Assembly (NCBI GenBank): GCA_028284945.1
Contig: JANQQJ010000024.1
Coordinates: forward strand, 62,001-126,000
DNA from: Alphaproteobacteria bacterium
GTDB taxonomy: Bacteria; Pseudomonadota; Alphaproteobacteria; SMXS01
Direction: 5' to 3'
Length of the DNA: 64,000 nt
In this document: one piece after another, positions 1-64,000 of the stretch
How positions within the stretch are numbered: the stretch's first letter is position 1
Layout: the number at the start of each line of letters is the position of its first letter
The notes under the pieces: generated by a model
Database searches by the model: none
What the model was told of the DNA's origin: nothing
Seen by the model: the letters and a program-made list of their open reading frames with translations, nothing else
Position numbers and translations under genes: made by a program

Positions 1-1
1 G

Positions 2-592
2 TTCGAAGAACGCGGGCGTGAGCACCTGATCGATGGCCCCATGATCCTCGCCATCAAACATCAGTCGTCTTTCGAAACCATCGCCTTCAGCTTTCTCGTC
101 CACCACCCGGCCATCGTGCTGAAGAAGGAACTCATATCGATCCCCCTCTATGGCTGGTACGCGATGCGGGCAAAAATGATCGCGATTGACCGGAAGGGGT
201 CAGCCTCGGCCATGCGCAAGATGCTGCGGACCGCTGAAGCAGCCGTTGCGGACGGACGTCCCATCGTGATTTTCCCTGAAGGCACCAGAACCGCCGCCGG
301 AGACGTCGGCACATATCACCCGGGTGTGGCGGGGTTGTACAGACACCTGAAAATACCGGTTGTCCCGGTCGCAGTGGACTCAGGCCTTTATTGGCCGCGG
401 CGGACCGTTGTGAAGACCCCGGGCACCATTCAAATCGAGTATTTACCACCCATCGCCCCCGGCCTGCCCCGCAAGGATTTCATGACGCGGCTCGAGACCG
501 ACATAGAAGGGGCCACCAATTTGCTGCTTGCCAAGGCAGGGTTCTGCGCTGTGGAAAAGCCGGTGGCTAATCCCGGGGAAAACGGGGATTAG
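2..592 (+). CDS. 1-acyl-glycerol-3-phosphate acyltransferase (PlsC family), 5' end missing
   Basis: The reading frame is open from the left edge, so the N-terminus lies outside the window; the ATG at 41 is internal. Visible family marks are KHQSSFET, a variant of the HX4D catalytic block with Glu where Asp is usual, and FPEGTRT, the block that binds the glycerol-phosphate acceptor. The family transfers an acyl group to lysophosphatidic acid at the inner membrane. The Asp-to-Glu variation occurs in some acyltransferase subgroups, so the exact acceptor is uncertain. It ends 132 bp before nrdJ, on the same strand. Confidence 0.85.
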   Translation, partial: FEERGREHLIDGPMILAIKHQSSFETIAFSFLVHHPAIVLKKELISIPLYGWYAMRAKMIAIDRKGSASAMRKMLRTAEAAVADGRPIVIFPEGTRTAAGDVGTYHPGVAGLYRHLKIPVVPVAVDSGLYWPRRTVVKTPGTIQIEYLPPIAPGLPRKDFMTRLETDIEGATNLLLAKAGFCAVEKPVANPGENGD

Positions 593-724
593 TCCAGATT
601 CCGGCGTGTTCTAAGGCGGGTTTGAACGGCGCATCTGTGGAAACATAACAAGAACATCGACATTGTTCGTATACGGCGAAGAGCGTATGATGCTGGCCGC
701 AGCTTTCCACGAATCGGCAATGAC

Positions 725-3031
725 ATGACGGCAACGGCACCGATCTCGAAACAGATCTGGGACATGAAATACCGGCTGAAACAGCCGGACGGCACGCCTG
801 TCGACAAGTCGATGCAGGACACTTGGCGCCGTGTTGCCAGCGCTCTGGCGGAACCGGAAGTCGAGGGTGAACGCACGCTGTGGGCCGACCGGTTCTATGA
901 CGCGCTGGAGGATTTCAAGTTCCTGCCCGCCGGCCGCATCATTGCGGGCGCCGGCACCGGCCGGGACGTCACCCTGTTCAACTGCTTTGTCATGGGCACA
1001 ATCCCTGACGATATGGGCGGCATCTTCGAGCATCTGCGCGAGGCCGCGCTTACCATGCAGCGAGGCGGCGGCATCGGCTATGACTTTTCGACCCTGCGGC
1101 CCAAGGGCGCGCCGGTTAAGGGTGTCGGCGCCGACGCATCAGGGCCGCTGACCTTCATGGATGTGTGGGATTCCATGTGCCGCACGATCATGAGCGCCGG
1201 CTATCGCCGCGGGGCCATGATGGCCACCATGCGCTGTGACCACCCGGATATTGGTGCCTTCATCGAGGCGAAGCAGGACGCGGGCCGCTTGCGCATGTTC
1301 AACATGTCGGTGCTGGTAACAGATGCCTTTGTCGAGGCGGTCAATGCCGACCAGGACTGGGACCTCACCTTTGAGGGGACGGTTTTCAAAACCGTTTCCG
1401 CGCGCGAGCTTTGGGACCAGATCATGCGCGCGACCTATGCCTATGCCGAACCGGGCGTGATCTTCATCGACCGGATCAATGCACGCAACAATCTCAACTA
1501 CTGTGAAACCATCAGCGCGACCAACCCTTGCGGCGAGCAGCCGCTGCCGCCTTACGGAGCGTGCCTGCTGGGCTCGGTCAATCTGGCACGTTTGGTTAAG
1601 GATCCGTTTACCGAAGACGCCACCATCGATCTGGAGGCGCTGGACGGGATTGTCCGCACCGCCGTGCGGATGATGGATAATGTGGTCGACGTTTCGCGCT
1701 TCCCGCTCGAACAACAGGCGCACGAGGCGCAGGCCAAACGGCGGATCGGGCTGGGCGTCACCGGGCTGGCTGACGCGCTGATCATGTGCCGGGCGCGCTA
1801 TGGCTCGAAACAGGCGGTGGAACTGACGCAAGCCTGGATGGCGCGGCTGCAGCGCGCGGCCTATCTGGCCTCGGCTGACCTCGCAGCGGAAAAAGGCGCC
1901 TTCCCGCTCTATGACAAGGAAAAGTATCTCGCGGGCGAATCCATCGTCGAACTGGATGATGATGTCCGGGCCGCCATTGCAGAACACGGTATCCGCAATG
2001 CCCTGCTCACGTCGGTCGCGCCGACGGGAACCATCTCGCTCTTTGCAGACAATGTGTCCTCGGGGCTCGAGCCGGTATTCAGCTTTACCTATACCCGCAA
2101 GGTGCTGATGCCAGATGGCACACGCAAGGAAGAGACGGTGAGTGATTATGCACACCGGCTTTATGTACGCCAGTTCGGGGAGGACTCGCCGCTGCCGGAC
2201 TATTTCGTGACCGCCCAAACATTGACGCCGGAAGACCATGTGCGCATGCAGGCGGCGGTGCAGAAATATATCGACAGCTCGATCTCGAAAACCATCAACT
2301 GCCCGGAAGACATCAGCTTCGAGGCGTTCAAGGACGTCTACATGATGGCCTATGAAACCGGCTGCAAAGGCTGCACGACCTACCGGCCCAATGACGTGAC
2401 GGGCTCGGTGCTGGAAGCACCGGCTGAGGAAGACAAGGACGAGCCGCGCCTGCCGCTCAATGAGCCGACACAGCGGCCCGCCGACGAATTTGAAAGCGGC
2501 GTGGTCTATATGACACGCCCGCTCGACCGGCCAGAGGCGTTGCCCGGCAAGACCTACAAGATCAAATGGCCGGACAGCGACCACGCCATGTACATCACCC
2601 TCAACGATGTGATTCAGGATGGCCGCCGGCGCCCGTTCGAGATTTTCATCAACTCGAAGAACATGGAGCACTACGCCTGGACCCTGGGGCTCACCCGGAT
2701 GATTTCCGCTGTGTTCCGCCGTGGCGGTGATGTGTCCTTTGTGGTGGAAGAATTGAAAGCCGTGTTCGATCCGCGCGGCGGGCACTGGGTGCAGGGGCAT
2801 TATGTGCCTTCGATCCTGGCGGCGATTGGCGAGGTGATCGAACAGCATCTGATCGATACCGGCTTCGTTCAGCGCGATGAGGCACCCGAAGCTGAGCAAA
2901 AGCTGCTCGCCGTCGGTGATGACGACAACCGGCCCAATATGCGGACCTGCCCGAAATGCGGCGCGCCCACCCTGATCCGCCAGGAAGGTTGCGACACCTG
3001 CATCTCCTGCGGCTATTCGAAGTGTGGGTAG
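725..3031 (+). CDS. nrdJ: Adenosylcobalamin-dependent ribonucleoside-diphosphate reductase (class II)
   Basis: This 768-residue protein reduces ribonucleotides to deoxyribonucleotides using coenzyme B12, without oxygen. Visible residues are the first redox cysteine (FNCFVM, about residue 87), the active-site triad in NPCGEQ (N267, C269, E271), and a C-terminal cysteine-rich tail (CPKCG, CDTCISCGY, last 30 residues) that resembles the zinc-ribbon/shuttle tail of NrdJ proteins. The ATG at 725 has no clear ribosome binding site, but the N-terminal sequence QIWDMKYRLK fits the family. An inverted repeat GAACA-N7-TGTTC lies at 652-668 in the upstream gap; its role is unknown. I see no NrdR box and no cobalamin riboswitch. 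Confidence 0.95.
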   Translation: MTATAPISKQIWDMKYRLKQPDGTPVDKSMQDTWRRVASALAEPEVEGERTLWADRFYDALEDFKFLPAGRIIAGAGTGRDVTLFNCFVMGTIPDDMGGIFEHLREAALTMQRGGGIGYDFSTLRPKGAPVKGVGADASGPLTFMDVWDSMCRTIMSAGYRRGAMMATMRCDHPDIGAFIEAKQDAGRLRMFNMSVLVTDAFVEAVNADQDWDLTFEGTVFKTVSARELWDQIMRATYAYAEPGVIFIDRINARNNLNYCETISATNPCGEQPLPPYGACLLGSVNLARLVKDPFTEDATIDLEALDGIVRTAVRMMDNVVDVSRFPLEQQAHEAQAKRRIGLGVTGLADALIMCRARYGSKQAVELTQAWMARLQRAAYLASADLAAEKGAFPLYDKEKYLAGESIVELDDDVRAAIAEHGIRNALLTSVAPTGTISLFADNVSSGLEPVFSFTYTRKVLMPDGTRKEETVSDYAHRLYVRQFGEDSPLPDYFVTAQTLTPEDHVRMQAAVQKYIDSSISKTINCPEDISFEAFKDVYMMAYETGCKGCTTYRPNDVTGSVLEAPAEEDKDEPRLPLNEPTQRPADEFESGVVYMTRPLDRPEALPGKTYKIKWPDSDHAMYITLNDVIQDGRRRPFEIFINSKNMEHYAWTLGLTRMISAVFRRGGDVSFVVEELKAVFDPRGGHWVQGHYVPSILAAIGEVIEQHLIDTGFVQRDEAPEAEQKLLAVGDDDNRPNMRTCPKCGAPTLIRQEGCDTCISCGYSKCG

Positions 3032-3043
3032 GTTGCTCTAACT

Positions 3044-3166
3044 GTCATTCCCGCGACCAGGCTACGCCAAAGCGAAGCACCGGCTTCGCCTAGGCGAGAA
3101 GCGGGAATCCAGACCAACGCCTCAGCTGTTTCGCTGATTGCCTGGATGCCCGCCTCCGCGGGCATG
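3044..3166. repeat. Intergenic palindromic repeat, CATTCCCGC family, copy 1
   Basis: Two nested inverted units follow nrdJ. CATTCCCGC (3046-3054) faces GCGGGAATCCAG (3101-3112), and CTGGAT (3142-3147) leads into TGCCCGC-CTCC-GCGGGCA (3147-3164). A related element lies at 22553-22621. Transcribed in either direction it would fold into two strong hairpins. Confidence 0.75.
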
Positions 3167-3293
3167 GCGGTAAGGAGCATTTCCGTATCTGATGCTTCAC
3201 CGTTTCCAAATCGAAGTAGGCGCAAGAATCGGAATGTTTGACCCGCAGCAATAGGTGATTGTCGTTCAATTGAATGACGGTGAAGGAGTTCCT

Positions 3294-3536
3294 TTGGCCA
3301 GTTTTCAGACTAACCAATTCAACACTTATATCGCCAAGTGGGCCGCCTGCCAGCAGCGTGACCCAGAAGCCGTCGGCCACTTCTTCTGTGCGGTGAAAAC
3401 GACTGGTATCTATTGCCAGCCGACCTGTGCTGCCCGGCCAAACCGGGAAAACGTCATCTTCTATGGCACCCGGCAAAACGCTGAACGTGACGGGTTTCGC
3501 GCCTGCAAACGCTGCAAGCCGGACGATCACAACTAA
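3294..3536 (+). CDS. Stand-alone Ada-type zinc/methyl-phosphotriester domain protein
   Basis: About 80 residues match the N-terminal domain of the E. coli Ada protein. The zinc and methyl-acceptor cysteines are present as YCQPTC and CKRC, with the conserved TTGIYC and RENVIFY blocks between. In Ada this domain takes methyl groups from DNA phosphotriesters. The AraC-like and alkyltransferase domains of full Ada are absent. I chose the TTG at 3294 because AAGGAG at 3283-3288 sits 5 nt upstream; an in-frame GTG at 3255 has no such site. The end overlaps the convergent ChaC-like gene by 4 bp. Confidence 0.8.
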   Translation: MASFQTNQFNTYIAKWAACQQRDPEAVGHFFCAVKTTGIYCQPTCAARPNRENVIFYGTRQNAERDGFRACKRCKPDDHN

Positions 3537-4084
3537 CGCCGCACCTTCTCCCACACCTCATGCAGCGGGCCGTCGGCAATGCCGAGCTCGTCCAGGTGGG
3601 CGACAAGGTTCTCCACATAGTCCCGGTTGATGCCTGACTTGCCGGGGGCGGCCGCCTGAATACGCCTCACTTGATCATCAAGCGTCAGTTTGCCCGCATA
3701 GGTCGGGTCGTCCCGGTTGACGATATAGCACCGGGCCCCAACCTTTCTGTGCGGAAGGTACGCATGACGCATTGCCGCCCGATAGGCCTTGGTCGGCAAT
3801 TCACGATCATCAAGATAGTCGATGACCGCGCGGCGGTTTTCAGGCGAAACACGAAAGGCGCGGCCCAGGCACGACCCGCCCTGGTCCAGCCCCACCACCA
3901 GCCCGGGCCGCTCCGGCGTGCCACGATGATCCCTTGAGACAACGCACAGGGCCCGGTGATAGCCGTAGAGCCGGGCCGGATGGGCTTCCAGAAACTCAAA
4001 GCCCGGCCGCCACATCAAGGAGCCATAACCGAATACCCAAAGATCGTCGTCGTTCATGGCCGCTTTTATTGACGCTGGATTCAA
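3533..4084 (-). CDS. ChaC-like gamma-glutamylcyclotransferase
   Basis: This 183-residue protein has the glycine-rich substrate loop VFGYGSLMWRPG near the N-terminus, followed by GYHRALC and GLVVGLDQGGSC, all typical of ChaC proteins. DDRELPTKAY contains the likely catalytic glutamate. The family degrades glutathione to 5-oxoproline and Cys-Gly in the cytosol. An alternative ATG lies ten codons in (4057), directly before NDDDLWVFGYG, and may be the true start; neither has a strong ribosome binding site. An oxoprolinase-like hyuAB pair lies 20 kb away, but a link is only speculation. Confidence 0.88.
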   Translation of the reverse strand: MNPASIKAAMNDDDLWVFGYGSLMWRPGFEFLEAHPARLYGYHRALCVVSRDHRGTPERPGLVVGLDQGGSCLGRAFRVSPENRRAVIDYLDDRELPTKAYRAAMRHAYLPHRKVGARCYIVNRDDPTYAGKLTLDDQVRRIQAAAPGKSGINRDYVENLVAHLDELGIADGPLHEVWEKVRR

Positions 4085-4136
4085 CGCCTCATCATCAAGA
4101 CATCGGTACTATGGGCAGGCCGCAATTGCCAGGCAA

Positions 4137-5228
4137 CTACTCGACGTCTTTCACGGTGCCCCGTTCCGGAAAAATGCCGCGGGGAATACGGACGTGGATT
4201 CCCTGTGTTCCATCAACCACCTGGGTGACGCCGAAATCTGCCGCGACGCTCATCAGCGAATAGGCATCGTCGCGTGACAGATCGATGTGATCGGTCAACA
4301 AGCCCAACATATCGAGCGACGCGCCCTTCATGGCGAGGTTGAGATCCTCATTGAAGCCATGCACAATCCAGTAGTTCGGTGTTTCGAGCAGCGGCGACGG
4401 AAATTCGAAATCCTTACGCAGGACAATCTGGAACAGCACGTCGAGCGAGGCTTCGATGGCGGTACCGGAAAGTTCGCCATCCCCCTGGCTGACATGCGGG
4501 TCACCGATGGAAAACAGCGCGCCATCGACGGCAACCGGGTAGTACATCACCGCGCCGGCGCCGATACGCCAATTGTCGATATTGCCGCCATGTAGCCCCG
4601 GCGGAATGCTGCTGGTACGGCCAGCAACATCGGGGGCGACGCCGGCGGTCCCCAAATGCGGCCGGGCAGGCACTCGCACACCTGGCAATGCCGGCTCCTG
4701 ATCGCACTTGTCGCAATGGGTCACGGTACCCGGCGTCATATATTTCCCCGGAAAATCATAGGCATAGAGCGCCTGGGCCGTGTTGGCGTTGGGGTCGAGC
4801 TGATAGATCGTCACCCGCTCTTTCTCTCCGAACTCTTCATAGAGGTGGCCCCAATTCGCCGCCAGGTTGGACCCGTAATTGCAGCGCGGCGTCATTTGCA
4901 GATAACGCACTTCGAGCATATCGCCGGGTTTGGCGTCCTCGACAAAGATCGGCCCGGTCATGATGTGGACGCCGGGGTTGCGGTCTTCTTCGGGGATCTC
5001 ATTGAAGATCCTGGTGACCGCCTCATCCATCATCAGTTCGGGCGCATCACCGGCATGGTGGGTGATCGCTTCGGCCTGAATCAGATCACCGCTTTTGACG
5101 GTTAACACCGGCGAGATATCGGGATCGAAATAGCCCCAATGCACCGTTTCCGGCGTCGCGTTCAACGTATGGATGGTACTGGGGATAGAATTCGGGCGTT
5201 CTTCGCCCTTGTTTACGATCAGCGCCAA
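4137..5228 (-). CDS. Acetamidase/formamidase family protein
   Basis: The protein has the FmdA/AmdA fold signature: TPETVHWGYFD near the N-terminus, HHAGDAPE, GPIFVEDAKPGDML, CNYGSNLAANWG and DPHVSQGDGE. The family hydrolyses short amides to ammonia and the acid. The open frame extends to 5303, but the upstream part does not look like the family. I place the start at a TTG (5226-5228) because a perfect AGGAGG (5234-5239, minus strand) lies 5 nt upstream and the conserved region begins about 20 codons later. That Shine-Dalgarno sequence lies in a perfect hairpin (see 5233-5262). The extradiol dioxygenase gene lies upstream on the same strand. Confidence 0.9.
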   Translation of the reverse strand: MALIVNKGEERPNSIPSTIHTLNATPETVHWGYFDPDISPVLTVKSGDLIQAEAITHHAGDAPELMMDEAVTRIFNEIPEEDRNPGVHIMTGPIFVEDAKPGDMLEVRYLQMTPRCNYGSNLAANWGHLYEEFGEKERVTIYQLDPNANTAQALYAYDFPGKYMTPGTVTHCDKCDQEPALPGVRVPARPHLGTAGVAPDVAGRTSSIPPGLHGGNIDNWRIGAGAVMYYPVAVDGALFSIGDPHVSQGDGELSGTAIEASLDVLFQIVLRKDFEFPSPLLETPNYWIVHGFNEDLNLAMKGASLDMLGLLTDHIDLSRDDAYSLMSVAADFGVTQVVDGTQGIHVRIPRGIFPERGTVKDVE

Positions 5229-5232
5229 TCGG

Positions 5233-5262
5233 GCCTCCTGTTCAATGCATGTCACAGGAGGC
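5233..5262 (-). promoter_or_regulatory. Shine-Dalgarno-sequestering hairpin before the acetamidase gene
   Basis: GCCTCCTGT (5233-5241) and ACAGGAGGC (5254-5262) form a perfect 9-bp inverted repeat with a 12-nt loop. In the minus-strand mRNA, the arm nearest the start codon contains AGGAGG, 5 nt before the TTG start, so the folded form would hide the ribosome binding site. The effect on translation is inferred. Confidence 0.55.
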
Positions 5263-5307
5263 ACAGCCCCCTGCAGGGTTGCGTTGAAGAGCAGGACGGA
5301 CACGCCA

Positions 5308-5323
5308 ACTTAATCGCTTAAGT
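5308..5323. promoter_or_regulatory. Candidate LacI-type operator upstream of the acetamidase gene
   Basis: ACTTAATCGCTTAAGT is a 16-bp near-palindrome with a central CG and one mismatched pair. Its core TTAATCGCTTAA resembles the perfect palindromes at 14399 and 15600. It overlaps the stop codon of the dioxygenase gene (5318-5320) and lies about 80 bp before the acetamidase start. Confidence 0.4.
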
Positions 5324-6121
5324 CGACGTCTCCCGGCCGTCGAACATAATGCTCATCATGCTGAGGGACTTATATTGGATGAAGTCGGGATCGAAGACCA
5401 CCCGGTCAGCTTGATCGCGCGCGCCTAAAACATAAAACAGCGGCCAGAAATGGTCCGGATCAGCGACGGCCAGCGCGGCTTCCTCACCCCGCGAGGCATA
5501 ATCGAACAAGCGGTCCGGCGCGTTATCGGAGATGGCCTCCCGGACAAAATCATTGAACGACGTGGCCCAATCATAAGGCTGTGCCGCCGGGTCCCAATCC
5601 ATGACACGAAGATTATGCACGACATTGCCGCTGCCGATGATCAACACACCCTCGTCACGCAAGGGCTTCAACTGTTCGCCGATCTTGTAATGATCTTCGA
5701 CCTTTAAGCTCGCATCGAGACTGAGCTGAACGACCGGGACATCAGCCTCGGGGTACATTTTTGTGAGCACGGACCAAGCGCCATGGTCAAGGCCCCAGGA
5801 CTGGTCAAGGCCCACCGGCATCGGCGATAACAGCTCCGCAACCCGTGCTGCCAGTGCCGGATCACCCGGCGCCGGATACTGACAATCGAACAGTGGTGCC
5901 GGCAAGGACCGGCCAAAATCATGGATGGTCTTGGGCCGCTCCATGGCGGTGACCGCCGTCCCGCGCGTTAGCCAATGCGCGGATATCATCAAAACCGCTT
6001 TGGGCCGCGGCATTGACTGCGCAATGCGGGCCCAGGTTTGTGTCGCCTGGTTATCTTCCAGTGCATTTGTCGGGCTGCCATGCCCGAGAAAGACAACCGG
6101 CATGCGGGCGGACTGGCTCAC
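5318..6121 (-). CDS. Class III extradiol ring-cleavage dioxygenase (DODA/LigB family)
   Basis: At 267 residues this is typical for the 4,5-DOPA dioxygenase/YgiD group. Metal-ligand histidines are visible in FLGHGSPTNA (H14), MISAHW (H49) and GSGNVVHNL in the C-terminal half. Members open catechol-type rings using non-haem iron or zinc-bound active sites. It sits between a Rieske oxygenase (upstream, same strand) and an amidase (downstream), which fits sequential breakdown of an aromatic compound; the actual substrate cannot be read from sequence. A second ATG (MPVVFLGHG) lies six codons in. Confidence 0.88.
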   Translation of the reverse strand: MSQSARMPVVFLGHGSPTNALEDNQATQTWARIAQSMPRPKAVLMISAHWLTRGTAVTAMERPKTIHDFGRSLPAPLFDCQYPAPGDPALAARVAELLSPMPVGLDQSWGLDHGAWSVLTKMYPEADVPVVQLSLDASLKVEDHYKIGEQLKPLRDEGVLIIGSGNVVHNLRVMDWDPAAQPYDWATSFNDFVREAISDNAPDRLFDYASRGEEAALAVADPDHFWPLFYVLGARDQADRVVFDPDFIQYKSLSMMSIMFDGRETST

Positions 6122-6135
6122 TTACGAAACGTCCT

Positions 6136-6241
6136 GTTATTGCGAGCGTAGCGAAGCAATCCAGGCATCGTCGCCGCCACGGTTATAATTGTGGATTGCC
6201 GCGTCGCCCCTCTCAAGTTCGGGGCTTCTCGCAATGACGTC
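6136..6241. repeat. Intergenic palindromic repeat, CATTGCGAG family, copy 1
   Basis: The element begins TTATTGCGAGCG and ends CTCGCAATGAC in inverted orientation, with AGCAATCCAG and GTGGATTGCC as an inner pair. The same outer and inner pairs occur at 27437-27536 and 33303-33402. It lies between the dioxygenase and the Rieske oxygenase genes. Confidence 0.75.
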
Positions 6242-6258
6242 TTGTGCTTTTTCATATC

Positions 6259-7446
6259 CTAAGACGCGGCCTTCATCTTCTTCCAGGTTTCCTGATAACG
6301 CGGCACCAGCCAGTTGTTGAACTCGCGCTGGGCCCCCTCCTGCCATGAGTATCTGCCGCGCACGGCAAAACGGGACCGCAGGCCAACCTGTACCAGTTCG
6401 TCAACATGCTGGTCCTGATCCATGATGTGAACGGCTGCCGCCATCATCATGTCGACCTTGTGGCCAAAGCCCTCATCCTTGTCAGCACCCGGCGCGAACA
6501 AGACGCCGGTGTCCATTTCATGGGTCTCCGGGCCCGTGGCCCGCACGATCAGATAGATGATCAGGTCGCTGGTCATCACCAGCGACAGGGTTGGCGGCAT
6601 GTTGGCAAAGACCATCCGGTTGCGGTCTTCCTCCGTCAGATTGGGGAATACAGGCAGAATCGCCTTTTGTGTGGCGTTGAAACTGGCATCGGGATGCAGC
6701 GTGCCATTGGTCCGGTAATAGCCGGCGGTGTCTTCCGGCAACTCCGGAAATGCCGCCAGATGGCTGGGCACAAAATCGTGCAAAGGCCCGCCATGCAGCT
6801 TGTTGGCGTGATAACCGTCATTATTGTTTTCGAACATCACCTTCCAGTTCCACGGGAAAGGCGTTCCAGGATCGGGCATCGGCCCTTCAGCCTCTTCCAT
6901 GCCGTAAGGGCGGAGAATTTCTTCAACCGCCGTCAGCCGTGGCGCCAAAGGCGGTGCGTCTTCGTCGAAGTTAATGAAGATAAAACCAAGCCAGAGTTCG
7001 ACCTTGAAGTTGGGCAGGCCATACTCGCTCTTGTCGAAGTCACAGGTCTTGCTCATGGCGGGCGCCGTCGCGAGCGACCCGTCAAGACTGTAACTCCAGT
7101 GGTGATAAGGGCAAACGAAGCCGCGTGCATTGCCGTGGCCTTCGGAGACCAACATGGCGCGGTGCTGGCACACAGACGACATGGCGCGGATCACCCCGTC
7201 CTGGCCCCGCGCGACCAAAATCGGTTCATCGATGATCGACGTATTGAAGAAATCACCTGGGTTCGGGACCCAGTTTTCACGGCCGACGCACAGCCATTCG
7301 TGGTTGAAAACGGCCTCTTTCTCAAACGCATAGAAATCGTCGTCGGTGTAACACTCCGGCGGCAGGGTCTCTGCCTCAAGCGTGTCGACCGCCGAACTGT
7401 TGAGCGCGTCGAAAAACTGATCGTCGAGGACAAGCGAGGTTCTCAT
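6259..7446 (-). CDS. Rieske non-haem iron oxygenase, alpha subunit
   Basis: This 395-residue protein has the Rieske [2Fe-2S] ligands CQHR and CPYHHW in the N-terminal half. The catalytic-domain iron block ENNNDGYHANKLHGG carries the two histidines and is followed by the typical C-terminal fold. Such proteins hydroxylate aromatic rings or demethylate N- or O-methyl groups, with electrons from a reductase and ferredoxin that I do not see nearby. Downstream on the same strand are a ring-cleaving dioxygenase and an amidase, which suggests one catabolic route. Confidence 0.93.
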   Translation of the reverse strand: MRTSLVLDDQFFDALNSSAVDTLEAETLPPECYTDDDFYAFEKEAVFNHEWLCVGRENWVPNPGDFFNTSIIDEPILVARGQDGVIRAMSSVCQHRAMLVSEGHGNARGFVCPYHHWSYSLDGSLATAPAMSKTCDFDKSEYGLPNFKVELWLGFIFINFDEDAPPLAPRLTAVEEILRPYGMEEAEGPMPDPGTPFPWNWKVMFENNNDGYHANKLHGGPLHDFVPSHLAAFPELPEDTAGYYRTNGTLHPDASFNATQKAILPVFPNLTEEDRNRMVFANMPPTLSLVMTSDLIIYLIVRATGPETHEMDTGVLFAPGADKDEGFGHKVDMMMAAAVHIMDQDQHVDELVQVGLRSRFAVRGRYSWQEGAQREFNNWLVPRYQETWKKMKAAS

Positions 7447-7551
7447 GTCTGTCTCTTTTCCATCGTTTGAGTCGTGCGTCTATGATCAAATGCTATGGCA
7501 GTTGCCCTCAGCGTTCTTGAATGGCCGTGCACAGGAGTTTGCGCCAACGGC

Positions 7552-8472
7552 CTATCCAGCGGCCAGCCCCGGCATCTCAAAGCCCCGTTCTTCGAGCCCG
7601 GCGATCAGCGCGTCGCTTTGCGCGTCAGTGAGTTCCACCAGCGGCGGCCGGACCCGGGCCCAGTCCTTAAGGCCTGCATAATGGGCCACGGCGCGCTTGA
7701 GGGCCGGGATCATCGGGAAGGTCTGCATATAGTCGCGAAAGGCGTTGAGCGCTTCTTGCTGCGCATCAGCATCATCCGCCTGCCAATTGGCATCAAGCGC
7801 CGCGATGGCGCCGGGGTTGATATTTGCCGTCGCCGAAATGCACCCGGCGCCGCCAGCCCGGCGGTTCATCAACAAATGCGTTTCGGTGCCTGAGAACACG
7901 GCAAAACCCGGAAACGACTCGATCATGGCGCCGGTATTGTCAAAGTCGCCGCCGCTATCCTTGATGCCGGCAACCGTATCCGGATAGGCCTTCAGCAACC
8001 GCTCGATCAGGCCAAGGGTGATCGGCACCTGAGCGACGGGCGGAATGTGATAGAGGTAGAGCTTCAGCCTCGTGTCACCCACTCGCTCGATCACCTCAGC
8101 GAAGGCACGGAACAGGCCTTCGTCGCTGACATTCTTGTAATAGAACGGCGGCAGCATCAGCACGCCGCCGCAGCTCTTGGACACCGCATGGGCGGTTAGC
8201 CGGACCGCATCCGGCAGCGCACAGGCGCCCGTTCCCGGCATCATGCGCAGCGGATCGATGCCGGCATCGACCAGCACGTCCAGCAGCTCGATTTTCTCAT
8301 CCACCGACAAGGAATTGGCTTCGCTGTTGGTGCCGAAGACGGCGAGGCCGCAATTCTGGCCGAGCATCCAGCGGCACTGATCGGCAAGGCGCCTGCCATT
8401 GGGAGTCAGGTCTTCATTGAAGGGGGTCACAACCGGTGACAGCACCCCCTGGAAAGATTCAGGACCAGTCAT
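7552..8472 (-). CDS. Dihydrodipicolinate synthase/N-acetylneuraminate lyase family aldolase
   Basis: The 306-residue protein has the DapA-family marks: FGTNSEANSLS (the GTxGE-like loop, residues 46-56), a catalytic Tyr in YLYHIP (Y141) and the Schiff-base Lys in VAGIKDSGGD (K171). The ATG at 8472 overlaps the end of the upstream enolase-superfamily gene by 14 bp, so the two are probably translated together. A dehydratase of the enolase superfamily followed by a DapA-like lyase is a common arrangement for sugar-acid degradation. This is therefore more likely a 2-keto-3-deoxy-sugar-acid aldolase or dehydratase than a lysine biosynthesis enzyme. Confidence 0.9.
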   Translation of the reverse strand: MTGPESFQGVLSPVVTPFNEDLTPNGRRLADQCRWMLGQNCGLAVFGTNSEANSLSVDEKIELLDVLVDAGIDPLRMMPGTGACALPDAVRLTAHAVSKSCGGVLMLPPFYYKNVSDEGLFRAFAEVIERVGDTRLKLYLYHIPPVAQVPITLGLIERLLKAYPDTVAGIKDSGGDFDNTGAMIESFPGFAVFSGTETHLLMNRRAGGAGCISATANINPGAIAALDANWQADDADAQQEALNAFRDYMQTFPMIPALKRAVAHYAGLKDWARVRPPLVELTDAQSDALIAGLEERGFEMPGLAAG

Positions 8473-9583
8473 CGATTGCCCATCTATCAAGTGCGGATTG
8501 ATCAAAGCTGAAGCCAAGCCCCGGCGTGGTCGGCAGCAGCAGGTCACCGTCCTCATATTTGAGTTGCGTATCAACCAGGTTGCGGAAATTCAGCACCTGA
8601 TCGTCAGGGAAGAACTCAACGAATTGCCCGTTGGGGTCAGCCGCCACCAGATGAACGTGCAGATCATGGAACCAGTGCGGACACATATTCACACCATAAC
8701 TGGCAGCGGTTGCCGAAATCCGGCGATATTCGCTGATTCCGCCACAGACGGCCGCATCGGTCTGCAATATGGCCGCGCCCTGTTTGTCCAGCAGTTCCTT
8801 GTGGCGCCAGCGCCCGGCTTCAATCTCGCCCGTCGCGACCGGTACCATGGTGCGTTGGGCCAGGGCGGCATGATTATCGATGTCGTCGGGGCTAAACGGC
8901 TCTTCGATCCAATAGGGATCATACGGTTCGTACCGCGCCATATAGCGCAGCGCCGTCGGCAGATCGGACCAGGCATTGTTGGCGTCCAGCATCAACAATA
9001 CATCCGGGCCAATCGCTTCGCGGGCGGCCGCGATGCGGTCTTCCTCGCCCTGCGGGTCCAGCCGGCCGATCTTCATTTTGACGGCCTTGAAGCCCAAAGC
9101 CACATAGGACGCCATCTCAGCACCCAGATCCTCCGGCGACTTGCCATCCAGATAGTAGCCGCCGCTGGCATAGGCAGGCACCCGGTCATCAGCATAGGCG
9201 CCGAGATACTTCCAGAGCGGCAAACCGGCGGCGCGTGCATTGCGATCCCAGAGCGCGACGTCAATAATGCTGAGCGCGCGCATCACCGAGCCGGTGCGCC
9301 CGTGCAGCAAGGCTTCCTGATACATCGCCTGCCAGTGGCCTTCGGTCCGATGCGGGTCTTCACCCACAAGCATGGGGGCAAAAAGGTCGCGTACAGCATG
9401 GGCGACCAGCGAGCCGCCCCGGCTGCCGCCATAGCAAAAGCCTATGCCTTTCAGACCATCAGACGTTCGCACACGGACGACCCCATAGTCGCGGGCGACA
9501 ACGTCCCGGGTCGCGAAGGACGTGGGATTATCCAACGGCACGCGGATGGTGCGCGCCTCAACGGCGGTAATCTTATGAGTCAT
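8459..9583 (-). CDS. Mandelate racemase/muconate lactonizing enzyme family protein (acid-sugar dehydratase-like)
   Basis: This 374-residue enolase-superfamily enzyme has KMK (K169/K171), metal ligands D200 (LDANNAW), E227/E228 (EEPF) and E253 (TGEIEAG), and D276 with H303 (CPHW) as the general acid/base pair on the opposite face. The mandelate racemase subgroup abstracts the proton next to a carboxylate, mainly to dehydrate sugar acids. It is coupled to the DapA-like lyase downstream. It is divergent from an amidohydrolase gene at 9733, with a 149-bp shared promoter region. Confidence 0.92.
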   Translation of the reverse strand: MTHKITAVEARTIRVPLDNPTSFATRDVVARDYGVVRVRTSDGLKGIGFCYGGSRGGSLVAHAVRDLFAPMLVGEDPHRTEGHWQAMYQEALLHGRTGSVMRALSIIDVALWDRNARAAGLPLWKYLGAYADDRVPAYASGGYYLDGKSPEDLGAEMASYVALGFKAVKMKIGRLDPQGEEDRIAAAREAIGPDVLLMLDANNAWSDLPTALRYMARYEPYDPYWIEEPFSPDDIDNHAALAQRTMVPVATGEIEAGRWRHKELLDKQGAAILQTDAAVCGGISEYRRISATAASYGVNMCPHWFHDLHVHLVAADPNGQFVEFFPDDQVLNFRNLVDTQLKYEDGDLLLPTTPGLGFSFDQSALDRWAIDDWS

Positions 9584-9638
9584 GGCCCCTCTTTAAGCCC
9601 GAACCCTATGCTTAACAACGCCATGCACTGGCTAATAC

Positions 9639-9672
9639 CGTTTCGCAAAGCAATTGAACGTTTCATGCAAAG
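9639..9672. promoter_or_regulatory. Direct repeat in a divergent promoter region
   Basis: CGTTTCGCAAAG (9639-9650) and CGTTTCATGCAAAG (9659-9672) start 20 bp apart, about two helical turns. They lie between the dehydratase gene (minus) and the amidohydrolase gene (plus), and could bind a regulator of one or both. No regulator can be assigned. Confidence 0.3.
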
Positions 9673-9732
9673 TCGGTGCATTTGCGGCATGCTACCTGTC
9701 GCATCTGATCATCAAACCCTGGAGAGGCCTGC

Positions 9733-11106
9733 GTGGAGAAGCAAACAGCGGACACTTTGATTACCGGTGCGACGATCGTCACCATGGATGCCGACCACAC
9801 CGTCATCAAGAACGGTGCGCTTGCCATTGACGGCAACACCATTGTTGGCGTCGGCCCCGTGTCCGACGTGTGCGCGGCCTTTGTGTCGGCCAATATCGTG
9901 GATGGCAGCCGTTTTGTGATCACGCCGGGGATGGTGAATGCCCATATTCACATCACCGGCGACCCGCTGACACAGGCCCATATGCCGGACGATCTGGACG
10001 GCGAATTCAATGACAAGCTGCAGCGCTGGGTCATGCCGCGCTACATGGCACACACCCCGGCCGACGAACATCTGTCAGCGCAGATGGCAGCACTTTCCAT
10101 GCTGCGGACCGGGACGACCTGTTTCATCGAAGCAGGCACCATCCGGTTTCTCGATGAGGTTGTCGATGGCCTGAACAGCATGGGCATGCGCGGCCGTGTC
10201 GGCATCTGGGTCGAAGGCCGGGCGTTTGACCCCGCAGAAGACCAAGCCGCGAAAATCGCTGATGCCATCAAGCTGATGGAAGACGAGGTTGCGCAATATC
10301 CTGCCAGCAACGGCGAACGTATCGCAGCCTGGCCCATTCTGGTTGGCCATTCCACCAACCCGGACGAGGTGTGGCTGGCGGCGAAAGAACTGGCTGATCA
10401 GCATAATCTGGGAATCTCTGCGCATATGAGCCCACGCGTTGCCGACCCGGACTGGTTCTTGAGCAATACCAACCGCCGGCCGCTGGAGCATCTGGCCGAC
10501 ATTGGTGTGCTGGGGCCCAATGTATCGCTGACCCACCTGGCCCAGATTGATGACAGCGAATTCGATATTCTGGTCGAAACCGGTACCAACGCCATCTGTT
10601 GCGCCCTGGCGGCGATGCGCGCATCCCAAGGCATTATCCCCAAGGGGTATTTCCCACGCATGGCGCGGTCCGGTGTCAAGATTATGCTGGGGTCTGATGG
10701 GTATGATTCCGACATGCTGCGGATCGGACAGCTGTTTTCAACAGCGTTCCGGGATGCCGAAGTTGATGTCAGCCTGTTTTCATCAGCCGAGATCATGTCG
10801 ATGCTGACCAGCCGCGCCGCGCAAGCGCTTGGCATGGCCGATCAGATCGGTTCGCTGGAGGTGGGCAAGAAAGCCGACCTGGTGGCCCACGACACTGACC
10901 GACCGGAGTGGTCGCCGGTTCTGAACCCCATGAACCAACTGGTCTGGGCCGCCGATGGCCGAAGCGTCCATAGCGTATGGGTGGATGGCGAGCGTGTCGT
11001 AGAAAACTATCGCAGCACGATGGTGGATGAGGCGAAGCTCTATGCCGATGCGCAGCAAGCCGGCGAAGCGATCATTGAGCGCAGCAATCTGCCGGCGATG
11101 GAATAG
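9733..11106 (+). CDS. Amidohydrolase family protein (cytosine deaminase/AtzA-like)
   Basis: The 457-residue protein has the metal-binding HxH in NAHIH (H71, H73), later histidines in SAHMS and LTHLAQ, and the metal-site Asp in GSDGYDSD. It ends with the short beta-domain typical of the chlorohydrolase/deaminase branch (KADLVAHD). The GTG start is supported by GGAGAGG at 9721-9727, 5 nt upstream. These enzymes hydrolyse C-N or C-Cl bonds in heterocycles or guanidine-like groups; the substrate here is unknown. It is convergent with the VOC gene, 6 bp apart. Confidence 0.9.
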   Translation: MEKQTADTLITGATIVTMDADHTVIKNGALAIDGNTIVGVGPVSDVCAAFVSANIVDGSRFVITPGMVNAHIHITGDPLTQAHMPDDLDGEFNDKLQRWVMPRYMAHTPADEHLSAQMAALSMLRTGTTCFIEAGTIRFLDEVVDGLNSMGMRGRVGIWVEGRAFDPAEDQAAKIADAIKLMEDEVAQYPASNGERIAAWPILVGHSTNPDEVWLAAKELADQHNLGISAHMSPRVADPDWFLSNTNRRPLEHLADIGVLGPNVSLTHLAQIDDSEFDILVETGTNAICCALAAMRASQGIIPKGYFPRMARSGVKIMLGSDGYDSDMLRIGQLFSTAFRDAEVDVSLFSSAEIMSMLTSRAAQALGMADQIGSLEVGKKADLVAHDTDRPEWSPVLNPMNQLVWAADGRSVHSVWVDGERVVENYRSTMVDEAKLYADAQQAGEAIIERSNLPAME

Positions 11107-11112
11107 CTTGCT

Positions 11113-11601
11113 CTAAGAGCCGTCACCCCAGACTTCGCGAGCCTTTTCATAGACGCCCTGATCGTAGGAAAACTCGATCGTGTTGCCGTCAGGGTCGTTC
11201 AGGAAACAGATATAGCCGACATGCTTCGGCATCTGCTGGGGACCCAGGGCGAGGCACCCGGATTCCTTACCCTTGGCAGCGATTTCGTCGACCTCTTCTT
11301 TCGAGGTAACCTCAATACCAATATGCGCGAAGGGCGCCAGGGTGGGGTGCTTGGCGGGCGCGAACGGGTCCTTACCTTCGAAAAATTGTGCCAGAACGAG
11401 GATAAACGGCTCTTCAGCCTGATTGGGATCGCCGAGCCAAACGCCCCGGCCAAACTTGTCTTCATTCTCTGCCAGGACTTCAAAAAACGTGTGCTTGGTG
11501 TACCAGGCAATAGACGCGTCAATATCGTTGACGTGCAAGGCCATATGAGTCCAACGCGGCCGTTTCGGGCCTATTGAATGGACGGCTTCTTCATCGGACA
11601 T
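11113..11601 (-). CDS. VOC (glyoxalase/dioxygenase fold) family protein
   Basis: This is a single VOC domain of 162 residues. MALHVNDIDASIAWYTKH opens the first half, and FAHIGIEVTS to FLNDPDGNTIEFSYD the second. Candidate metal ligands are the His in each half and the Glu in NTIEF. The family includes glyoxalase I, extradiol dioxygenases and epimerases, so the reaction is not assigned. It lies downstream of a TonB receptor on the same strand, 132 bp away and separated by a strong hairpin, so it may have its own promoter. Confidence 0.88.
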   Translation of the reverse strand: MSDEEAVHSIGPKRPRWTHMALHVNDIDASIAWYTKHTFFEVLAENEDKFGRGVWLGDPNQAEEPFILVLAQFFEGKDPFAPAKHPTLAPFAHIGIEVTSKEEVDEIAAKGKESGCLALGPQQMPKHVGYICFLNDPDGNTIEFSYDQGVYEKAREVWGDGS

Positions 11602-11691
11602 AGTTTAGTTCTCCAGGCCGGTCATCCGGCGGCAATGGCAATAATATCTCTTCCAGCCATCATGGTCAGTCTGATTCCAGGCGGCTTGGCC

Positions 11692-11722
11692 GGGCGCGCA
11701 CGCAGTTTTGCGGTACGCGCCC
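11692..11722 (-). terminator. Strong hairpin after the TonB receptor gene
   Basis: GGGCGCG (11692-11698) pairs with CGCGCCC (11716-11722), and an inner CGCA-GTTT-TGCG stem extends the fold. It begins 12 bp past the receptor stop codon. No T-run follows on the minus strand, so it may stabilise the 3' end or be a weak terminator. Confidence 0.45.
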
Positions 11723-11733
11723 AAGCCCAATGC

Positions 11734-14208
11734 CTAGAAAGTGACCTTGCCTGTGATCCGGAACTCCCGGCCACGGCCCGGGATAACCGCCACTTCCTCA
11801 TAGACGCCCTGGAGCGGCTGGAAGTACTTCTCGTCGAACAGATTATCGATCGTCGCGATGATGCTGAACATGCCAAATTCAGCAAAGACGGAAAGCCGGA
11901 AGTTGAAGTAGTCCGGCAGCACGATGGCGTCACGGATTTTACCGCCGGTCTTCGATACATAGGTACCGCCGAAGGTGGCGCCGAACTGGCCCCAATCGAA
12001 CTCGTCCGAGGTATAGGTGACGAACAGGGAGGCCACTGTTTCCGGAATAACGTTGCGGTCGTATCCACCGGCGAGTTCCGGCAAGCAGCTGGCATTAAGC
12101 GCTGCAAAAATACCGCCATAACCTTCTGCTGACGTCAGACCCGGCACATCCTGATGGGTTGGCGGAATAACGACGAACTCACCGCCATTGCCGAAACACG
12201 GACCTGGATCACTGATCTTGTATTCCTGAAGAGTAAGCGCGCCAGTAACACCCCAATTGTCGGTGACAACCCAGCGCATTTCAGCTTCAAAACCTTCACC
12301 GGTTTCAGTAAAGGGGTTGCCGACGGCATCAAGGACCGTCCGCTGCTGCCAATAGTAGGCCAATGAACCAACCAGAGTGCCATCCAACAGCGAGAACTTG
12401 ATGCCACCTTCGATCAGCTCTGAATCCGCAAGCAATTCACCCGCGCTCACTGGTCCCGGCTGGAATCCACCATTGGAGTTTTGCAGCGGGCTCGACGCGT
12501 CCGCATAGGTGAAATACGGAACAATCGAGTCATTGATATTGTAACTCAGGCTCGCTGACCAGGAGAACGCATCCTGATTGGCTTTGAAGAGCGTATTGGC
12601 CAGCGCAGGATTGAAGATGGTTGCGCCCGTATCGATCGACTTGGCGCTATAATGATCGTAGCGGCCATTCAGCAGCAGGCTCAAATCGCCGAACTGGAAG
12701 TCCGTGACCAAGGCAACGCCCGTAAGATCGAAGCTTGAGTCAAAGTTACTGTCCCAACCGATGCCGATGCCGCCAGGTTCGTCAGTAAAGGGCGTGTCCA
12801 GAATGTCGTTGCCTGTGGCACCATTTACCAAGTCCTGCCGATCGATCACCAGATAGCCGGACAGGAAGTTCTCCCGCAGTTCGGAGTCATAGTGACGGTG
12901 ATCAACTTGGGCATGGACATCGACTTCAAAGCCGTTGCCACCGTTGATGTTGAATTGATAGGCACCGCGAATCTCCCAGACGCTGACATCATGTTCAGCG
13001 GCAAATCCGGTTGACTGGCCGATTCTGGCCTCCAGATCGTCATAGAAAAATTCCAGGCTGAAAATCGACCCATCGCTGAACTCGTATTCCGCATCGAAAT
13101 AGATCGCGTAGGTGTCGGAATCCTGTAGTTCATTGTCTTCCGTCAGCAACACTGTCCGGCGGTCAAGCTGGGCGGTCCCCACACCCTGATCCAGAACATA
13201 AGCGTCAGGCAGGAAGAAGAACCCAAAGTCAATCAACGTACGAATGTTTGACGTGCCAAAGAAGGTGCCGACGACCGCGTCGATTTCGTTCGGCGTCAAA
13301 CGGCCATTGCCATCGAGATCCTGAAGGTCCGTGTCACGGCCGGTGATATAGGTGCCATTATCGATCAGGTCTTGGGTAACGCGGTTCCAACCAGGCGTTT
13401 GAAAATAGCCCTCAGAGTGATGGTACTGACCGCCGATTTCGACCCGGAAATTCTCCGAGAAGTCGTGGCTGAAAGAAGCCTGGACCAACTGATGTTCTGG
13501 TCGTCTGTTGCGATAGAAGCTCTTGGAGTCGTCTATTTCAGCATAGACGGAAACCGCAGTTTCGCGGCCGGCCATCAGGAAAGGTAGGTGCAGCTCGACA
13601 GAAGCGTTCTTCTTGCTGTAGCTGCCGCCGGTCAGCTCCACGCTGCCCGTCGGTCCGTCGTCAGCCGTCAGGCCAGCAGACCGCGCCGTCTTGGGATAGT
13701 AGTTCAGAAAACCGCCAATCCGTCCACCACCATAAATCGCGGGCGCCGGACCGCGAATGATCTCGACATGAGAGGTCGCGCCAACCGGTGTTGGGAAGAA
13801 CCCATTGTTAACCGCACGCTTGAAGCCACGGAAATAATTGTCGCCGATCGACCCACGAACACTGATCGCGCCAGGAACACCAAAGAAACTGCCGCCAAAT
13901 GTACCAGGTGTGGTCGTGATGAAGTCGTCGATATCTTCAATACCGTAACGGTCAATCGTCGTGTCAGTGACAATGCTGAATGACCGCGGTGTTTCTAATA
14001 CCGAGCGATCAAGTCCAAACATTGAATCAGTCGCCTGGTCTTCCAAAAGGCCGACGGGGTCGGCAATGACCGTAATAGTCTCGGTGTTGGACGTATCTGT
14101 TGATGCGGGGGCCTCGTCACCCTGGGCCATTGCCTGTGAGGACATTGCACCAAAAAGCAGCGCTGCCATGGCAGGCGCAACCAATCGTTTAGCGGGGGCG
14201 GTTGTCAT
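11734..14208 (-). CDS. TonB-dependent outer-membrane receptor 1
   Basis: This 824-residue protein has a signal peptide (cleavage probably after SSQAMAQ), a likely TonB box around ETITVIADP, and a plug domain with VEIIRGPAPAIYGGG. The long beta-barrel ends FRITGKVTF, with a terminal Phe as usual. It imports a large or scarce ligand across the outer membrane using TonB energy. The plug begins ETPRSFSIVTDTTIDRYG, as in siderophore-type receptors. However, the gene has a LacI-type operator on its promoter and lies next to lacI and rbsK, which argues for a carbohydrate-related ligand. The ligand is unresolved. Confidence 0.95.
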   Translation of the reverse strand: MTTAPAKRLVAPAMAALLFGAMSSQAMAQGDEAPASTDTSNTETITVIADPVGLLEDQATDSMFGLDRSVLETPRSFSIVTDTTIDRYGIEDIDDFITTTPGTFGGSFFGVPGAISVRGSIGDNYFRGFKRAVNNGFFPTPVGATSHVEIIRGPAPAIYGGGRIGGFLNYYPKTARSAGLTADDGPTGSVELTGGSYSKKNASVELHLPFLMAGRETAVSVYAEIDDSKSFYRNRRPEHQLVQASFSHDFSENFRVEIGGQYHHSEGYFQTPGWNRVTQDLIDNGTYITGRDTDLQDLDGNGRLTPNEIDAVVGTFFGTSNIRTLIDFGFFFLPDAYVLDQGVGTAQLDRRTVLLTEDNELQDSDTYAIYFDAEYEFSDGSIFSLEFFYDDLEARIGQSTGFAAEHDVSVWEIRGAYQFNINGGNGFEVDVHAQVDHRHYDSELRENFLSGYLVIDRQDLVNGATGNDILDTPFTDEPGGIGIGWDSNFDSSFDLTGVALVTDFQFGDLSLLLNGRYDHYSAKSIDTGATIFNPALANTLFKANQDAFSWSASLSYNINDSIVPYFTYADASSPLQNSNGGFQPGPVSAGELLADSELIEGGIKFSLLDGTLVGSLAYYWQQRTVLDAVGNPFTETGEGFEAEMRWVVTDNWGVTGALTLQEYKISDPGPCFGNGGEFVVIPPTHQDVPGLTSAEGYGGIFAALNASCLPELAGGYDRNVIPETVASLFVTYTSDEFDWGQFGATFGGTYVSKTGGKIRDAIVLPDYFNFRLSVFAEFGMFSIIATIDNLFDEKYFQPLQGVYEEVAVIPGRGREFRITGKVTF

Positions 14209-14398
14209 TCTTTAACTCCCTTAATCCTATTGCGAGGCCGGAAACGAAGTGTCCCGTTGGCCCCATACCAAAGCGTGCCATCGCTCCCCAAGTCAGCGGG
14301 TTGGCGACAACGTCTCTCCAGCACTTTTCTCCACACCGGGTATCCCTTTCTGGGATTTGTAGCTTATCCGGGCACTTTTCTTGCGGTTCTGATGCCGC

Positions 14399-14442
14399 TT
14401 AATCGATTAACGAATATTGCGGGGTTCTGTATTTGCTGTCAA
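14399..14442 (-). promoter_or_regulatory. TonB receptor promoter with overlapping LacI-type operator
   Basis: Read on the minus strand, TTGACA (plus 14437-14442) is followed after 18 bp by AATATT (14413-14418). Two bases further comes the perfect 12-bp palindrome TTAATCGATTAA (14399-14410), centred where transcription should start. The central CG and the position fit a LacI-family repressor site. The gap 14209-14516 holds no gene that I can see; this promoter is its main content. Confidence 0.6.
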
Positions 14443-14516
14443 GCAGACCAAGCCCCTGTCGTAATGCTTGGCTGGCTTGTGTGTCTTTCCTGCATCACGC
14501 ATCGCGGGCCAAGCGG

Positions 14517-15515
14517 TCAATTCGCAGCGTGCAGCGATCCGCGTACGATCACGTCCGTCGCAAGCGACATATTCACCACCGGGGCCTCATCCCCCATGAT
14601 CCGGCGGATCAACAGCGCTGACGCTTCCTTGCCCAGCGCCGTGAGCGGCTGGCGCACGGTGGCCAGCCCGGGAATTGAATGCCGTGCCCACAAAATATCA
14701 TCGAAGCCAATGACCGAGACGTCCTCGGGAATATTGCGGCCCAATTCGTGCAATGCCCGCATGACGCCCAACGCGATAAAGTCGTTCCCACAGACAATCA
14801 CCGTTGCGGCGTTGTCACGGAGCTTGGCCTGTGTCGCGTCTGAAAGCGTAATCGTGAACGGGTTCTCAACTTCCCAGTCAATAACAGCGCGGTCGCCGAT
14901 GCGCTCGACAAAGCCCTGGCGGCGCTGGCGTGCTCGCGATAATGACTGGGGGCCCGCGACAATCGCAATATGACTATGGCCTAATGCCAAGACTTGGTCT
15001 GCAACCAGCGCGCCGCCTGCATAGTGATCCGATGAGATCGTGTCATAATTGGGCAACGGCCGGTCGACCACGACGATGGGCACATCGCCCCGAAACTCTT
15101 CCAGGCTGTCATGTTCAGTCGCCGGGCACCAGACGATCCCTTCAACGCCCCGGCGGATGAGGTCGTCTGCACTATCGCGCTCAGTTTCCACGGTGCCTTC
15201 AGAATCAACCAGAAAAACCGCATAACCTGCTTCACGCGCCGCGCTCTGAACCGCCTGCGCGAGTTCAGGAAAAAACGGGTTGCTGAGATCAGGCAGGATC
15301 AGGCCGATGCTGAGTGTCTGGCCGGTCCGGGTCGCGCGCGCCACATGATTGACCCGGTAACCAACAGCCTTTGCGGTGTCGCGCACCCGTTTTTGAACCG
15401 CCGCGCTGACAGACCCAGTACCGTTCAGAACATAGGATACCGTGGCTGCAGAGACCCCGGCCTCGCGCGCAATATCCTGAAGTGTTGGTCGATTTCGGCG
15501 CTGCGTCTTTTTCAT
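14517..15515 (-). CDS. LacI family transcriptional repressor
   Basis: The N-terminal helix-turn-helix and hinge are classical: TLQDIAREAGVSAATVSYVLNG, then NHVARATRTGQT. The rest is the periplasmic-binding-protein-like effector domain (SIGLILPDLSNPFFPEL to VSVIGFDD). The effector is usually a sugar or sugar derivative. I prefer the ATG at 15515 (MKKTQRR), which puts the helix-turn-helix at the normal distance; the frame is open to 15551 with no better ribosome site. The gene is divergent from ribokinase, and a perfect CG-centred palindrome lies between them, which suggests autoregulation and control of rbsK and of the TonB receptor downstream. Confidence 0.93.
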   Translation of the reverse strand: MKKTQRRNRPTLQDIAREAGVSAATVSYVLNGTGSVSAAVQKRVRDTAKAVGYRVNHVARATRTGQTLSIGLILPDLSNPFFPELAQAVQSAAREAGYAVFLVDSEGTVETERDSADDLIRRGVEGIVWCPATEHDSLEEFRGDVPIVVVDRPLPNYDTISSDHYAGGALVADQVLALGHSHIAIVAGPQSLSRARQRRQGFVERIGDRAVIDWEVENPFTITLSDATQAKLRDNAATVIVCGNDFIALGVMRALHELGRNIPEDVSVIGFDDILWARHSIPGLATVRQPLTALGKEASALLIRRIMGDEAPVVNMSLATDVIVRGSLHAAN

Positions 15516-15599
15516 GTGTTTGTTGGCGCTTCCCAAATATCCCCGCCCCATCTTGGTGTTTGATGGGTTGTCGCGCCCAATCGGCGCCCGCAGAAAGAC

Positions 15600-15611
15600 T
15601 TAAACGTTTAA
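15600..15611. promoter_or_regulatory. LacI-type operator in the lacI/rbsK divergent promoter
   Basis: TTAAACGTTTAA is a perfect 12-bp palindrome with a central CG. It differs from the TonB-receptor site at 14399 only in the base pair flanking the CG. A weak plus-strand promoter, TTTAAA-N16-TACAAG (15607-15634), overlaps it. Confidence 0.6.
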
Positions 15612-15664
15612 ACTTTTTACCTGCGTGGTACAAGATGGCGAAACATGGGAAGGAGTGGACCGCC

Positions 15665-16579
15665 ATGCGCATTGCCGTGGTCGGCAGCATCAATACTGAC
15701 CTCACCATCCGCGTGCCCCACATCGCTGCGCGGAACGAGACTGTTGTGGGAACCGGCAATTTCGTCATCGCGCAGGGCGGTAAGGGCGCCAATCAAGCCG
15801 TCGCGGCCGCAGCAGCGGGCGGCGATGTCGCGATGATCGGTATGGTTGGTGATGATGGGTTCGGAGCCGATGCGATTGCCAGCATTGAAGCGGCCGGCGT
15901 CAATTGCGACCACATCGTCCGGTCCGGCAACCATTCCACTGGTCTGGCGTCGATCCTGGTCGACGAAAATGGCGACAATGCCATTGCCGTCGCACCGGGC
16001 GCTAATGATGGCGTAACCCCTGCGATGATCGAACGGTCAGAAAGCATCATCCGCGATGCCGGCATTCTGGTGGTGCAGCTTGAAATACCCAATGACCCCG
16101 TTAACGCTGCGGTTCGTATCGCAAAGCGGCATGACACGAAGGTCATTCTAAATCCGGCGCCCGCCCGGCCTGAAGGGCTGGACTGTCTTGCCAGCGTCGA
16201 TTTTGTCACACCCAATGAGCCGGAAGCGCTGGCCCTGACCGGTGTCTCAACCGATGCCACTGGCGGGCCTGCAGAGATTGCCGGTGCCCTGATGGCCAAG
16301 GGTATCGACCATGTCGCACTGACGCTGGGTGCCCGCGGATGTTTTATTGCACAGCGTGATATGACCAAAGCGATTGACGCGCCGGTTGTAGAGTCCGTCG
16401 ACACCACCGGGGCCGGCGACGCATTTACCGGGTTTCTAGCCGCATCGCTTGCCAAGGGGCTAGGGTTTGAACAGGCCTCGCAGATTGCCGTTGCGGCTGC
16501 GTCCTTGTCGGTCACCCGTGAGGGCGCGCGGACGAACCTGCCAACATGGGACGAGGTCGAAGCGTTTCAGAACGGCTAA
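15665..16579 (+). CDS. rbsK: Ribokinase-like PfkB carbohydrate kinase
   Basis: This 304-residue protein begins MRIAVVGSINTDL and has the ribokinase glycine block GGKGANQAVA and the PfkB C-terminal signature DTTGAGDAFTG with the catalytic Asp. It phosphorylates ribose or a related sugar. I chose the ATG at 15665, where GGAAGGAG lies upstream and the family N-terminus begins; the frame is open much further. It overlaps the 3' end of the convergent MFS gene by 4 bp. No ribose ABC transporter is nearby, so the TonB receptor or the MFS protein may supply the substrate. Confidence 0.92.
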   Translation: MRIAVVGSINTDLTIRVPHIAARNETVVGTGNFVIAQGGKGANQAVAAAAAGGDVAMIGMVGDDGFGADAIASIEAAGVNCDHIVRSGNHSTGLASILVDENGDNAIAVAPGANDGVTPAMIERSESIIRDAGILVVQLEIPNDPVNAAVRIAKRHDTKVILNPAPARPEGLDCLASVDFVTPNEPEALALTGVSTDATGGPAEIAGALMAKGIDHVALTLGARGCFIAQRDMTKAIDAPVVESVDTTGAGDAFTGFLAASLAKGLGFEQASQIAVAAASLSVTREGARTNLPTWDEVEAFQNG

Positions 16580-17829
16580 ACGCCTGCGTTTTCGCTCTGG
16601 TCCGCCTTCACCGGCGGCTTCATCAAGATCGACGCGATCAAGACAAGGCACAAGACGCCTGCATAGACCAGGAACAGTCCACCAAAGCTGCCGAATGTGT
16701 CGCCAAAGTAACCACCGAGGATCGGCCCGGCTGCCGCCACGCTGGTGAGAAGGTGAAGCGTGCCGAAGAGCTCGGGATTGTTGTCCGGTCCGAAATAGTT
16801 CAGCAGCAGGACCGCTGTTGCAAATAGGCACATGCCGTAGCCAAACCCTTCACCGATAGCAAATATCGCAATGGTTACGGGATCATCGGCATAAGCCAGC
16901 GCAATCATACCAACCACTTCTGCTGCAAGGGCAGCAACCAACAGCCACTTCGGATCGATCTTAGTCGCCAACGCGCCGCCAAGCGCCCGGGCCAGCGAGT
17001 TGACCGCCTGATGCGCGCTCAACGCGCCGGCAGCGAAAGCGATAGAGACGCCCATATTGCCCATATGCGTTGCCGCCCATGAGTTCATGGTAACCGCCGC
17101 AAACAGCGTTACCGTCATCGCAATGCTAATGATCGCGAACTGCGGCGTACGGACGGCATCCCGGAAGGTCCAGCTAACCTTCGTCCGGTAGACGCGGGCA
17201 GATAGTTTTTCTTCCTTGGGCGGTGTGCCCCCCTCGTCATCATAGCCAGCGGGCATATTGCGAATCAGAAGCGCGGCACCAACGGACAGTACGACGACGG
17301 ATACGCACATCACCCACCAGTGATATCGCCAGGACTCTGTCAGTGCGACGATGGCCGGCACCATGCTCGGCCCGATAATGCCGCCCAGGCCGCCAATGGT
17401 AAAATAGGCCCCGATGGCGAAGGACTGCCGGTCCGGCACCCAGCGGTTGATCACATAAATGCCGGGAACAGATGCCAGCTGCGTATAGCCTAGACCCGCC
17501 AGTCCGGCACCAATCAGATAAGGGTAGAGCCCCTGGGTTGTCGCCAGCAGGCCGAACCCCAACCCCATCGCGGCGCCGCCGGTGAGAAATGTTCCCTTGA
17601 TGCCGATTTTCCGAATCGTCCAGGCGGGCAACTGCCCTGCAAGACCGACCATTAACGCCAGGATCGTAAAGCCGAGTCCTGCTTGCGTGTAATCGAGCCC
17701 AAGCTCCTCCACCATGAACGGAAAGACCACGCCCAGCGACGTAAAAGTCGAGGCAGTGATGAAAAGGAAAAGCGCGCTGACAATGCCAAAGGGAATCCAG
17801 CGATAATAGCCTGGAGACGCATCGCTCAT
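16576..17829 (-). CDS. MFS transporter
   Basis: About 417 residues with some twelve hydrophobic segments and major-facilitator features such as the loop KIGIKGTFLTGG between the second and third segments. The charged central loop after AALLIRNMPAGYDDEGG is typical. I chose the ATG at 17829 (MSDASPGYYRWIPF) because a short leader ORF with its own ribosome site ends exactly there in an ATGA overlap. The in-frame ATG at 17880 would lie almost on top of that ribosome site. Its promoter matches that of hyuAB, so the cargo may be the hydantoin- or oxoproline-like substrate of that operon. Confidence 0.9.
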   Translation of the reverse strand: MSDASPGYYRWIPFGIVSALFLFITASTFTSLGVVFPFMVEELGLDYTQAGLGFTILALMVGLAGQLPAWTIRKIGIKGTFLTGGAAMGLGFGLLATTQGLYPYLIGAGLAGLGYTQLASVPGIYVINRWVPDRQSFAIGAYFTIGGLGGIIGPSMVPAIVALTESWRYHWWVMCVSVVVLSVGAALLIRNMPAGYDDEGGTPPKEEKLSARVYRTKVSWTFRDAVRTPQFAIISIAMTVTLFAAVTMNSWAATHMGNMGVSIAFAAGALSAHQAVNSLARALGGALATKIDPKWLLVAALAAEVVGMIALAYADDPVTIAIFAIGEGFGYGMCLFATAVLLLNYFGPDNNPELFGTLHLLTSVAAAGPILGGYFGDTFGSFGGLFLVYAGVLCLVLIASILMKPPVKADQSENAGV

Positions 17830-17873
17830 ATGATTTGGCCAAGAAGCATGCGTCCCCACTCTAACTGTGCCAT
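17826..17873 (-). CDS. Candidate 15-residue leader peptide before the MFS gene
   Basis: On the minus strand GAGGAGG is followed 8 nt later by an ATG opening a 15-codon frame (MAQLEWGRMLLGQII). Its TGA overlaps the MFS ATG as ATGA, an arrangement seen in translational coupling. No run of a single amino acid suggests attenuation. It may simply recruit ribosomes for the transporter start, which has no ribosome binding site of its own. Confidence 0.4.
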   Translation of the reverse strand: MAQLEWGRMLLGQII

Positions 17874-17895
17874 GGTGCATGCCTCCTCAATCGGT

Positions 17896-17959
17896 GTTTC
17901 GTCTGATGAAACGTCATTTGGTCTAGCGATACGCTAACCTGTTTGCTACGGTCGGTCAA
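17896..17959 (-). promoter_or_regulatory. MFS promoter with two palindromic operators, matching the hyuAB promoter
   Basis: Read on the minus strand: TTGACC (plus 17954-17959), 17 bp, then TAGCGTATCGCTAG (plus 17923-17936), whose core TAGCG-TAT-CGCTA is a palindrome overlapping the -10. After 10 bp comes the 17-bp palindrome GTTTC-N7-GAAAC (17896-17912). Every element and spacing matches 23678-23741. Confidence 0.7.
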
Positions 17960-18007
17960 TTGGCCGTCATCCCCTATGATAGAAATCAGTAGGATGCAGG
18001 AGCAAAG

Positions 18008-19525
18008 GTGAATATCGCGACTCATATGATGCGAGCCGGTGGTGCATTTGCCGAGCGCCCCGCCGTTGCGGTCGGTGGCCGGACCATCCAAACCTATGGC
18101 GCCACAGCAGATCGGACGGCGCGGTTGGCTGGCGCCATGCGCAGCAAATTGGGGCTGCGGCCCGGTGACCGGGTGGCGCTGGCCCTGAAAAATTGCCCGG
18201 AATATGTCGAGCTGCTTTATGCCTGCTGGCATGCCGGGCTGGTTGCGGTGCCCATCAACGCCAAACTGCACCAGACGGAATTCGCGTTCATCCTGAAGAA
18301 CAGCGCCGCTCGTGCCTGTTTTGCCACCACCGACCTTATCGACACAATCGCCCCGCTTGCTAGCGATCCATTGCATACCGTGATCGAGGTTGGCAGCCGG
18401 GACTATGACCGGCTATTGCGGACAGAGCCGATGCCGCTTGTCGCGCAGGCGCCGACGGACCCGGCCTGGCTTTTCTATACCAGCGGCACGACAGGCCAGC
18501 CGAAAGGCGCCGTGTTGAGCCACCGCAATCTGCTCGCCATGTCATGGTGTTATTTCGCTGACGTCGACCAGCAAAGCCCTTGGAACACCATTTTGCACGC
18601 AGCGCCGATGAGCCACGGGTCCGGTCTTTACGGACTGGCACATGTGATGCAGGGCAGCTGTCATGTCATTCCCGAGTCCGGTGGATTTGATCCAACGGAA
18701 ATTTTTGACCTGATCGAAAGCTGGAACGACGCAGCCTTCTTTGCCGCCCCCACCATGGTGAAACGCCTGATCGAGCATCCGCAAGACCGCGACACCAGCA
18801 ACCTGAAGACCATCATTTATGGTGGCGGGCCCATGTATGTGGAGGACTGCCTGGCCGGTCTCGACCGGTTTGGCCCTAAGCTGGCCCAGCTCTATGGCCA
18901 GGGCGAAAGCCCTATGACTATTACCGCGCTGAGCGCGGCGATGCATGCTGACAAAACCCATCCCAGATGGCTGGATCGTCTGGCCTCTGTCGGGATTCCG
19001 CAAAGCGCGGTCGAGGTTCGTGTCACCGATGCCGACGACAACACTTTGCCGCCCGGCGAGGTTGGCGAAATCCTCGTGCGCGGCGATACGGTCATGAATG
19101 GCTATTGGCAGAATGAGGCGGCCACCGCCGAAACGCTTCGCGGCGGCTGGCTGCATACCGGCGATTTCGGCGTGTTCGATGAGGACGGATTTTTGACCCT
19201 AAAAGACCGCTCAAAAGACCTGATCATTTCCGGCGGCACCAATATCTACCCCCGCGAAGTCGAAGAAGTGCTGGTTCAGCACCCCGACATTGCCGAAGTC
19301 GCTGTGATCGGCCGGCCGGACCGGGAATGGGGAGAAAGCGTCGTCGCCTATCTGGTGGCCCGGGACGGGACCGAACCAGACACATCTGCATTGGACACTT
19401 ACTGCATCGAACATATGGCCCGCTTCAAACGGCCAAAAGATTATCGGTTTGTCGAAGCGTTACCGAAAAACAATTACGGCAAGGTGGTCAAGAAAGACCT
19501 GCGGACGCTCGACAGCGAAAGCTAG
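18008..19525 (+). CDS. Acyl-CoA synthetase (AMP-forming, class I adenylate-forming enzyme)
   Basis: The 505-residue protein has the ATP loop YTSGTTGQPKG, the acyl-adenylate motif YGQGESPMT, the hinge motif GWLHTGDFGVFDEDGFL and the C-terminal KDLIISGGTNIYP block. The terminal catalytic Lys lies in KNNYGKVVKKDLR. It activates a carboxylic acid to its CoA ester; the chain type cannot be predicted. The GTG start is supported by AGGAG at 17998-18002, 5 nt upstream. It is divergent from the MFS transporter and may share its regulatory region. Confidence 0.93.
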   Translation: MNIATHMMRAGGAFAERPAVAVGGRTIQTYGATADRTARLAGAMRSKLGLRPGDRVALALKNCPEYVELLYACWHAGLVAVPINAKLHQTEFAFILKNSAARACFATTDLIDTIAPLASDPLHTVIEVGSRDYDRLLRTEPMPLVAQAPTDPAWLFYTSGTTGQPKGAVLSHRNLLAMSWCYFADVDQQSPWNTILHAAPMSHGSGLYGLAHVMQGSCHVIPESGGFDPTEIFDLIESWNDAAFFAAPTMVKRLIEHPQDRDTSNLKTIIYGGGPMYVEDCLAGLDRFGPKLAQLYGQGESPMTITALSAAMHADKTHPRWLDRLASVGIPQSAVEVRVTDADDNTLPPGEVGEILVRGDTVMNGYWQNEAATAETLRGGWLHTGDFGVFDEDGFLTLKDRSKDLIISGGTNIYPREVEEVLVQHPDIAEVAVIGRPDREWGESVVAYLVARDGTEPDTSALDTYCIEHMARFKRPKDYRFVEALPKNNYGKVVKKDLRTLDSES

Positions 19526-19541
19526 AGCAAAACCAATAGAT

Positions 19542-19607
19542 TAGATCATCTTTATCTGTTGAGCTGGAACGCCATCTGCTTCCAACTCAACAGATAAAGA
19601 TGATCTA
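19542..19607. repeat. Long near-perfect inverted repeat between convergent genes
   Basis: Two 28-nt arms (19542-19569 and 19580-19607) pair at 27 of 28 positions around a 10-nt loop. In the minus-strand RNA the single exception is a G-U wobble. The arms are AT-rich, unlike the surrounding sequence. The right arm contains the TAG stop codon of the SDR gene. It could act as a terminator for the SDR gene or be a dispersed element. Confidence 0.75.
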
Positions 19608-20453
19608 GTCCTCATCAAAGGCGATGCCGGTGGTGTAGGGCGCCCATTTGGCGATTTCCGCCTGCATCGATCCCAGCTTGTCACCAGCATAGTAAAGTGC
19701 GTCCGAGCCGAGCAAGAAGTGCATCGGCGGATTTTCCGATTCGACCATCTTGAGAATAGCCTGTGCGGCTTTCGCCGGATCGCCGTTCTCCCGGGACGTC
19801 GCATCCTCAAGCGTGCGCAGAGCATCCCGGGCGGCACCGTCATAGTCTTCAATTTGCCGCGCGGCCGTGACCAATGACCGGCCGGCAAAATCTGTCCGCA
19901 GTGCCCCAGGCTCCACATTCGTGACCTTAATCCCCAGTTCGGCAACCTCCTTGGCCAGATTTTGCCCGAACCCTTCCAGGGCATATTTGCTGGCGCCATA
20001 GACGCCGGTGCCCGCCCAGGGGGCCAGCCCGCTGACGGAACTGATGTTGAGAATATGCCCGGCGCGGCGCTTGCGCATGGATGGCAGCACAGCCTGGGTC
20101 ACGGCAATGGCGCCAAACACGTTGACAGCAAATTGCTGGCGAATTTCGTCCAGGCTCGCCTCTTCAATGGCCCCTACCAGACCATAACCGGCATTGTTGA
20201 CCAGCACATCAATGCCGCCGGTTTGCGATAGCGCATCGCTGACGACCTGAGTGATGGCCGCATCATCCGTCACATCAAGAATGTGACCGAAGGCACGGTC
20301 AGCGGCCAGCGCTTCAAAACGCTCAATGTCTTCGGCCTTGCGGGCCGTGCCGACGACAATATCGCCCTGCGCCAGCGCTGCTTCAGCCAACGCACGGCCA
20401 AGGCCGGAGCTGATGCCGGTAACGAACCAGCATCGTTTTGGACTATCACTCAT
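19605..20453 (-). CDS. Short-chain dehydrogenase/reductase
   Basis: A classical SDR of about 282 residues: cofactor motif TGISSGLG, NNAG, and the catalytic YGASK with Ser upstream (ISSVSG). The Arg-containing TARKAEDIERF after the second strand suggests NADP(H) preference. I chose the ATG at 20453 (MSDSPKRCW), preceded by GGTGAGA; the frame opens six codons earlier. It follows the IclR gene by about 97 bp on the same strand and may be the last gene of the cupin-aldolase-IclR unit. The substrate is unknown. Confidence 0.88.
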   Translation of the reverse strand: MSDSPKRCWFVTGISSGLGRALAEAALAQGDIVVGTARKAEDIERFEALAADRAFGHILDVTDDAAITQVVSDALSQTGGIDVLVNNAGYGLVGAIEEASLDEIRQQFAVNVFGAIAVTQAVLPSMRKRRAGHILNISSVSGLAPWAGTGVYGASKYALEGFGQNLAKEVAELGIKVTNVEPGALRTDFAGRSLVTAARQIEDYDGAARDALRTLEDATSRENGDPAKAAQAILKMVESENPPMHFLLGSDALYYAGDKLGSMQAEIAKWAPYTTGIAFDED

Positions 20454-20550
20454 GGGTCTCACCGCGATCAAAAGAACTTTGGAAGGTTGCCAATGTGCGG
20501 ACCAACTTCGCTATCTTCTTGCCCGGTCACGCCCGTTTCATTGTGTGGGG

Positions 20551-21318
20551 TCAACGGCCCCGATAACCGAGGCGAGACGAGACATTGCGCGCTGCATCGG
20601 TGACCGCATCAATGAAAGCCGTGTCGGGATCCGGGGTCAAAAACTGAACCGACCCGACAATATTGATCGTGCCGGCCAGCGCGCCGGTGCCGTCGAAAAC
20701 GGGCGCGGAAAGAGCGTTAATACCGATCAGTGCTTCCTCCGGCGCGACAGCCCAGCCCTGGTGACGCACCCGGTCAACTTCCGCACGGAGCGTATCGATG
20801 TCGGTATTCGTGTTGTCCGTCCATTGCCGCCGTTCACCGCCCTCGACGACTTGCCAAAGATCCGGCGCGCCAAAGGCCAGCGCGACCTTGCCCTGCGCTG
20901 ACGAGTGAAAATCGAAAATCGCACCAGGGCGGCTGGTGATTTCGATTTCCGACCGGTGCCGCAGAATATCCAGGACACGCACCCCCGTCGCCTCAACCTG
21001 ACCAATAGTGACGGTCTGGGCGACCCGCTCATAGAGCACCTGCATTTCACGACGGGCTTCGGCCAGAAAGTTGACCTGTTCGGCGATCGCCTGACCAATA
21101 TGGAACAGGCTGAGCGTCAGCTGATACCGCTCTGTTTCCGGATCCTGCGAGACATATCCCCGGTCAACCAGTGTGCGCAGATGGCGATAGATGCGGGGTT
21201 TGGTACGGCCGATGCCGCGCGCCAGATCGCTGACCCCAATAGGCCCATTGGACCTCGACATGAACTCGATAATGTCGAGCGCGGTAACAACAGACTGAAT
21301 GGAGTCCTTGTCTGGCAT
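20551..21318 (-). CDS. IclR family transcriptional regulator
   Basis: This 255-residue protein has an N-terminal winged helix (VSDLARGIGRTKPRIYRHLRTLVDRGYV) and a C-terminal effector domain (SAQGKVALAFG, GINALSAPVFDGTG). IclR proteins bind short palindromes and respond to small acids. It lies 4 bp after the HpcH/HpaI aldolase gene, so it is in that operon. It is encoded between the two matching promoters at 17896-17959 and 23678-23741, making it my first choice as their regulator; the AraC protein at 22646 is the alternative. Confidence 0.93.
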   Translation of the reverse strand: MPDKDSIQSVVTALDIIEFMSRSNGPIGVSDLARGIGRTKPRIYRHLRTLVDRGYVSQDPETERYQLTLSLFHIGQAIAEQVNFLAEARREMQVLYERVAQTVTIGQVEATGVRVLDILRHRSEIEITSRPGAIFDFHSSAQGKVALAFGAPDLWQVVEGGERRQWTDNTNTDIDTLRAEVDRVRHQGWAVAPEEALIGINALSAPVFDGTGALAGTINIVGSVQFLTPDPDTAFIDAVTDAARNVSSRLGYRGR

Positions 21319-21322
21319 GGCG

Positions 21323-22102
21323 TTAGTCCAAAGCCGACTTGAATGCGTCGGTCATGGTGCGCGCGGCGCCCTTAAGCAAAGATTGATCCGTGCCGATGAT
21401 GAAAAAACTGACGCCCTTACGGCGAAACGCAGGCACATCCTGTGCGTTGGGTAGAAACATACCCGACGGCCTGCCACCAGCCGACGCTGCAGCGCAAATG
21501 GTCTCAACCGCCTCACCGACGGCAGGATCTGCAATAGCGTCAACGCCCAGGGAAACGGAGAGGTCGGCGCGGCCAATCAAAAGCGCGTCGATGGAGTCGA
21601 TAGTGGTGATTTCAGCAACCTGGGGCACGGCTTCTGCGTCTTCAATCTGGCCGATCACGATGACCGCATCATCGCTGGCTGCACGATAGTCTGCCGCTGG
21701 CATGACGCCATAACCGCCGGACCGGCCAGACGGCGAAAAGCCGCGACGTCCGCCGCGATAGCGCGTGGCGGCAACGGCGCGTTCAGCGTCTTCTGCGCTG
21801 CAAATGTGCGGAACGATAATCCCCGCCGCGCCCAGATCGAGCACCTGAAGGATCATTTCCGATTCGGCCGACGGCACACGGACCAAGACCGGCGTGCCGC
21901 TCGCGTGACCGGCAAGGATGCAGCGGTCGACCGCTGAGAAGTCAAAGGGCGCGTGCTCAGCATCCAGCGCCACAAAATCGACGCCGGAACCCGCGACAAT
22001 TTCGACGGCCTGAACGGCAGGGGTCTTAACGAAGACGCCGACGACCGGCTCGCCCGCACGAATCCGGTCTTTCAGCGCATTGTGTTCTGCGAATCGCGCC
22101 AT
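21323..22102 (-). CDS. HpcH/HpaI family class II aldolase
   Basis: The 259-residue protein has the family landmarks VALDAEHAPFD, VLVRVPS with the substrate-binding Arg, GAAGIIVPHI, GGRRGFSP and IGQIEDAEAV with the metal-binding Glu, then LLIGRADLS. It cleaves 2-keto-4-hydroxy acids to pyruvate and an aldehyde, typically late in aromatic or sugar-acid catabolism. It lies between a cupin gene (14 bp upstream) and the IclR regulator, forming a compact operon. Confidence 0.93.
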   Translation of the reverse strand: MARFAEHNALKDRIRAGEPVVGVFVKTPAVQAVEIVAGSGVDFVALDAEHAPFDFSAVDRCILAGHASGTPVLVRVPSAESEMILQVLDLGAAGIIVPHICSAEDAERAVAATRYRGGRRGFSPSGRSGGYGVMPAADYRAASDDAVIVIGQIEDAEAVPQVAEITTIDSIDALLIGRADLSVSLGVDAIADPAVGEAVETICAAASAGGRPSGMFLPNAQDVPAFRRKGVSFFIIGTDQSLLKGAARTMTDAFKSALD

Positions 22103-22116
22103 TTCGCGATCTACCT

Positions 22117-22491
22117 CTAGTCTTCCAGATCCGGCGCCTGATACTCGACCAGGTGTTTGTAGTCCTGCCGGATCGGCGAAAAGACGTCGAGGTTGAGCAC
22201 CGTCTCGTCTCCGATGGGCTCACCATAATGTTCCACGCTGGGGGGAATGCGGATCAGGCTGCCGGGTCCGCCTTCGATGACATCGTCGCCAACCACAAAC
22301 CGCATCTGACCCTGGACGATATAAACGACCTGTTCAAACGGGTGGCTGTGCGGGTTCACTTCCATGCCCGGCTCCAGCCAGTTCATCACCAGCAATACAT
22401 CATCGCCGCGAAACCCGGCACGGCTCACACCCGGACGGACATCTTCTTTCTCCAAGGTGTCCCAATTGTAGAGTTTGGCTTTTTGCGGCAT
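22117..22491 (-). CDS. Small cupin-domain protein
   Basis: This 124-residue single cupin has the two family blocks: PHSHPFEQVVYIVQG with metal-binding His-His-Glu, and IPPSVEHYGEP with the last His. A good ribosome site (AGGAG) precedes the ATG. Such proteins are isomerases, small dioxygenases or lyases. It heads the cupin-aldolase-IclR operon, so it probably acts on the substrate of the aldolase or on an earlier intermediate. Confidence 0.88.
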   Translation of the reverse strand: MPQKAKLYNWDTLEKEDVRPGVSRAGFRGDDVLLVMNWLEPGMEVNPHSHPFEQVVYIVQGQMRFVVGDDVIEGGPGSLIRIPPSVEHYGEPIGDETVLNLDVFSPIRQDYKHLVEYQAPDLED

Positions 22492-22552
22492 CTGATTCTC
22501 CTGGTTCGTCGCAGAGTAGGGTGGTCCGAATGTTCAAGGCACAACTAGAATC

Positions 22553-22621
22553 GTCACCCCGGCGTAGGCCGGGGTCCAGCAAAACCGCTGAACTGGATTC
22601 CGGCCTTCGCCGGAATGACAT
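22553..22621. repeat. Intergenic palindromic repeat, CATTCCCGC-type family, copy 2
   Basis: Two hairpin units: CACCCCGGC-GTA-GGCCGGGGTCCAG, then CTGGATTCCGGC-CTTC-GCCGGAATGACA. The architecture (a TCCAG/CTGGA inner junction between two stems) matches the element at 3044-3166, with different stem bases. It lies between the cupin operon and the araC-type gene. Confidence 0.7.
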
Positions 22622-22645
22622 CTAAAGGTGTGCAGTCAACGAACC

Positions 22646-23614
22646 TCATGTGTTGGCCTTAGCGTCAGTGCGCCCACCGGTGCGGCGATAGTCACGCGGC
22701 GATGTGCCGTACTGATTGCGAAAGGTCCGGCTGAAATGCGCCGAGCCATTAAAGCCCCAGCGAAAGCAAATCTCCGATATCGATAACTGCGCATGCAGCG
22801 GGCTGATCAGGTCGGAGCGGCACCGTTCCAGCCGCCTCGTCCGGACATAGTTGGTGAAGGTATTGCCGGTGGCCGTGAACAGCTTTTGCATATAGCGCAG
22901 GGAGACCCCGTGCTCTTCGGCGACCTTCGCCGGCGTCAAATCCGGATCGCTGAGCATGGTTTCAATCGTCTGGCAGATGCGGTGCAAATGCGCGGTGCGC
23001 GCCCCTTCGGCACCGCCAAGGCCAAACACGGTTTTCTGATCCGCCAGGCTAGTGATCAACATCTCGGTCAGCGCCAGTTCAATGGCGCGCAGTTCCTCGG
23101 CATCAATATCGCCCAGCACGCGGGCAATAGACCTGAGCAAATCAGCAAAGATGCGCCGGATGCCTGACCGGCCGGAAAAATGACCCATCTGCAACGACAG
23201 TGGAGCGATCAGTCGGGGGCTCAAGGCAACGCGCGGCACGCGCACAAACAGCATCCGGAATTCAGTCAGGCAGGTCAGCGTTGCATCTTCGCGCGACGGA
23301 CCAAAAATCACATCACCCGGCGCGACCTCGAACCGTTTGTCCTCAGCACTCAGAACCGCCTGACCCTCAATCATCAGCGCCAGCCAGATCGCGGCTTCCT
23401 GATCCGGATATTTGCCAGAGATTTCCTGCGCCTCTGATTCAATGACCGAGAATTCGATCCCCATGGGCGAGACAATGCACTGCAGCTTGCCTTGCAGGGT
23501 CTTGCCTTCAGGCACCGTCGCCGGGGGCAGGCAAACACGGCCAAGCGCGTCGCGCCAGGCTTCGCCGCGCGCATCCTCGTCAAAGGCTTCAGTTGTGAAG
23601 TGCCACGCTTCCAT
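22646..23614 (-). CDS. AraC family transcriptional regulator
   Basis: The 322-residue protein has a C-terminal AraC DNA-binding domain. The first helix-turn-helix is around VSLRYMQKLFTATGNTF and the second around ISEICFRWGFNGSAHFSRTF, ending YGTSPRDYRR. The N-terminal part looks like the cupin-like sensing domain of the AraC_binding_2 type. It is divergent from hyuAB, so it may activate that operon in response to the substrate. Confidence 0.92.
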   Translation of the reverse strand: MEAWHFTTEAFDEDARGEAWRDALGRVCLPPATVPEGKTLQGKLQCIVSPMGIEFSVIESEAQEISGKYPDQEAAIWLALMIEGQAVLSAEDKRFEVAPGDVIFGPSREDATLTCLTEFRMLFVRVPRVALSPRLIAPLSLQMGHFSGRSGIRRIFADLLRSIARVLGDIDAEELRAIELALTEMLITSLADQKTVFGLGGAEGARTAHLHRICQTIETMLSDPDLTPAKVAEEHGVSLRYMQKLFTATGNTFTNYVRTRRLERCRSDLISPLHAQLSISEICFRWGFNGSAHFSRTFRNQYGTSPRDYRRTGGRTDAKANT

Positions 23615-23677
23615 GGTCCCCTCATGACCTTATCAGAGCTTGTGCGCCTATGTGCAAAAACCAGCCAATCCAGCGCG

Positions 23678-23741
23678 TTGACGTGCCTGATATGATCCCC
23701 TATCGTATCGCTAGTATAAATACTGTTTCGACAAACGAAAC
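23678..23741 (+). promoter_or_regulatory. hyuAB promoter with two palindromic operators
   Basis: TTGACG (23678-23683), 17 bp, TATCGT (23701-23706), ATCGCTAG (23707-23714), 10 bp, then GTTTCG-ACAAA-CGAAAC (23725-23741). The first operator, CTATCG-TAT-CGCTAG, begins at the last spacer base and covers the -10. The second lies downstream of the transcription start, 44 bp before the hyuA GTG. Its layout equals that of the MFS promoter at 17896-17959. Confidence 0.7.
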
Positions 23742-23785
23742 AAAAATCGACGGCGGTCTATGCCGAAAATGCGGGAATAAGAGTC

Positions 23786-25855
23786 GTGACGAAATATGCA
23801 CTGGCTGTCGATATCGGCGGCACCTTCACCGATGTGGTTCTGATTTCTAGCGACAATCAGGGCTGGACCGACAAGACGCTGACCACCCATCACGATCTGC
23901 TGGAGGGCTTTTTCCGCGCGACAGATCTGGTGCTCGGCCGTGCTGGCATCACGCTTGATCAAGTGGGTGACGTGGTCACCCATGCCACCACGGTCGTCAC
24001 CAATGTGCTGATTGAGCGTAAGGGTCCGCCGACGGCTATGATCGTCACCGAAGGGTTCCGCGACGTACTCTATATTCGCGACGAGCATCGCTACGACATG
24101 TTCGACCCGCAGATCGAATATGCCGAGCCGCTGATCACCCGGGACCTGACATGGGGCGTGGATGAACGCGCCTATGCCGATGGGTCGGTCGGTAAAGGCG
24201 TCGACGCGAAAGCCGTTCACGCCATTGCTGGCGAGTTGAAAGCCAAAGGCATTTCTTCGGTCGCCGTGTGCCTGCTGAACAGTTACCGCAACCCGGCCAA
24301 TGAACGGGCGGTGCGCGATGCGCTTAACGAGGCCGCGCCGGAAATCTTCGTCACCCTGTCCAGCGATGTCGCGCCGCAGATGCGCGAATATCTGCGGGCC
24401 AGCACGGCCGCGCTCAATGCCTATACGGTACCGCTGGCCAAGCCCTATCTCGATGCGCTGATTGCCAGGATGCAGGACGGGGGGTTGGACAGTGAACCAC
24501 TGATCATGCTGTCAAATGGGGGTGTGGTCGGCGCGCGTGTCGCCGGCACCTACCCTGTGCGGATGATCGAATCCGGGCCTGCGGCCGGTGCTTTGGTGGC
24601 GGGATACATTGCCCGGCAATATGGCCTGGATAATCTGATTTCCTTCGACATGGGCGGCACCACGGCCAAGGCCTGCCTGATTCAGGATGGTGAACCCCTG
24701 GTGGTCGGCGACTTCGAAGTCGACCGACGCTATCGCTTCAAGCCCGGCAGCGGCATGCCGATTACCGTGCCCTCCATCGACATGATCGAGATCGGCGCCG
24801 GTGGCGGCTCCATCGCCCGGGTCGACGCGCTTGGCCTTTTGAAAGTCGGCCCGGACAGCGCCGGCTCCAACCCCGGCCCGGCGTGCTATGGCCGTGGCGG
24901 CGTGCAGCCCTGTGTCACCGATGCCGATGTGGTGTTGGGCATTCTTGACCCGGACAATTTCCTGGGCGGCGACATGAAGCTCGACCGGTCGGCATCAGAA
25001 AAAGCGGTCAATACACTGGCCGAGGCATTGGACGTATCCATGCAGGATGCCGCCTATGGCATTTTCAGTGTGGTGGGTGAGTCCATGGCAGCGGCCGCGC
25101 GCGCGCATGCCACCGACCGCGGCGTCAACTATCGCGGCATGCCACTACTGGCATTCGGTGGTGCCGGTCCGGTTCATGCCTGCTACGTCGCCGAACAACT
25201 CGACAGCAATCAGGTGATCTATCCGCCGATGGCCAGCGTTCTCAGCGCTTATGGCACACTGGTGACGCCGGTCCGCCTTGACCTGGCCCGCGGTGGCCTT
25301 AGCCGCCTTGGTGATCTGGATTGGGACAGCACCTCGGTTCTGATCGATGACATGCTGTCGGAAGGCGAATCAGCGCTGCTTGAAGCCGGGCTACCGAAAG
25401 ACTCCATCGCCTTTGGGTTCGGTGCCGACCTCCGCTATTTCGGCCAGCAAAACGAAGTGACCATTACTCTGGACGCCGACCCGCGGGATGCGAAGAACAT
25501 CGATGATCTGCGGGCAAAATTCGAAGCCGGGTACGAAACCCTCTATGGGGTTCGGCTGGACGACATGGATGTTGAAGTGGTTACCTGGCGGGTGACGGCG
25601 CATGGCGGTGATACGAACCGAACGGCAGTTGCCGATGTGGCCTCCGACCCAACCAACCCCAAGGGCAGCCGCCCGGTCTATCTGGGACAATCCAACGCGG
25701 ACGTGCCGGTCTATGACCGCAAGGCACTGGCCGTCGGACAGGAAGTGGCCGGCCCGGTGATCGTCGAAGAACGCGAAACCACGGCCTTTATCCTGCCCGG
25801 CTGGACCTTTACCGTGCATCAGGATGGCAGCCTGATCGCCAATCGCGACGCCTAG
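23786..25855 (+). CDS. hyuA: Hydantoinase/5-oxoprolinase subunit A
   Basis: This 689-residue protein begins YALAVDIGGTFTDVVL, the phosphate-binding block of the HyuA family (actin/ASKHA fold). Later come THATTVVTN, SNGGV, FDMGGTTAKA, GAGGGSIAR and AFGGAGPVHA. With HyuB it forms an ATP-dependent enzyme that opens hydantoin, 5-oxoproline or N-methylhydantoin-like rings; acetone carboxylase is a relative. The GTG start fits the family N-terminus. The partner gene follows 10 bp downstream. Confidence 0.95.
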   Translation: MTKYALAVDIGGTFTDVVLISSDNQGWTDKTLTTHHDLLEGFFRATDLVLGRAGITLDQVGDVVTHATTVVTNVLIERKGPPTAMIVTEGFRDVLYIRDEHRYDMFDPQIEYAEPLITRDLTWGVDERAYADGSVGKGVDAKAVHAIAGELKAKGISSVAVCLLNSYRNPANERAVRDALNEAAPEIFVTLSSDVAPQMREYLRASTAALNAYTVPLAKPYLDALIARMQDGGLDSEPLIMLSNGGVVGARVAGTYPVRMIESGPAAGALVAGYIARQYGLDNLISFDMGGTTAKACLIQDGEPLVVGDFEVDRRYRFKPGSGMPITVPSIDMIEIGAGGGSIARVDALGLLKVGPDSAGSNPGPACYGRGGVQPCVTDADVVLGILDPDNFLGGDMKLDRSASEKAVNTLAEALDVSMQDAAYGIFSVVGESMAAAARAHATDRGVNYRGMPLLAFGGAGPVHACYVAEQLDSNQVIYPPMASVLSAYGTLVTPVRLDLARGGLSRLGDLDWDSTSVLIDDMLSEGESALLEAGLPKDSIAFGFGADLRYFGQQNEVTITLDADPRDAKNIDDLRAKFEAGYETLYGVRLDDMDVEVVTWRVTAHGGDTNRTAVADVASDPTNPKGSRPVYLGQSNADVPVYDRKALAVGQEVAGPVIVEERETTAFILPGWTFTVHQDGSLIANRDA

Positions 25856-25865
25856 GAGAAGACAG

Positions 25866-27416
25866 ATGGACGGCATCGAACTGGAAATCATGTGGAGCAA
25901 CCTGATCAGCATCGTCAGCGAACAGGCGCAGGCGCTGCAGCGGATTGCCTTCAGTCCCATCGTCCGCGAAGCAGGCGACCTGGCAACGGCGCTGTTTGAT
26001 GCAGACGCCCGCATGGTTGCCCAAGCGGTGACCGGTACGCCGGGCCACATCAACTCTTTAGGCGCCGCAGCGGCTCAACTGGTCAAAGTCGTTCCGCCCG
26101 AACAACTGGTCCCCGGTGACGTGCTGATCACCAATGATCCATGGCTCTCTGCTGGACACTTCTTTGACATCACAGTCCTGACCCCGATTTTCCGGGGCGA
26201 CACGCTGATCGGTTATGCGGGCTCAACGATCCACCATACCGACATTGGCGGCTATGGCATCGGCGCCGGCGCCCGGGATATCCACGAAGAGGGCCTTTGG
26301 ATTCCCGTCATGAAGCTCTATGAGGGCGGCGAGCCCAACGAGACGCTACACGCGATCATCCGCCGCAATGTGCGCACGCCGGACGCGATTTTCGGCGATC
26401 TGGCCGCGCAAGTGTCGAGCGGTAAGATGGGCGGTGAGCGTCTCAACGCCATGTGCGACCGCTATGGCCTTGATGACATTCAGCAGCTATCGCATGAGAT
26501 CATTTCCCGCTCTGAAGACGCCACACGGGCCGACATCCGCAAACTGCCCGGCGGAACCTTCCACGGTGAAACCACGTTCGACGTGCCGGGCGGTGACCTG
26601 ATCACTTTGAAGACCGCGGTCACCATCGACAACAATGCCGGCGATATCACCATCGATTTCGAAGGCAGTTCAGGTCCCAGCCCCCACGGCATCAATGTGG
26701 TGATGGCCTATACCCACGCCTATGCCACCTTTGCCATTCGCAGCATGCTGAACCCGGACTTGCCGAACAATTTCGGCAGCCTGTCGCCGATCAAGGTCGA
26801 AGCGCCGGAAGAATGCATCATCAATGCGCAATATCCCTCGCCCTGCAACGCGCGCCACGTGGTGGGCATGTATGTGCCATTCCCGATTCTAAAGGCCCTG
26901 GCTCAGGTGGTGCCCGACCGGGTTCTGGCCGAGGGCTCCGGCGCGGTCTGGACGATTCAGATCCAAGGCCGTGACGAAGCGGGCAAGCCTTTCACCAGTT
27001 CCATGTTCAATTATTCCGGTGGCATGGGTGCCCGCGCAACCAAGCCCGGCCTGTCAGCCACCTGTTATCCAACAGGTGTGGCGGCAGTGCCGGTTGAAGT
27101 GCTGGAAGCCTCCATCCCCATCGAGTTCACCTGCAAGGAACTGGTTGCGGGCACCGGGGGGGCAGGCGCACAGGCCGGCGGCGATGGCCAGAAGATCGGG
27201 TTTAAAATGCGCACCGGCCAAGAGTGGCTGTTGAACGCGATCCCCAGCCGGTTGAACACCCAGCCGGAAGGCTTGGACGGCGGTGAACCGGGCGCGCAAG
27301 GCGCCTTCCTGATCAACGGTGAACCCAGCCTGGAAGCAAAAAAACGCGCCATGGGCGCTGAGGACCAGGTGATCATGCAAACACCCGGTGGCGGGGGTTA
27401 TGGGGCGGCCAACTAG
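25866..27416 (+). CDS. hyuB: Hydantoinase/5-oxoprolinase subunit B
   Basis: The 516-residue protein starts DGIELEIMWSNLISIVSEQAQ and contains TGTPGHINS, LITNDPWLSAGH, IGYAGSTIHHTDIGG and the terminal glycine stretch TPGGGGYG, as in HyuB proteins. It is the metal-binding, ring-hydrolysing partner of HyuA. TAGGAGAAGACAG before the ATG gives a good ribosome site. A dispersed palindromic repeat follows the stop by about 20 bp and may act as a transcription end. Confidence 0.95.
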   Translation: MDGIELEIMWSNLISIVSEQAQALQRIAFSPIVREAGDLATALFDADARMVAQAVTGTPGHINSLGAAAAQLVKVVPPEQLVPGDVLITNDPWLSAGHFFDITVLTPIFRGDTLIGYAGSTIHHTDIGGYGIGAGARDIHEEGLWIPVMKLYEGGEPNETLHAIIRRNVRTPDAIFGDLAAQVSSGKMGGERLNAMCDRYGLDDIQQLSHEIISRSEDATRADIRKLPGGTFHGETTFDVPGGDLITLKTAVTIDNNAGDITIDFEGSSGPSPHGINVVMAYTHAYATFAIRSMLNPDLPNNFGSLSPIKVEAPEECIINAQYPSPCNARHVVGMYVPFPILKALAQVVPDRVLAEGSGAVWTIQIQGRDEAGKPFTSSMFNYSGGMGARATKPGLSATCYPTGVAAVPVEVLEASIPIEFTCKELVAGTGGAGAQAGGDGQKIGFKMRTGQEWLLNAIPSRLNTQPEGLDGGEPGAQGAFLINGEPSLEAKKRAMGAEDQVIMQTPGGGGYGAAN

Positions 27417-27436
27417 ATAAGGCTTCTGTCTAACGC

Positions 27437-27536
27437 CGTCATTGCGAGCCGGCCAACGGGCGGCGCGGCAATCCATCTACATGAAGCGTACAATACGGCA
27501 GTGGATTGCTTCGTCGCGAGGCTCCTCGCAATGACG
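27437..27536. repeat. Intergenic palindromic repeat, CATTGCGAG family, copy 2
   Basis: CGTCATTGCGAGC at the left end is inverted at the right end as CTCGCAATGACG, and GCAATCCA faces GTGGATTGCTTCG inside. It lies between convergent hyuB and P450 genes. Matching copies are at 6136-6241 and 33303-33402. Confidence 0.8.
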
Positions 27537-27549
27537 AACGGTGCGGTCG

Positions 27550-28827
27550 TTAAACCTTATCAAACGCCATCGGAATTTCATTCAGCGCCCGCATCCACAT
27601 ACCGTGCATCCGGCTGTATTCCTGCTGATCGTCAACCGGCCGGATGTTCTTCAGGCGCGAGAACAGAATGTCCCAGGCGCACATCTGCTCGAAACGGCTG
27701 AGCGACGCACCCGGGCAATGATGCTCGCCCATGGCGAAGGCGAAATGCCGGCCCGCATTCTTGCGGTCGAGTTTGGGCACGCCGGGATCCGGGAATTGGC
27801 GCGGATCGCGGTTGCCAGCGCCGAAGCGGATGCTCAGCGTCGACCCTTTCGGGACTTTCACGCCGCCGATTTCTGAGTCTTCGGTGACGTAGCGATACAT
27901 GCCCTGGGTCGGCGATTCGACGCGCAGCACCTCTTCAACAAAGCTGCGGACCTGCGACTGATCCTGTTCGAGCTGACGGGCAATCTCGGGAAACTGGAAC
28001 AACAGGTAAAGCCCGTTGGAGAGCGCGAAGGTCGTGGTTTCATTGCCACCGATCAGCAAATGATCGGTAACGCCGATAATCTCTTCATCCTTCAGCGGGC
28101 GATGCTTGTCCAGTTCAACATCGAAGATTTCGATCTGTGTCAGCCGCGTGATGATGTCGTCCTTCGGGTTCTTTTTCTTCTCCTGCATCGTCTCGTAGAT
28201 GTAGTGCTGCAGTTCGACATGCTTTTCGACCGCCCATTTTTCGTCTTCGAGGCTTAGACCGCGGGAGAACGGCCAGACCCAGGCAAAGGACCACTCTTTC
28301 AGCTTGGGCAGGTCCATGCGCGGGAAGCCGAGCAGTTCGGCAATCACCAGCATGGGCAGCGGGTCGGAGAAGTCTTTAATAAACTCGCACTGGCCGTCAT
28401 CGATCCATTGATCGATCAGCTCGTTCACCGTCTTGCGGATGAACGGCTCCTGCTTTTTAACCTCGGTCATGGTCAGCGCCGGGTCTACCAGGTCCCGGTA
28501 GTGCTTGTGCTTCGGCAGGTTCTCGCCCAGCGGCGTGTAACGGCGCCAGCCCTTCTCTTCATAGATGGCGCGGGCCTCATCATGCTTGATCAGCGGCTCG
28601 TTCTGTTGGACGTCGGCAGCGGTGGTGAACTTTTCCGGCTGACGCAATACCTCTTCGATGTCGTCATAGCGGGTCAGCACATACATGCCGATCTGTTCCA
28701 TGAAATAGGCCGGCGATTCCTCGCGGATCACGTCATAGGCGTCGAACCAGTTTTCCTGGACCTTGGGGTCCATGAAATCGATTTCCGCCGCCGAGCTGAA
28801 TGGGCAGCCTGAAGCTTCCTTGTTCAT
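27550..28827 (-). CDS. Cytochrome P450
   Basis: At 425 residues this is a bacterial soluble P450. The haem-binding block is FAMGEHHCPGASL, with the ligand Cys near residue 371. The I-helix has LIGGNETTTFALSNG, and EEVLR gives the ExxR of the K helix. It inserts one oxygen atom into an organic substrate and needs ferredoxin and a reductase that are not visible nearby. The clustered Rieske, SDR and CoA-pathway genes suggest a role in degrading a hydrophobic or terpenoid compound, which is an inference. Confidence 0.95.
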   Translation of the reverse strand: MNKEASGCPFSSAAEIDFMDPKVQENWFDAYDVIREESPAYFMEQIGMYVLTRYDDIEEVLRQPEKFTTAADVQQNEPLIKHDEARAIYEEKGWRRYTPLGENLPKHKHYRDLVDPALTMTEVKKQEPFIRKTVNELIDQWIDDGQCEFIKDFSDPLPMLVIAELLGFPRMDLPKLKEWSFAWVWPFSRGLSLEDEKWAVEKHVELQHYIYETMQEKKKNPKDDIITRLTQIEIFDVELDKHRPLKDEEIIGVTDHLLIGGNETTTFALSNGLYLLFQFPEIARQLEQDQSQVRSFVEEVLRVESPTQGMYRYVTEDSEIGGVKVPKGSTLSIRFGAGNRDPRQFPDPGVPKLDRKNAGRHFAFAMGEHHCPGASLSRFEQMCAWDILFSRLKNIRPVDDQQEYSRMHGMWMRALNEIPMAFDKV

Positions 28828-29138
28828 CTGAGTTCTCCCGATCCCCGAATCCGCGTTAAAGTCACGCGTGAAGGTATTGTAGCGTCAACGGGCGCAGGGA
28901 TGCAATGATTGCTCCGATTAATGGCTATCCATCGAACTACCACCAGAAATCGTGATTCGCCAATTGGCCGCACCCGGGCCATACTGCAATTAGATATTGT
29001 AGACGAGGTATGCTCTTGAAAATCTTCCTTTCTCAGGGCAAGCAGCCAAAGTGAGAAAACCTTCGACCTATAGTTGCAGACTCAATCGCAATCAATTTTT
29101 GAAAATAGGGCGCATTTGCGTCCAAAAAGGGGAACGTA
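28828..29138. other. Intergenic region entering a low-GC insert
   Basis: No supported gene lies in these 311 bp. Base composition shifts towards AT from about 28910. A 32-codon frame at 28921 lacks a ribosome site. Just before the SDH gene, GGGCGCATTTGCGTCC (29108-29123) could form a small hairpin next to the ribosome site. Confidence 0.5.
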
Positions 29139-30038
29139 ATGGACCCGATAACCGCAGATGAGATTATTGAATTAACCCTTCGCAATGGAAACGAAAGTAT
29201 ATCCAAGATTTTCGACGCCGATGTGTTGATATTGTCTACTCCAATGTTACCTGGCGTAGACGATGTCGTACGCGCTGCAATTGAGGAGCTTCAGGACGAA
29301 AATCCGAATACAAATAACATTGCGATCATTCTTGAAACACCTGGAGGTTACATTGAAGTCGTTGAGCGCATTGTCGCAGTACTTAGAAGACACTATACGG
29401 AAGTTAAATTTGTAATTCCAAGCTTTGCCTACTCCGCCGGGACAGTATTAGCGCTATCAGGCGATGAAATATATATGGACTATTACTCCGTACTAGGACC
29501 CATTGACCCCCAATTTCAAACTGATAGCGGCGATCCAGTGCCAGGAATGGGCTACCTAGCCAAATATAGAGATCTCGTAGACAAAATTAATAATGTGGAT
29601 ACTGGTAAGGAGGCCTCCGTCCGCGCTGAACTAGCGTTCCTGATACAAAAGTTCGACCCCGCGAAGCTATTCCACATCGAACAATCAATACAGCACGCTG
29701 AAGCGCTTCTGAAAGACTGGCTACCCAAGTACAAATTCAGAAACTGGAAGATGACTAAGAGCCGCGGAGTCAAAGTATCTGAACAGTACAAAGAAGATAG
29801 GGCCAGTCAAATTGCAGAAAAACTAGGAGATGCAGAGCATTGGCATTCACATGGCCGCGGTATTTCTATGAAGGAATTAGCGGGCGACGACATTGGATTA
29901 CAGATCGAGGATTTTGGTGCAGACCCACAAATGAGCGCTGGAATTCGCCACTATTTTGGCTTATTTAACGATTACACTCAGAAATTAGGAGCCCAGAGTG
30001 CTGCGCACACGCGCCTGGGACTTAGGAGAATCCAGTGA
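29139..30038 (+). CDS. SDH-family (ClpP/SppA-like) serine protease
   Basis: The 299-residue protein resembles the serine dehydrogenase proteinase (SDH_sah) family with the ClpP/crotonase-like fold. Visible blocks are IAIILETPGGYIEVVERI (oxyanion strand), then VIPSFAYSAGTVLALSGDEIYMD, where YSAG carries the likely nucleophilic Ser, and YSVLGPIDPQ. No transmembrane segment or signal peptide is seen, so it is probably cytosolic. Local GC is far below that of neighbours (28/60 and 24/60 in two counted lines versus 45/60 at 32401), which suggests recent transfer. AAAAAGGGGAACGTA precedes the ATG. The next gene overlaps its stop. Confidence 0.82.
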   Translation: MDPITADEIIELTLRNGNESISKIFDADVLILSTPMLPGVDDVVRAAIEELQDENPNTNNIAIILETPGGYIEVVERIVAVLRRHYTEVKFVIPSFAYSAGTVLALSGDEIYMDYYSVLGPIDPQFQTDSGDPVPGMGYLAKYRDLVDKINNVDTGKEASVRAELAFLIQKFDPAKLFHIEQSIQHAEALLKDWLPKYKFRNWKMTKSRGVKVSEQYKEDRASQIAEKLGDAEHWHSHGRGISMKELAGDDIGLQIEDFGADPQMSAGIRHYFGLFNDYTQKLGAQSAAHTRLGLRRIQ

Positions 30039-30229
30039 ATTACAAGCGAGAGAAAGAGCTATTGCTGGAGAAACTGTTCAGGTTTCCTGAGCTTGCCGCG
30101 ATTTTAGAAACAGATGTAATGGTCAGCGAAAATGCTGGCAGCAAGGAATCTGAAGAGAACTTTAGAATGCCTTATACCAGTCCACCTCTTCGGACTGGAA
30201 CAAAGTGGAATATGAGCAAGTCCGTCTAG
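30035..30229 (+). CDS. Small hypothetical protein coupled to the SDH-like protease
   Basis: A 64-residue protein I do not recognise. The N-terminal half (YKREKELLLEKLFRFPELAAIL) is charged and probably helical; the C-terminal half is polar and low in structure. Its GTG overlaps the protease TGA (GTGA), with TAGGAGA about 7 nt upstream, so the two are translated as a unit. It shares the low GC of the protease gene. It could be an adaptor, substrate or inhibitor of the protease; none of these is shown by sequence. Confidence 0.6.
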   Translation: MNYKREKELLLEKLFRFPELAAILETDVMVSENAGSKESEENFRMPYTSPPLRTGTKWNMSKSV

Positions 30230-30237
30230 GAACTAAA

Positions 30238-31023
30238 TCACCGCCCCTCAAACACTGGTTTTTCCTTGGCCATGAAGGCGCGGCGGGCGTTCTTGAAGTC
30301 GTCACTGTCCATGCAGTCGGCGACAGCGGATTGCGGTCCTGACATATCGCGCTCGCCGTCGGGCTTGACCAGCTCCGCCACTGATAGTTTGGCAGCGCGG
30401 ATCGTCAGCGGCGCATTCTGCGCGATGGTTTCGGCGATGGCGCGCACCTCTGGTTCCAGATCACTGTCGCCATAGACCCGGTTCACCAACCCCAGCTCAT
30501 AGGCTTCAGCGGCGCTGTAACGCCGGGCGGTGAAGAGAATTTCCTTGGTACGGGACGGGCCAATGATATCGGTCAGGAACTTCACGTAGTCCGGGCTATA
30601 GCCCACCCCCAACCGTGCCGCAGGCACCGAAAAGCGTGACCGTTCACTACAAAACCGCAAATCGCAGCAAGTAGCGAGCGCGACGCCACCGCCAAAACAA
30701 ATCCCGTCGATCATGGCGATGGTCGGCTTTTCCACATCGCGCAGGGCAAAGAACATGCGGTTGGTCATATCGCTGTAGCGGGCCGCATCATCGGCATTGC
30801 CGCGCTTGGCATCGAACTCGGAGATATCGGCGCCGGAGACAAACGCCTTACCGCCTGACCCGGTGACGATCAACACCCGCTCGCTACTGTTCGCAGCGAA
30901 GTCCTCGATCACCGCGTGTGCCGCCTGGGTCATCTCGAGCGACATGGCGTTGTGCTTGTCCGGCCGGTTGAAGATCAGCCAGCGGATCGGTCCTTCGCTC
31001 CTGGAAAGAATATCGTCGGTCAT
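30238..31023 (-). CDS. Enoyl-CoA hydratase/isomerase family protein
   Basis: This 261-residue crotonase-fold protein has the first oxyanion block KAFVSGADISEF and the second CFGGGVALATCCD. In the position of the canonical PEI motif it has SVPAARLGVGYSPD, so the first catalytic Glu of standard enoyl-CoA hydratases is Ala. That points to an isomerase or another crotonase activity. It is 24 bp downstream of the CaiB CoA-transferase gene, forming an operon for a CoA-linked degradation route. Confidence 0.88.
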   Translation of the reverse strand: MTDDILSRSEGPIRWLIFNRPDKHNAMSLEMTQAAHAVIEDFAANSSERVLIVTGSGGKAFVSGADISEFDAKRGNADDAARYSDMTNRMFFALRDVEKPTIAMIDGICFGGGVALATCCDLRFCSERSRFSVPAARLGVGYSPDYVKFLTDIIGPSRTKEILFTARRYSAAEAYELGLVNRVYGDSDLEPEVRAIAETIAQNAPLTIRAAKLSVAELVKPDGERDMSGPQSAVADCMDSDDFKNARRAFMAKEKPVFEGR

Positions 31024-31047
31024 TTGGCTCCCTTTCTGATGCGGGGC

Positions 31048-32238
31048 TTAAAGAACATTGCGGCGGCGCAGCTCAGCAATCTCGTCAGCGCTGAAACCCA
31101 GCTTGCTGAGCACATCATCCGTATCGGCCCCGAGCTCCGGTGTCGCCGAGGCAATATGGCTGGGCGTGCGGTTCATGCTAATCGCCTGGGCCAGCAGGCT
31201 GATCGGGCCGAGCGACGGCGACTCGACCGCCTCCGCGATGCCTAGGTGCTGAACCTGTTCATCGGCGAAGGCCTCATCGATGCCGTAGATCGGCCCACAC
31301 GGAATCCCGGCCTCATTCAACAGCGCGATCCAGTGGTCGCTGTCGCGGGTGGTGGTGACGTCTTCGACGATCCGGGTCACCTCGGCGCGCCGCTTCAGCC
31401 GTTCCTGGGGCGTGCTGAAGGCCGGGTCATCAGCCAGATCATTGAGCCCCATGGCCGCACAGAACCGGCTCCAGGCCATCGGCATCGCGGCAATGTTGAT
31501 GTGTCCGTCGGCCGTCCGGTAGGTGCCCATGGGGACGGCGGTCGGATGGTCGTTGCCCGCCTGGCCGGGCACGTCGCCGCGCATCAGATAGCGCGCGGCC
31601 TGGAAGTCCAGCATAAAAAGCTGCGCCTCCAGCAAGGACGTCTGCACCCATTGCCCCTCGCCCGAAACCTCGCGTTCCAGCAGCGCCGTCAATGTGCCGA
31701 TCGCGCCTAAGAGCCCGCCTGCCATATCGGCGACAGCGATGCCGGCGCGCACCGGCCCCTGCCCTGGCAGGCCGGTCACCGACATCATGCCGCCCATGCC
31801 TTGGGCAATCTGGTCGAGCCCGGGTCGGTCCGCATAGGGGCCGGTCTGCCCGAAGCCGGAAATGCTGGTCAGCACCAGCCGTGGGTTGATGGCCTTGAGC
31901 GTCTCATAACCAAAGCCCAGCCGCTCCTTCACGTCCGGCCGATAATTCTCAACCAGCACGTCGGCCTGGGCGGCCATCTTCAAGAGAATGTCGAGCCCGT
32001 CCGGGTCTTTCAGATTGAGCGTCATCGACCGCTTGTTGCGGTGCAGGTTCTGAAAATCCGGATCATAACGGCTGGCGAAATCCTGCGGCACGTCGTCCCC
32101 ACCCGCGGGCAGCTCCACCTTGATAACATCGGCGCCCCAATCCCCCAACTGGCGCGCGCAGACCGGCCCCGCCCGGGCCCGGGTCAGATCGATGACGGTA
32201 AAGCGCGACAGCGCCGATGAGGCAGGCTCGCGGCGCAT
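31048..32238 (-). CDS. CaiB/BaiF family (class III) CoA-transferase
   Basis: The 396-residue protein has typical family blocks: VIDLTRARAGPVCARQLGDWGADVIKVE, NKRSMTLNLKDPDG, SISGFGQTGPYADRPG, and AVADMAGG with the candidate catalytic Asp. It moves CoA between carboxylic acids, as in carnitine, oxalate or bile-acid metabolism. It is in an operon with the crotonase-fold protein downstream and is divergent from the SDR at 32313. Confidence 0.93.
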   Translation of the reverse strand: MRREPASSALSRFTVIDLTRARAGPVCARQLGDWGADVIKVELPAGGDDVPQDFASRYDPDFQNLHRNKRSMTLNLKDPDGLDILLKMAAQADVLVENYRPDVKERLGFGYETLKAINPRLVLTSISGFGQTGPYADRPGLDQIAQGMGGMMSVTGLPGQGPVRAGIAVADMAGGLLGAIGTLTALLEREVSGEGQWVQTSLLEAQLFMLDFQAARYLMRGDVPGQAGNDHPTAVPMGTYRTADGHINIAAMPMAWSRFCAAMGLNDLADDPAFSTPQERLKRRAEVTRIVEDVTTTRDSDHWIALLNEAGIPCGPIYGIDEAFADEQVQHLGIAEAVESPSLGPISLLAQAISMNRTPSHIASATPELGADTDDVLSKLGFSADEIAELRRRNVL

Positions 32239-32312
32239 GGCCGACTTCCCTTGGTGTTTATCAGCACATGTCTATATCACTACCGACGAAGAGATTCGAA
32301 CAGGGGGAAGAC

Positions 32313-33275
32313 ATGAGTTTCGGACACGACACAACGACAGATGAAGTGCTGGAAGGGATCGACCTGACCGGCAAGCGTGCATTGGTTACCGGTGCATCAG
32401 GCGGGCTCGGCGAAGAAACTGCCCGGGCGCTCGCCTCCAAGGGCGCCGCCGTCACCATCGCCGCACGCAATGTGCCCAAGGCACAAACCGCTGCCGACAA
32501 GATCAAGGAGTCGACCGGCAATCCGAATATCGATGTGCTGGAAGTGGAGCTTTCGGTGCCCGGCAGCGTGCGCGCCGCCGCGGCGGAATATCTGTCGCGC
32601 TACGAATCGCTCAACATCCTGATCAATAATGCAGGCGTCATGGCCTGCCCGCTGGAGCGGACGGCAGAGGGTTGGGAGATGCAGTTCGCGACCAACCATT
32701 TCGGACACTTCCTGCTGACCTGCTCGCTGGCCCCGGCGCTCAAAGCCGGCGCGCCCGCCCGCGTGGTTAACCTCAGTTCCGCCGGGCACCGGATGAGCGA
32801 TGTCGATTTCGACGACCCGCATTTCAACAACCGCGACTATGACAAATGGGTGTCCTATGGCCAGTCGAAGACCGCCAATGTGCTGTTCTCCGTGGGCCTA
32901 AACAACCGGCTGGCCGGCAGCGGCGTCACCGCCAATGCGGTCCATCCGGGCGGCATCCAGACCGAGCTGGGCCGCCATCTGGCGCCGGAAGACATTCAGG
33001 CCCTGCTAAGCCAGATCGAGGAACAGGGTGGCGAAGGGGCTGAATTCCAGTTCAAGACTATTCCGGCCGGGGCCGCCACCAGCACCTGGGTTGCCACCTC
33101 ACCGGAGCTGGAAGGCGTCGGTGGCCGCTATGCAGAAGACTGTCATCTGGCCGACGTCGCCGATACGGGTTTTGGCGGTGAGGGCGTTGCGCCCTATGCG
33201 GTCGATGAAGCCGCCGCCGAACGGCTGTGGGCGCTCACCGAGGAGACCCTGGGCCAGACGTTCGATTTGAGCTGA
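32313..33275 (+). CDS. Short-chain dehydrogenase (retinol dehydrogenase-like)
   Basis: The protein has about 320 residues, starting at the ATG at 32313, which has GGGGGAAG upstream; the frame opens earlier without a ribosome site. Motifs are TGASGGLG, NNAGV, and YGQSK with LSSAGH upstream. The larger size and the FATNHFGHFLLT block match the retinol dehydrogenase/WW-domain oxidoreductase-like SDRs. The substrate is unknown. A palindromic repeat follows 27 bp after the stop. Confidence 0.9.
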   Translation: MSFGHDTTTDEVLEGIDLTGKRALVTGASGGLGEETARALASKGAAVTIAARNVPKAQTAADKIKESTGNPNIDVLEVELSVPGSVRAAAAEYLSRYESLNILINNAGVMACPLERTAEGWEMQFATNHFGHFLLTCSLAPALKAGAPARVVNLSSAGHRMSDVDFDDPHFNNRDYDKWVSYGQSKTANVLFSVGLNNRLAGSGVTANAVHPGGIQTELGRHLAPEDIQALLSQIEEQGGEGAEFQFKTIPAGAATSTWVATSPELEGVGGRYAEDCHLADVADTGFGGEGVAPYAVDEAAAERLWALTEETLGQTFDLS

Positions 33276-33302
33276 TCCTGCTGGAAGGCAAAAATACGGA
33301 TT

Positions 33303-33402
33303 CGTCATTGCGAGGAGCGTCGGACGGCGCGACGAAGCAATCCAGAATGGCCCTCGCAGCGGAAACAGTATCTGGATTGCTTCGCTTTGCTCGCAATGAC
33401 AG
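33303..33402. repeat. Intergenic palindromic repeat, CATTGCGAG family, copy 3
   Basis: CGTCATTGCGAGGAGCG is inverted at the right as TGCTCGCAATGACAGCG, with GAAGCAATCCAGA facing TCTGGATTGCTTCG inside. This is the cleanest copy of the family. A run of T (33406-33413) follows it, so it may also end transcription of the SDR gene. Confidence 0.8.
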
Positions 33403-33452
33403 CGTGTTTTTTTGAGATGCTCGCCACCCTCTCCCTAAGGAAGAGGGCTGAC

Positions 33453-34751
33453 CTACTCTGCTGCCTTGCGGTTGGCCTCATAGGGGTCGGCCGCCCGGTG
33501 CCAAGGGTGCTCGCACCAGTCTTCAAGCACCGGTTCAGCCTTCAGCTCGTCAGGGATGTTCTCCGGACCGATCATCCGGTCGATGCTCTCATGCGCGTAA
33601 TAGATGCGCCGCTCCGGATAGGCGAGCCGGTAGCCCTTAAAGCCGGGTGAGACGACCGCCTTTTGCTGCCATTCGAGGAATTGCAGATCCTCGCCCATAA
33701 CGACGTCCCAGAAGTCGAGATGGGTTTTCCACCCGGCGGGCAGCTCGCCGTCGCCCCAGTCGAGCCCCAGATGGACCACGTCAACCCGCGTGCGGTCCTT
33801 GGCAATCGGCCAGAACATCAGCAGCTGCCGCGAGGTCGCGCTGACCGGCGTGATCACATTGGGGAAGATGTTGTGCGACACATGCACTTCGGCCGCGATC
33901 TGCGAGAGCGGGATAGGCTCCATCGCCCCGTCATCGGCTTCATAGCCGCGGCGGGCCATTTCCTCCACCTGCGTGTAGCCGGTCGGACAGGTCATGCAGG
34001 TGTGCCCGTTGGGTAGAAGCCGCATCACCGCGCCACGTTCATTGAGCGCCGGGCCGACGGTTTCCGGATGAATGCCCTTGACGTGATAGACCTCAAGGAA
34101 GGCGTCCATGGTGAGCTTCCAGTTGCAGGTCAGCTCGTAGGATTTGATCGCGGCGGGCCGCAGCTTTTCCATCTGAAACGGATCGAACTCCTCGGACATC
34201 ATGCCCAACCAGTCGGTAAGCGGCGCGGCATCCGGGTCTTCATTGACAAAGACCAGCCCGTTCCAGACTTCGCAGCGGACTTCCGGCAGGCCGAGGCACG
34301 ACTTGTCAAAATCGGAGCCGAAGTCGTCCTCATACATCACCGAGACCAGCTTGCCCTGGGTGTTGTACGTCCACTGGTGATAGGTACAGCGCAACAGGCT
34401 GAAATTGCCCTCCGCCTCACGCACCAACGGTGCACCGCGGTGTTGGCAGACATTATAGAAGGCGCGGATTTGATCGTCCTTGCCGCGGACCATGAAGATC
34501 GTAGCCCAGGGTATGTCGAGCAGCACATAGTCGCCTTGGTTGGGGATTTGGGCAACGTGGCCCGCATAGAGCCAGACCTTGCCCCACAGATGTTCCATCT
34601 CCAGATCGAAGAACTCTTGGCTCGTGTAGCGGCCGGGGGCGAGCGGCGGCAGCGACGGAAAGTCGTTGGGCGGGCCCGACCCAGCATCAGCGCGGTCAAG
34701 CTCCGCCTGCATGCGGGCTTTCAGGTTCGTGACAATTTCCGGATGATCCAT
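33453..34751 (-). CDS. Rieske non-haem iron oxygenase, alpha subunit (second)
   Basis: The 432-residue protein has Rieske ligands CQHRGAPLV and CTYHQW, and catalytic-domain iron histidines in FLEVYHVKGIHPETVG. It is distant in sequence from the oxygenase at 6259. Such enzymes hydroxylate aromatic or terpenoid substrates or remove methyl groups. Reductase and ferredoxin genes are not adjacent. Genes for P450, SDR and CoA-transferase lie within 7 kb. Confidence 0.93.
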   Translation of the reverse strand: MDHPEIVTNLKARMQAELDRADAGSGPPNDFPSLPPLAPGRYTSQEFFDLEMEHLWGKVWLYAGHVAQIPNQGDYVLLDIPWATIFMVRGKDDQIRAFYNVCQHRGAPLVREAEGNFSLLRCTYHQWTYNTQGKLVSVMYEDDFGSDFDKSCLGLPEVRCEVWNGLVFVNEDPDAAPLTDWLGMMSEEFDPFQMEKLRPAAIKSYELTCNWKLTMDAFLEVYHVKGIHPETVGPALNERGAVMRLLPNGHTCMTCPTGYTQVEEMARRGYEADDGAMEPIPLSQIAAEVHVSHNIFPNVITPVSATSRQLLMFWPIAKDRTRVDVVHLGLDWGDGELPAGWKTHLDFWDVVMGEDLQFLEWQQKAVVSPGFKGYRLAYPERRIYYAHESIDRMIGPENIPDELKAEPVLEDWCEHPWHRAADPYEANRKAAE

Positions 34752-34806
34752 CGCTTTTCCCCGGTGTGGACCGCTTTCCCTGGAAAAGACTGCCCCAAAG
34801 GCGGGG

Positions 34807-35517
34807 TTAAGCGCAAGATCGCAGCCAGCGCCTTAGCACCTCACCGCCCGGACCGATCAAACCGGGGCCATATTTCAATGTATCGGCACGGATTTGACCA
34901 GGGGTCACATCAGCAGTGGCCGCAATCTCGTTAGCATGCCCGACCAGCCAATATTCGATGGCCTTCGGATCGGCTTCCAGATGGAACTGCAGGCCCAGGC
35001 ACCAGTCACCGATGGCGAAGGCCTGGTTAGGTGTGATATCCGTCGAGGCCAGCCGCACGGCACCACCCGGCAAATCAAACGTATCGCCATGCCAGTGCAG
35101 CACGACCGGATCGTTCCCCAAGGCGCCCAAAGGCGAGGCTACGCCCTCATCCGTCAGCGCGATGGGTGCCCATCCGATCTCTTTTGCCCGACCCGGATAG
35201 ACCTTGGCACCCAGCGCCTGGGCAATCAGTTGAGCCCCCAGGCAGACGCCGACTGTAGGCATCTGTGCCGCCAGCCGCGCCTTGATGAGTTCCAGCTCTG
35301 GTACGAGGAACGGATAAGCGTCTTCCTGATAAGCACCAATGGGCCCACCAAGGACGACCCAGAGATCGTCGTCCAGGGGATCGAGCGCATTGAGGTCGGC
35401 TATGGGCGCGTCCTCATAACGCAACGCAAATCCTTCGTCTGCCAGCACGTTCTCGAAGATTCCAAGATTCTCGAAAGGCACATGCCGCAGCGCCAACGCG
35501 GTTCTGGAATCGGGCAT
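34807..35517 (-). CDS. Class I glutamine amidotransferase-like protein
   Basis: This 236-residue protein has the nucleophile elbow GVCLGAQLIA (Cys), and the His-Glu pair in GLQFHLEADP. It is a stand-alone GATase domain of the GMP-synthase-like type, which transfers or hydrolyses the amide of glutamine or of gamma-glutamyl compounds. No synthase partner is adjacent. It is 84 bp downstream of the pirin gene on the same strand. Confidence 0.9.
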   Translation of the reverse strand: MPDSRTALALRHVPFENLGIFENVLADEGFALRYEDAPIADLNALDPLDDDLWVVLGGPIGAYQEDAYPFLVPELELIKARLAAQMPTVGVCLGAQLIAQALGAKVYPGRAKEIGWAPIALTDEGVASPLGALGNDPVVLHWHGDTFDLPGGAVRLASTDITPNQAFAIGDWCLGLQFHLEADPKAIEYWLVGHANEIAATADVTPGQIRADTLKYGPGLIGPGGEVLRRWLRSCA

Positions 35518-35601
35518 GCTTGGATCCTAAGCCTCAAATGGAAAGGGCCACCAACGTGACGCCAGCGGCCCACCCAATCAAGCGGCTGCTTCGCCTAGCG
35601 G

Positions 35602-36300
35602 CTATGCGATCATGTCGAACAGCAGGACTTCTGAGTCCTCGAGCGCCGTCACAGTCAGCTCGCCGATGTCCGCCAGCGAAGCTCCATCGCCGGCCTGCAG
35701 CCGTTCGTCACTGATCCGCACGTCACCGCGCGCGACCTGCAGCCAACCAATGCGGCTCTGCTGAAACCGATGCGTGACAGACTGGCCCTCCGACGGTTTG
35801 GCGACATAAAGCGCAGCATCCTGATGAATCGTGACCGACCCGTCCCGGCCATTACGGGACGCGACCAAGCGAAAGCCGAAGCCGTCTATGTCCTCAAAGG
35901 CCTTTTGCTCGTAGCCGGGCTCCAATCCGTCTGTTTCCGGTAGAATCCAAATCTGCAGGAAATGGACTTTGTCGGTGTCCGAGTGGTTGTATTCACTGTG
36001 GCGGATACCAGATCCGGCGGTCATGCGCTGCACTTCGCCTGGCCGGATCACAGAGCCGGTGCCGATGCTGTCCTTGTGGGCCAATTCCCCATCCAGCACA
36101 TAAGAGATGATCTCCATATTGCTATGCCCATGGGTATCGAACCCGCGGCCCGGCTCGACCCGGTCTTCATTGATCACTCGCAGCGGGCCAAAGCCCATAT
36201 GGTCGGGATCATTGTAATGTCCGAAGGAAAACGTATGGCGGCTATCCAGCCAGCCCAGATTGGCTTGGCCACGGTCTTCTGCACGTCTGATCGTGATCAT
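35602..36300 (-). CDS. Pirin family protein (YhhW-like)
   Basis: The 232-residue bicupin has the pirin signature: HTFSFGHYNDPDHMGF, then FDTHGHSNMEII, and GSGIRHSEYN, giving the three His and the Glu that bind iron. Some members, such as E. coli YhhW, are quercetin dioxygenases in vitro; many have no known substrate. The C-terminal cupin is weaker. Confidence 0.92.
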   Translation of the reverse strand: MITIRRAEDRGQANLGWLDSRHTFSFGHYNDPDHMGFGPLRVINEDRVEPGRGFDTHGHSNMEIISYVLDGELAHKDSIGTGSVIRPGEVQRMTAGSGIRHSEYNHSDTDKVHFLQIWILPETDGLEPGYEQKAFEDIDGFGFRLVASRNGRDGSVTIHQDAALYVAKPSEGQSVTHRFQQSRIGWLQVARGDVRISDERLQAGDGASLADIGELTVTALEDSEVLLFDMIA

Positions 36301-36508
36301 GAGGTACCTCCATTTGAAGGGATAACTTCTGTGATGCCTTAGATGGTGTGCGTGAGCGCCGACGTCATCCCCAGGCGCGACAGCCCCCTCATTCCTGCAT
36401 AGCGCCGGTTTGCCGCGCAGATTCTCCTTGGCGAAGGGGGGTTGCTGCTAAATATTAGGCATCAACCAGAAAAGACGACTTCACAAATGCAGGTCAGGAG
36501 CCGAGATA

Positions 36509-37945
36509 ATGAGCAATAATCTGAAATTCTATATCAATGGCGAATGGGTCGACCCAACAACACCCAGCACCCATGATGTGATCAACCCCGCCACCGAAGA
36601 ACCATGTGCGACAATCAGCATGGGCGGTGCTGCCGATGTCGATAACGCCGTTGCAGCCGCCAAAGCAGCCTTTGACAGTTTCTCGCGCACCAGCAAGGCA
36701 GAGCGCATCGAACTGTTCGGCGCCATTCTCGGCGAATATGGCAAACGCAATGACGAGATTGCCGAAGCCATCTCCAAAGAAATGGGCGCGCCGATGTGGC
36801 TGTCAAAAGCGGCCCAGGCCACTCTGGGCCAGGCGCATTTTGCGACCGCTATGGAAATCCTGAAGAACTATGAGTTCGAGGAGCAAAAAGGAAACTACTA
36901 TCTGCGCCGTGAGCCCGTTGGTGTTTGCGGTTTCATCACGCCGTGGAACTGGCCGATCAATCAGATCGCCTGCAAGGTCGCGCCGGCGCTGGCCGCGGGC
37001 TGCACCATGGTGCTGAAGCCCAGCGAAGTCGCACCGATCAACGCGATCATTCTGGCTGAAGTATTCGATGCGGCGGGCGTGCCTGCCGGCGTCTTCAACC
37101 TGGTCAATGGCGACGGCCCGACTGTGGGTGCCGCGATCTCATCCCACCCGGATGTCGATATGGTGTCGTTCACCGGCTCGACGCGGGCCGGCGTTGAAGT
37201 GGCCAAGGCCGCTGCCGACACCGTCAAGCGTGTCGCGCAGGAACTGGGTGGCAAGTCCGCCAATATCATCCTGGAAGACGCCGACATTCAGCAAGCCGTG
37301 GGCGCCGGTGTCGTCCAGTGCTTCACCAATAGCGGCCAATCATGCAACGCGCCGACCCGCATGCTGGTGCCCAATTCCAAGCACGACGAAGCGCTGCAGA
37401 TCGCCAAGGCCGCCGCTGAAAGCGTCCAGGTTGGCGACCCATTCTCTGAAGGCCGCCCCATGGGCCCGGTCGCCAGCGAGGTGCAATACAACAAGATCCA
37501 GGCGCTGATCGAAAAGGGTATCGAAGAAGGCGCGACGCTCGTGGCCGGTGGCCCGGGCCGCCCCGAAGGCTTCAACAAGGGCTTTTATGTGCGCCCGACC
37601 GTGTTCGGCAACGTCAACAATGACATGACGATCGCGCGCGAAGAAATCTTCGGACCCGTTTTGTCGATTCTGCCCTATGATTCAGAAGAGCAGGCCATCG
37701 AGATCGCCAATGACACCGAGTACGGCCTGTCCGGCTATGTTCAGTCCGGCGATGTCGGTCATGCCCAAGAGGTCGCCGCGCAAATCCGCAGCGGTAACGT
37801 GCATATCAATGGCGCGGGCCCGGACTTCAACGCCCCGTTTGGCGGATACAAGAAATCCGGCAATGGTCGTGAGTGGGGCGAGCTGGGCTTCGAAGAATTC
37901 CTTGAAGTCAAAGCCGTTCTGATGCCGCCCCAGGCTGCTGAATAA
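36509..37945 (+). CDS. Aldehyde dehydrogenase (NAD(P)+)
   Basis: The 478-residue protein has NAD-binding and catalytic blocks of the ALDH superfamily: FITPWNWPINQ, SFTGSTRAG, ELGGKSANI with the general-base Glu, NSGQSCNAPTR with the catalytic Cys, and EIFGPVLSI. It oxidises an aldehyde to the acid. GTCAGGAGCCGAGATA before the ATG provides the ribosome site. The next gene follows 22 bp downstream on the same strand, so the two are probably co-transcribed. Confidence 0.95.
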   Translation: MSNNLKFYINGEWVDPTTPSTHDVINPATEEPCATISMGGAADVDNAVAAAKAAFDSFSRTSKAERIELFGAILGEYGKRNDEIAEAISKEMGAPMWLSKAAQATLGQAHFATAMEILKNYEFEEQKGNYYLRREPVGVCGFITPWNWPINQIACKVAPALAAGCTMVLKPSEVAPINAIILAEVFDAAGVPAGVFNLVNGDGPTVGAAISSHPDVDMVSFTGSTRAGVEVAKAAADTVKRVAQELGGKSANIILEDADIQQAVGAGVVQCFTNSGQSCNAPTRMLVPNSKHDEALQIAKAAAESVQVGDPFSEGRPMGPVASEVQYNKIQALIEKGIEEGATLVAGGPGRPEGFNKGFYVRPTVFGNVNNDMTIAREEIFGPVLSILPYDSEEQAIEIANDTEYGLSGYVQSGDVGHAQEVAAQIRSGNVHINGAGPDFNAPFGGYKKSGNGREWGELGFEEFLEVKAVLMPPQAAE

Positions 37946-37967
37946 CCGAAGGGTCCAGGAGTAAGGC

Positions 37968-38828
37968 ATGGTTTCCGTTTGCCAAACCGTGGCCGGAGGC
38001 CATGCCCTATCCAACGATCGGCCGCGCGAGGGGCTCTCGACCGCGTGGGATTTCCTTGATGAGAACGATGCGCTTTACACCCTGGTCGCACCGTTGAAAC
38101 CGGCCGAGTTCTCGCAGAAAACCCTGTTCAAGGACTGGACCATCGACGATGTCATCCGGCATCTACACCTGTGGAACCATGCCGCGCTGCTGTCGCTGCA
38201 GGATGAAGCGGCGTTCGTTGAATTCTTTGCTGATTCTCGGAAAAAACTCGCGCAACCGGGCGGACGGCAAGCCTTCGAATTAGAGTGGGCAGAAGGCAAG
38301 GGCGGCCTTGAGCTGATTGACGATTGGCGCAAGCTCTATCACCAAACGGCTGAACAGTTTGCCGCCGCAGACCCTAAGAAAAGGGTGAAATGGGCCGGGC
38401 CGGATATGAGCGTGCGTTCCAGCATCACTGCCCGGCTGATGGAAACCTGGGCCCACGCTCAGGCGGTCTATGATGTTTTAGGTCATGAACGGGCCGATAC
38501 TGACCGGATCAAGAATGTAGCCGTGATCGGCATTAACACCTTTGGCTGGACGTTCAAAAACCGGGGTCTCGATGTGCCGGATGACGTGCCCTATGTGCGG
38601 CTCACGGCGCCATCAGGCGATATCTGGGAATGGAACGAGCCCAGCGAGACCAACGTCATTGCAGGCGGCGCAACCGCATTCTGTCAGGTGGTCACCCAGA
38701 CCCGGAATGTCGCCGACACGGATTTGCAGGTGACAGGCAAGACAGCAAATCGCTGGATGGGCATGGCGCAGTGCTTTGCCGGACCGCCGCATGACCCGCC
38801 CCCGCCGGGGACGCGTTACAAGCAATAG
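37968..38828 (+). CDS. DinB/MDMPI-fold metal-binding protein (TIGR03084-like)
   Basis: The 286-residue protein has the helical-bundle metal site of the DinB and mycothiol-dependent maleylpyruvate isomerase superfamily: WTIDDVIRHLHLWNHAA with the first histidines, and ETWAHAQAVYDVLG with the next. The C-terminal half matches what I recall of the TIGR03084 group, whose function is unknown. AGGAG lies 8 nt before the ATG. Co-transcription with the aldehyde dehydrogenase is likely. Confidence 0.8.
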   Translation: MVSVCQTVAGGHALSNDRPREGLSTAWDFLDENDALYTLVAPLKPAEFSQKTLFKDWTIDDVIRHLHLWNHAALLSLQDEAAFVEFFADSRKKLAQPGGRQAFELEWAEGKGGLELIDDWRKLYHQTAEQFAAADPKKRVKWAGPDMSVRSSITARLMETWAHAQAVYDVLGHERADTDRIKNVAVIGINTFGWTFKNRGLDVPDDVPYVRLTAPSGDIWEWNEPSETNVIAGGATAFCQVVTQTRNVADTDLQVTGKTANRWMGMAQCFAGPPHDPPPPGTRYKQ

Positions 38829-38966
38829 TAGCTCCCAGGCTCGCGAAGCCGTGAGCCGGGCGTGTTTCTCAGTCAACTCCCTATGATCGGGCGTGATTCT
38901 ACACGCCGGACGCTTCCCCGTAGTTTCGATCTCAACAGAGACACGAATCCCAAGGGGGAAAACGCC

Positions 38967-39995
38967 ATGATCATCCGCCGCAAAGCCGCCACCGGCCTGG
39001 TACCGAAACTGGTTACCGCCGTTATCTTCGCCGCCATTCTGCAACTGTTTGCAGGCGAGGCCATGTCACTGGAACCCGACTGGCCGGCAAGCTCATTTGA
39101 ATCCGCCGGCATCAACAAAGCTGACATTGTGACCTTTGGTGCGCGCAATCAGCCCGCATCAGTCGATATGCCGCGCCATGCTCCGGCCGATCTGGCCTTT
39201 GGCATCGAACCCCGAGCCTCGGTCATTGTCGTTGAGATCGATGGCGCAGTACGCGCCTATCCGCATCAGGTTGTCGCGACCCATGAGGTCATCAATGACG
39301 AGTTGGGGGGCGTTCCCATCGCCGTCACCTATTGCCGCGTATGTTCTGCATCCGTCGTATTTGACCGCCGTCTGGATGGCGCTGTGACCACATTCCATCT
39401 GACCGGCTTTTTGAACAACGACAATATCGTTCTCTATGATTCGGCCTCCGAGCGTTGGTGGCAGCAATATGACGGGACCGCGCTTAACCAAAAGGAAATG
39501 AAGGATACGCTGGCCGAGGTCGGTTCCAAAGTGATGTCCTTTCAACGCTTCAAGGAACTACACCCGAATGATGGCGCCACCGTCTTGCTGGCAACGGAAG
39601 AGTCAAAGCGGCCGCTCGCCTTTGGCAATGCACCGGTGACGCCCGGCGGTGCCGGACTGCCCGACGGTGTTGATCCGCTAGACCGCGTCGTCGTGATCGA
39701 GGATAAGGCGGTCCCGGTCTCTGTGTTGCGCGATCAGGAGGAATTGCAGCTTGGGAACCTAATTCTTCAGTGGCAACCGGGCCGGAATGCAGCACCGGAT
39801 CTGTTCGGTAAGGCGCAGTCAGACGATGTCGGCGACATCATGATCTATGACGCAAAGCGCTATGGCGAAGAAGACGTGTTGCTGGACCAGGCCTACAGGA
39901 TCGATCTGGCCCACGCGTTCCAACGGTTCGTTACGGGTGGCACATTCGAGCTCAAAGGCACCATCCCCGACGATCCCTCACGGCTGGACCGGTAG
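38967..39995 (+). CDS. DUF3179 domain secreted protein
   Basis: About 342 residues from the ATG at 38967, preceded by AAGGGGGAAAACGCC. The start leads into a signal peptide (RRKAATGLVPKLVTAVIFAAILQLFAGEAMS). The DUF3179 core is visible: AYPHQVVATHEVINDEL, AVTYCRVCSASVVFDR, HLTGFLNNDNIVLYD and WWQQYDGTALN. The paired cysteines in YCRVCSAS may bind metal or form a disulphide. The family has no established function. Confidence 0.88.
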   Translation: MIIRRKAATGLVPKLVTAVIFAAILQLFAGEAMSLEPDWPASSFESAGINKADIVTFGARNQPASVDMPRHAPADLAFGIEPRASVIVVEIDGAVRAYPHQVVATHEVINDELGGVPIAVTYCRVCSASVVFDRRLDGAVTTFHLTGFLNNDNIVLYDSASERWWQQYDGTALNQKEMKDTLAEVGSKVMSFQRFKELHPNDGATVLLATEESKRPLAFGNAPVTPGGAGLPDGVDPLDRVVVIEDKAVPVSVLRDQEELQLGNLILQWQPGRNAAPDLFGKAQSDDVGDIMIYDAKRYGEEDVLLDQAYRIDLAHAFQRFVTGGTFELKGTIPDDPSRLDR

Positions 39996-40005
39996 GCCTC
40001 TATCC

Positions 40006-41331
40006 CTAATCACAGATCACCGATGTTAGGACCGGCGGGATGCCGTTGCCACTGTAACCTTGGTCCAGCCAGCCGCGGCGTGAGGTCCAGCCCGTATCCT
40101 GGTTCGGTCCAAGCCGGTCGCGCAGCGCCCCTCGGTGATGCCAGTCATAGATCTGTTTCAGGGCGACAGTGGATACGCCTTGACGCGGCTGCTGACACCG
40201 AGCGGCATCCTGCCTGATCGATTTCGATTCCTGAATGAGTTGTCGATACCTGGAATAGAATTCCGGTAACCCCTGCCGGACAGTGCAGATTTGCCGCTGT
40301 CTCAGAGTTTCTGCAGCAGATTGGGCCGCCTCCTGCAACGATCTCAACTCCTGGTATTCTGCCAACCCCTGCTCATAGGATACCGTACGGTCCCGGCGCC
40401 GGAGGATTTCATCTCGTCCCATGCCAACAATCGTCTGGGCAAAGCTCTCGAGTTTGGTCAGCTCTGTCGTCGGTAGACCCAGTCCGAAAACATCAGCGCC
40501 AGACTGCACGAAAGAAATTGCGTCATTGACCTCCTGCGCTCGGTCACTGACCTGCCGCCAAAACCCCTTATAGCTTATGGTCGCTTCATCGCCTGCAATA
40601 CACAGGGTCGGGATGTCCGGTTCATATTGCTCAGGCAGCGGGCGTTCGACATAGCCACGGAGTTTTGTGCCGATTGCGGCGAGATCATCGATGTCCCGCT
40701 CCAGGCGCTCATACCGGCCCGCTATGTCGCAGTTCGGCGGCGCCTCCGGTTCTCGAGGGGCAGGACTATTGCAGATATCTTGCCCGGCTTCGGCGATGGC
40801 GGCATCCAGCGCGGCCAACTTGATCTGATAATCCCGTTCCATGAGGCCAAGCACATCAAGGATCCTGGCAATGTTTTCTTCAACCTCCTTTTTTTGACGG
40901 TCGTACGACGTCTTCCAGATGGTCAGGCTTCGCTGCAATCGCTCGACCTGTGCGCCATTACCGGCTGCTCGCGCAGCACCGATAGATTGTCTGATCGCTG
41001 TCGCTGATGTACTGACCGATCCCGAAAACGCGACCGTGTTCTCGCCATCAGCCACCAATTTAGACAGCCTCGCCTGTGCCCGCGCCAGTTTTTCGCGCAG
41101 CGCCGTGGCGGTTTCTGTTACCCCCGACCATCGATTGTAGCCACGGAGATCGCCGGACAACCACTGACGCGTCAGTTCGTTGCGCTCACGGACCGTGCCG
41201 CTTATCGCGGCCTGACAGGCTGGCGATGCCGACGGGTCAATACTGACAGCCCCCGCACGATCGACCCACAGAGTCACCGCCAAAACAACCGACACAAAAT
41301 AAGCCAACCTTGTCAATCTGCTCTCATCCAA
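40006..41331 (-). CDS. Hypothetical secreted coiled-coil protein (paralogue B)
   Basis: This 441-residue protein begins with a signal peptide (RLAYFVSVVLAVTLWVDRAGA) and has long, charged helical stretches in residues 60-190 and 300-380 that look like coiled coils. The N-terminal half (ELTRQWLSGDLRGYNRWSG to LDAAIAEAGQDIC) matches, in order, the start of the protein encoded immediately upstream, so the two are paralogues. The C-terminal half differs. Its start overlaps the end of the upstream gene by 19 bp, so they are coupled. I do not recognise a family. Confidence 0.75.
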   Translation of the reverse strand: MDESRLTRLAYFVSVVLAVTLWVDRAGAVSIDPSASPACQAAISGTVRERNELTRQWLSGDLRGYNRWSGVTETATALREKLARAQARLSKLVADGENTVAFSGSVSTSATAIRQSIGAARAAGNGAQVERLQRSLTIWKTSYDRQKKEVEENIARILDVLGLMERDYQIKLAALDAAIAEAGQDICNSPAPREPEAPPNCDIAGRYERLERDIDDLAAIGTKLRGYVERPLPEQYEPDIPTLCIAGDEATISYKGFWRQVSDRAQEVNDAISFVQSGADVFGLGLPTTELTKLESFAQTIVGMGRDEILRRRDRTVSYEQGLAEYQELRSLQEAAQSAAETLRQRQICTVRQGLPEFYSRYRQLIQESKSIRQDAARCQQPRQGVSTVALKQIYDWHHRGALRDRLGPNQDTGWTSRRGWLDQGYSGNGIPPVLTSVICD

Positions 41332-42713
41332 TCCATCAGGTCGTCGGCCGGTGCATCCCCGGCCCTTAGCCGTTCAATGAGCCGTTCATACTCCAGCGCC
41401 AATCGCTCTTCCGTGAGCGGTTGTTCGGATTGACTTTCCTGCGCCAGGAGCGTGTTCACAATCTGGACAGCTTGACCGCAGACCGTACGGTTAATGTCTG
41501 CGTCTTCCTCACCATATTCGCCGCCATAACCGCCCATCAGCCGATCACAATAGGAGGCCTGTAGCGGCTGGTTTCTATGGGTTGCCGCGGCGTAGGCGGA
41601 AAGAATCAGCGCACCATCATGAACCCGATTGTCTTCAATATGTGCAATCACTGTAAGGCTGCCGGTCGTTGTCGCCAGGACCGACAAAAGCCGGTCGCGT
41701 TCAGCCGGGCTCTGAAAGGAATCAATGATCGCATAGGGATCGATTGTCTTGGCCGCCACAGCGAGGATACAAGCCTCACGATCCTGTGCCGCCTCGCAAA
41801 CGCCCGGCATCTTCATCCATTCTGCTGCCAACGTCTCGCACAACAGGACGTCGGGACCCTGATGCGCGTTTGCGCAGTTTCCCATAATCACCTCGCCGAC
41901 CAATACGGCACATTGGCCCGTCGGCGATGAACCGCAGGGTCTGGGATCTTCATGCAGCAGAACGAGGTTGGCGAGGCACACATCTATCTCCGCCTCGGCA
42001 TGGCCATAGCAGTCGCTGATCTGTTCATCCAATGACTTGATGCGGGGCGCACCGTCATCAACCGGCCCCGGCTGGGGCCGCTGGGCGACGGGCGCCTGGG
42101 GCCTCGGCGGTACACGCGGGCTTGCACAGGCAACAGTTCGGCTGGTCCGGTCGCGCTGATCAGCGATCTGCTGCTCCAGGCCCGCGATTTCTTCGTCAAA
42201 TCGCGCACGGACCGCTTCCACAACTGCATAGAGATTGCGCGCTTCTTGTTGCTTAGCCTCTAGTGTCTCAGCGACATTCTGTTCCCAGTTCGCATAGGCG
42301 CGCTGCAAGTCAGACACCCTGTCGTGATGTCCTGCACGGGCCATGCGCGCCATTTCGTCTTTGAGCGACTGGCCGGTCCGCACCGTGACGCCGGTCGAGG
42401 CGGGATGCTTATCGAAATCAGCAACAAAAAGATTGATCTCGGCCTCTTTGGCCTTTGCCGCCGTTTGCGCTTTCCCGTTTGTTGTCGTCGTACCGGAAAA
42501 AGGATTGGGCCCCGGATAGACGCCGGCAGCCCACTGGGCCCTCAGCGCATTGATGCGGCTGTTTGCCGCGTTAGTGGCCGCATTGTCGACGGGTTGCGGG
42601 GCCTCGACGCACTCCGGCTGGGCGGCAAGAACCGGTTGAGGGTACGCGGACAAAAGGACTACACCGACCAGGGCTGCCCCCAACCAGGTCATCCATTGCC
42701 GCACTTTCCTCAC
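41313..42713 (-). CDS. Hypothetical secreted, cysteine-rich coiled-coil protein (paralogue A)
   Basis: About 466 residues from a GTG at 42713, which gives a good signal peptide (RKVRQWMTWLGAALVGVVLLS, then VLAAQ); a G-rich stretch upstream may serve as the ribosome site. The first 180 residues share the INALRAQWAAGVYPGPNPFSG type block and the long helical region with paralogue B. A proline-rich linker follows (PPRPQAPVAQRPQPGP), then a cysteine-rich helical domain (CYGHAEAEIDVCLANL, CGSSPTGQCA, NCANAH). The function is unknown; the linker and disulphide-rich half suggest a periplasmic or cell-envelope role. Confidence 0.72.
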   Translation of the reverse strand: MRKVRQWMTWLGAALVGVVLLSAYPQPVLAAQPECVEAPQPVDNAATNAANSRINALRAQWAAGVYPGPNPFSGTTTTNGKAQTAAKAKEAEINLFVADFDKHPASTGVTVRTGQSLKDEMARMARAGHHDRVSDLQRAYANWEQNVAETLEAKQQEARNLYAVVEAVRARFDEEIAGLEQQIADQRDRTSRTVACASPRVPPRPQAPVAQRPQPGPVDDGAPRIKSLDEQISDCYGHAEAEIDVCLANLVLLHEDPRPCGSSPTGQCAVLVGEVIMGNCANAHQGPDVLLCETLAAEWMKMPGVCEAAQDREACILAVAAKTIDPYAIIDSFQSPAERDRLLSVLATTTGSLTVIAHIEDNRVHDGALILSAYAAATHRNQPLQASYCDRLMGGYGGEYGEEDADINRTVCGQAVQIVNTLLAQESQSEQPLTEERLALEYERLIERLRAGDAPADDLMDWMRAD

Positions 42714-42751
42714 GTGCCCAGGGCCCCCCTCCCGGTTATGTGGCGCGGGGC

Positions 42752-43276
42752 TTACCCCGCTTCGCGGATCAGGTCGGTTACACCGTCCCACTCTTCGTGT
42801 TGCTGCTTCCAACCATCGAACAGATCACGGATGATCGGCGCATCGCCGTGCAATTCGACATAGCAGCCGAGATCCTCAACGCAGTCCATATAGGCGACAT
42901 AGTCACCGCCCCATAGGGTGCACGCTGTTTCATAGCCTGCCTGGTTGAAGCGCTTGACCTCGGCATCCACGTCAGAGATCAGCAGGCCGACATGATGAAA
43001 GCCATAGTCACCCCGCCGCGGATACATGTCCTTATAGATTGACGGTGTCTCGTCGTGCTGGGCAATAAACTGGATATGCGCCGGGCCAGCCTGCCCGAAT
43101 GCATAGGACACATCGGCTTCGATATGTTCGCCCTTGTAGCGGAAGTTTTCGGCAATGTGATGGCGGACCACATGGAACGGCCCTGCACCGACCATTTTGT
43201 TCCACTTCTGACAGGCCTCGTCGATGTCTTCGACGTAATAGGCGTATTGCCAGATCGGGTGGCGGATAATGCTCAT
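42752..43276 (-). CDS. VOC (glyoxalase fold) family protein
   Basis: The protein has 174 residues from the ATG at 43276, with GGGGAGA upstream; the frame opens earlier without support. The methylmalonyl-CoA epimerase-like arrangement is visible as QYAYYVEDIDEACQKW, HIQFIAQHDETPS, FHHVGLLISDVDAEV and CYVELHG, with His, His and Glu as likely metal ligands. The substrate is unknown. It is 38 bp upstream of the secreted coiled-coil pair on the same strand. Confidence 0.85.
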   Translation of the reverse strand: MSIIRHPIWQYAYYVEDIDEACQKWNKMVGAGPFHVVRHHIAENFRYKGEHIEADVSYAFGQAGPAHIQFIAQHDETPSIYKDMYPRRGDYGFHHVGLLISDVDAEVKRFNQAGYETACTLWGGDYVAYMDCVEDLGCYVELHGDAPIIRDLFDGWKQQHEEWDGVTDLIREAG

Positions 43277-43424
43277 GAATGTCTCCCCTGACGGAGGCGC
43301 CTGTGCGCCTATTAATCTGACATCAGTGTCATCGGAGAATTCGTAAAAGTCAAAAGTGAATGTTTGCACCCGCTGCGAATTTCGATAAAGCTGTTGGTCA
43401 GCTTATTGATCAGGGGAGAAGACG

Positions 43425-43649
43425 ATGTCGGTACAGAACGCTGAACGGATGCTGCGCTTTATGACCAGCGATGCAGATTTGCGCGCCCGCATTTGCGACG
43501 CGGGCCCGGAGAATTTCGAAAAAATAACCGCTGAGGTGGGCGCGTCCTGCTCTGCCTATGAAGTGGCCTATGCCCTGGCAAAACGCGTCGACGCAGACGA
43601 TTCGCTGAAAGCGTCACTGGACCGGCAAATTCCGGTCTGGGAGGCATAG
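43425..43649 (+). CDS. Nif11-domain small protein
   Basis: A 74-residue protein with the Nif11 pattern: SVQNAERMLRFMTSDADLRARI, a gap, then ITAEVGASCSAYEVAYAL. Nif11 domains occur as leader regions of certain modified-peptide precursors, but here the double-glycine cleavage site and a core peptide are absent, and no modifying enzyme is nearby. GGGGAGAAGACG before the ATG is a good ribosome site. The next gene starts 4 bp after its stop, so they form an operon. Confidence 0.78.
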   Translation: MSVQNAERMLRFMTSDADLRARICDAGPENFEKITAEVGASCSAYEVAYALAKRVDADDSLKASLDRQIPVWEA

Positions 43650-43653
43650 GGAC

Positions 43654-44028
43654 ATGCGTCAGCCACAAGCCTTGCTTGCTGGCCTCGGCGCATTCTTGTT
43701 CAGCGCGTCATTGGCGGTCGCAGCGTCCGACCTGTCCTTGGCGGACAAGGCCGACAAGACAGAAAAAACGCCTTTGCCCGATATGACTAAGATCGAACAG
43801 AGTTTCTGTGACGATTTCAGCGACGTCAAAGTGCATACCGGTGACGCATCGGATGGTGCTGTGGATTCAAAAGGCGCGCAGGCCTTTGATACGAGCGACA
43901 AAGTCACCTTCAAGGAAAAGCCGCCGGAATGCGACCTGGTGGGCCATGAGTTGATTCACACTATTCAAGGGGGTGAAAAAACGGAAGAGAATCCCCCGTC
44001 AACCGAAGGCGATGCGGCGAAGCCGTAG
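43654..44028 (+). CDS. Small secreted protein with a miniature DUF4157 (HEXXH) metalloprotease-like domain
   Basis: The 124-residue protein has a signal peptide ([20 protein letters not shown]). The rest follows the order of DUF4157: [26 protein letters not shown], then [14 protein letters not shown], where HELIH is a complete HEXXH zinc motif. Normal DUF4157 domains lie at the start of large secreted toxins or effectors; here the protein ends about 20 residues after the motif with an acidic tail. The ribosome site GGGAGG lies inside the Nif11 stop region. The 3' end overlaps the convergent copper ATPase gene by 30 bp. Confidence 0.72.
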
Positions 44029-46128
44029 CGCATTACCGATCACCGAAACAGAGCTCAGGCTCATGGCGGCGGCGGCAATCATCGGGCTCAACAACATACC
44101 TGTGATCGGAAATAGGATACCGGCGGCAACCGGAACCCCGATTGCGTTATAGAAGAACGCGAAGAACAGATTCTGGCGGATGTTGCGCATGGTCATTCGG
44201 CTAAGCTGCCGCGCACGGACGATACCGGTTAGGTCGCCTTTCACCAGCGTCACACCGGCACTTTCCATCGCGACATCTGTTCCGGTTCCCATGGCGATCC
44301 CGACATTGGCCAATGCCAGCGCCGGCGCATCATTGATCCCGTCGCCGGCCATGGCCACGACCTTGCCTTCGGCCTGCAGTGCCCGCACCACGTCAGCTTT
44401 GTCCTGCGGCATCACCTCGGCACGAATTCCGTCCAGCCCGAGTTCTTGGGCAACACGCTGAGCCGCTTGCGCATTGTCACCAGTCGCCATGATGATCTCC
44501 AGGCCTTCCGCCTGGAGTGCCTTGATCGCTGCCGGCGTGGTCTGTTTGACATGGTCGGCCACAGCGACGATGCCCTGAAGCGTTTCGCCGGAAGACAGGA
44601 ACATGACGGTCGCGCCCGTTGATTGAAGCGCCTCGGTCCGTTCCGCCAACGATTGACAATCGACACCCAGACTGCCCATCAACGCAAGATTGCCAAACGC
44701 AATCGGCTGATCGCTGACCACGCCCTTTACGCCCTGGCCGGCGACGGAGTCGAAGCCGTTGACCTCCATGAAACCCAGCGATCTGTTTTCCGCCTCGCTG
44801 ACAATGGCCGACGCCAGCGGGTGTTCGCTGTACCGCTCCAGACTGGCTGCGAGGGTCAACACCTCGTCTTCTGTAACACCTGGGACCGTCTCGACGGCGC
44901 GGACCGCCGGCTTTCCCTCCGTCAGCGTACCGGTCTTGTCGACAACGAGCGTATCGACTTTCTCCAAAGTCTCGAGCGCCTCGGCATCGCGGATCAAGAC
45001 GCCCGTCTGGGCGCCCCGTCCCGTCCCCACCATGATCGACATGGGGGTCGCCAGTCCCAGGGCACAGGGGCAGGCAATAATAAGGACTGAAACCGCTGCG
45101 ATCAGGCCATAATCGAAAGAGGGCGCCGGACCGAAAAGTAGCCATATGGCGAATGCCAAAACCGCGATGACGAGAACCACAGGCACGAAAATACGGGCAA
45201 CCGAATCGGCCAGCCGCTGAATCGGTGCCCGGGAGCGCTGTGCCGCCGAAACCATTTCGACGATTTGCGCCAATAGGGTTTCAGAGCCAACATGCCGTGC
45301 CTCAATCATGAAACTGCCAGACTGATTCAAGGTCCCCGCTGTTACGGTGTCACCCGCGCGCTTTTCAACGGGCAATGGCTCGCCTGTGACCATGGACTCA
45401 TCGATATTGCTGACCCCATCGACCACGATACCGTCGACCGGCACTTTTTCACCCGGCACGACCCGAAGCCTGTCGCCCGCCGCGACATCCTCTAGCGGAA
45501 CCTCTCTTTCAGCACCGTCTCCATTGACGAGACGCGCGGTCTTGGGCGCCAAATCCAGCAGGCCCCGCACCGCATCACTTGTCCGCTCCCGCGCACGAAG
45601 CTCCAACACTTGGCCGAGCAATACCAGGACGGTAATGACGGCAGCGGCTTCGAAGTAAACCGGCACGCGGCCATCTGACAACCGAAGGTCAGCAGGAAAT
45701 ATTGCCGGGGCAAATACGGCCAACAGGCTATACCCATAGGCCGCTCCAGTGCCGATCGCGATCAGCGTGAACATGTTCAGGTTCATGGTCCGAAGCGACC
45801 GCCAGCCTCGAACAAAGAACGGCGCACCGGCCCAAAGCACAACAGGCGTGGCCAGAACAAGCTGAAGCCAGATGGACCACTTCGGGTCGATCAATCCGTC
45901 GATGAAGCCGGGGGCAATATGGCTGCCCATCTCCAGCAAGAAGATCGGCAGAGTCAGCACTAGGCCGATCCAGAATCGCCTGGTCATATCGACCAATTCT
46001 TGGTTGGGTTCGGCCTCAATGCCGATATCCATAGCCTCAAGCGCCATGCCGCATATTGGGCAGTCGCCGGGCCTGTCGGCCAAGACCTCGGGATGCATGG
46101 GGCAGGTGTATTTCAGAGCGCTCTCCAA
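43999..46128 (-). CDS. copA: Copper-type P1B ATPase
   Basis: This 709-residue P-type ATPase has the metal-transport motif [12 protein letters not shown], the phosphorylation site [11 protein letters not shown] and the hinge [14 protein letters not shown], with eight expected membrane segments. At the N-terminus, instead of a CxxC HMA domain, it has the short heavy-metal-binding segment [24 protein letters not shown] ATPases export Cu(I) or Ag(I). The start is a TTG (46126-46128) with no strong ribosome site. It follows a ZIP transporter gene by 39 bp. Confidence 0.93.
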
Positions 46129-46167
46129 CCCAACTTAGACCAGGCCATTCGTATCGCTTTGTTCTGC

Positions 46168-46929
46168 CTAAGCCCAGATCGCAATCAGTGCCATCAGGCT
46201 GACACCTGCCGCCACAAGCACGAACTTCACTGCGCTACTGTGACGGCGTTCAAATGTCTGCGGCAGGATTTCACTCATTGCGACATAGAGGAATGTGCCG
46301 GCGGCTAGGGCATCGAAACATGCTTCCCAGATGAAGTGGTCGGGTCCGGTGAACATTGCCTCAAGCCCGATTCCCAGAACAATGCCGATCGGCGTCATCA
46401 GGGAAAACGCCGTGATGATCAGGCGGCGGCGGGTTGCGTCACCCGCTTCATTTTCCAGCGCAATGCCCAAGGCAAAGCCAGCCGCACTCTTATGCGCAAT
46501 GATCGCGATAAAGATCGCCAGACCCGCCCCGGCTGCTGATTCGATACCAAGTGCTGCGCCCGCGATTACGGAGTGAATCGACAGAACCAGGAAAAGGATC
46601 AGCGCGCGGCCTTTTTGCCCTTCGTTTTCCGCTTGTTTCCTGGCGCGGCTGAATTGGTCAAACCCCAGAATCAAGACAACGCCGATCCCTGCACCCAGAA
46701 GCGCGAGCGGGAAATCGATCGCCGGCAAGGCCTGCGAAAAGTTCTCCCGCGAGTCGGGCAACAGATGCAGCAATCCTGCACCGAGGAATACACCGCCTGC
46801 GAACGCGTTGCCGAGCGCCAGACCACCCAGGCCTGTTGCGCCTGAGAGCTTGGCAGGGGCGAACCCACCGATCAGCCCGGCCGCTGCGATAACAACGATG
46901 TAGAACGCATCAAGCAGCATCGAGTCCAT
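46168..46929 (-). CDS. ZIP family metal transporter
   Basis: The 253-residue membrane protein has the ZIP metal-binding helices: HSVIAGAALGIES and IAIIAHKSAAGFALGIALENE, with His, Glu and Lys-adjacent residues in the usual places. ZIP proteins move zinc, iron or other divalent metals into the cytosol. It starts 3 bp after the SDR gene and is followed by the copper ATPase, so a three-gene unit is possible. Confidence 0.88.
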   Translation of the reverse strand: MDSMLLDAFYIVVIAAAGLIGGFAPAKLSGATGLGGLALGNAFAGGVFLGAGLLHLLPDSRENFSQALPAIDFPLALLGAGIGVVLILGFDQFSRARKQAENEGQKGRALILFLVLSIHSVIAGAALGIESAAGAGLAIFIAIIAHKSAAGFALGIALENEAGDATRRRLIITAFSLMTPIGIVLGIGLEAMFTGPDHFIWEACFDALAAGTFLYVAMSEILPQTFERRHSSAVKFVLVAAGVSLMALIAIWA

Positions 46930-46932
46930 AGG

Positions 46933-47775
46933 CTAGCCGCCCTTTGCTGCCTTGGCGGCTTTGCGTGCCGCAATCGCTTTGGCCAGCGGCGACTCACTCA
47001 CGTCGACCCAACCACCCAGGCCGCCCGCTGTTGCGCCACCATCGACGGGAATATTGACTCCATTCAGCCAGCCGCAGGAACCGATGGCGAGATAACAAAT
47101 CACCTCTGCGATTTCTTGTGGCTCCGCGTCACGGCCAACGCGCCCAATGCTCCATTCATATTGTGCGTCGCCCATGAGCCGCCGGAATTCCGGCGTTAGA
47201 GGCGTGCGCACGCCACCGGGACTGACGCAGTTCACCCGGACACCCCGGTCAAGGCCCAAGCCCGCCGCGCGATAGGTATAAGCCACGGCACATTGTTTAG
47301 AGAATGTATAGGGATCTCTGACCCACTGGTCTTCGTTTGACCGGCACCAGGCGAGACCACTGTCAAAATCTTTCGTGTCGAGTAGCGCCGAAACCGGTGC
47401 CAAGCGGCGCTGCCACTCCAGCCCGGCGGTTGATGCGACATGCACCACCGATCCGCCCTCGGCAATCCGCGGCATTAATGCTTCCGTCAGGTGACGCAGC
47501 GCCAGAAAATTGACCCGGACAACCTTGTCTTTCTCCTGCGCATCGGCAATGCCCGCAACATTGATCAATCCATCGATCTCACTGGGAAGCTGGTCGATCA
47601 CCGCGTCGATGGCTGGTTTTTCACTGAGATCGCAGCGGTAGACTTGCGCAGCGCTGTCGGGCGCATCCTTGATATCGAGCATATGGACCGAGCAGCCTGC
47701 ACCCAGCAACTGGTCGACCGTGGCCGCGCCCATGCCTGACGTGCCGCCGGTGACAACAATGGTTTTTTGAGCCAT
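46933..47775 (-). CDS. Short-chain dehydrogenase (3-alpha-HSD/carbonyl reductase-like)
   Basis: A 280-residue SDR with TGGTSGMG, DGLINVAG, VHVASTAG and YTFSK as the catalytic block. The insert between the catalytic Ser and Tyr (about 35 residues, containing LLDTKDFDSGLAWCRSN) is characteristic of the 3-alpha-hydroxysteroid dehydrogenase/coniferyl alcohol dehydrogenase group. The substrate is unknown. It stands first in a run with ZIP and CopA, but a functional link to metals is not obvious. Confidence 0.9.
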   Translation of the reverse strand: MAQKTIVVTGGTSGMGAATVDQLLGAGCSVHMLDIKDAPDSAAQVYRCDLSEKPAIDAVIDQLPSEIDGLINVAGIADAQEKDKVVRVNFLALRHLTEALMPRIAEGGSVVHVASTAGLEWQRRLAPVSALLDTKDFDSGLAWCRSNEDQWVRDPYTFSKQCAVAYTYRAAGLGLDRGVRVNCVSPGGVRTPLTPEFRRLMGDAQYEWSIGRVGRDAEPQEIAEVICYLAIGSCGWLNGVNIPVDGGATAGGLGGWVDVSESPLAKAIAARKAAKAAKGG

Positions 47776-48086
47776 GTCCCTCTCCCCGGCGCTCGAACAG
47801 CACCGCTAGCGGGACGGTAGCACTCCCCTGTTTGGGGTTGAACTATTCAATAACGAAGGAGGGAAAATGAAAGGGGCGGTCCCCTTGGAGGAAGAGACCG
47901 CCCCATTTCTCGGCTTTTCGGCGCGTTGACCCCGAGCAGCCCACAAACCATCGGCTCGGACCGATGCCTAGTTTATAAGCACTCGGAGACGATGAATCAA
48001 GTTCAAATAAAATTTGAAATAAATTTTATTAAAAACTCGTCTCGGAAGATGAGCTTCACCGGATCACTCAAGAAACTCATTTTAGC
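47776..48086. other. Intergenic region with hairpins and a short ORF
   Basis: No established gene. GGGGCGGTC (47873-47881) and GACCGCCCC (47896-47904) form a 9-bp stem, and a smaller hairpin lies near 47949-47968. AAGGAGG (47856-47862) precedes an ATG opening a 20-codon frame (47867-47929) that runs through the first hairpin. 48000-48040 is strongly AT-rich. It could hold a small RNA with its terminator. Confidence 0.4.
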
Positions 48087-49634
48087 TCAAGGTCTTGCAT
48101 GGAATGCGACGGGGCCCGGCTGGCGCAGAGGCGCGGCCAGATTGGCAAATTCACAGATCACCGACCTTGTCTCACGCGGATCGATGATGTCTTCGATCAG
48201 AAACGCCTCAGCTCCACGAAACGGCGACCGGACCCGGTTCAGCCGTTCTTCGATGTCCTTCAGCATCGTATCGGGGTCATCGGCTGCAGCCAGTTCGGCG
48301 GTATAGGCGGCTTCAATCCCACCTTCGATGGGCAGCGACCCCCAATCCGCCGACGGCCATGCATAGCGATAGCGCAGCCGTTCGGCATTGCTGTGCGCGG
48401 CGCCTGCCACGCCAAATGCCTTTCGCACGATCACCGAACACCAGGGCACGGTCGCCTGATAGACCGTCGCCAGTGCACGCGATCCGTGGCGGATATGGGC
48501 CGCCTTCTCGAACTCAACGCCCACGGCAAAGCCAGGATTATCGACCAGGTTGACCACCGGCAGATGGAAGGTCTCTGCCAGCTCGCAGAACCGGTTCACC
48601 TTCAGCGATGTATCCGTGGTCCAGCCGCCGCCATAGTAATAGGGGTCGCCCGCCAAGAGCGCGACCGGCCAGCCGTCAAACCGGGCAAATCCCGTGATGC
48701 AGGACCGGCCGAAAAATTTGCCCATTTCGAAGAACGAGCCCTTGTCGACCACCGCCTCGATGATCTTGCGCATCTTATAGACCTTGCGGCGATCACGCGG
48801 GACGATATCGATCAGGAAATCCTCGGCACGATCCGGATCGTCATGCTGCTCACCGCGTGGCGGCAGCTCATGCACGTTGGGCGGCAGGTAGGACAGGAAC
48901 TGACGGACCCGCTCGAAGGCTTCGTCCTCGGTCTTGACCTCATCATCAACCGCGCCATTGCGGGTGTGCATCCAGGAACCGCCCAATTCTTCTTTTGTGA
49001 CATCTTCACCAAGGCGCTTCGCCACCGGCGGTCCGGCCACGAAGAGCTGACTGAGATCCTTCACCATCACCGAGTAATGCGAAGTGACGGCGCGCGCTGC
49101 ACCAAGCCCGGCGACCGGGCCCAGACACATGCCAACGACGGGGACCTGCGCCATATTGGCCACCACCAGGTCCCAACCAGGATTGGCCGGCAGATAGGTG
49201 CGGCCCGCCGTCTCCAGCGTTTTGACCGACCCGCCGCCGCCGGTGCCATCGATCAGCCGGATCAACGGCAGCCGGAGTTCATTGGCCATGCGCTCCGTGA
49301 CGATCTGTTTTTCGCGGATCGACGCGTCGGCCGCCCCGCCGCGCACCGTAAAATCATCGCCCTGAATGATGACCATCCGGCCATCGATCTTGCCGCGCCC
49401 GGCCACCGAATTACACGCCATGAAATCGACGAGATTGCCGTCGTCGTCATAGCTGGCCTTGCCCGCCAGCGCGCCCACCTCGGTGAACGACTCCTCATCC
49501 AGCAGACGGTCGATACGTTCACGCACCGTCAGCTTGCCCCGACCTTTCTGCTTGGCGACCTTTTCATCGCCGCCCATTTTTTTGGCCAGCGCCTCGCGGC
49601 GACGTAGTTCCTCGACCTCTGGCTCCCAGCTCAT
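48087..49634 (-). CDS. Acyl-CoA carboxylase, carboxyltransferase (beta) subunit
   Basis: This 515-residue protein has the two crotonase-like halves of biotin-dependent carboxyltransferases: FTVRGGAADASIREKQ, LIDGTGGGGSVKTLE, GPVAGLGAARAVTSHYSVM, then FFGRSCITGFARFDGWPVALLAGDPYYYGG and NLVDNPGFAVGVEFE. The likely substrate class is propionyl-, methylcrotonyl- or geranyl-CoA. No biotin carboxylase/carrier subunit is adjacent, so it must be encoded elsewhere. VOC, amidohydrolase and GST genes upstream may belong to the same transcription unit. Confidence 0.92.
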   Translation of the reverse strand: MSWEPEVEELRRREALAKKMGGDEKVAKQKGRGKLTVRERIDRLLDEESFTEVGALAGKASYDDDGNLVDFMACNSVAGRGKIDGRMVIIQGDDFTVRGGAADASIREKQIVTERMANELRLPLIRLIDGTGGGGSVKTLETAGRTYLPANPGWDLVVANMAQVPVVGMCLGPVAGLGAARAVTSHYSVMVKDLSQLFVAGPPVAKRLGEDVTKEELGGSWMHTRNGAVDDEVKTEDEAFERVRQFLSYLPPNVHELPPRGEQHDDPDRAEDFLIDIVPRDRRKVYKMRKIIEAVVDKGSFFEMGKFFGRSCITGFARFDGWPVALLAGDPYYYGGGWTTDTSLKVNRFCELAETFHLPVVNLVDNPGFAVGVEFEKAAHIRHGSRALATVYQATVPWCSVIVRKAFGVAGAAHSNAERLRYRYAWPSADWGSLPIEGGIEAAYTAELAAADDPDTMLKDIEERLNRVRSPFRGAEAFLIEDIIDPRETRSVICEFANLAAPLRQPGPVAFHARP

Positions 49635-49637
49635 GGG

Positions 49638-50102
49638 TTATGGCCTCGGCGGCAATTGCGGAGTCTCGTCATCGAGGATTTCATAAATCTCGATCACATT
49701 GCCGAACGGGTCACGGCCATAAGTCGCCCAGGTCGCGCCCATATCCTGCGGCGGGCAATGGAAAGTCATGCCGCCTTCCATCAGGCGCTCATATTCGGCG
49801 TTGATATCCGTCACCTGCAGGCAGAAATGGGTGTAGCCATGATCGGCGACAGAATGGTTCGGGTCCTTTTTGGCGCCCTGTGGCTGCTTATATTCAAACA
49901 GCTCAATATAGGCATTGGGGCCTTTCAGCATGGCGCCCCGCGCCGCCGAATCCCGTAAGCCGACGATCGCATCCGTTACCGGGTTGCCCGGTTCCCAACC
50001 GCCATCACTGAGTTTTTCAAAGCCAAGCACGTCGCAATAAAACGCGAAGGCCGCGTCCATGTCCGGCACCGAAATCGCCGTATGGTGAATCCCAACAATC
50101 AT
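49638..50102 (-). CDS. VOC (glyoxalase fold) family protein
   Basis: The 154-residue protein has MIVGIHHTAISVPDMDAAFAFY, AYIELFEYKQPQG, GYTHFCLQVTDINAEY and GNVIEIYEIL, giving the usual His/Glu metal positions. This resembles methylmalonyl-CoA epimerase or lactoylglutathione lyase-like proteins. It lies 3 bp upstream of the acyl-CoA carboxylase gene and 11 bp downstream of the amidohydrolase gene, so all three are an operon. Confidence 0.88.
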   Translation of the reverse strand: MIVGIHHTAISVPDMDAAFAFYCDVLGFEKLSDGGWEPGNPVTDAIVGLRDSAARGAMLKGPNAYIELFEYKQPQGAKKDPNHSVADHGYTHFCLQVTDINAEYERLMEGGMTFHCPPQDMGATWATYGRDPFGNVIEIYEILDDETPQLPPRP

Positions 50103-50113
50103 GGTCTTTTCTC

Positions 50114-51127
50114 CTAAATCTCAATATCGAGCCGGTAGGCGCGGGCGGCGGTGCCGGCAAACAAATCGGCCTTTTCGCTGTCCGAGAATTCCCCGGCCAT
50201 CTTCTTGAACGCATTCCACAGCACGCCATAGGACACCGACAGCTTATCGACCGGAAAATTGCTTTCGAACATGCACCGGTCCGGACCGAAGCAATCAATC
50301 GAGTGCAGGTACCAGTCGCGGGTCGCATCGACAATCTCCTGCGAGGTGGGCGGCTTGTCGCGCTTGTGCCAGCCAAAGCCGTTCACCGCCATGTTGATGC
50401 CGCCGATTTTGGCATAGACGTTTTCGCATTTCGCCAGTTCCGCCACATCGACTTTCCACTGGGCAAAAATTTCGTCGCGCTTGCCTTCATAGGGCCCTAC
50501 GCCCAGAGGCCCGCCAAAATGATCGAAGATAATTGGCACACCTGGAAAGGCGCGCGCCAGATCTGTCAGCTGTGGAATCTGGTGGTGGTAGAGCCATGAA
50601 TCAAAAGTCAGGCTTCGTTTTTCCAGTTCCCTGAACCCGGTGCGAAATGTCGAATCGAGAAGCAGGCCTTCCGTGGGATTTGTATGCGAATTCTTGATGT
50701 CTTCCGACTTGTCCCAGCCGGCTGCGTGACGAATGCCCCGGAACCGGTCACGGGCCGCATCGATATGGGCGTCGAGCACGTCGCCAGCGCCTTCGCCCAG
50801 CGTCAGATCCGCATAGCTGACAATGCCCGCGCAGGCGCGCATCGGGCCATAGCCGCCGCTGGCGCTTTGCGCGGCGATGCCATTGACATACTCGGTTTCG
50901 CCGACGGGCTTCATCGCCTCGGGACCATCGGCCCGGTACATCGACGCGCATTCTACGAAAACGGTGGCAATAACGTTATGCCCTTGTTCCGTATCCTCAA
51001 GCAGCTCATCAAGCATGTAGCGGGAGCCGTTGCGGTCCCAAAGATGATGATGCGGATCGATGATTGGCAGCTCGGGCTCAAGCGCCTCTTCCGTCACCTG
51101 TGCCAGCCAGGCAGCATCGCCAGCCAT
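50114..51127 (-). CDS. Amidohydrolase-2 family protein (lactonase/decarboxylase-like)
   Basis: About 337 residues from the ATG at 51127, preceded by AGGGGAGATTCAGA. IIDPHHHLWD carries the HxH metal site; VPIIFDHFGGPLG and MFESNFPVD give later active-site residues. The family includes 2-pyrone-4,6-dicarboxylate lactonase and L-fucono-lactonase. Its place in an operon with a VOC protein and an acyl-CoA carboxylase suggests a ring-opening or lactone-hydrolysing step. Confidence 0.9.
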   Translation of the reverse strand: MAGDAAWLAQVTEEALEPELPIIDPHHHLWDRNGSRYMLDELLEDTEQGHNVIATVFVECASMYRADGPEAMKPVGETEYVNGIAAQSASGGYGPMRACAGIVSYADLTLGEGAGDVLDAHIDAARDRFRGIRHAAGWDKSEDIKNSHTNPTEGLLLDSTFRTGFRELEKRSLTFDSWLYHHQIPQLTDLARAFPGVPIIFDHFGGPLGVGPYEGKRDEIFAQWKVDVAELAKCENVYAKIGGINMAVNGFGWHKRDKPPTSQEIVDATRDWYLHSIDCFGPDRCMFESNFPVDKLSVSYGVLWNAFKKMAGEFSDSEKADLFAGTAARAYRLDIEI

Positions 51128-51199
51128 TCTGAATCTCCCCTGTCCCCTGATGGTCGAGCCTAGCGCAGCACCTTGTGCAGCGGAAGTCTCGTTCAAATT

Positions 51200-51892
51200 C
51201 TAGTCCTGTTGGACAGCCGGTGCCTTGCGGGCCATGCCATCAAACAGGTCAAGCATCCGCTGGCGCCATTGTTCGACCGGGTCTTCCGCGTCCAGCAGGC
51301 GAAAATCGCTGGTCGTCCGGGCCCACATGAACCCGCCAAACAGGCAGTGGTCGGGAAAGGCCGGCTGATCGCCGCCCAGCCAGGCCTGCTCCTGAAGGGT
51401 CTGGCGGACCGGCTCCAACGCGCCATGCAGCGCGGCGATTTTCTTGGGCGGATCTTCGCGCATTTGTTCGATGGTCATGCCGGACCATTCAAACCGGCTT
51501 TCGCGGAAATAGGCCTGGTCTGCCTCTGGCGTCAGGTCGAACGTGCCCGGCGTGCACAAGAGAAAGAGATTGCCCAGTTGCTGTGTATCGCACCATCGAT
51601 TGAAGAACAGGCCCGACGCCCGGCCACCGGCACCACCGAACAGGCTGGGCCGGTCCGGATAGGCGTCTTCCAGGTAGCAGGCAATCCGCCACGAATCAGA
51701 AACCACGTCATCGCCATCGACCAGCACCGGCACCCGGTCCTGCCCGGAGAAAGCCAGTTTGTCCTTATCGCCATAGCCAATAGGTACAGAGTCGTAAGGG
51801 AGCCCCTTGTGGGCCAGGGCCATCCGCACCCGCCAGACAAAGGGGCTGACGGCATGGCCATCGTTCAAAACAAGTTCATACAGTTGCATCAA
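51200..51892 (-). CDS. Glutathione S-transferase family protein
   Basis: A 230-residue protein with an N-terminal thioredoxin-like domain (LYELVLNDGHAVSPFVWRVRMAL, RVPVLVDGDDVVSDS with the cis-Pro and glutathione-binding Ser) and an all-helical C-terminal domain. The Ser in AVSPF may be the glutathione-activating residue. It resembles beta-etherase/LigE-like GSTs in its start, but that assignment is uncertain. It is 72 bp upstream of the amidohydrolase gene. Confidence 0.88.
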   Translation of the reverse strand: MMQLYELVLNDGHAVSPFVWRVRMALAHKGLPYDSVPIGYGDKDKLAFSGQDRVPVLVDGDDVVSDSWRIACYLEDAYPDRPSLFGGAGGRASGLFFNRWCDTQQLGNLFLLCTPGTFDLTPEADQAYFRESRFEWSGMTIEQMREDPPKKIAALHGALEPVRQTLQEQAWLGGDQPAFPDHCLFGGFMWARTTSDFRLLDAEDPVEQWRQRMLDLFDGMARKAPAVQQD

Positions 51893-52001
51893 GTTCCCCG
51901 AATGTGATTGCGATCATATTCATGGCAGCGGGAACCGGTTGTAAACTACAGTTTCAATGCGTAAATAAGGCTCTCATACCGGCGGCCAGGATTCCCCCAC
52001 C

Positions 52002-53069
52002 ATGCTCATTTTTCGTCAACTCTTCGATCCACAGTCATCGACCTATTCATACCTTCTGGGTGATTCAGCAAGCCGCGAGGCGATTCTGATCGACCCGGTG
52101 TTCGAACAGGTTCGCCGCGAGATCGCCCTGATTGAAGAGCTGGGCCTTAGTCTCAAAACCACAGTCGAGACCCACGTTCATGCCGACCACGTCACAGGCG
52201 GCTGGTTGCTAAAGCAAAAGCTGGGCAGCCAGATCGCCATTGCTGCTGTCAGTGGGGCAAAGGGCGCAGACATCTATTTCGAGGATGGTGACAGGATCGC
52301 GTTTGGCGACCGCCATTTAGAGGTACGCGCCACACCGGGCCATACCAACGGGTGCTGCTCCTTCGTACTGGACGACCAGACAATGGCGTTTACCGGCGAC
52401 TGTCTGCTGATCAGAGGATGTGGCCGCACAGACTTCCAGCAGGGGGACCCGAAAGTCATGTTCAAGTCCGTGCATGACAGGCTTTTTAGCCTGCCGGACG
52501 CGTGCCTGCTTTATCCCGGCCATGACTATAAAGGCTCGATGGTCACCAGTGTCGGCGAAGAACGGCTCTACAATCCGCGATTGGGCGGAGATATCGGGGT
52601 CGACGATTTCGCCGGATACATGGAGAATCTAGGCCTGCCCCACCCCAAGCAGATCGATATCGCCGTGCCCGCCAATATGCGGTCGGGCGAACCGGAAAAC
52701 CCGGACGGGACCGCCGCCGATCCGGACTGGGCGCCGCTGACCTACACCTATGCCGGGGTCTGGGAGGTGCAACCGCACTGGCTGGAGGAACATCTGGATG
52801 ACGTTCAGATTGTCGATGTGCGCGAGGACGACGAATTCCACGGCATCCTTGGCCACATCCACGGCGCGACCCTGGTGCCACTGGGCGAACTGACCGAACA
52901 CGCCAACGAATTGGACGCCAGCAAACCAGTGGTGATGGTGTGCCGGTCCGGTGCCCGGTCAGCCCAAGCCACTGTACTGCTGGCCCAGGAGGGGTTTGAG
53001 AAGGTGGCCAACCTCGCCGGCGGCATGCTGCGCTGGCGGGCGCAGCGCCTGCCGGTCGAAGCGGCTTAA
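52002..53069 (+). CDS. ETHE1-like persulfide dioxygenase fused to a rhodanese domain
   Basis: The N-terminal 240 residues form a metallo-beta-lactamase fold: ETHVHADHVTGG, GHTNGCCSF, FTGDCLLIRGCGRTDF and YPGHDYKG, which match glutathione-persulfide dioxygenases. The C-terminal 100 residues are a rhodanese domain with the active Cys in MVCRSGARS. Such fusions handle sulfane sulfur in sulfide oxidation. The full length is 355 residues. No sulfide:quinone reductase is seen nearby, and the ATG has only a weak ribosome site. Confidence 0.93.
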   Translation: MLIFRQLFDPQSSTYSYLLGDSASREAILIDPVFEQVRREIALIEELGLSLKTTVETHVHADHVTGGWLLKQKLGSQIAIAAVSGAKGADIYFEDGDRIAFGDRHLEVRATPGHTNGCCSFVLDDQTMAFTGDCLLIRGCGRTDFQQGDPKVMFKSVHDRLFSLPDACLLYPGHDYKGSMVTSVGEERLYNPRLGGDIGVDDFAGYMENLGLPHPKQIDIAVPANMRSGEPENPDGTAADPDWAPLTYTYAGVWEVQPHWLEEHLDDVQIVDVREDDEFHGILGHIHGATLVPLGELTEHANELDASKPVVMVCRSGARSAQATVLLAQEGFEKVANLAGGMLRWRAQRLPVEAA

Positions 53070-53077
53070 ACCCGCAC

Positions 53078-53917
53078 TTAGTCCTGAATGCCGCGCTTGC
53101 CCGCTTCACGCATGACGTCGGCATCCTGAAAGTGGAAATCCGTCGGCTCGAGCGTGCCGGTGGTCTGACCTGAATCGACAACCAGCGTATGGCCCGTAAC
53201 GTAGCGCGCCTCGTCGCTGGCGAGATAAAGCAACGCATTGGCGATATCGATCGGTTCACCGGCAATGCCCAATGGCGCGCCGCTGGCAATGGTTTCGGTC
53301 GCGCCCGCGGTATCATCCGGATCGCCGGTAATCACGCCTGCCGTCATCGCCGTCACCGTGTTGCCGGGCGATACCGCATTCACCCGAATGCCGTAGCGCG
53401 ACAGTTCGGACCCAACCGATTTGGTCAGGCCAACCACCCCGTGTTTGGCCGCCGTATAGGCATGTGGCCCCAATCCGCCCATCACACCGGCAGTCGATGA
53501 CAGCGAGAGAATACTGCCCGACCCTTGCGGCCGCATCACGCGGGCGGCGTGCTTCATGCCATAGAAGACGCCGTCCAGCAGGATGGCGATTGTGTTGTGC
53601 CAGGCTTCCGCCGTGGTGTCGGCAATGGGCCCCACGGCACCGACAATGCCCGCATTGTTGACCATGATGTCCAGTTTCCCAAACGCGCTGACCGCCAGAT
53701 CAACAGCTGCGGCAACCTCGTCTTCCTTGGTGACATTACAGGCGATCGACCGGGCTGAATTGCCCAAGGACGCTGCGACCGCCGCACCCGCCTCGGCCTG
53801 CAGATCGGCGACGACGATTGACGCGCCTTCCTCAGCAAAGCGCTTTGCCGTTCCTTCACCAATACCACTGGCCGCGCCGGTGATCAGCGCGACCTTACCT
53901 TCAAGTCTTCCTGCCAT
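53078..53917 (-). CDS. Short-chain dehydrogenase
   Basis: About 279 residues from the ATG at 53917 (MAGRLEGKVALITGAASGIG). GGGAG lies upstream; the longer frame start at 53989 has no support. NNAGIVG, SLSSTAG, and YTAAK as the catalytic block are clear. Asp after the second strand (VVADLQ) suggests NAD(H). It is convergent with the persulfide dioxygenase gene (8 bp). Confidence 0.9.
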   Translation of the reverse strand: MAGRLEGKVALITGAASGIGEGTAKRFAEEGASIVVADLQAEAGAAVAASLGNSARSIACNVTKEDEVAAAVDLAVSAFGKLDIMVNNAGIVGAVGPIADTTAEAWHNTIAILLDGVFYGMKHAARVMRPQGSGSILSLSSTAGVMGGLGPHAYTAAKHGVVGLTKSVGSELSRYGIRVNAVSPGNTVTAMTAGVITGDPDDTAGATETIASGAPLGIAGEPIDIANALLYLASDEARYVTGHTLVVDSGQTTGTLEPTDFHFQDADVMREAGKRGIQD

Positions 53918-54041
53918 TTTGATGTGCTCCCGTTTTGTCTGTTTAATTGCGCGCGATCTTACGGACTTGAGCCACGAAGCGATAGGCAAACACGCCTGAT
54001 TTTTGATGCAATGTTACGTGCGTCGCGCCATTCTGCGCGCC

Positions 54042-54917
54042 ATGCGTACGACCCAGAGAATTGCAGATGAATCCGCGATCCTGACCGTGGCCCCGCTGAC
54101 CGGTGCAATGGGTGCTGAATTGTCGGGCATCGACCTTCGCGATCCGTTGTCGGACTCCGCCCTCAGTGAAATCCGTGACGCGCTGCATAGTTACGGCGCC
54201 GTGTTCTTCCGTGACCAGCCCCTGACTCATGACCAGCACCTGGTTTTTGCGCGGCACTTCGGTGCGCTGGAAGAACACCCCATCGTCAATGGCATGGAAA
54301 GCCACCCCGAAATCATCCGCATGCACAAACCCGCCGGCGAGAGCGCCAGCTTTGGCGTTGGCTGGCATTCGGACAACTCGTTCCTGTCAGAACCCAGCCT
54401 GGGATCCATCGTCCGTGCGGAGATCGTGCCGCCGCATGGCGGCGATACGCTGTTTACCAATATGGCCGCCGCCTATGACGGCTTGTCGCCGGGCATGAAG
54501 CGCTTGCTCGACGGCCTTGTCGCCGTGCACAGCGCCAGCGAAGCTTATACGTCCGATACCGCTGTCGACAAATATGATGGGGACACGGCAATTACCTATC
54601 GCCGGTCCGACGCGATCACCAACAGGGTTGAGCACCCCGTCGTGCGCACACACCCGGAAAGTGGCCACAAAGCGCTTTACGTCAATCCGATGTTCACGCT
54701 TCACTTTAAGGATATGAGCAAGGAGGAAAGCGCCGGCCTGCTCGACTATCTGTTTCGTCATGCAACGCGCGGTGAATTTCAATGCCGGTTCCGCTGGCAG
54801 CCCGGCTCGGTCGCCTTCTGGGATAACCGCCTGGTGATGCACAATGCACTCAATGACTATCAGGGTTTCGAGCGGTTGCTCTATCGGGTAACGGTCGCAG
54901 GCGACCGACCATTCTAA
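54042..54917 (+). CDS. TauD/TfdA family Fe(II)/2-oxoglutarate dioxygenase
   Basis: About 291 residues. The iron triad is visible as GWHSDNSFL (His and Asp) and FWDNRLVMHNAL (distal His), with YRVTVAGDR containing the 2-oxoglutarate-binding Arg. Members oxidise taurine, phenoxyacetates or sulfate esters. The start is uncertain: the frame opens with a TTG at 54003 and has an ATG at 54042, neither with a clear ribosome site. It is the first of three closely packed genes. Confidence 0.9.
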   Translation: MRTTQRIADESAILTVAPLTGAMGAELSGIDLRDPLSDSALSEIRDALHSYGAVFFRDQPLTHDQHLVFARHFGALEEHPIVNGMESHPEIIRMHKPAGESASFGVGWHSDNSFLSEPSLGSIVRAEIVPPHGGDTLFTNMAAAYDGLSPGMKRLLDGLVAVHSASEAYTSDTAVDKYDGDTAITYRRSDAITNRVEHPVVRTHPESGHKALYVNPMFTLHFKDMSKEESAGLLDYLFRHATRGEFQCRFRWQPGSVAFWDNRLVMHNALNDYQGFERLLYRVTVAGDRPF

Positions 54918-54921
54918 AGAT

Positions 54922-55761
54922 ATGACGACCGGTCCCCGACTGCTGGTGATCGACGCCTATGACCCGGCGGGCCGGGCGGCGATTGTCGGCGCGGGCGCGA
55001 CCAAGGCCGGCGAGCTTTACCGCCGCGCGCTTACAACGCTTTGCCCGAATGCAGATACTGATGTTCTGTTTTTTGGCGAAGCCAATGTACCCGATCTTGA
55101 CGGTTGGGATGGCGTGCTGTGGACCGGATCGAGCCTGACCATCCATCAGCCGGACGATACGGTGCATGATCAGATCAATCTGTGCCGGGCCGTGTTTGAT
55201 CGAGGCACACCGCAATTCGGCAGCTGCTGGGCCGCCCAATTGGCCGCGGTTGCCGCCGGTGGCGCGTGCGGACCAAACCCGAAAGGACGCGAGTTCGGCA
55301 TCTCGCGCAAAATCACCCTGAATGACGCGGGCGCGCAGCACCCATTGCATAGCGGCCGGCCCCGCGCGTTCGACGCCTTTACGGTCCATGCTGACATGGT
55401 CACGGCTCTGCCACAGGGCGCGACCGTACTGGCAGGCAACAGTTTTACAGAGGTTCAGAGCCTTGCCGTGGACCACGTGGGCGGCTGTTTCTGGGCGGTA
55501 CAATACCACCCCGAATATGACCTGAAGGAAGTGGCGCGGCTGGCAGACCTGCGGCGCGCCTCATTGATTGCACAGGGCACATTCGCCGACGACACCGATG
55601 CGGATCGCTTCATCTCCGCCGCCGAGGACCTGAATGTGACTCCTGAACGATCAGATCTGGCGTGGTCACTCGGTGTGGATGAAGATGTGCTTGATCCACG
55701 CACCCGCCTGATCGAGTTGCGCAATTGGTTGGACCACGTGGTGACCGGAAAGCCGTTCTGA
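54922..55761 (+). CDS. Class I glutamine amidotransferase-like protein
   Basis: The 279-residue protein has FGSCWAAQLAAVAAGG (nucleophilic Cys) and WAVQYHPEYDL (His-Glu pair), as in stand-alone GATase1 proteins. It begins 4 bp after the dioxygenase gene and ends immediately before a sodium:alanine symporter, which suggests use of an amino acid or gamma-glutamyl compound. It is only distantly similar to the amidotransferase at 34807. Confidence 0.88.
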   Translation: MTTGPRLLVIDAYDPAGRAAIVGAGATKAGELYRRALTTLCPNADTDVLFFGEANVPDLDGWDGVLWTGSSLTIHQPDDTVHDQINLCRAVFDRGTPQFGSCWAAQLAAVAAGGACGPNPKGREFGISRKITLNDAGAQHPLHSGRPRAFDAFTVHADMVTALPQGATVLAGNSFTEVQSLAVDHVGGCFWAVQYHPEYDLKEVARLADLRRASLIAQGTFADDTDADRFISAAEDLNVTPERSDLAWSLGVDEDVLDPRTRLIELRNWLDHVVTGKPF

Positions 55762-57222
55762 ATGGCAAACAGCATCGATCAGATTATCGACCAGGCTGTC
55801 CGCCCCGTCTCCGACGCGCTCAGCAGCGTGGTGTTCTATCCCATCCCGATTTTCGGTCAGGACGCGCCGATCATCGTGCTCTGGCTGATTTTGGGCGCGG
55901 CATTTTTCACGGTCTATACGGGCTTTATCGGCGTCACCGGCTTTCGGCACGCCCTGGCCCTGGTGTCGGGCCGGCTGACGGACAATAAAGCCCCGGGCGA
56001 GGTCAGCCATTTCCGCGCCCTGACGACGGCGGTATCTGGGACAGTAGGCGTCGGCAACATTGCCGGTGTCGCCATCACGATCAGTCTAGGCGGCCCTGGC
56101 GCGGCGTTCTGGCTGATGGTCGCGGGCCTTTTGGGCATGGCGACAAAATTTGTCGAATGCACGCTGGGCGTCAAATACCGCAAACACAATGAAGACGGCA
56201 GCGTTTCCGGCGGGCCGATGTATTACCTGCAATATGGGCTGGCTGAACGCGGCCTGCCGAAGCTGGGCCGTGCCCTGGGCCTGTTCTTTGCTGCGAGCAT
56301 CGTGATTGGCTGCCTGGGCATTGGGAACATGTTCCAGTCTAATCAGGCCTTTGCGCAATTTAGCGAGGTGGCCAGCCGCAACGGCGTGACCTTCTTTAAC
56401 GACAAAGGCTGGTTGTTCGGCCTTGTCATGGCCGTGCTGGTTGGATTGATCATCATCGGCGGCATCAAAAGCATTGCCCGGGTGACCGCCAGGCTGGTGC
56501 CCTTCATGATCCTGTTCTACATCGCCGGGGCGTTGGCCGTTTTGGTCCTCCGCGCAGAGGCCTTGCCCGGCGCCATCGCCATGATCCTCGAAGGCGCCTT
56601 TACCATGGAAGGCATGGCCGGCGGCTGGATCGGCGCGATGATCCTGGGCTTCCAGCGCGCCGTATTCTCCAACGAAGCCGGGTTGGGGTCTGCGGCCATC
56701 GCCCATTCAGCAGTGAGGACCGATCATCCGGTAACCGAAGGCTATGTCGCGCTGCTGGAGCCCTTTATCGACACAGTGGTCGTGTGTACGCTGACAGCGC
56801 TGGTGCTGACCACCACGATCTATTCCCCTGACATCGCGGCATCCGGTCTGGCAGGCATCGAACTGACCTCAGCAGCCTATGCCAGCGTTATCCCCTGGGC
56901 GCCCGAACCTTTGTCTGTTGCAGCCATCTTATTCGCCTTTTCGACCATGATCGGCTGGTCCTATTACGGGTTAAAGGGCTGGACCTATCTGTTGGGCGAA
57001 GGATTCTGGAAGGAAGCCGTGTTCAAACTGGTTTTCTGTGTGTTTGTGATCCTGGGCTGCAGCGTCCAACTGGACGCCATTTTGGACTTCGCCGACGCGC
57101 TGGTTTTCGTCATGGCCTTTCCCAATCTGATCGGTCTTTACATTCTGGTTCCGGTCGTAAAAGCCGAACTGGCGGCCTATCGCAGCGAAATCGCCATAAA
57201 ATCCAATGGCCCCGCTGCTTAA
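55762..57222 (+). CDS. Sodium:alanine (AGCS family) symporter
   Basis: This 486-residue membrane protein has AGCS signatures: GVGNIAGVAITISLGGPGAAFW, GLLGMATKFVECTLGVKYR, GGPMYYLQYGL and NEAGLGSAAIAHSA. It imports alanine, glycine or similar amino acids with sodium. Its ATG directly follows the amidotransferase stop codon (TGAATG), so it is translationally linked to it. With TauD and the amidotransferase it forms a compact operon. Confidence 0.95.
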   Translation: MANSIDQIIDQAVRPVSDALSSVVFYPIPIFGQDAPIIVLWLILGAAFFTVYTGFIGVTGFRHALALVSGRLTDNKAPGEVSHFRALTTAVSGTVGVGNIAGVAITISLGGPGAAFWLMVAGLLGMATKFVECTLGVKYRKHNEDGSVSGGPMYYLQYGLAERGLPKLGRALGLFFAASIVIGCLGIGNMFQSNQAFAQFSEVASRNGVTFFNDKGWLFGLVMAVLVGLIIIGGIKSIARVTARLVPFMILFYIAGALAVLVLRAEALPGAIAMILEGAFTMEGMAGGWIGAMILGFQRAVFSNEAGLGSAAIAHSAVRTDHPVTEGYVALLEPFIDTVVVCTLTALVLTTTIYSPDIAASGLAGIELTSAAYASVIPWAPEPLSVAAILFAFSTMIGWSYYGLKGWTYLLGEGFWKEAVFKLVFCVFVILGCSVQLDAILDFADALVFVMAFPNLIGLYILVPVVKAELAAYRSEIAIKSNGPAA

Positions 57223-57377
57223 GGTTGAGCAACAAAAGGCTAAGAAACGTATATATTGTATCGGGTTTGTAACAACAAAAACGCTTTCCCACGGAATCCA
57301 TAAAAGAGTAGCATGCGGCCTTGAAGGTGCTTCGGGAGCAGCGCTGAGCGTTTGTGTGGCTTGTGGGTAAACCACAG

Positions 57378-57394
57378 CCATCGGGCGCCGATGG
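57378..57394 (+). promoter_or_regulatory. Start-codon hairpin at TonB receptor 2
   Basis: CCATCGG (57378-57384) and CCGATGG (57388-57394) pair perfectly around GCG. The receptor ATG (57391-57393) is inside the right arm. A second imperfect stem, GGCTTGTGG/CCACAGCC, lies just upstream. No Shine-Dalgarno sequence is visible. Confidence 0.4.
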
Positions 57395-59736
57395 AGTTTG
57401 TTAGCTTGCTGAATATCCGAATTGCCGGTCTTGCAATGACAATGATGGGTTGGAGTGCCTTGTCCGAGGCGCCTCTGGCACAGAATACGCCTGACACCGG
57501 CGCCGAGCCTTTGTCCGCGGCTGTTATGGACGTGGTCGTTACGACAGCCCGCAAGCGCGAGGAGGCAGCCCAAAGCGTCCCAGGAACCGTAGCCGTATTG
57601 CCGCAGGCCCTGTTGGGGCGGCTCAGCGTCCAGGATATGGATGAGCTGGATGCCATCGCGCCTAATCTCTATGTCGCACCGGACAATGTATCGACACGGA
57701 CATCGCGGATTACCCTTCGGTCGCAGATTCAGAACGATACGCTGATTACGGTAGATCCGGCGGTCGGTCTTTATCTCGACGGTGTTTACGTCGCCCGCAG
57801 CGCCGGCGGCCTGTTCAACCTGCTCGATGTCGAACGGGTCGAAGTTCTGAACGGACCGCAAGGGACCCTTTATGGCCGCAATACAACCGGCGGCGCCATT
57901 GGTATCATCGCCAACAAACCCCGTCAGGATTTCGAAGGCTTTATCGATGTGACATTGGGCACCTATACCAATGCACCAGGATCGAAGAACACCATTCGCC
58001 ACGACTTTGCTGGCATGCTGAATGCGCCCCTGTCGGACAAGGCGGCCGTCCGGCTGGTTTTCCAGTCCACCAACCGGGGCGGGTTCGGTCAGAATACACT
58101 GCTCGACCGTGACCTGCAGGACGAGAACAATCTGGTCTGGCGGGCAAGCGTTTCACTAGAAGCAAGCGACCGCGTGTCCTTCCTACTGGTACATGACGGG
58201 ATGCAGGCCAGGGCCGGTGAACTGTTGTCGCAGGTTTCAGAAATCGTGCCCGGCGGCCTGGACCCGGCATGCGATCTGGCCAGTCCGATCCCGTCGGCGG
58301 CATTTGCTTGCGCCATCAATCTGTTCCTGACCGGCGGACAATGGGGTGCGGCCGCGCTTGACGGTGACCCGCGCCGCAACCAGCAGAACATTCTGCAATT
58401 GACCGGTGAGCCGGGAGAGATCAAAGCCGACGTCTATGGCGTCTCGCTGACCACCGAGATCGACCTTGATTCGGTCACGATCAAGAACATCACCGCCTGG
58501 CGCACGCTGGATCAGTTCAGCTCGTTCGATTTTGACGGCACACAGTTCGATATCGGCGAGGCTGTACAGACCGACGAACAAGACCAGATTTCCAGCGAGC
58601 TGCAGATCTATGGCGGGGGGCCGGACACCACTGTCGAGTGGATGCTGGGCGCGATTTACTTCTATGAAGATGGCCGTACGGACAATGTCGCGCGCTCGCT
58701 GTCGTTCCTGAACCCAACCAACCCGTTCGAGACCACCGGCAAGGGTATCAATGAGAGTATTGGTATTTTCGGGCATGCGACTGTCCGTTTGTCGGACATC
58801 TTCTCGTTTGTCGGCGGGCTTCGCTACACCTGGGAAAAGCGCCAATTGATCGCCGATAGCCGCGACGCGCTTTTCGGTTGCCTGGTGCCGCCCTCATTGA
58901 ATGTTGAGTTGGGCAGTGGTGGCTGCCGGGGCGAGTTCAGCGAAACCTTCTCCAAAGTAACCTGGGAAGCCGGCATCAACGCGCAACTGAGTGAAGACGT
59001 TCTAGCGTTCTTCAAGGTGTCTACCGGATTCAAATCCGGCGGTTTTAACCTGCGCGCCAGTACGGTCGCCGCATTCGATCCGTTCAGACCGGAAAATATC
59101 CTGAATTTTGAGATCGGCATCAAATCCACCTTCATGGATGGTCGCGGGCGGGCCAACCTGACGATCTTCTATTCTGACTACAAAGACATCCAGCGTACCG
59201 ACTTCACGATCGAGTCCGGTAATCTCAGTACCTTTATCTCTAACGCAGCCAGCGCCGATGTCTGGGGCGGCGAGCTGGAACTGGATTTCCTGCCCACCGA
59301 CAATCTGCAGCTTCGTGGAACACTGGGTGTGTCGATCGCCCGCTACAACACGTTCGACTTTGGCGGCCTGGATTTCTCTGACCGGCGGTTCCCACAGTCG
59401 CCCGACTACTCCTTCAGCCTGGCAATGATCTACACCCTGCCGGTTGACTGGCTGTCGAGCGACTGGACCTTTACCAGCGCGTTCAACTTCCGTGGCAAGG
59501 CCTATATGGATGTCGCCAATACGGAAAGCCTGATGCAGAAGGCTTACGGGCTCTTGGACCTGCGCCTCGACATCGAAATGCAAAAGACACCGGTGACGAT
59601 CAGCCTGTTTGCCAAGAACGTCACCAACAAGACCTACCGCGTAACCGGCACGACCTTCCTGGATCAGATCGGCTTCGCCTTTAATCATTATGGTCAGCCC
59701 AGGCAGGTGGGCCTGCAGGCGCGTGTAAACTGGTAG
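57391..59736 (+). CDS. TonB-dependent outer-membrane receptor 2
   Basis: About 781 residues from the ATG at 57391, which gives a signal peptide (LNIRIAGLAMTMMGWSALS). A TonB-box-like stretch MDVVVTTARKREEAAQ follows, then the plug with VERVEVLNGPQGTLYGRNTTGGAI and a beta-barrel ending QVGLQARVNW. The VVTTARKREE plug start is typical of sphingomonad/caulobacter-type receptors of unknown substrate. It is unlike the receptor at 11734. The frame opens at a TTG (57352) with no better ribosome site. Confidence 0.93.
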   Translation: MEFVSLLNIRIAGLAMTMMGWSALSEAPLAQNTPDTGAEPLSAAVMDVVVTTARKREEAAQSVPGTVAVLPQALLGRLSVQDMDELDAIAPNLYVAPDNVSTRTSRITLRSQIQNDTLITVDPAVGLYLDGVYVARSAGGLFNLLDVERVEVLNGPQGTLYGRNTTGGAIGIIANKPRQDFEGFIDVTLGTYTNAPGSKNTIRHDFAGMLNAPLSDKAAVRLVFQSTNRGGFGQNTLLDRDLQDENNLVWRASVSLEASDRVSFLLVHDGMQARAGELLSQVSEIVPGGLDPACDLASPIPSAAFACAINLFLTGGQWGAAALDGDPRRNQQNILQLTGEPGEIKADVYGVSLTTEIDLDSVTIKNITAWRTLDQFSSFDFDGTQFDIGEAVQTDEQDQISSELQIYGGGPDTTVEWMLGAIYFYEDGRTDNVARSLSFLNPTNPFETTGKGINESIGIFGHATVRLSDIFSFVGGLRYTWEKRQLIADSRDALFGCLVPPSLNVELGSGGCRGEFSETFSKVTWEAGINAQLSEDVLAFFKVSTGFKSGGFNLRASTVAAFDPFRPENILNFEIGIKSTFMDGRGRANLTIFYSDYKDIQRTDFTIESGNLSTFISNAASADVWGGELELDFLPTDNLQLRGTLGVSIARYNTFDFGGLDFSDRRFPQSPDYSFSLAMIYTLPVDWLSSDWTFTSAFNFRGKAYMDVANTESLMQKAYGLLDLRLDIEMQKTPVTISLFAKNVTNKTYRVTGTTFLDQIGFAFNHYGQPRQVGLQARVNW

Positions 59737-59812
59737 GCCCGCTACCCCGGCCTAAAAATCCCTAGCCGGTTGCGCCATGAGAGGCTAAGAAAATGCCCGG
59801 GGAGACAAGACC

Positions 59813-60286
59813 GTGGCAAAACCGGCTGACGTTCTAGACGCAGACGAACTCGCAAAATGCGAGCAGGCGACGGCCATTTGTCCCAGCTCCAGCCTCAAGA
59901 AATCTTCGCGCGCGGTGTCCCGTTACTTCGACGATGCATTGCAGCCGGTCGGCCTTCGGTCCGGGCAATTAGTCATGCTGATGACCATTGCCGTGCTTGA
60001 ACAGCCAACCTATGGGCAACTGGCCCGTGAACTGGTGATGGACAGTTCGACCATTGCCAGAAGCCTGCGCCCGCTGGAGCGCGAAGGCCTGATCGACCTG
60101 GTTCCCGGGCCGGACAGGCGGCGCAAATCTGTTCAGGTTACCAAAGAAGGCGCCGACCGTATCCGCGCCGCCATGCCCCATTGGGAACGGGCGCAGGAAC
60201 GCTTCGTGCAGGAAATCGGCGCGAAAACCTGGGACGGTGTTCAAAAGGGCCTGACCGCCACCCTGGCTGGCACAAGAGCGCTCTAA
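59813..60286 (+). CDS. MarR family transcriptional regulator
   Basis: The 157-residue protein has a winged helix: PTYGQLARELVMDSSTIARSLRPLEREGLIDLVPGPDRRRKSVQVT, with the Asp-Arg wing turn. The GTG start has GGGGAGACAAGACC upstream. MarR proteins usually repress nearby catabolic or efflux genes in response to aromatic ligands. Its stop (TAA) abuts the ATG of the acyl-CoA dehydrogenase gene, so the regulator and enzyme form an operon. Confidence 0.92.
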   Translation: MAKPADVLDADELAKCEQATAICPSSSLKKSSRAVSRYFDDALQPVGLRSGQLVMLMTIAVLEQPTYGQLARELVMDSSTIARSLRPLEREGLIDLVPGPDRRRKSVQVTKEGADRIRAAMPHWERAQERFVQEIGAKTWDGVQKGLTATLAGTRAL

Positions 60287-61483
60287 ATGGACCTCGCCTT
60301 CAGCCCTGAGGATGAAGCGTTCCGCCTGGAGGTGCGCGACTTCTTTCAAAACCGCTACCCGAAAGACATTCTCGACAAGCTGCAACGGGGACAGACGCTG
60401 CAAAAGGACGATCATGTCCGGTCAGAAAAAGCCCTGAACGACCAGGGCTGGGTGGCAGTGAACTGGCCCGTTGAATATGGCGGCACCGGCTGGACGGTTA
60501 CACAAAAGTACATCTTTGACGAGGAGCTGCAGCGTGCCGGTGCCCCCTCGGTGGTTCCCATGGGCCTGCTCTATGTTGCACCGGTGATCTATACTTTCGG
60601 GTCGGAGGAGCAGAAAAAGCGCTTCCTGCCTGATATCCTCTCCAGCGACGTATTCTGGGCGCAGGGGTACTCGGAACCTGAAGCCGGATCGGATCTGGCC
60701 TCGCTGCGGACCAAGGCCGAGCTTGAGGGCGACCACTATATCGTCAATGGCACCAAGATCTGGACCAGCCAAGCCCATTATGCGGACTGGATCTTCTGCC
60801 TGGTGCGCACGGATGACTCAGGCAAACCCCAGGAAGGCATCACCTTTCTATGCATGGACATGCAGACGCCGGGCATTCGCGTCGAGCCGATCATTACCAT
60901 CGATGGTGGCCATCATCTGAATCAAGTGGTCTTTGAAGATGTGCGGGTGCCGGTTGAAAACCGGATCGGCGAGGCAGGCATGGGCTGGACCTATGCCAAA
61001 TATTTGCTGACCCATGAACGCACCAGCTATGCCCATGTGGCGCGCAAGAAGATGGATATCGCACGACTGCGGAACCTGGCGCGAACCATTGACGCCAGCG
61101 GTGGGACACTGGCCGAAGACCCATTGTTCATGGGCAAGGTCGTCGAGGCCGAGGTTCAACTAGCCTCACTGGAAATGACGGCGCTGCGCGCCCTGTCATC
61201 ACTATCTGCCGGGGACGCCCCGGGCAACGAGTCCTCGGTGCTGAAGATCATGGCCACCGAACAGGCACAGAATATCACCGAGCTGTTCTTGGAACTGGGC
61301 GGCTATTACAGCGCTCAATTCATTGCCGACCGCTCCCGGCCTGACTGGAATTCGAATACCGGCATTCCGGATTTCTGCGCGCCGTCGACCGCAGCCTATT
61401 TCTTCAACCGGGCCCAGACAATTTATGGCGGCTCAACAGAGGTTCAGAAAAACGTTATCGCCAAGCAGGTGCTGCAGATCTAA
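60287..61483 (+). CDS. Acyl-CoA dehydrogenase
   Basis: The 398-residue flavoprotein has ALDH-unrelated ACAD blocks: FWAQGYSEPEAGSDLASLRT, KIWTSQAHYADW (FAD/substrate contact), and the C-terminal AQTIYGGSTEVQKNVIAKQVL. The usual catalytic Glu position is not clear from sequence alone. It introduces a double bond in an acyl-CoA. It is the second gene after marR and overlaps the convergent response-regulator gene by 4 bp. Confidence 0.93.
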   Translation: MDLAFSPEDEAFRLEVRDFFQNRYPKDILDKLQRGQTLQKDDHVRSEKALNDQGWVAVNWPVEYGGTGWTVTQKYIFDEELQRAGAPSVVPMGLLYVAPVIYTFGSEEQKKRFLPDILSSDVFWAQGYSEPEAGSDLASLRTKAELEGDHYIVNGTKIWTSQAHYADWIFCLVRTDDSGKPQEGITFLCMDMQTPGIRVEPIITIDGGHHLNQVVFEDVRVPVENRIGEAGMGWTYAKYLLTHERTSYAHVARKKMDIARLRNLARTIDASGGTLAEDPLFMGKVVEAEVQLASLEMTALRALSSLSAGDAPGNESSVLKIMATEQAQNITELFLELGGYYSAQFIADRSRPDWNSNTGIPDFCAPSTAAYFFNRAQTIYGGSTEVQKNVIAKQVLQI

Positions 61484-62205
61484 CCACCCGGCGAAAACAA
61501 ATAACCCACACCGCGGATGGTCTTGATCAACGCCGGGCGCGATGGCTCGGTTTCAATCTTCTTGCGCAACCGGTTGATGCGGATGTCGATGCTTCGGTCG
61601 AAAGGTTCCCAATCCCGATTGTGGGCCATGTCGAGCAACTGATCACGGCTCAACACACGATCAGGGTGCGTAACAAACGCCTTCATCAGATCAAATTCCA
61701 TACTGGTTAACGGCACGTCTTCACCGTCCAGCGTGACAAGCTGACGCGCGTCGAGCCGCAGGACAAACCGGCCAAACTTCACATCATGATCCGGCCCGAC
61801 CGATGCCGATGCGGCTTCAGCCGGACCGGTTGATCGGTTCAAGCGACGGCCAAGCGCCTTGATCCGCGCCAGCAATTCACGAGGTTGGAACGGCTTGCCG
61901 ACATAGTCATCCGCGCCGAGTTCCAACCCGAGCACCCGGTCAACTTCATCATCGAACGCCGTCAGCATGATGATGCCGACGTCGCGCTGATCCCGAAGGT
62001 GCCGGGCCAGACTCAATCCGTCTTCACCGGGCAACCCAACATCAAGCAACACAATGTCAACGTCATGCTCGTCCAGCACCTGGCGCATGGCATCACCATC
62101 CGGTGCCTCCAGCACGGTCAGACCCTGCGACGACAAATAGTCACGGATCATCGAGCGAACCTCAGGTTCGTCATCCACCGTCAATATGACGTATCCGTCG
62201 CTCAC
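61480..62205 (-). CDS. OmpR/PhoB family response regulator
   Basis: The 241-residue protein has an N-terminal receiver domain (LTVDDEPEVRSMI, phospho-acceptor Asp in IVLLDVGLPGEDG, Lys in DDYVGKPFQ) and a C-terminal winged helix (FDRSIDIRINRLRKKIE, TIRGVGYLF). It pairs most naturally with the histidine kinase at 62716 on the same strand. A small basic protein gene lies between them on the other strand, so the promoter region 62206-62369 is shared. Confidence 0.93.
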   Translation of the reverse strand: MSDGYVILTVDDEPEVRSMIRDYLSSQGLTVLEAPDGDAMRQVLDEHDVDIVLLDVGLPGEDGLSLARHLRDQRDVGIIMLTAFDDEVDRVLGLELGADDYVGKPFQPRELLARIKALGRRLNRSTGPAEAASASVGPDHDVKFGRFVLRLDARQLVTLDGEDVPLTSMEFDLMKAFVTHPDRVLSRDQLLDMAHNRDWEPFDRSIDIRINRLRKKIETEPSRPALIKTIRGVGYLFSPGG

Positions 62206-62715
62206 GTGTTCTGATCCACACTTGCCTTAATTGCGCCCACCTGCCGTCATTCTGAGAAATAGCAGAAACAAAAGAAACCAAATTCCCGTTCCGCTGAAAT
62301 CGTTCTGATACCGCAACAGCGTAGATTTCACAGTGTTGAAGCCCACAACCTTCCCCAAGGAGACAGACCATGATTATTACCAGCCACGATACAAAAGACA
62401 GGCACCATCCCCACGGCAGAGCCCGCCCGATCGACTCAACCGCCTGGCAGCGGCGCTCCAAACGCGTTCGCCGCTCCGGCCATGCCAACCGGATGCGGAT
62501 CCGCGGTTTCGGTTCAGCCCGTGTCCGTCACTGAGGCGTGGCACCGATTCCGACCGACACAGTCTCGGCAGGCGCGAACCATCCATCAAAGGAGAGCGGC
62601 AAGGACCGTGGCCCAGACCCCGGCGCCTGGCCTCTCCCATCCCGGTGACCCTTTGGCACGCTGCGCCCGCACGCTTTATGGCGCCAAGCCCTTGCCGCGC
62701 TAAATCTCTGCTGGG
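62206..62715. other. Intergenic region between the two-component genes
   Basis: This 510-bp gap contains the 54-codon gene at 62370-62534 and its promoter region. 62535-62715 shows no supported gene; a 31-codon GTG frame at 62608 is weak. Confidence 0.5.
62370..62534 (+). CDS. Small, strongly basic hypothetical protein (54 residues)
   Basis: An ATG with a perfect AAGGAG (62357-62362) 7 nt upstream opens a 54-codon frame. The product is rich in Arg, His and Lys (WQRRSKRVRRSGHANRMRIR in the middle), with a polar N-terminus (MIITSHDTKDRHHPHGRARP). I do not recognise a family; the composition suggests binding to nucleic acid or to an acidic partner. It is transcribed divergently from the response regulator and towards the histidine kinase, so the two-component system could control it. 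Confidence 0.55.
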   Translation: MIITSHDTKDRHHPHGRARPIDSTAWQRRSKRVRRSGHANRMRIRGFGSARVRH

Positions 62716-64000
62716 TTAAGCGTCTGCCCTGGCGGCAAGCTGTTTGCTGGCAGCGCGGCACAGGTCTCTGGGCACCACCGGTTTCTCAAGCACGGTAACG
62801 TCGTAGTTTTGAATGAAACTCTGGTTTTCAGCGCTCAGCGTATCGCCGGTGATGAAGATGATCCGCTCGGCCCATGACGGACGGATGGAGACCAACTCCA
62901 GATAAAGCTGCTGGCCGCTGAGCCCCGGCATGGTGAGATCGGAAATCAACAGGTGATAGTCAGCTTTGCGCAGTTGAAGCAAAGCGTCCGCGCCATCGGC
63001 CGCCACATCGACCGTATGCCCGATTTGCCGGAGCGCATCGGCATGAAGCGCGCGGATTTCAGCCTCATCATCCACCACCAGGATACGCGCCGGCGAAGCC
63101 TCCGCCATGCCAAACGGGTCGGCCCGCATATCAGTCCGTGGCCGGATGCTGACCGGCAACGCCAGGGTGAAACAGGCACCGCCGCCCGGTGCGTCGGTAA
63201 CATCCAACGACCCGCGATGTGCCTCAACAATGCCCGCACTGACCGACAGGCCCAGGCCAGTGCCCGCCCCCACCGCTTTTGAGGTAAAGAACGGCTCAAA
63301 TATCCTGGATTTCAGGTCATTGGGCACGCCAGGGCCCGTATCGCAGACGTGCAACAGCACCTTGCCATTGGCGTTATCAAGGTCTGTGCGAATGGTCAGC
63401 GTGCGGTCACCCAGCGTATCACTCATCGCCTGTTGTGCGTTCATCACCAGGTTCATCAGCACCTGCGTCATCTGGTCGGGATCGGCAAGAGTCTCCGGCA
63501 AGTCCGGGGACAAGTGAAACTCGGTCGCAATGCCATGCGCCTTGAGCTGATGATCGAACAAATCGACGACAGCAGCCGTCAGGTCATTCAGACTGACCCA
63601 GTCATATTGCGGCGGGCGTTCCCGCGCAATCGACAGGAAGGTCCGCACGATACGCGCACATCTCTGCGCGGCCTGATCGATTTTCTCTGCCAGGGACCGG
63701 GTCTCGGGGTCCTTTGATCCGTCCATCAGCATCGCGGACCGGCCCACCACGATCGACAACGGATTGTTCAATTCATGCGCGACGCCGGCAAGCAACGACC
63801 CAAGCGCACTCATCTTTTCGTTCTGATGTAGTGCGTCGCGCTGCTGGCTCAGTTCCTGTTCGATTGCCTTGGCTTCCGTCAGGTCGCGCACGACCGCCGT
63901 ATAATAGCGCTGACCCTCGACCATGGTGGGAGTTACCGCGACCTCAATCGGGAATTCCTCGCCTGACTTGCGCGGCGCGGTCCGTTCAACCCGACGGTTG
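62716..64000 (-). CDS. PAS-containing hybrid histidine kinase with receiver domain, 5' end missing
   Basis: The frame is open to the right edge; the ATG at 63924 is internal. The visible order is: end of a PAS domain (EEFPIEVAVTPT, VVRDLTEAKAIEQEL), the dimerisation/phosphoacceptor block GVAHELNNPLSIVVGRS, the ATPase domain (LMNLVMNAQQA, DTGPGVP, GTGLGLSVS), then a receiver domain (ILVVDDEAEIRA, phospho-acceptor in LLISDLTMPGLSG). It is a hybrid sensor kinase. The response regulator at 61480 on the same strand is its probable partner. Confidence 0.92.
   Translation of the reverse strand, partial: NRRVERTAPRKSGEEFPIEVAVTPTMVEGQRYYTAVVRDLTEAKAIEQELSQQRDALHQNEKMSALGSLLAGVAHELNNPLSIVVGRSAMLMDGSKDPETRSLAEKIDQAAQRCARIVRTFLSIARERPPQYDWVSLNDLTAAVVDLFDHQLKAHGIATEFHLSPDLPETLADPDQMTQVLMNLVMNAQQAMSDTLGDRTLTIRTDLDNANGKVLLHVCDTGPGVPNDLKSRIFEPFFTSKAVGAGTGLGLSVSAGIVEAHRGSLDVTDAPGGGACFTLALPVSIRPRTDMRADPFGMAEASPARILVVDDEAEIRALHADALRQIGHTVDVAADGADALLQLRKADYHLLISDLTMPGLSGQQLYLELVSIRPSWAERIIFITGDTLSAENQSFIQNYDVTVLEKPVVPRDLCRAASKQLAARADA

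Follow-up and report, generated by a model that had tools for sequence, protein, structure and literature searches.

Why would the promoter of the hyuAB operon and that of a distant transporter gene share one arrangement of sequence elements, down to the length of their spacers? The question is raised by the 64,000-nucleotide stretch of alphaproteobacterial DNA analyzed here (the window), for which an earlier note had proposed that a single regulator, encoded by an iclR gene lying between the two promoters, controls both the transporter and HyuAB. In our assessment, the two elements are very probably tandem operators of this IclR-family protein (20551-21318), which would repress both promoters until a ligand releases it. 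The genes that enter into the argument are as follows.

14517-15551: LacI-family protein, encoded in the window
16576..17880, minus strand: MFS transporter (MFS_1), proposed regulated target
18008..19525, plus strand: acyl-CoA ligase, divergent from the MFS promoter; three related loci (L029, L030, and L047) have this divergent gene beside the operator as well
20551..21318, minus strand: IclR-family regulator, proposed binder of both tandem operators; no other IclR_C protein was found in the genome
21323..22491, minus strand: HpcH/HpaI aldolase plus cupin, directly upstream of iclR on the same strand; not under the operator here
22646-23614: AraC-family protein, divergent from hyuAB and direct neighbor of the hyuAB promoter
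23786..25855, plus strand: HyuA (hydantoinase/oxoprolinase A), proposed regulated target
25866..27416, plus strand: HyuB (hydantoinase B/oxoprolinase), proposed regulated target

Two promoters with one layout

The hyuAB element (23678-23741, plus strand) and the MFS element (17896-17959, minus strand) are 64 bp each and have in common the layout TTGAC[G/C], 17 bp, TA[T/G]CGTATCGCTAG, 10 bp, GTTTC-N7-GAAAC. The element-by-element match that had been described for them, including the equal 17-bp and 10-bp spacers, was confirmed in position and at every base. The parts of the two elements, named according to the reading developed below, are these.

23678..23706, plus strand: hyuAB promoter; -35 TTGACG at 23678-23683, 17-bp spacer, -10 TATCGT at 23701-23706
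23705..23721, plus strand: operator copy 1 at hyuAB; weak, GTATC-N7-TAAAT, 7/10; lies across the -10 and the predicted start point
23725..23741, plus strand: operator copy 2 at hyuAB; GTTTC-N7-GAAAC, 10/10; 20 bp downstream of copy 1
17931..17959, minus strand: MFS promoter; -35 TTGACC at 17959-17954, 17-bp spacer, -10 TAGCGT at 17936-17931
17916..17932, minus strand: operator copy 1 at MFS; weak, GTATC-N7-CAAAT, 7/10
17896..17912, minus strand: operator copy 2 at MFS; GTTTC-N7-GAAAC, 10/10

Pattern counts in the window and in the genome led us to reject a chance origin of the two elements. The full promoter-operator pattern, allowing at most 3 mismatches, occurs exactly twice in the window and in none of 100 dinucleotide shuffles. 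Across the genome (3.56 Mb in 44 contigs, 99.13% complete), the 21-letter core CGTATCGCTAG-N10-GTTTC-N7-GAAAC at the same tolerance occurs only at the hyuAB and MFS sites, while the reversed-pattern control gave no match; likewise, tandem operators with at most 3 of 20 mismatches number two genome-wide, at hyuAB and MFS, against zero for the control. The many unrelated occurrences that would have undermined the earlier claim of a shared regulator are thus absent at this tolerance. The significance is in the joint layout, as the single parts are insignificant on their own: GTTTC-N7-GAAAC with at most 1 mismatch has 4 matches versus 1.6 expected, and CGTATCGCTAG with at most 2 mismatches has 13 versus 11 expected, both unremarkable. 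A generic promoter scan found 2 promoters versus 2.1 expected, recovering that of hyuAB (9/12) and missing that of the MFS gene.

One operator repeated at 20 bp

The earlier note had described two distinct palindromes, the first overlapping the -10 and the second downstream. The positions stand; the separate identity of the first does not. As judged from aligned promoters, the two are copies of one operator, GTTTC-N7-GAAAC, strong downstream and weaker upstream, where it reads GTATC-N7-nAAAT at exactly 20 bp from the strong copy. Two different palindromes serving two inputs, with the first (TAGCGTATCGCTA) an element of its own, would be the alternative, and we consider it extremely unlikely. 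It can draw on the perfect palindrome of the MFS copy (TAGCG-TAT-CGCTA) and on the string GTATCG[C/A]TA, which is kept in 7/8 of the nearest promoters. Nevertheless, TA[T/G]CGTATCGCTAG is fully palindromic in the MFS copy only; its left half is not conserved, being TATCG in hyuAB and TATTG, TAATG, or CATTG in relatives; and the conserved string is the left half of the weaker operator copy. Moreover, the upstream element reads GTTTC in L053, L017, and L072, and the letters of the first palindrome fit a degenerate operator copy in 22/23 promoters. The first palindrome was therefore rejected as a separate site.

The reading as one repeated operator rests above all on spacing. Among 23 aligned promoters of the iclR/hyuAB/MFS group, a partner at -20 scores at least 6/10 in 22, with the next best offset at 3; in the first 15 promoters alone, the -20 partner is present in 15/15, with the next best offset at 2. 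In a set of 28 sites chosen by hand from the listed palindrome matches, the 20-bp partner scores at least 6/10 in 20/28, and any other offset from 8 to 50 does so in at most 4/28. L018 was left out of the promoter alignments because it is near-identical to L017, and L022, L054, and L056, where iclR relatives are present and hyuA has no match in the stretch covered, stand outside the 15- and 23-promoter sets. In L019, L020, L021, and L113, copy 2 has two mismatches, and these sites were chosen for their position before the operon, iclR, or the MFS gene. Some loci display the repeat openly. For instance, L053 (genome G072) has GTTTC-GGAATAC-AATAC upstream and GTTTC-TAATAGC-GAAAC downstream, exactly 20 bp apart, and in L080 both copies come close to perfection (9/10 and 10/10). 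The site near iclR in L022 is itself perfect but has no partner at 20 bp (2/10 and 3/10).

In 22/23 aligned promoters, site 1 is preceded by a TTGAC at a distance of 14-30 nt. This TTGAC stands 27-28 bp before GTATC in G209, G377, and G390 and 27 bp before it in the window. Between lineages the TTGAC-to-operator distance shifts by as much as 10 bp, which leaves the precise overlap with the -10 variable.

IclR as the proposed regulator

The protein encoded at 20551-21318 matches PF09339 (HTH_IclR; 49.3 versus 22 bits) and PF01614 (IclR_C; 94.3 versus 24 bits), both above the gathering score. The proposal that it is the shared regulator gains from the type of site, which is that of IclR proteins, and from its being the single IclR_C protein in the genome. 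Further evidence comes from linkage: a site of at least 9/10 lies within -400..+60 of iclR in 18/37 loci holding iclR relatives, versus 0.46 expected from Markov shuffles. The other 19/37 loci are without a site of at least 9/10 near iclR; in some of them the site is weaker or sits at the operon head, and in five of the 23 loci L058-L080 (L059, L061, L063, L077, and L078) no site with at most 1 mismatch was found in the stretches around iclR. In the putative recognition helix, a region assigned by eye, R45 is invariant in 37/37 relatives, all of which have K or R at position 40.

Two other regulators encoded in the window might bind these operators instead, namely, the AraC-family protein, whose gene directly adjoins the hyuAB promoter and has a counterpart of the same family near an MFS orthologue in G209, and the LacI-family protein. 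We regard either as very unlikely. The site here fits the IclR group-1 consensus and its tandem spacing and adjoins iclR relatives in the 18/37 loci, and the usual targets are direct repeats for AraC proteins and one palindrome with a central CG for LacI proteins. Furthermore, homologues of the AraC and LacI proteins have no match in the stretches of L015-L022 (tblastn, E up to 1e-10), although the operator persists in most of them, and across the 23 loci L058-L080 the sole match to either is a partial AraC in L079.

Such a site can belong to other IclR proteins, as evidenced by L004 (genome G200), where a tandem site with TTGAC upstream (1501-1538) adjoins a different IclR-family gene that is divergently oriented to an SDR-like gene. 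Also, in the family of G196, the tandem pattern with at most 3 mismatches occurs at 28 places in 248 genomes versus 15 reversed-pattern places, a modest excess over the control which indicates that the pattern alone lacks specificity in larger genomes. Control of the importer and HyuAB by one IclR regulator is well supported by the sequence comparisons, and the protein at 20551-21318 is probably the repressor at both operators.

The regulon in relatives

A class-wide scan of 385 genomes returned a composite match in 12, and in three of these (G000, to which the window belongs; G209; and G377) the regulon is at the match. The other nine genomes hold ten matches (L003-L006 and L009-L014), of which L004 is the one by a different IclR gene and the rest have no IclR match. 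G209 and G377 belong to another family than the host, and in both the core lies just upstream of the cupin genes. In G209 (L029), the operator is followed by cupin-iclR-hyuA-hyuB, and in G377 (L030) by cupin-aldolase-iclR-hyuA-hyuB; each has the acyl-CoA ligase divergent. The arrangement in G390 (L047) is the same, with the operator followed by cupin-iclR and the contig ending inside iclR. In L030, a 9/10 palindrome at 17623-17639, past the end of hyuB and ahead of the next open frame, is perhaps a further operator.

Conservation in relatives, which had been suggested as a check, upheld the proposal of a shared regulator: the operator is present in 18/18 loci that hold iclR with hyuA (L015-L021, L029, L030, L053, L062, L068, L072-L074, L076, L079, and L080), where it scores 8/10 or more and either precedes iclR or heads the operon, and at three MFS orthologues. 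The 20-bp partner reaches at least 6/10 in 17/18 of these loci and 5/10 in L062. Some of these loci are kin: L017 and L018 are near-identical, and L068, L073, L074, and L076 are alike. Elsewhere among L058-L080, L064-L066 are near-duplicates. In L015-L019 (Afifella, Kangsaoukella, Maritimibacter, Pseudooceanicola, and a Rhizobiaceae metagenome-assembled genome), cupin is upstream of iclR and hyuA-hyuB downstream, and the operator precedes the cupin-iclR-hyuAB block in 5/5, weakly in L019. In family f70, hyuA is beside iclR in 8/23 loci (L062, L068, L072-L074, L076, L079, and L080). These eight encode an IclR 36-41% and a HyuA 63-66% identical to those of the window, and they carry the tandem operator (with a weaker partner in L062), its site scoring 9/10 or 10/10 and lying about 70-106 bp ahead of the matched iclR segment. 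An HpcH/HpaI-type aldolase match lies beside iclR in 11 of the other 15 loci of L058-L080.

The three MFS orthologues with a tandem operator, two in G209 (55% identical) and one in G390 (54%), lie on contigs other than that of iclR. The G209 paralogues have one operator each, at L110 1445-1461 and L113 2769-2785; the former gene is beside a TauD dioxygenase and a PfkB-type kinase, and the latter is beside an SDR and the AraC-family gene. A partial MFS copy in G390 (L114) starts at the contig end, without upstream DNA, and no operator was found upstream of more distant MFS homologues in G253 (32-35% identity). In L017, the one locus of L015-L019 covered with Pfam, DctP, DctQ, and DctM flank the cupin, so that TRAP genes are part of the same operon. 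The importers seen, MFS proteins in G000, G209, and G390 and a TRAP system in L017, are all under the operator, which supports, but does not prove, that importer and HyuAB share a substrate. The MFS protein may thus import the HyuAB substrate, an idea strengthened by the TRAP genes in a relative's operon.

With the layout kept at hyuAB operons and MFS orthologues and no third occurrence in the genome, control of transporter and hyuAB by one regulator, as originally claimed, holds up. We give almost no credence to the view that the two window promoters are alike merely because of a recent duplication whose function was not kept. A duplication or split as such is plausible, since a single copy precedes the whole operon in G209, G390, and G377 and the window MFS copy keeps the same divergent acyl-CoA ligase. 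Nevertheless, the spacers between the blocks have diverged while the blocks and their spacing are kept, and the same layout is found at the MFS orthologues of G209 and G390; both points argue against this view.

Proposed mechanism

The two operator copies have centers 20 bp apart, about two helical turns, and would therefore present the same DNA face. If the start point lies near 23713, as the -10 at 23701-23706 suggests, copy 1 at hyuAB would be centered on it and copy 2 would cover about +13 to +29; the geometry at the MFS promoter is the same. With no ligand bound, IclR would occupy both copies as two dimers or a tetramer and thereby exclude RNA polymerase from the hyuAB and MFS promoters, until a ligand derived from the imported compound or its breakdown released it. 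Importer and HyuAB would then be made together. We infer binding, repression rather than activation, the ligand, and MFS carriage of the HyuAB substrate from sequence data.

Some IclR-family proteins are activators, for example, PcaU and PobR. The protein here might likewise activate, or repress without ligand and activate with it, and the poor -10 hexamers TATCGT and TAGCGT would suit a promoter that needs help. We nonetheless consider activation unlikely on the basis of position: activator sites are normally upstream of the -35, whereas here, and in the nearest relatives, the copies cover the -10 and extend past the expected start point, a placement at which a bound protein normally blocks RNA polymerase. 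Repression, for which the placement had already been judged suitable, is thus the preferred reading.

The window and its operator-free promoters

Within the window, the hyuAB and MFS sites have a tandem score of 17/20, versus a best score of 13-16 in each of 100 random windows. The same tandem operator was sought and rejected at the promoters of the iclR/aldolase/cupin operon, LacI-RbsK, TBDR, and P450, where the best scores are 9-12/20; upstream of cupin, the best is 10/20, and the cupin-aldolase-iclR operon of the window is without the operator. This counts against the proposed role of IclR, as in relatives iclR is itself placed under the operator. A single 8/10 palindrome lies near the TBDR start, at 14229. 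Because the AraC and acyl-CoA ligase genes share their upstream stretches with the two real sites, they may be controlled too.

The window operon seems to be a split form of the operon found in G377, with cupin-aldolase-iclR on the minus strand and hyuAB on the plus strand. The host is predicted to have given up operator control of iclR, which is present in G209, G390, and G377. At the expected cupin-iclR promoter region, 22557-22617, lies a GC-rich inverted-repeat pair (CATTCCGGCGAAGGCCGGAATCCAG and CCCCGGCCTACGCCGGGG, minus strand), and a similar stretch, CCCGGCGAAGGCCGGGG, occurs near the operator in L008. The repeats at 22557-22617 may mark the break point of the operon split.

Taken more broadly, these loci could represent a previously undescribed alphaproteobacterial catabolic module, a proposal for which we see the chances as evenly balanced. 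It would comprise an IclR-type repressor, its 20-bp tandem operator, HyuAB acting as either a carboxylase or a lactam hydrolase, in many cases a cupin together with an HpcH/HpaI aldolase, and an importer (a TRAP operon in one lineage; separate MFS genes, one or several, in another), all devoted to one compound, perhaps aromatic derived or N-heterocyclic. In the host, the operon would have been split and inverted, with the operator kept on importer and hydrolase and lost from iclR, so that autoregulation gave way to a constant repressor supply.

Comparison with known systems

A close parallel comes from the IclR family. The survey by Suvorova and Gelfand (2021; PMC8222616) gives a group-1 consensus of GKTYCRYW3-4RYGRAMC with a subgroup GTT-11-AAC and describes tandem sites with 18-22 nt between centers in 94 orthologous groups, attributed to a tetramer on one DNA face. 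The operators here share with those the palindrome type, the 17-bp length, the tandem arrangement, the 20-nt center distance, and a promoter near the cognate iclR. Copy 2 of hyuAB and that of MFS each fit the consensus at 15/17 positions (hand count), and copy 1 has 7/10 of the outer letters; palindrome fit, a center spacing within 18-22 nt, and linkage to iclR across genomes were thus all found. Mechanistically, the present case follows what has been published for IclR tandem sites and adds a well-supported example to a known kind of system. The targets differ: HyuAB with an MFS or TRAP importer, cupin, and HpcH/HpaI aldolase are not named as hydantoinases in the main text of PMC8222616 ("hydantoin" appears 0 times), while its supplementary tables may list the group. 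No paper on an IclR-HyuAB regulon was found among open-license PMC papers.

The best NCBIfam match of the window IclR is BhcR (NF045644), nearly full length at 129.9 bits, which is below the 350-bit cutoff, so that the protein is not assigned to this equivalog. BhcR is the IclR-family regulator of the beta-hydroxyaspartate cycle.

HyuA matches PF05378, PF01968, and PF19278 and HyuB matches PF02538, all above the gathering score and over their length. The pair thereby resembles the ATP-dependent lactam hydrolases CapAB caprolactamase (PMC8453981 and PMC6061476), N-methylhydantoinase, and 5-oxoprolinase, its matches being to the hydantoinase/oxoprolinase Pfam families. In contrast to the caprolactamase, the neighbors here are cupin, aldolase, transporter, and IclR, and HyuA reaches 477.2 of the 1000 bits needed for CapA caprolactamase subunit alpha (NF050156), which sets it apart from that protein. 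Among its nearest solved relatives, HyuA is about equally near N-methylhydantoinase 7hk5 and 5-oxoprolinase 6yra, and its sequence similarity extends to acetophenone and acetone carboxylases. The ring-opening hydantoinase of the earlier note, which would open a cyclic amide at the expense of ATP, is accordingly a candidate activity. Gene context, family profiles, and nearest structures gave no identification of the HyuAB substrate.

With one regulator, two operators, and a single IclR_C protein in the genome, this is a clean case for testing how tandem operators are used. The regulon also links an orphan HyuAB pair with an aldolase and specific transporters. This narrows the substrate search, as any compound that lifts repression is a candidate, and the operator can serve as a marker for further pathway members in other genomes. 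G000 encodes two further HyuA relatives, at C10:64430-66469 (36% identity) and C37:162252-164225 (34% identity), neither with a tandem operator in the genome scan. The catabolic neighbors of the regulon at window 4137-11106 include an FmdA-type amidase, a LigB-type ring-cleaving dioxygenase, a Rieske oxygenase, and an amidohydrolase, and in G377 (L030), LigB and Rieske genes, together with a TauD dioxygenase, are on the same contig as the hyuAB operon.

What the first reader, a model, noticed from the sequence alone, without database searches (positions are those of the whole stretch)
29139..30229. Low-GC two-gene insert: SDH-type serine protease coupled to a small unknown protein
The pair has 40-47% GC in counted lines against 75% in a nearby gene. 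The GTGA overlap shows that the two are translated together, and the insert fits tightly between host metabolic genes. A cytosolic ClpP-like protease with a 64-residue partner is the type of arrangement expected of a stress, regulation or defence module, but none is assigned.
Basis: partly seen in the sequence, partly recalled or inferred. Interest (0 to 1): 0.6.

Follow-up and report, generated by a model that had tools for sequence, protein, structure and literature searches.

The report
Mobile ClpP-like protease with small partner
A low-GC pair of overlapping genes, a ClpP-like protease and a 64-residue partner, belongs to a two-gene unit that jumps between bacteria of many phyla in transposons, prophages and plasmids, next to or in place of known toxin-antitoxin and phage-defence genes, so it is probably a protease-based toxin-antitoxin or anti-phage module that has not been described.

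Summary
In detail: 29139-30038 (299-aa SDH-type ClpP-fold protease) and 30035-30229 (64 aa) overlap by GTGA, at 45% GC in a 59% GC window, and the pair is absent from relatives. The claim of 75% GC nearby does not hold. Homologues occur in 466 places among about 85,000 species, in many phyla. Of 74 assessable loci, 73 carry a 50-95 aa gene within 60 nt downstream. A profile built without the window's small protein finds it at E=4e-5. The partner has a helical N-terminus and a conserved P[FY][SG] tail motif. About a third of loci lie in an IS1-like transposon (KGG gene, protease, partner, transposase; inverted repeats; perfect 8-bp target duplications). Transposons of the same family carry HigBA/PD-Lambda-2-like, RosmerTA-like or other modules in that slot. 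Other copies occupy the cI-N hotspot of E. coli lambdoid prophages, plasmids (beside a multiubiquitin operon), integrase and tRNA sites. One copy has a SocA/Panacea antitoxin instead of the partner. Best reading: a mobile toxin-antitoxin-like or abortive-infection module with a Ser-Asp-His protease as effector and the small protein as its keeper. Mobility and pairing are shown; toxicity, inhibition and defence are inferred.

The parts
29139..30038 (+). SDH-type, ClpP-fold serine protease, 299 aa, no signal peptide or membrane segment apparent by eye
   Evidence: Pfam PF01972 63.7 bits against cut-off 31.3; AlphaFold2 mean pLDDT 95.5, pTM 0.92; ClpP fold Z 14.5
29433..29435 (+). codon of Ser99, presumed nucleophile (A-x-SAGT)
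   Evidence: invariant in 68 homologues
29505..29507 (+). codon of Asp123 (LGPIDPQ), presumed catalytic Asp
   Evidence: invariant in 68 homologues
29850..29852 (+). codon of His238 (WHSHGR), presumed catalytic His
   Evidence: invariant in 68 homologues; one more distant sequence (L016) has Arg
30035..30229 (+). 64-aa partner protein
   Evidence: adjacent small ORF in 73/74 homologous loci; profile hit E=3.7e-5
30035..30038 (+). GTGA overlap of stop and start codons (coupled translation inferred)
   Evidence: sequence; gap of 0 or less in 40 of 73 loci
30164..30208 (+). C-terminal signature of the partner, R-M-P-Y-T-S-P-P...W (residues 44-58)
   Evidence: shared with the homologous partners as [LF]PY[SG]...W
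28828..29138 (.). low-GC (47.9%) intergenic stretch upstream, likely the pair's promoter region; no KGG gene, transposase or transposon end found
   Evidence: no significant promoter or terminator match

Best explanation
The pair is a mobile, two-gene toxin-antitoxin-like module, most likely used for abortive infection or for maintenance of mobile DNA. The first gene makes a soluble ClpP-fold protease with a Ser99-Asp123-His238 active site that cleaves host or phage proteins when released. The overlapping second gene makes a small, partly disordered protein whose helical N-terminus and extended P[FY][SG]-type tail bind the protease and keep it off until infection or loss of the unit upsets the balance. 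Shown: the pairing, the conserved residues and motif, the patchy spread across phyla, the transposon, prophage and plasmid homes, and the swap with TA/defence cargo. Inferred: proteolysis, toxicity, inhibition by the partner, and the trigger.
For: Invariant S99, D123 and H238 in 68 homologues and a confident ClpP-fold model. Partner in 73/74 loci, in 40 with no gap or an overlap. Patchy: 13/385 genomes of the class, 19/5426 E. coli genomes, 466 places in about 85,000 species. Pair GC is below its flanks in 73/73 loci, mean -11 points (control genes). It is cargo of an IS1-like transposon with inverted repeats and perfect 8-bp duplications in 9 loci, 7/8 in three more. In the same slot other copies of this transposon carry HigB plus HigA-M78 (PD-Lambda-2_B E 1e-39 and 9e-41), XRE-M78 (RmrA E 7e-65), DinD and GNAT proteins; PD-Lambda-2 is a tested phage-defence TA-like system (PMC9519451) and RmrA the antitoxin of tested phage-defence TA systems (PMC10440598). 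In E. coli prophages it lies between the CI/LexA-type repressor and the N region, the rexAB/bstA hotspot (PMC8585504). A SocA/Panacea antitoxin follows the protease in the one assessed locus without the partner (NF047745 E 1e-25). The partner survives without an intact protease (2 E. coli strains; 5 loci with an interrupted protease) and is tandemly tripled in L039 while only the C-terminal third of the protease is.
Against: No experiment. PADLOC has no model for either protein. The fused AlphaFold2 model does not place the partner's tail (pLDDT under 50), so no inhibitory contact is seen. One locus (L019) has an intact protease and a frameshifted partner. Toxin-first order and a partner without a DNA-binding domain are less usual for type II TA. 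Not all slot-mates are TA (several have no family hit). Retention of the partner alone may be a relic or, in MAGs, a sequencing error.
Confidence: 0.58

Rival explanations
1. The partner is an adaptor or activator: it delivers particular proteins to the protease, or opens it, and the pair is a regulatory or stress-response proteolytic module (still mobile, possibly still defensive).
For: ClpP-fold proteases are usually controlled by adaptors; SocA, found in the partner's place in L081, is from memory a ClpXP adaptor; no AAA+ unfoldase recurs among 1,005 neighbours, so something else must control substrate entry; the partner has a helix-plus-tail form.
Against: The partner is kept where the protease is deleted or broken, which a mere activator would not explain; slot-mates are toxin-antitoxin pairs.
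Confidence: 0.24
2. The genes are accessories of the IS1-like transposon and regulate its transposition, for instance by degrading the transposase.
For: Protease and transposase distances correlate strongly (Mantel r 0.84, 12 elements), so they have long travelled together.
Against: The same transposon family moves with quite different cargo, and about two thirds of pairs, including the window's and the E. coli prophage copies, have no transposon. The KGG gene, not the protease, is the constant companion of the transposase.
Confidence: 0.07
3. The small protein is the substrate: a precursor peptide that the protease matures into a signal or toxin.
For: A variable N-terminal part and a conserved C-terminal motif resemble a leader and a core.
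Against: No exporter or modification gene recurs beside the pair; the tail motif sits at a varying distance from the end and is followed by variable sequence.
Confidence: 0.07
4. An ordinary host housekeeping protease with a neighbouring small gene, inherited vertically.
For: It sits tightly among metabolic genes.
Against: Absent from same-family genomes, lowest GC of the window, carried by mobile elements elsewhere, tree not following taxonomy.
Confidence: 0.02

Closest known systems
SDH-family ClpP-like serine proteinases (Pfam PF01972; NCBIfam NF047768; PHROG 11747)
   Same: Protease fold, Ser-Asp-His residues, Pfam score above cut-off, PHROG match over 57-279 at E 6e-49.
   Different: Below the NF047768 equivalog cut-off (76 against 250 bits). 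The constant small partner gene is not part of any of these family definitions.
PD-Lambda-2 and RosmerTA (RmrTA) phage-defence TA systems
   Same: Relatives of their components fill the same cargo slot of the same transposon family; small mobile TA-type units.
   Different: Effectors are HigB-like or other toxins with an XRE-ImmA peptidase protein; here a ClpP-fold protease and a small protein without a DNA-binding domain.
TA modules carried by Tn3-family transposons (PMC7157771)
   Same: Small two-gene modules riding as exchangeable cargo next to the transposition genes.
   Different: Different transposon family (IS1-like here) and no resolvase; the protease pair is not among the TA types whose headings that paper lists.
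RexAB / BstA loci between cI and N of lambdoid prophages (PMC8585504)
   Same: Same position in E. coli prophages, on the repressor's strand.
   Different: Unrelated proteins; no defence phenotype shown for this pair.
SocAB and Panacea antitoxins (PMC10440598)
   Same: A SocA/Panacea protein replaces the partner in L081.
   Different: The usual partner has no similarity to Panacea.

Membership tests
SDH-type ClpP-like proteinase (PF01972) | Score above Pfam gathering cut-off | tested here: met
   63.7 against 31.3 bits
SDH-type ClpP-like proteinase (PF01972) | Ser-Asp-His residues in this order | tested here: met
   S99, D123, H238 invariant in 68 sequences; that these are the catalytic residues is from knowledge of the Pfam entry
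SDH-type ClpP-like proteinase (PF01972) | Proteolytic activity | not testable with these tools
   needs purified protein
NCBIfam NF047768 equivalog | Score above curated cut-off | tested here: not met
   76.1 against 250 bits
ATP-dependent ClpP | Partner AAA+ unfoldase | tested here: inconclusive
   no unfoldase recurs among neighbours, but one encoded elsewhere could serve
Toxin-antitoxin module | Small two-gene operon with overlapping or adjacent genes, constant pairing | tested here: met
   73/74 loci, gap of 0 or less in 40 of 73
Toxin-antitoxin module | Patchy, mobile distribution | tested here: met
Toxin-antitoxin module | One gene toxic, the other neutralises it | not testable with these tools
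   only indirect signs
Known anti-phage defence systems (PADLOC 2023) | Match to a model of a system component | tested here: not met
   no hit for either protein
Cargo of IS1-like KGG transposon | Lies between terminal inverted repeats with target duplication | tested here: not met
   not met for the window copy; met for L025, L029, L035, L040, L064, L066, L079, L080, L096

The most novel reading that the evidence does not exclude
A widespread, undescribed toxin-antitoxin/abortive-infection system whose toxin is a soluble ClpP-fold Ser-Asp-His protease held in check by a roughly 65-residue partner, spread by a family of IS1-like transposons that work as vehicles for exchangeable TA and phage-defence modules.
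Probability: 0.42. Interest if true: 0.82.

Novelty: new variant of a known kind. Interest (0 to 1): 0.63.

Why it matters
Proteases are uncommon effectors in toxin-antitoxin and phage-defence systems. If the reading is right, this is a protease-based module present in many phyla, with E. coli prophage copies ready for testing, and a transposon family that carries TA and defence modules in one exchangeable slot, a place to look for further unknown modules. It also gives a function to test for a phage protein family (PHROG 11747) of unknown function.

Tried and rejected
Viral-contig scan with the single protein found nothing. Phage records gave only remote relatives, some in structural gene regions. 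Family searches with 28 partner proteins gave only scattered single weak hits. A read-through fusion of protease and partner (L062) was folded to look for docking: the partner's two helices came out at pLDDT about 55-85 and the tail under 50, so no complex can be claimed. Search for transposon ends, KGG gene or transposase around the window pair was negative, and the transposase was not found in the window's genome. No empty site: P450 and hydratase are not neighbours in relatives. No RNA family in 27500-31100 and no promoter or terminator beyond chance. Paper searches for the protease family with defence, and for ISMhu11, found no description of the pair; preprints and most subscription papers are not held, so absence of a report is not shown. 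Considered and set aside: phage head-maturation protease (best phage family match is PHROG 11747, unknown function; surroundings are not structural in the E. coli prophages).

Full report
Observation. The two ORFs are as described: a 299-aa protease at 29139-30038 and a 64-aa ORF at 30035-30229 overlapping by GTGA. GC is 45.4% against 58.9% for the window, and the stretch is the lowest-GC kilobase of the window. The quoted 75% for a nearby gene is not seen at gene scale. The neighbours are a P450 and an enoyl-CoA hydratase.

Identity of the protease. It passes Pfam's SDH_protease cut-off, falls below the stricter NCBIfam equivalog and matches PHROG 11747, a phage family of unknown function, over most of its length. 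Ser99, Asp123 and His238 are invariant in 68 homologues. AlphaFold2 gives pLDDT 95.5 and the model is a ClpP fold (Z about 14). No AAA+ unfoldase recurs beside it.

The partner is constant. A scan of about 85,000 species found 466 relatives in many phyla. In 80 of these loci plus plasmid records and the window, 73 of 74 assessable proteases are followed within 60 nt by an ORF of 50-95 aa (median 70 aa, median gap -1 nt, 40 of 73 with a gap of zero or less); control genes have such an ORF in 155 of 529 cases. The partners are poorly conserved but share a tail motif, YxLxSPF in one branch and [LF]PY[SG]...W in the window's branch. A profile from 21 partners of that branch, without the window's, finds the window's at E=3.7e-5, far from unrelated ORFs. 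So the 64-aa ORF is a genuine gene and the pairing is old.

Mobility. The pair's GC is below that of its flanks in 73 of 73 loci; 64% of pairs but 2% of other genes lie more than 8 points below their locus. About a third of loci have a KGG-motif gene upstream and/or an IS1-like transposase downstream (NCBIfam transpos_IS1). These units are bounded by inverted repeats GGTAGTGTCTCAGTTTG and perfect 8-bp target duplications in nine loci, 7 of 8 in three more: a transposon of roughly 2.1-3.3 kb. Protease and transposase distances correlate (r 0.84). The window copy has none of these parts, but its sister in the tree, with 100/98 support and about 62% identity, is a transposon copy (L024). Other homes: E. 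coli lambdoid prophages between repressor and N, plasmids including Rhizobium/Shinella loci beside a multiubiquitin-E2, E1-JAB and DUF6527 operon, integrase- and tRNA-adjacent sites, and one locus about 2 kb from a CRISPR array region. In the window's class 13 of 385 genomes have it; same-family genomes do not.

The cargo slot. Among 289 genomes of the class, 22 further copies of this transposase carry none of this protease; one (L123) has a distant SDH relative beside it. Thirteen copies read with their flanks, or nearly so, have a KGG gene first and target duplications matching at 7 or 8 of 8 bases, and between KGG and transposase sit other modules: HigB plus HigA-M78, XRE-M78, DinD, an HTH trio, or unknown genes; a GNAT protein lies after the transposase in one. 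PADLOC calls these PD-Lambda-2_B (E about 1e-40), RmrA (E 7e-65) and PDC-S13. PD-Lambda-2 was found in a functional selection for defence (PMC9519451), and RmrA is the antitoxin of RosmerTA phage-defence systems (PMC10440598). TA pairs as exchangeable transposon cargo are known from Tn3 (PMC7157771). This 'same slot' argument is the main ground for the functional reading.

Which gene is the keeper? Signs point to the small protein, all indirect. Two E. coli strains have lost the protease and keep an intact partner (one of them read in detail); five loci with an interrupted protease keep it; L039 has three intact partner copies but one protease; L081 has a SocA/Panacea antitoxin in its place. 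Against: one intact protease with a broken partner (L019), and no modelled contact.

Conclusion. The pair is a genuine, mobile, two-gene unit with overlapping genes. The most likely mechanism is a protease toxin/effector restrained by the partner, serving defence or maintenance of mobile DNA (0.58); an adaptor role for the partner is the main rival (0.24). The protease family is known; the pair as a system, its transposon and its likely role were not found in the literature at hand. Membership in TA or defence systems is not claimed until toxicity, neutralisation or protection is shown.

Noticed in passing
L139-L152 (extended loci of other transposon copies), L025, L029, L035, L040, L064, L066, L079, L080, L096: A family of IS1-like transposons with a constant KGG-motif first gene, a transposase, GGTAGTGTCTCAGTTTG ends and 8-bp duplications, and an exchangeable cargo slot holding TA, defence or unknown modules. 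Worth a survey of its own.
   Followed up: partly
L143:3580-5023, L144:3738-4676, L145:3698-4525, L150 (three-gene HTH module), L152:1370-1987: Cargo genes of that transposon family with few or no family matches, candidates for unknown TA or defence modules.
   Followed up: partly
L008, L009, L010, L061: In Rhizobium/Shinella the pair directly follows a multiubiquitin-E2, E1-JAB and DUF6527 operon; a possible link of a bacterial ubiquitin-like system with a protease.
   Followed up: partly
L039:8888-10115: Tandem duplication: three intact partner genes, one intact protease and two C-terminal protease fragments.
   Followed up: partly
L081:5403-6796 and L014: A SocA/Panacea antitoxin gene follows the protease instead of the small partner.
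   Followed up: partly
L105:3014-3184: E. coli prophage that lost the protease but keeps the partner gene intact beside HicAB.
   Followed up: yes
L045:1-3500: CRISPR array of more than 50 repeats (GTCGCGCCCTCACGGGCGCGTGGATTGAAAC) upstream of a pair in a Cystobacterineae MAG.
   Followed up: partly
L123:2673-3345: A distant SDH-protease relative lies next to another copy of the IS1-like transposase, with its own 71-aa neighbour ORF.
   Followed up: no
window 27550-28827: The window's genome is rich in P450 genes (17 matches at E 1e-60 or better); not pursued.
   Followed up: no
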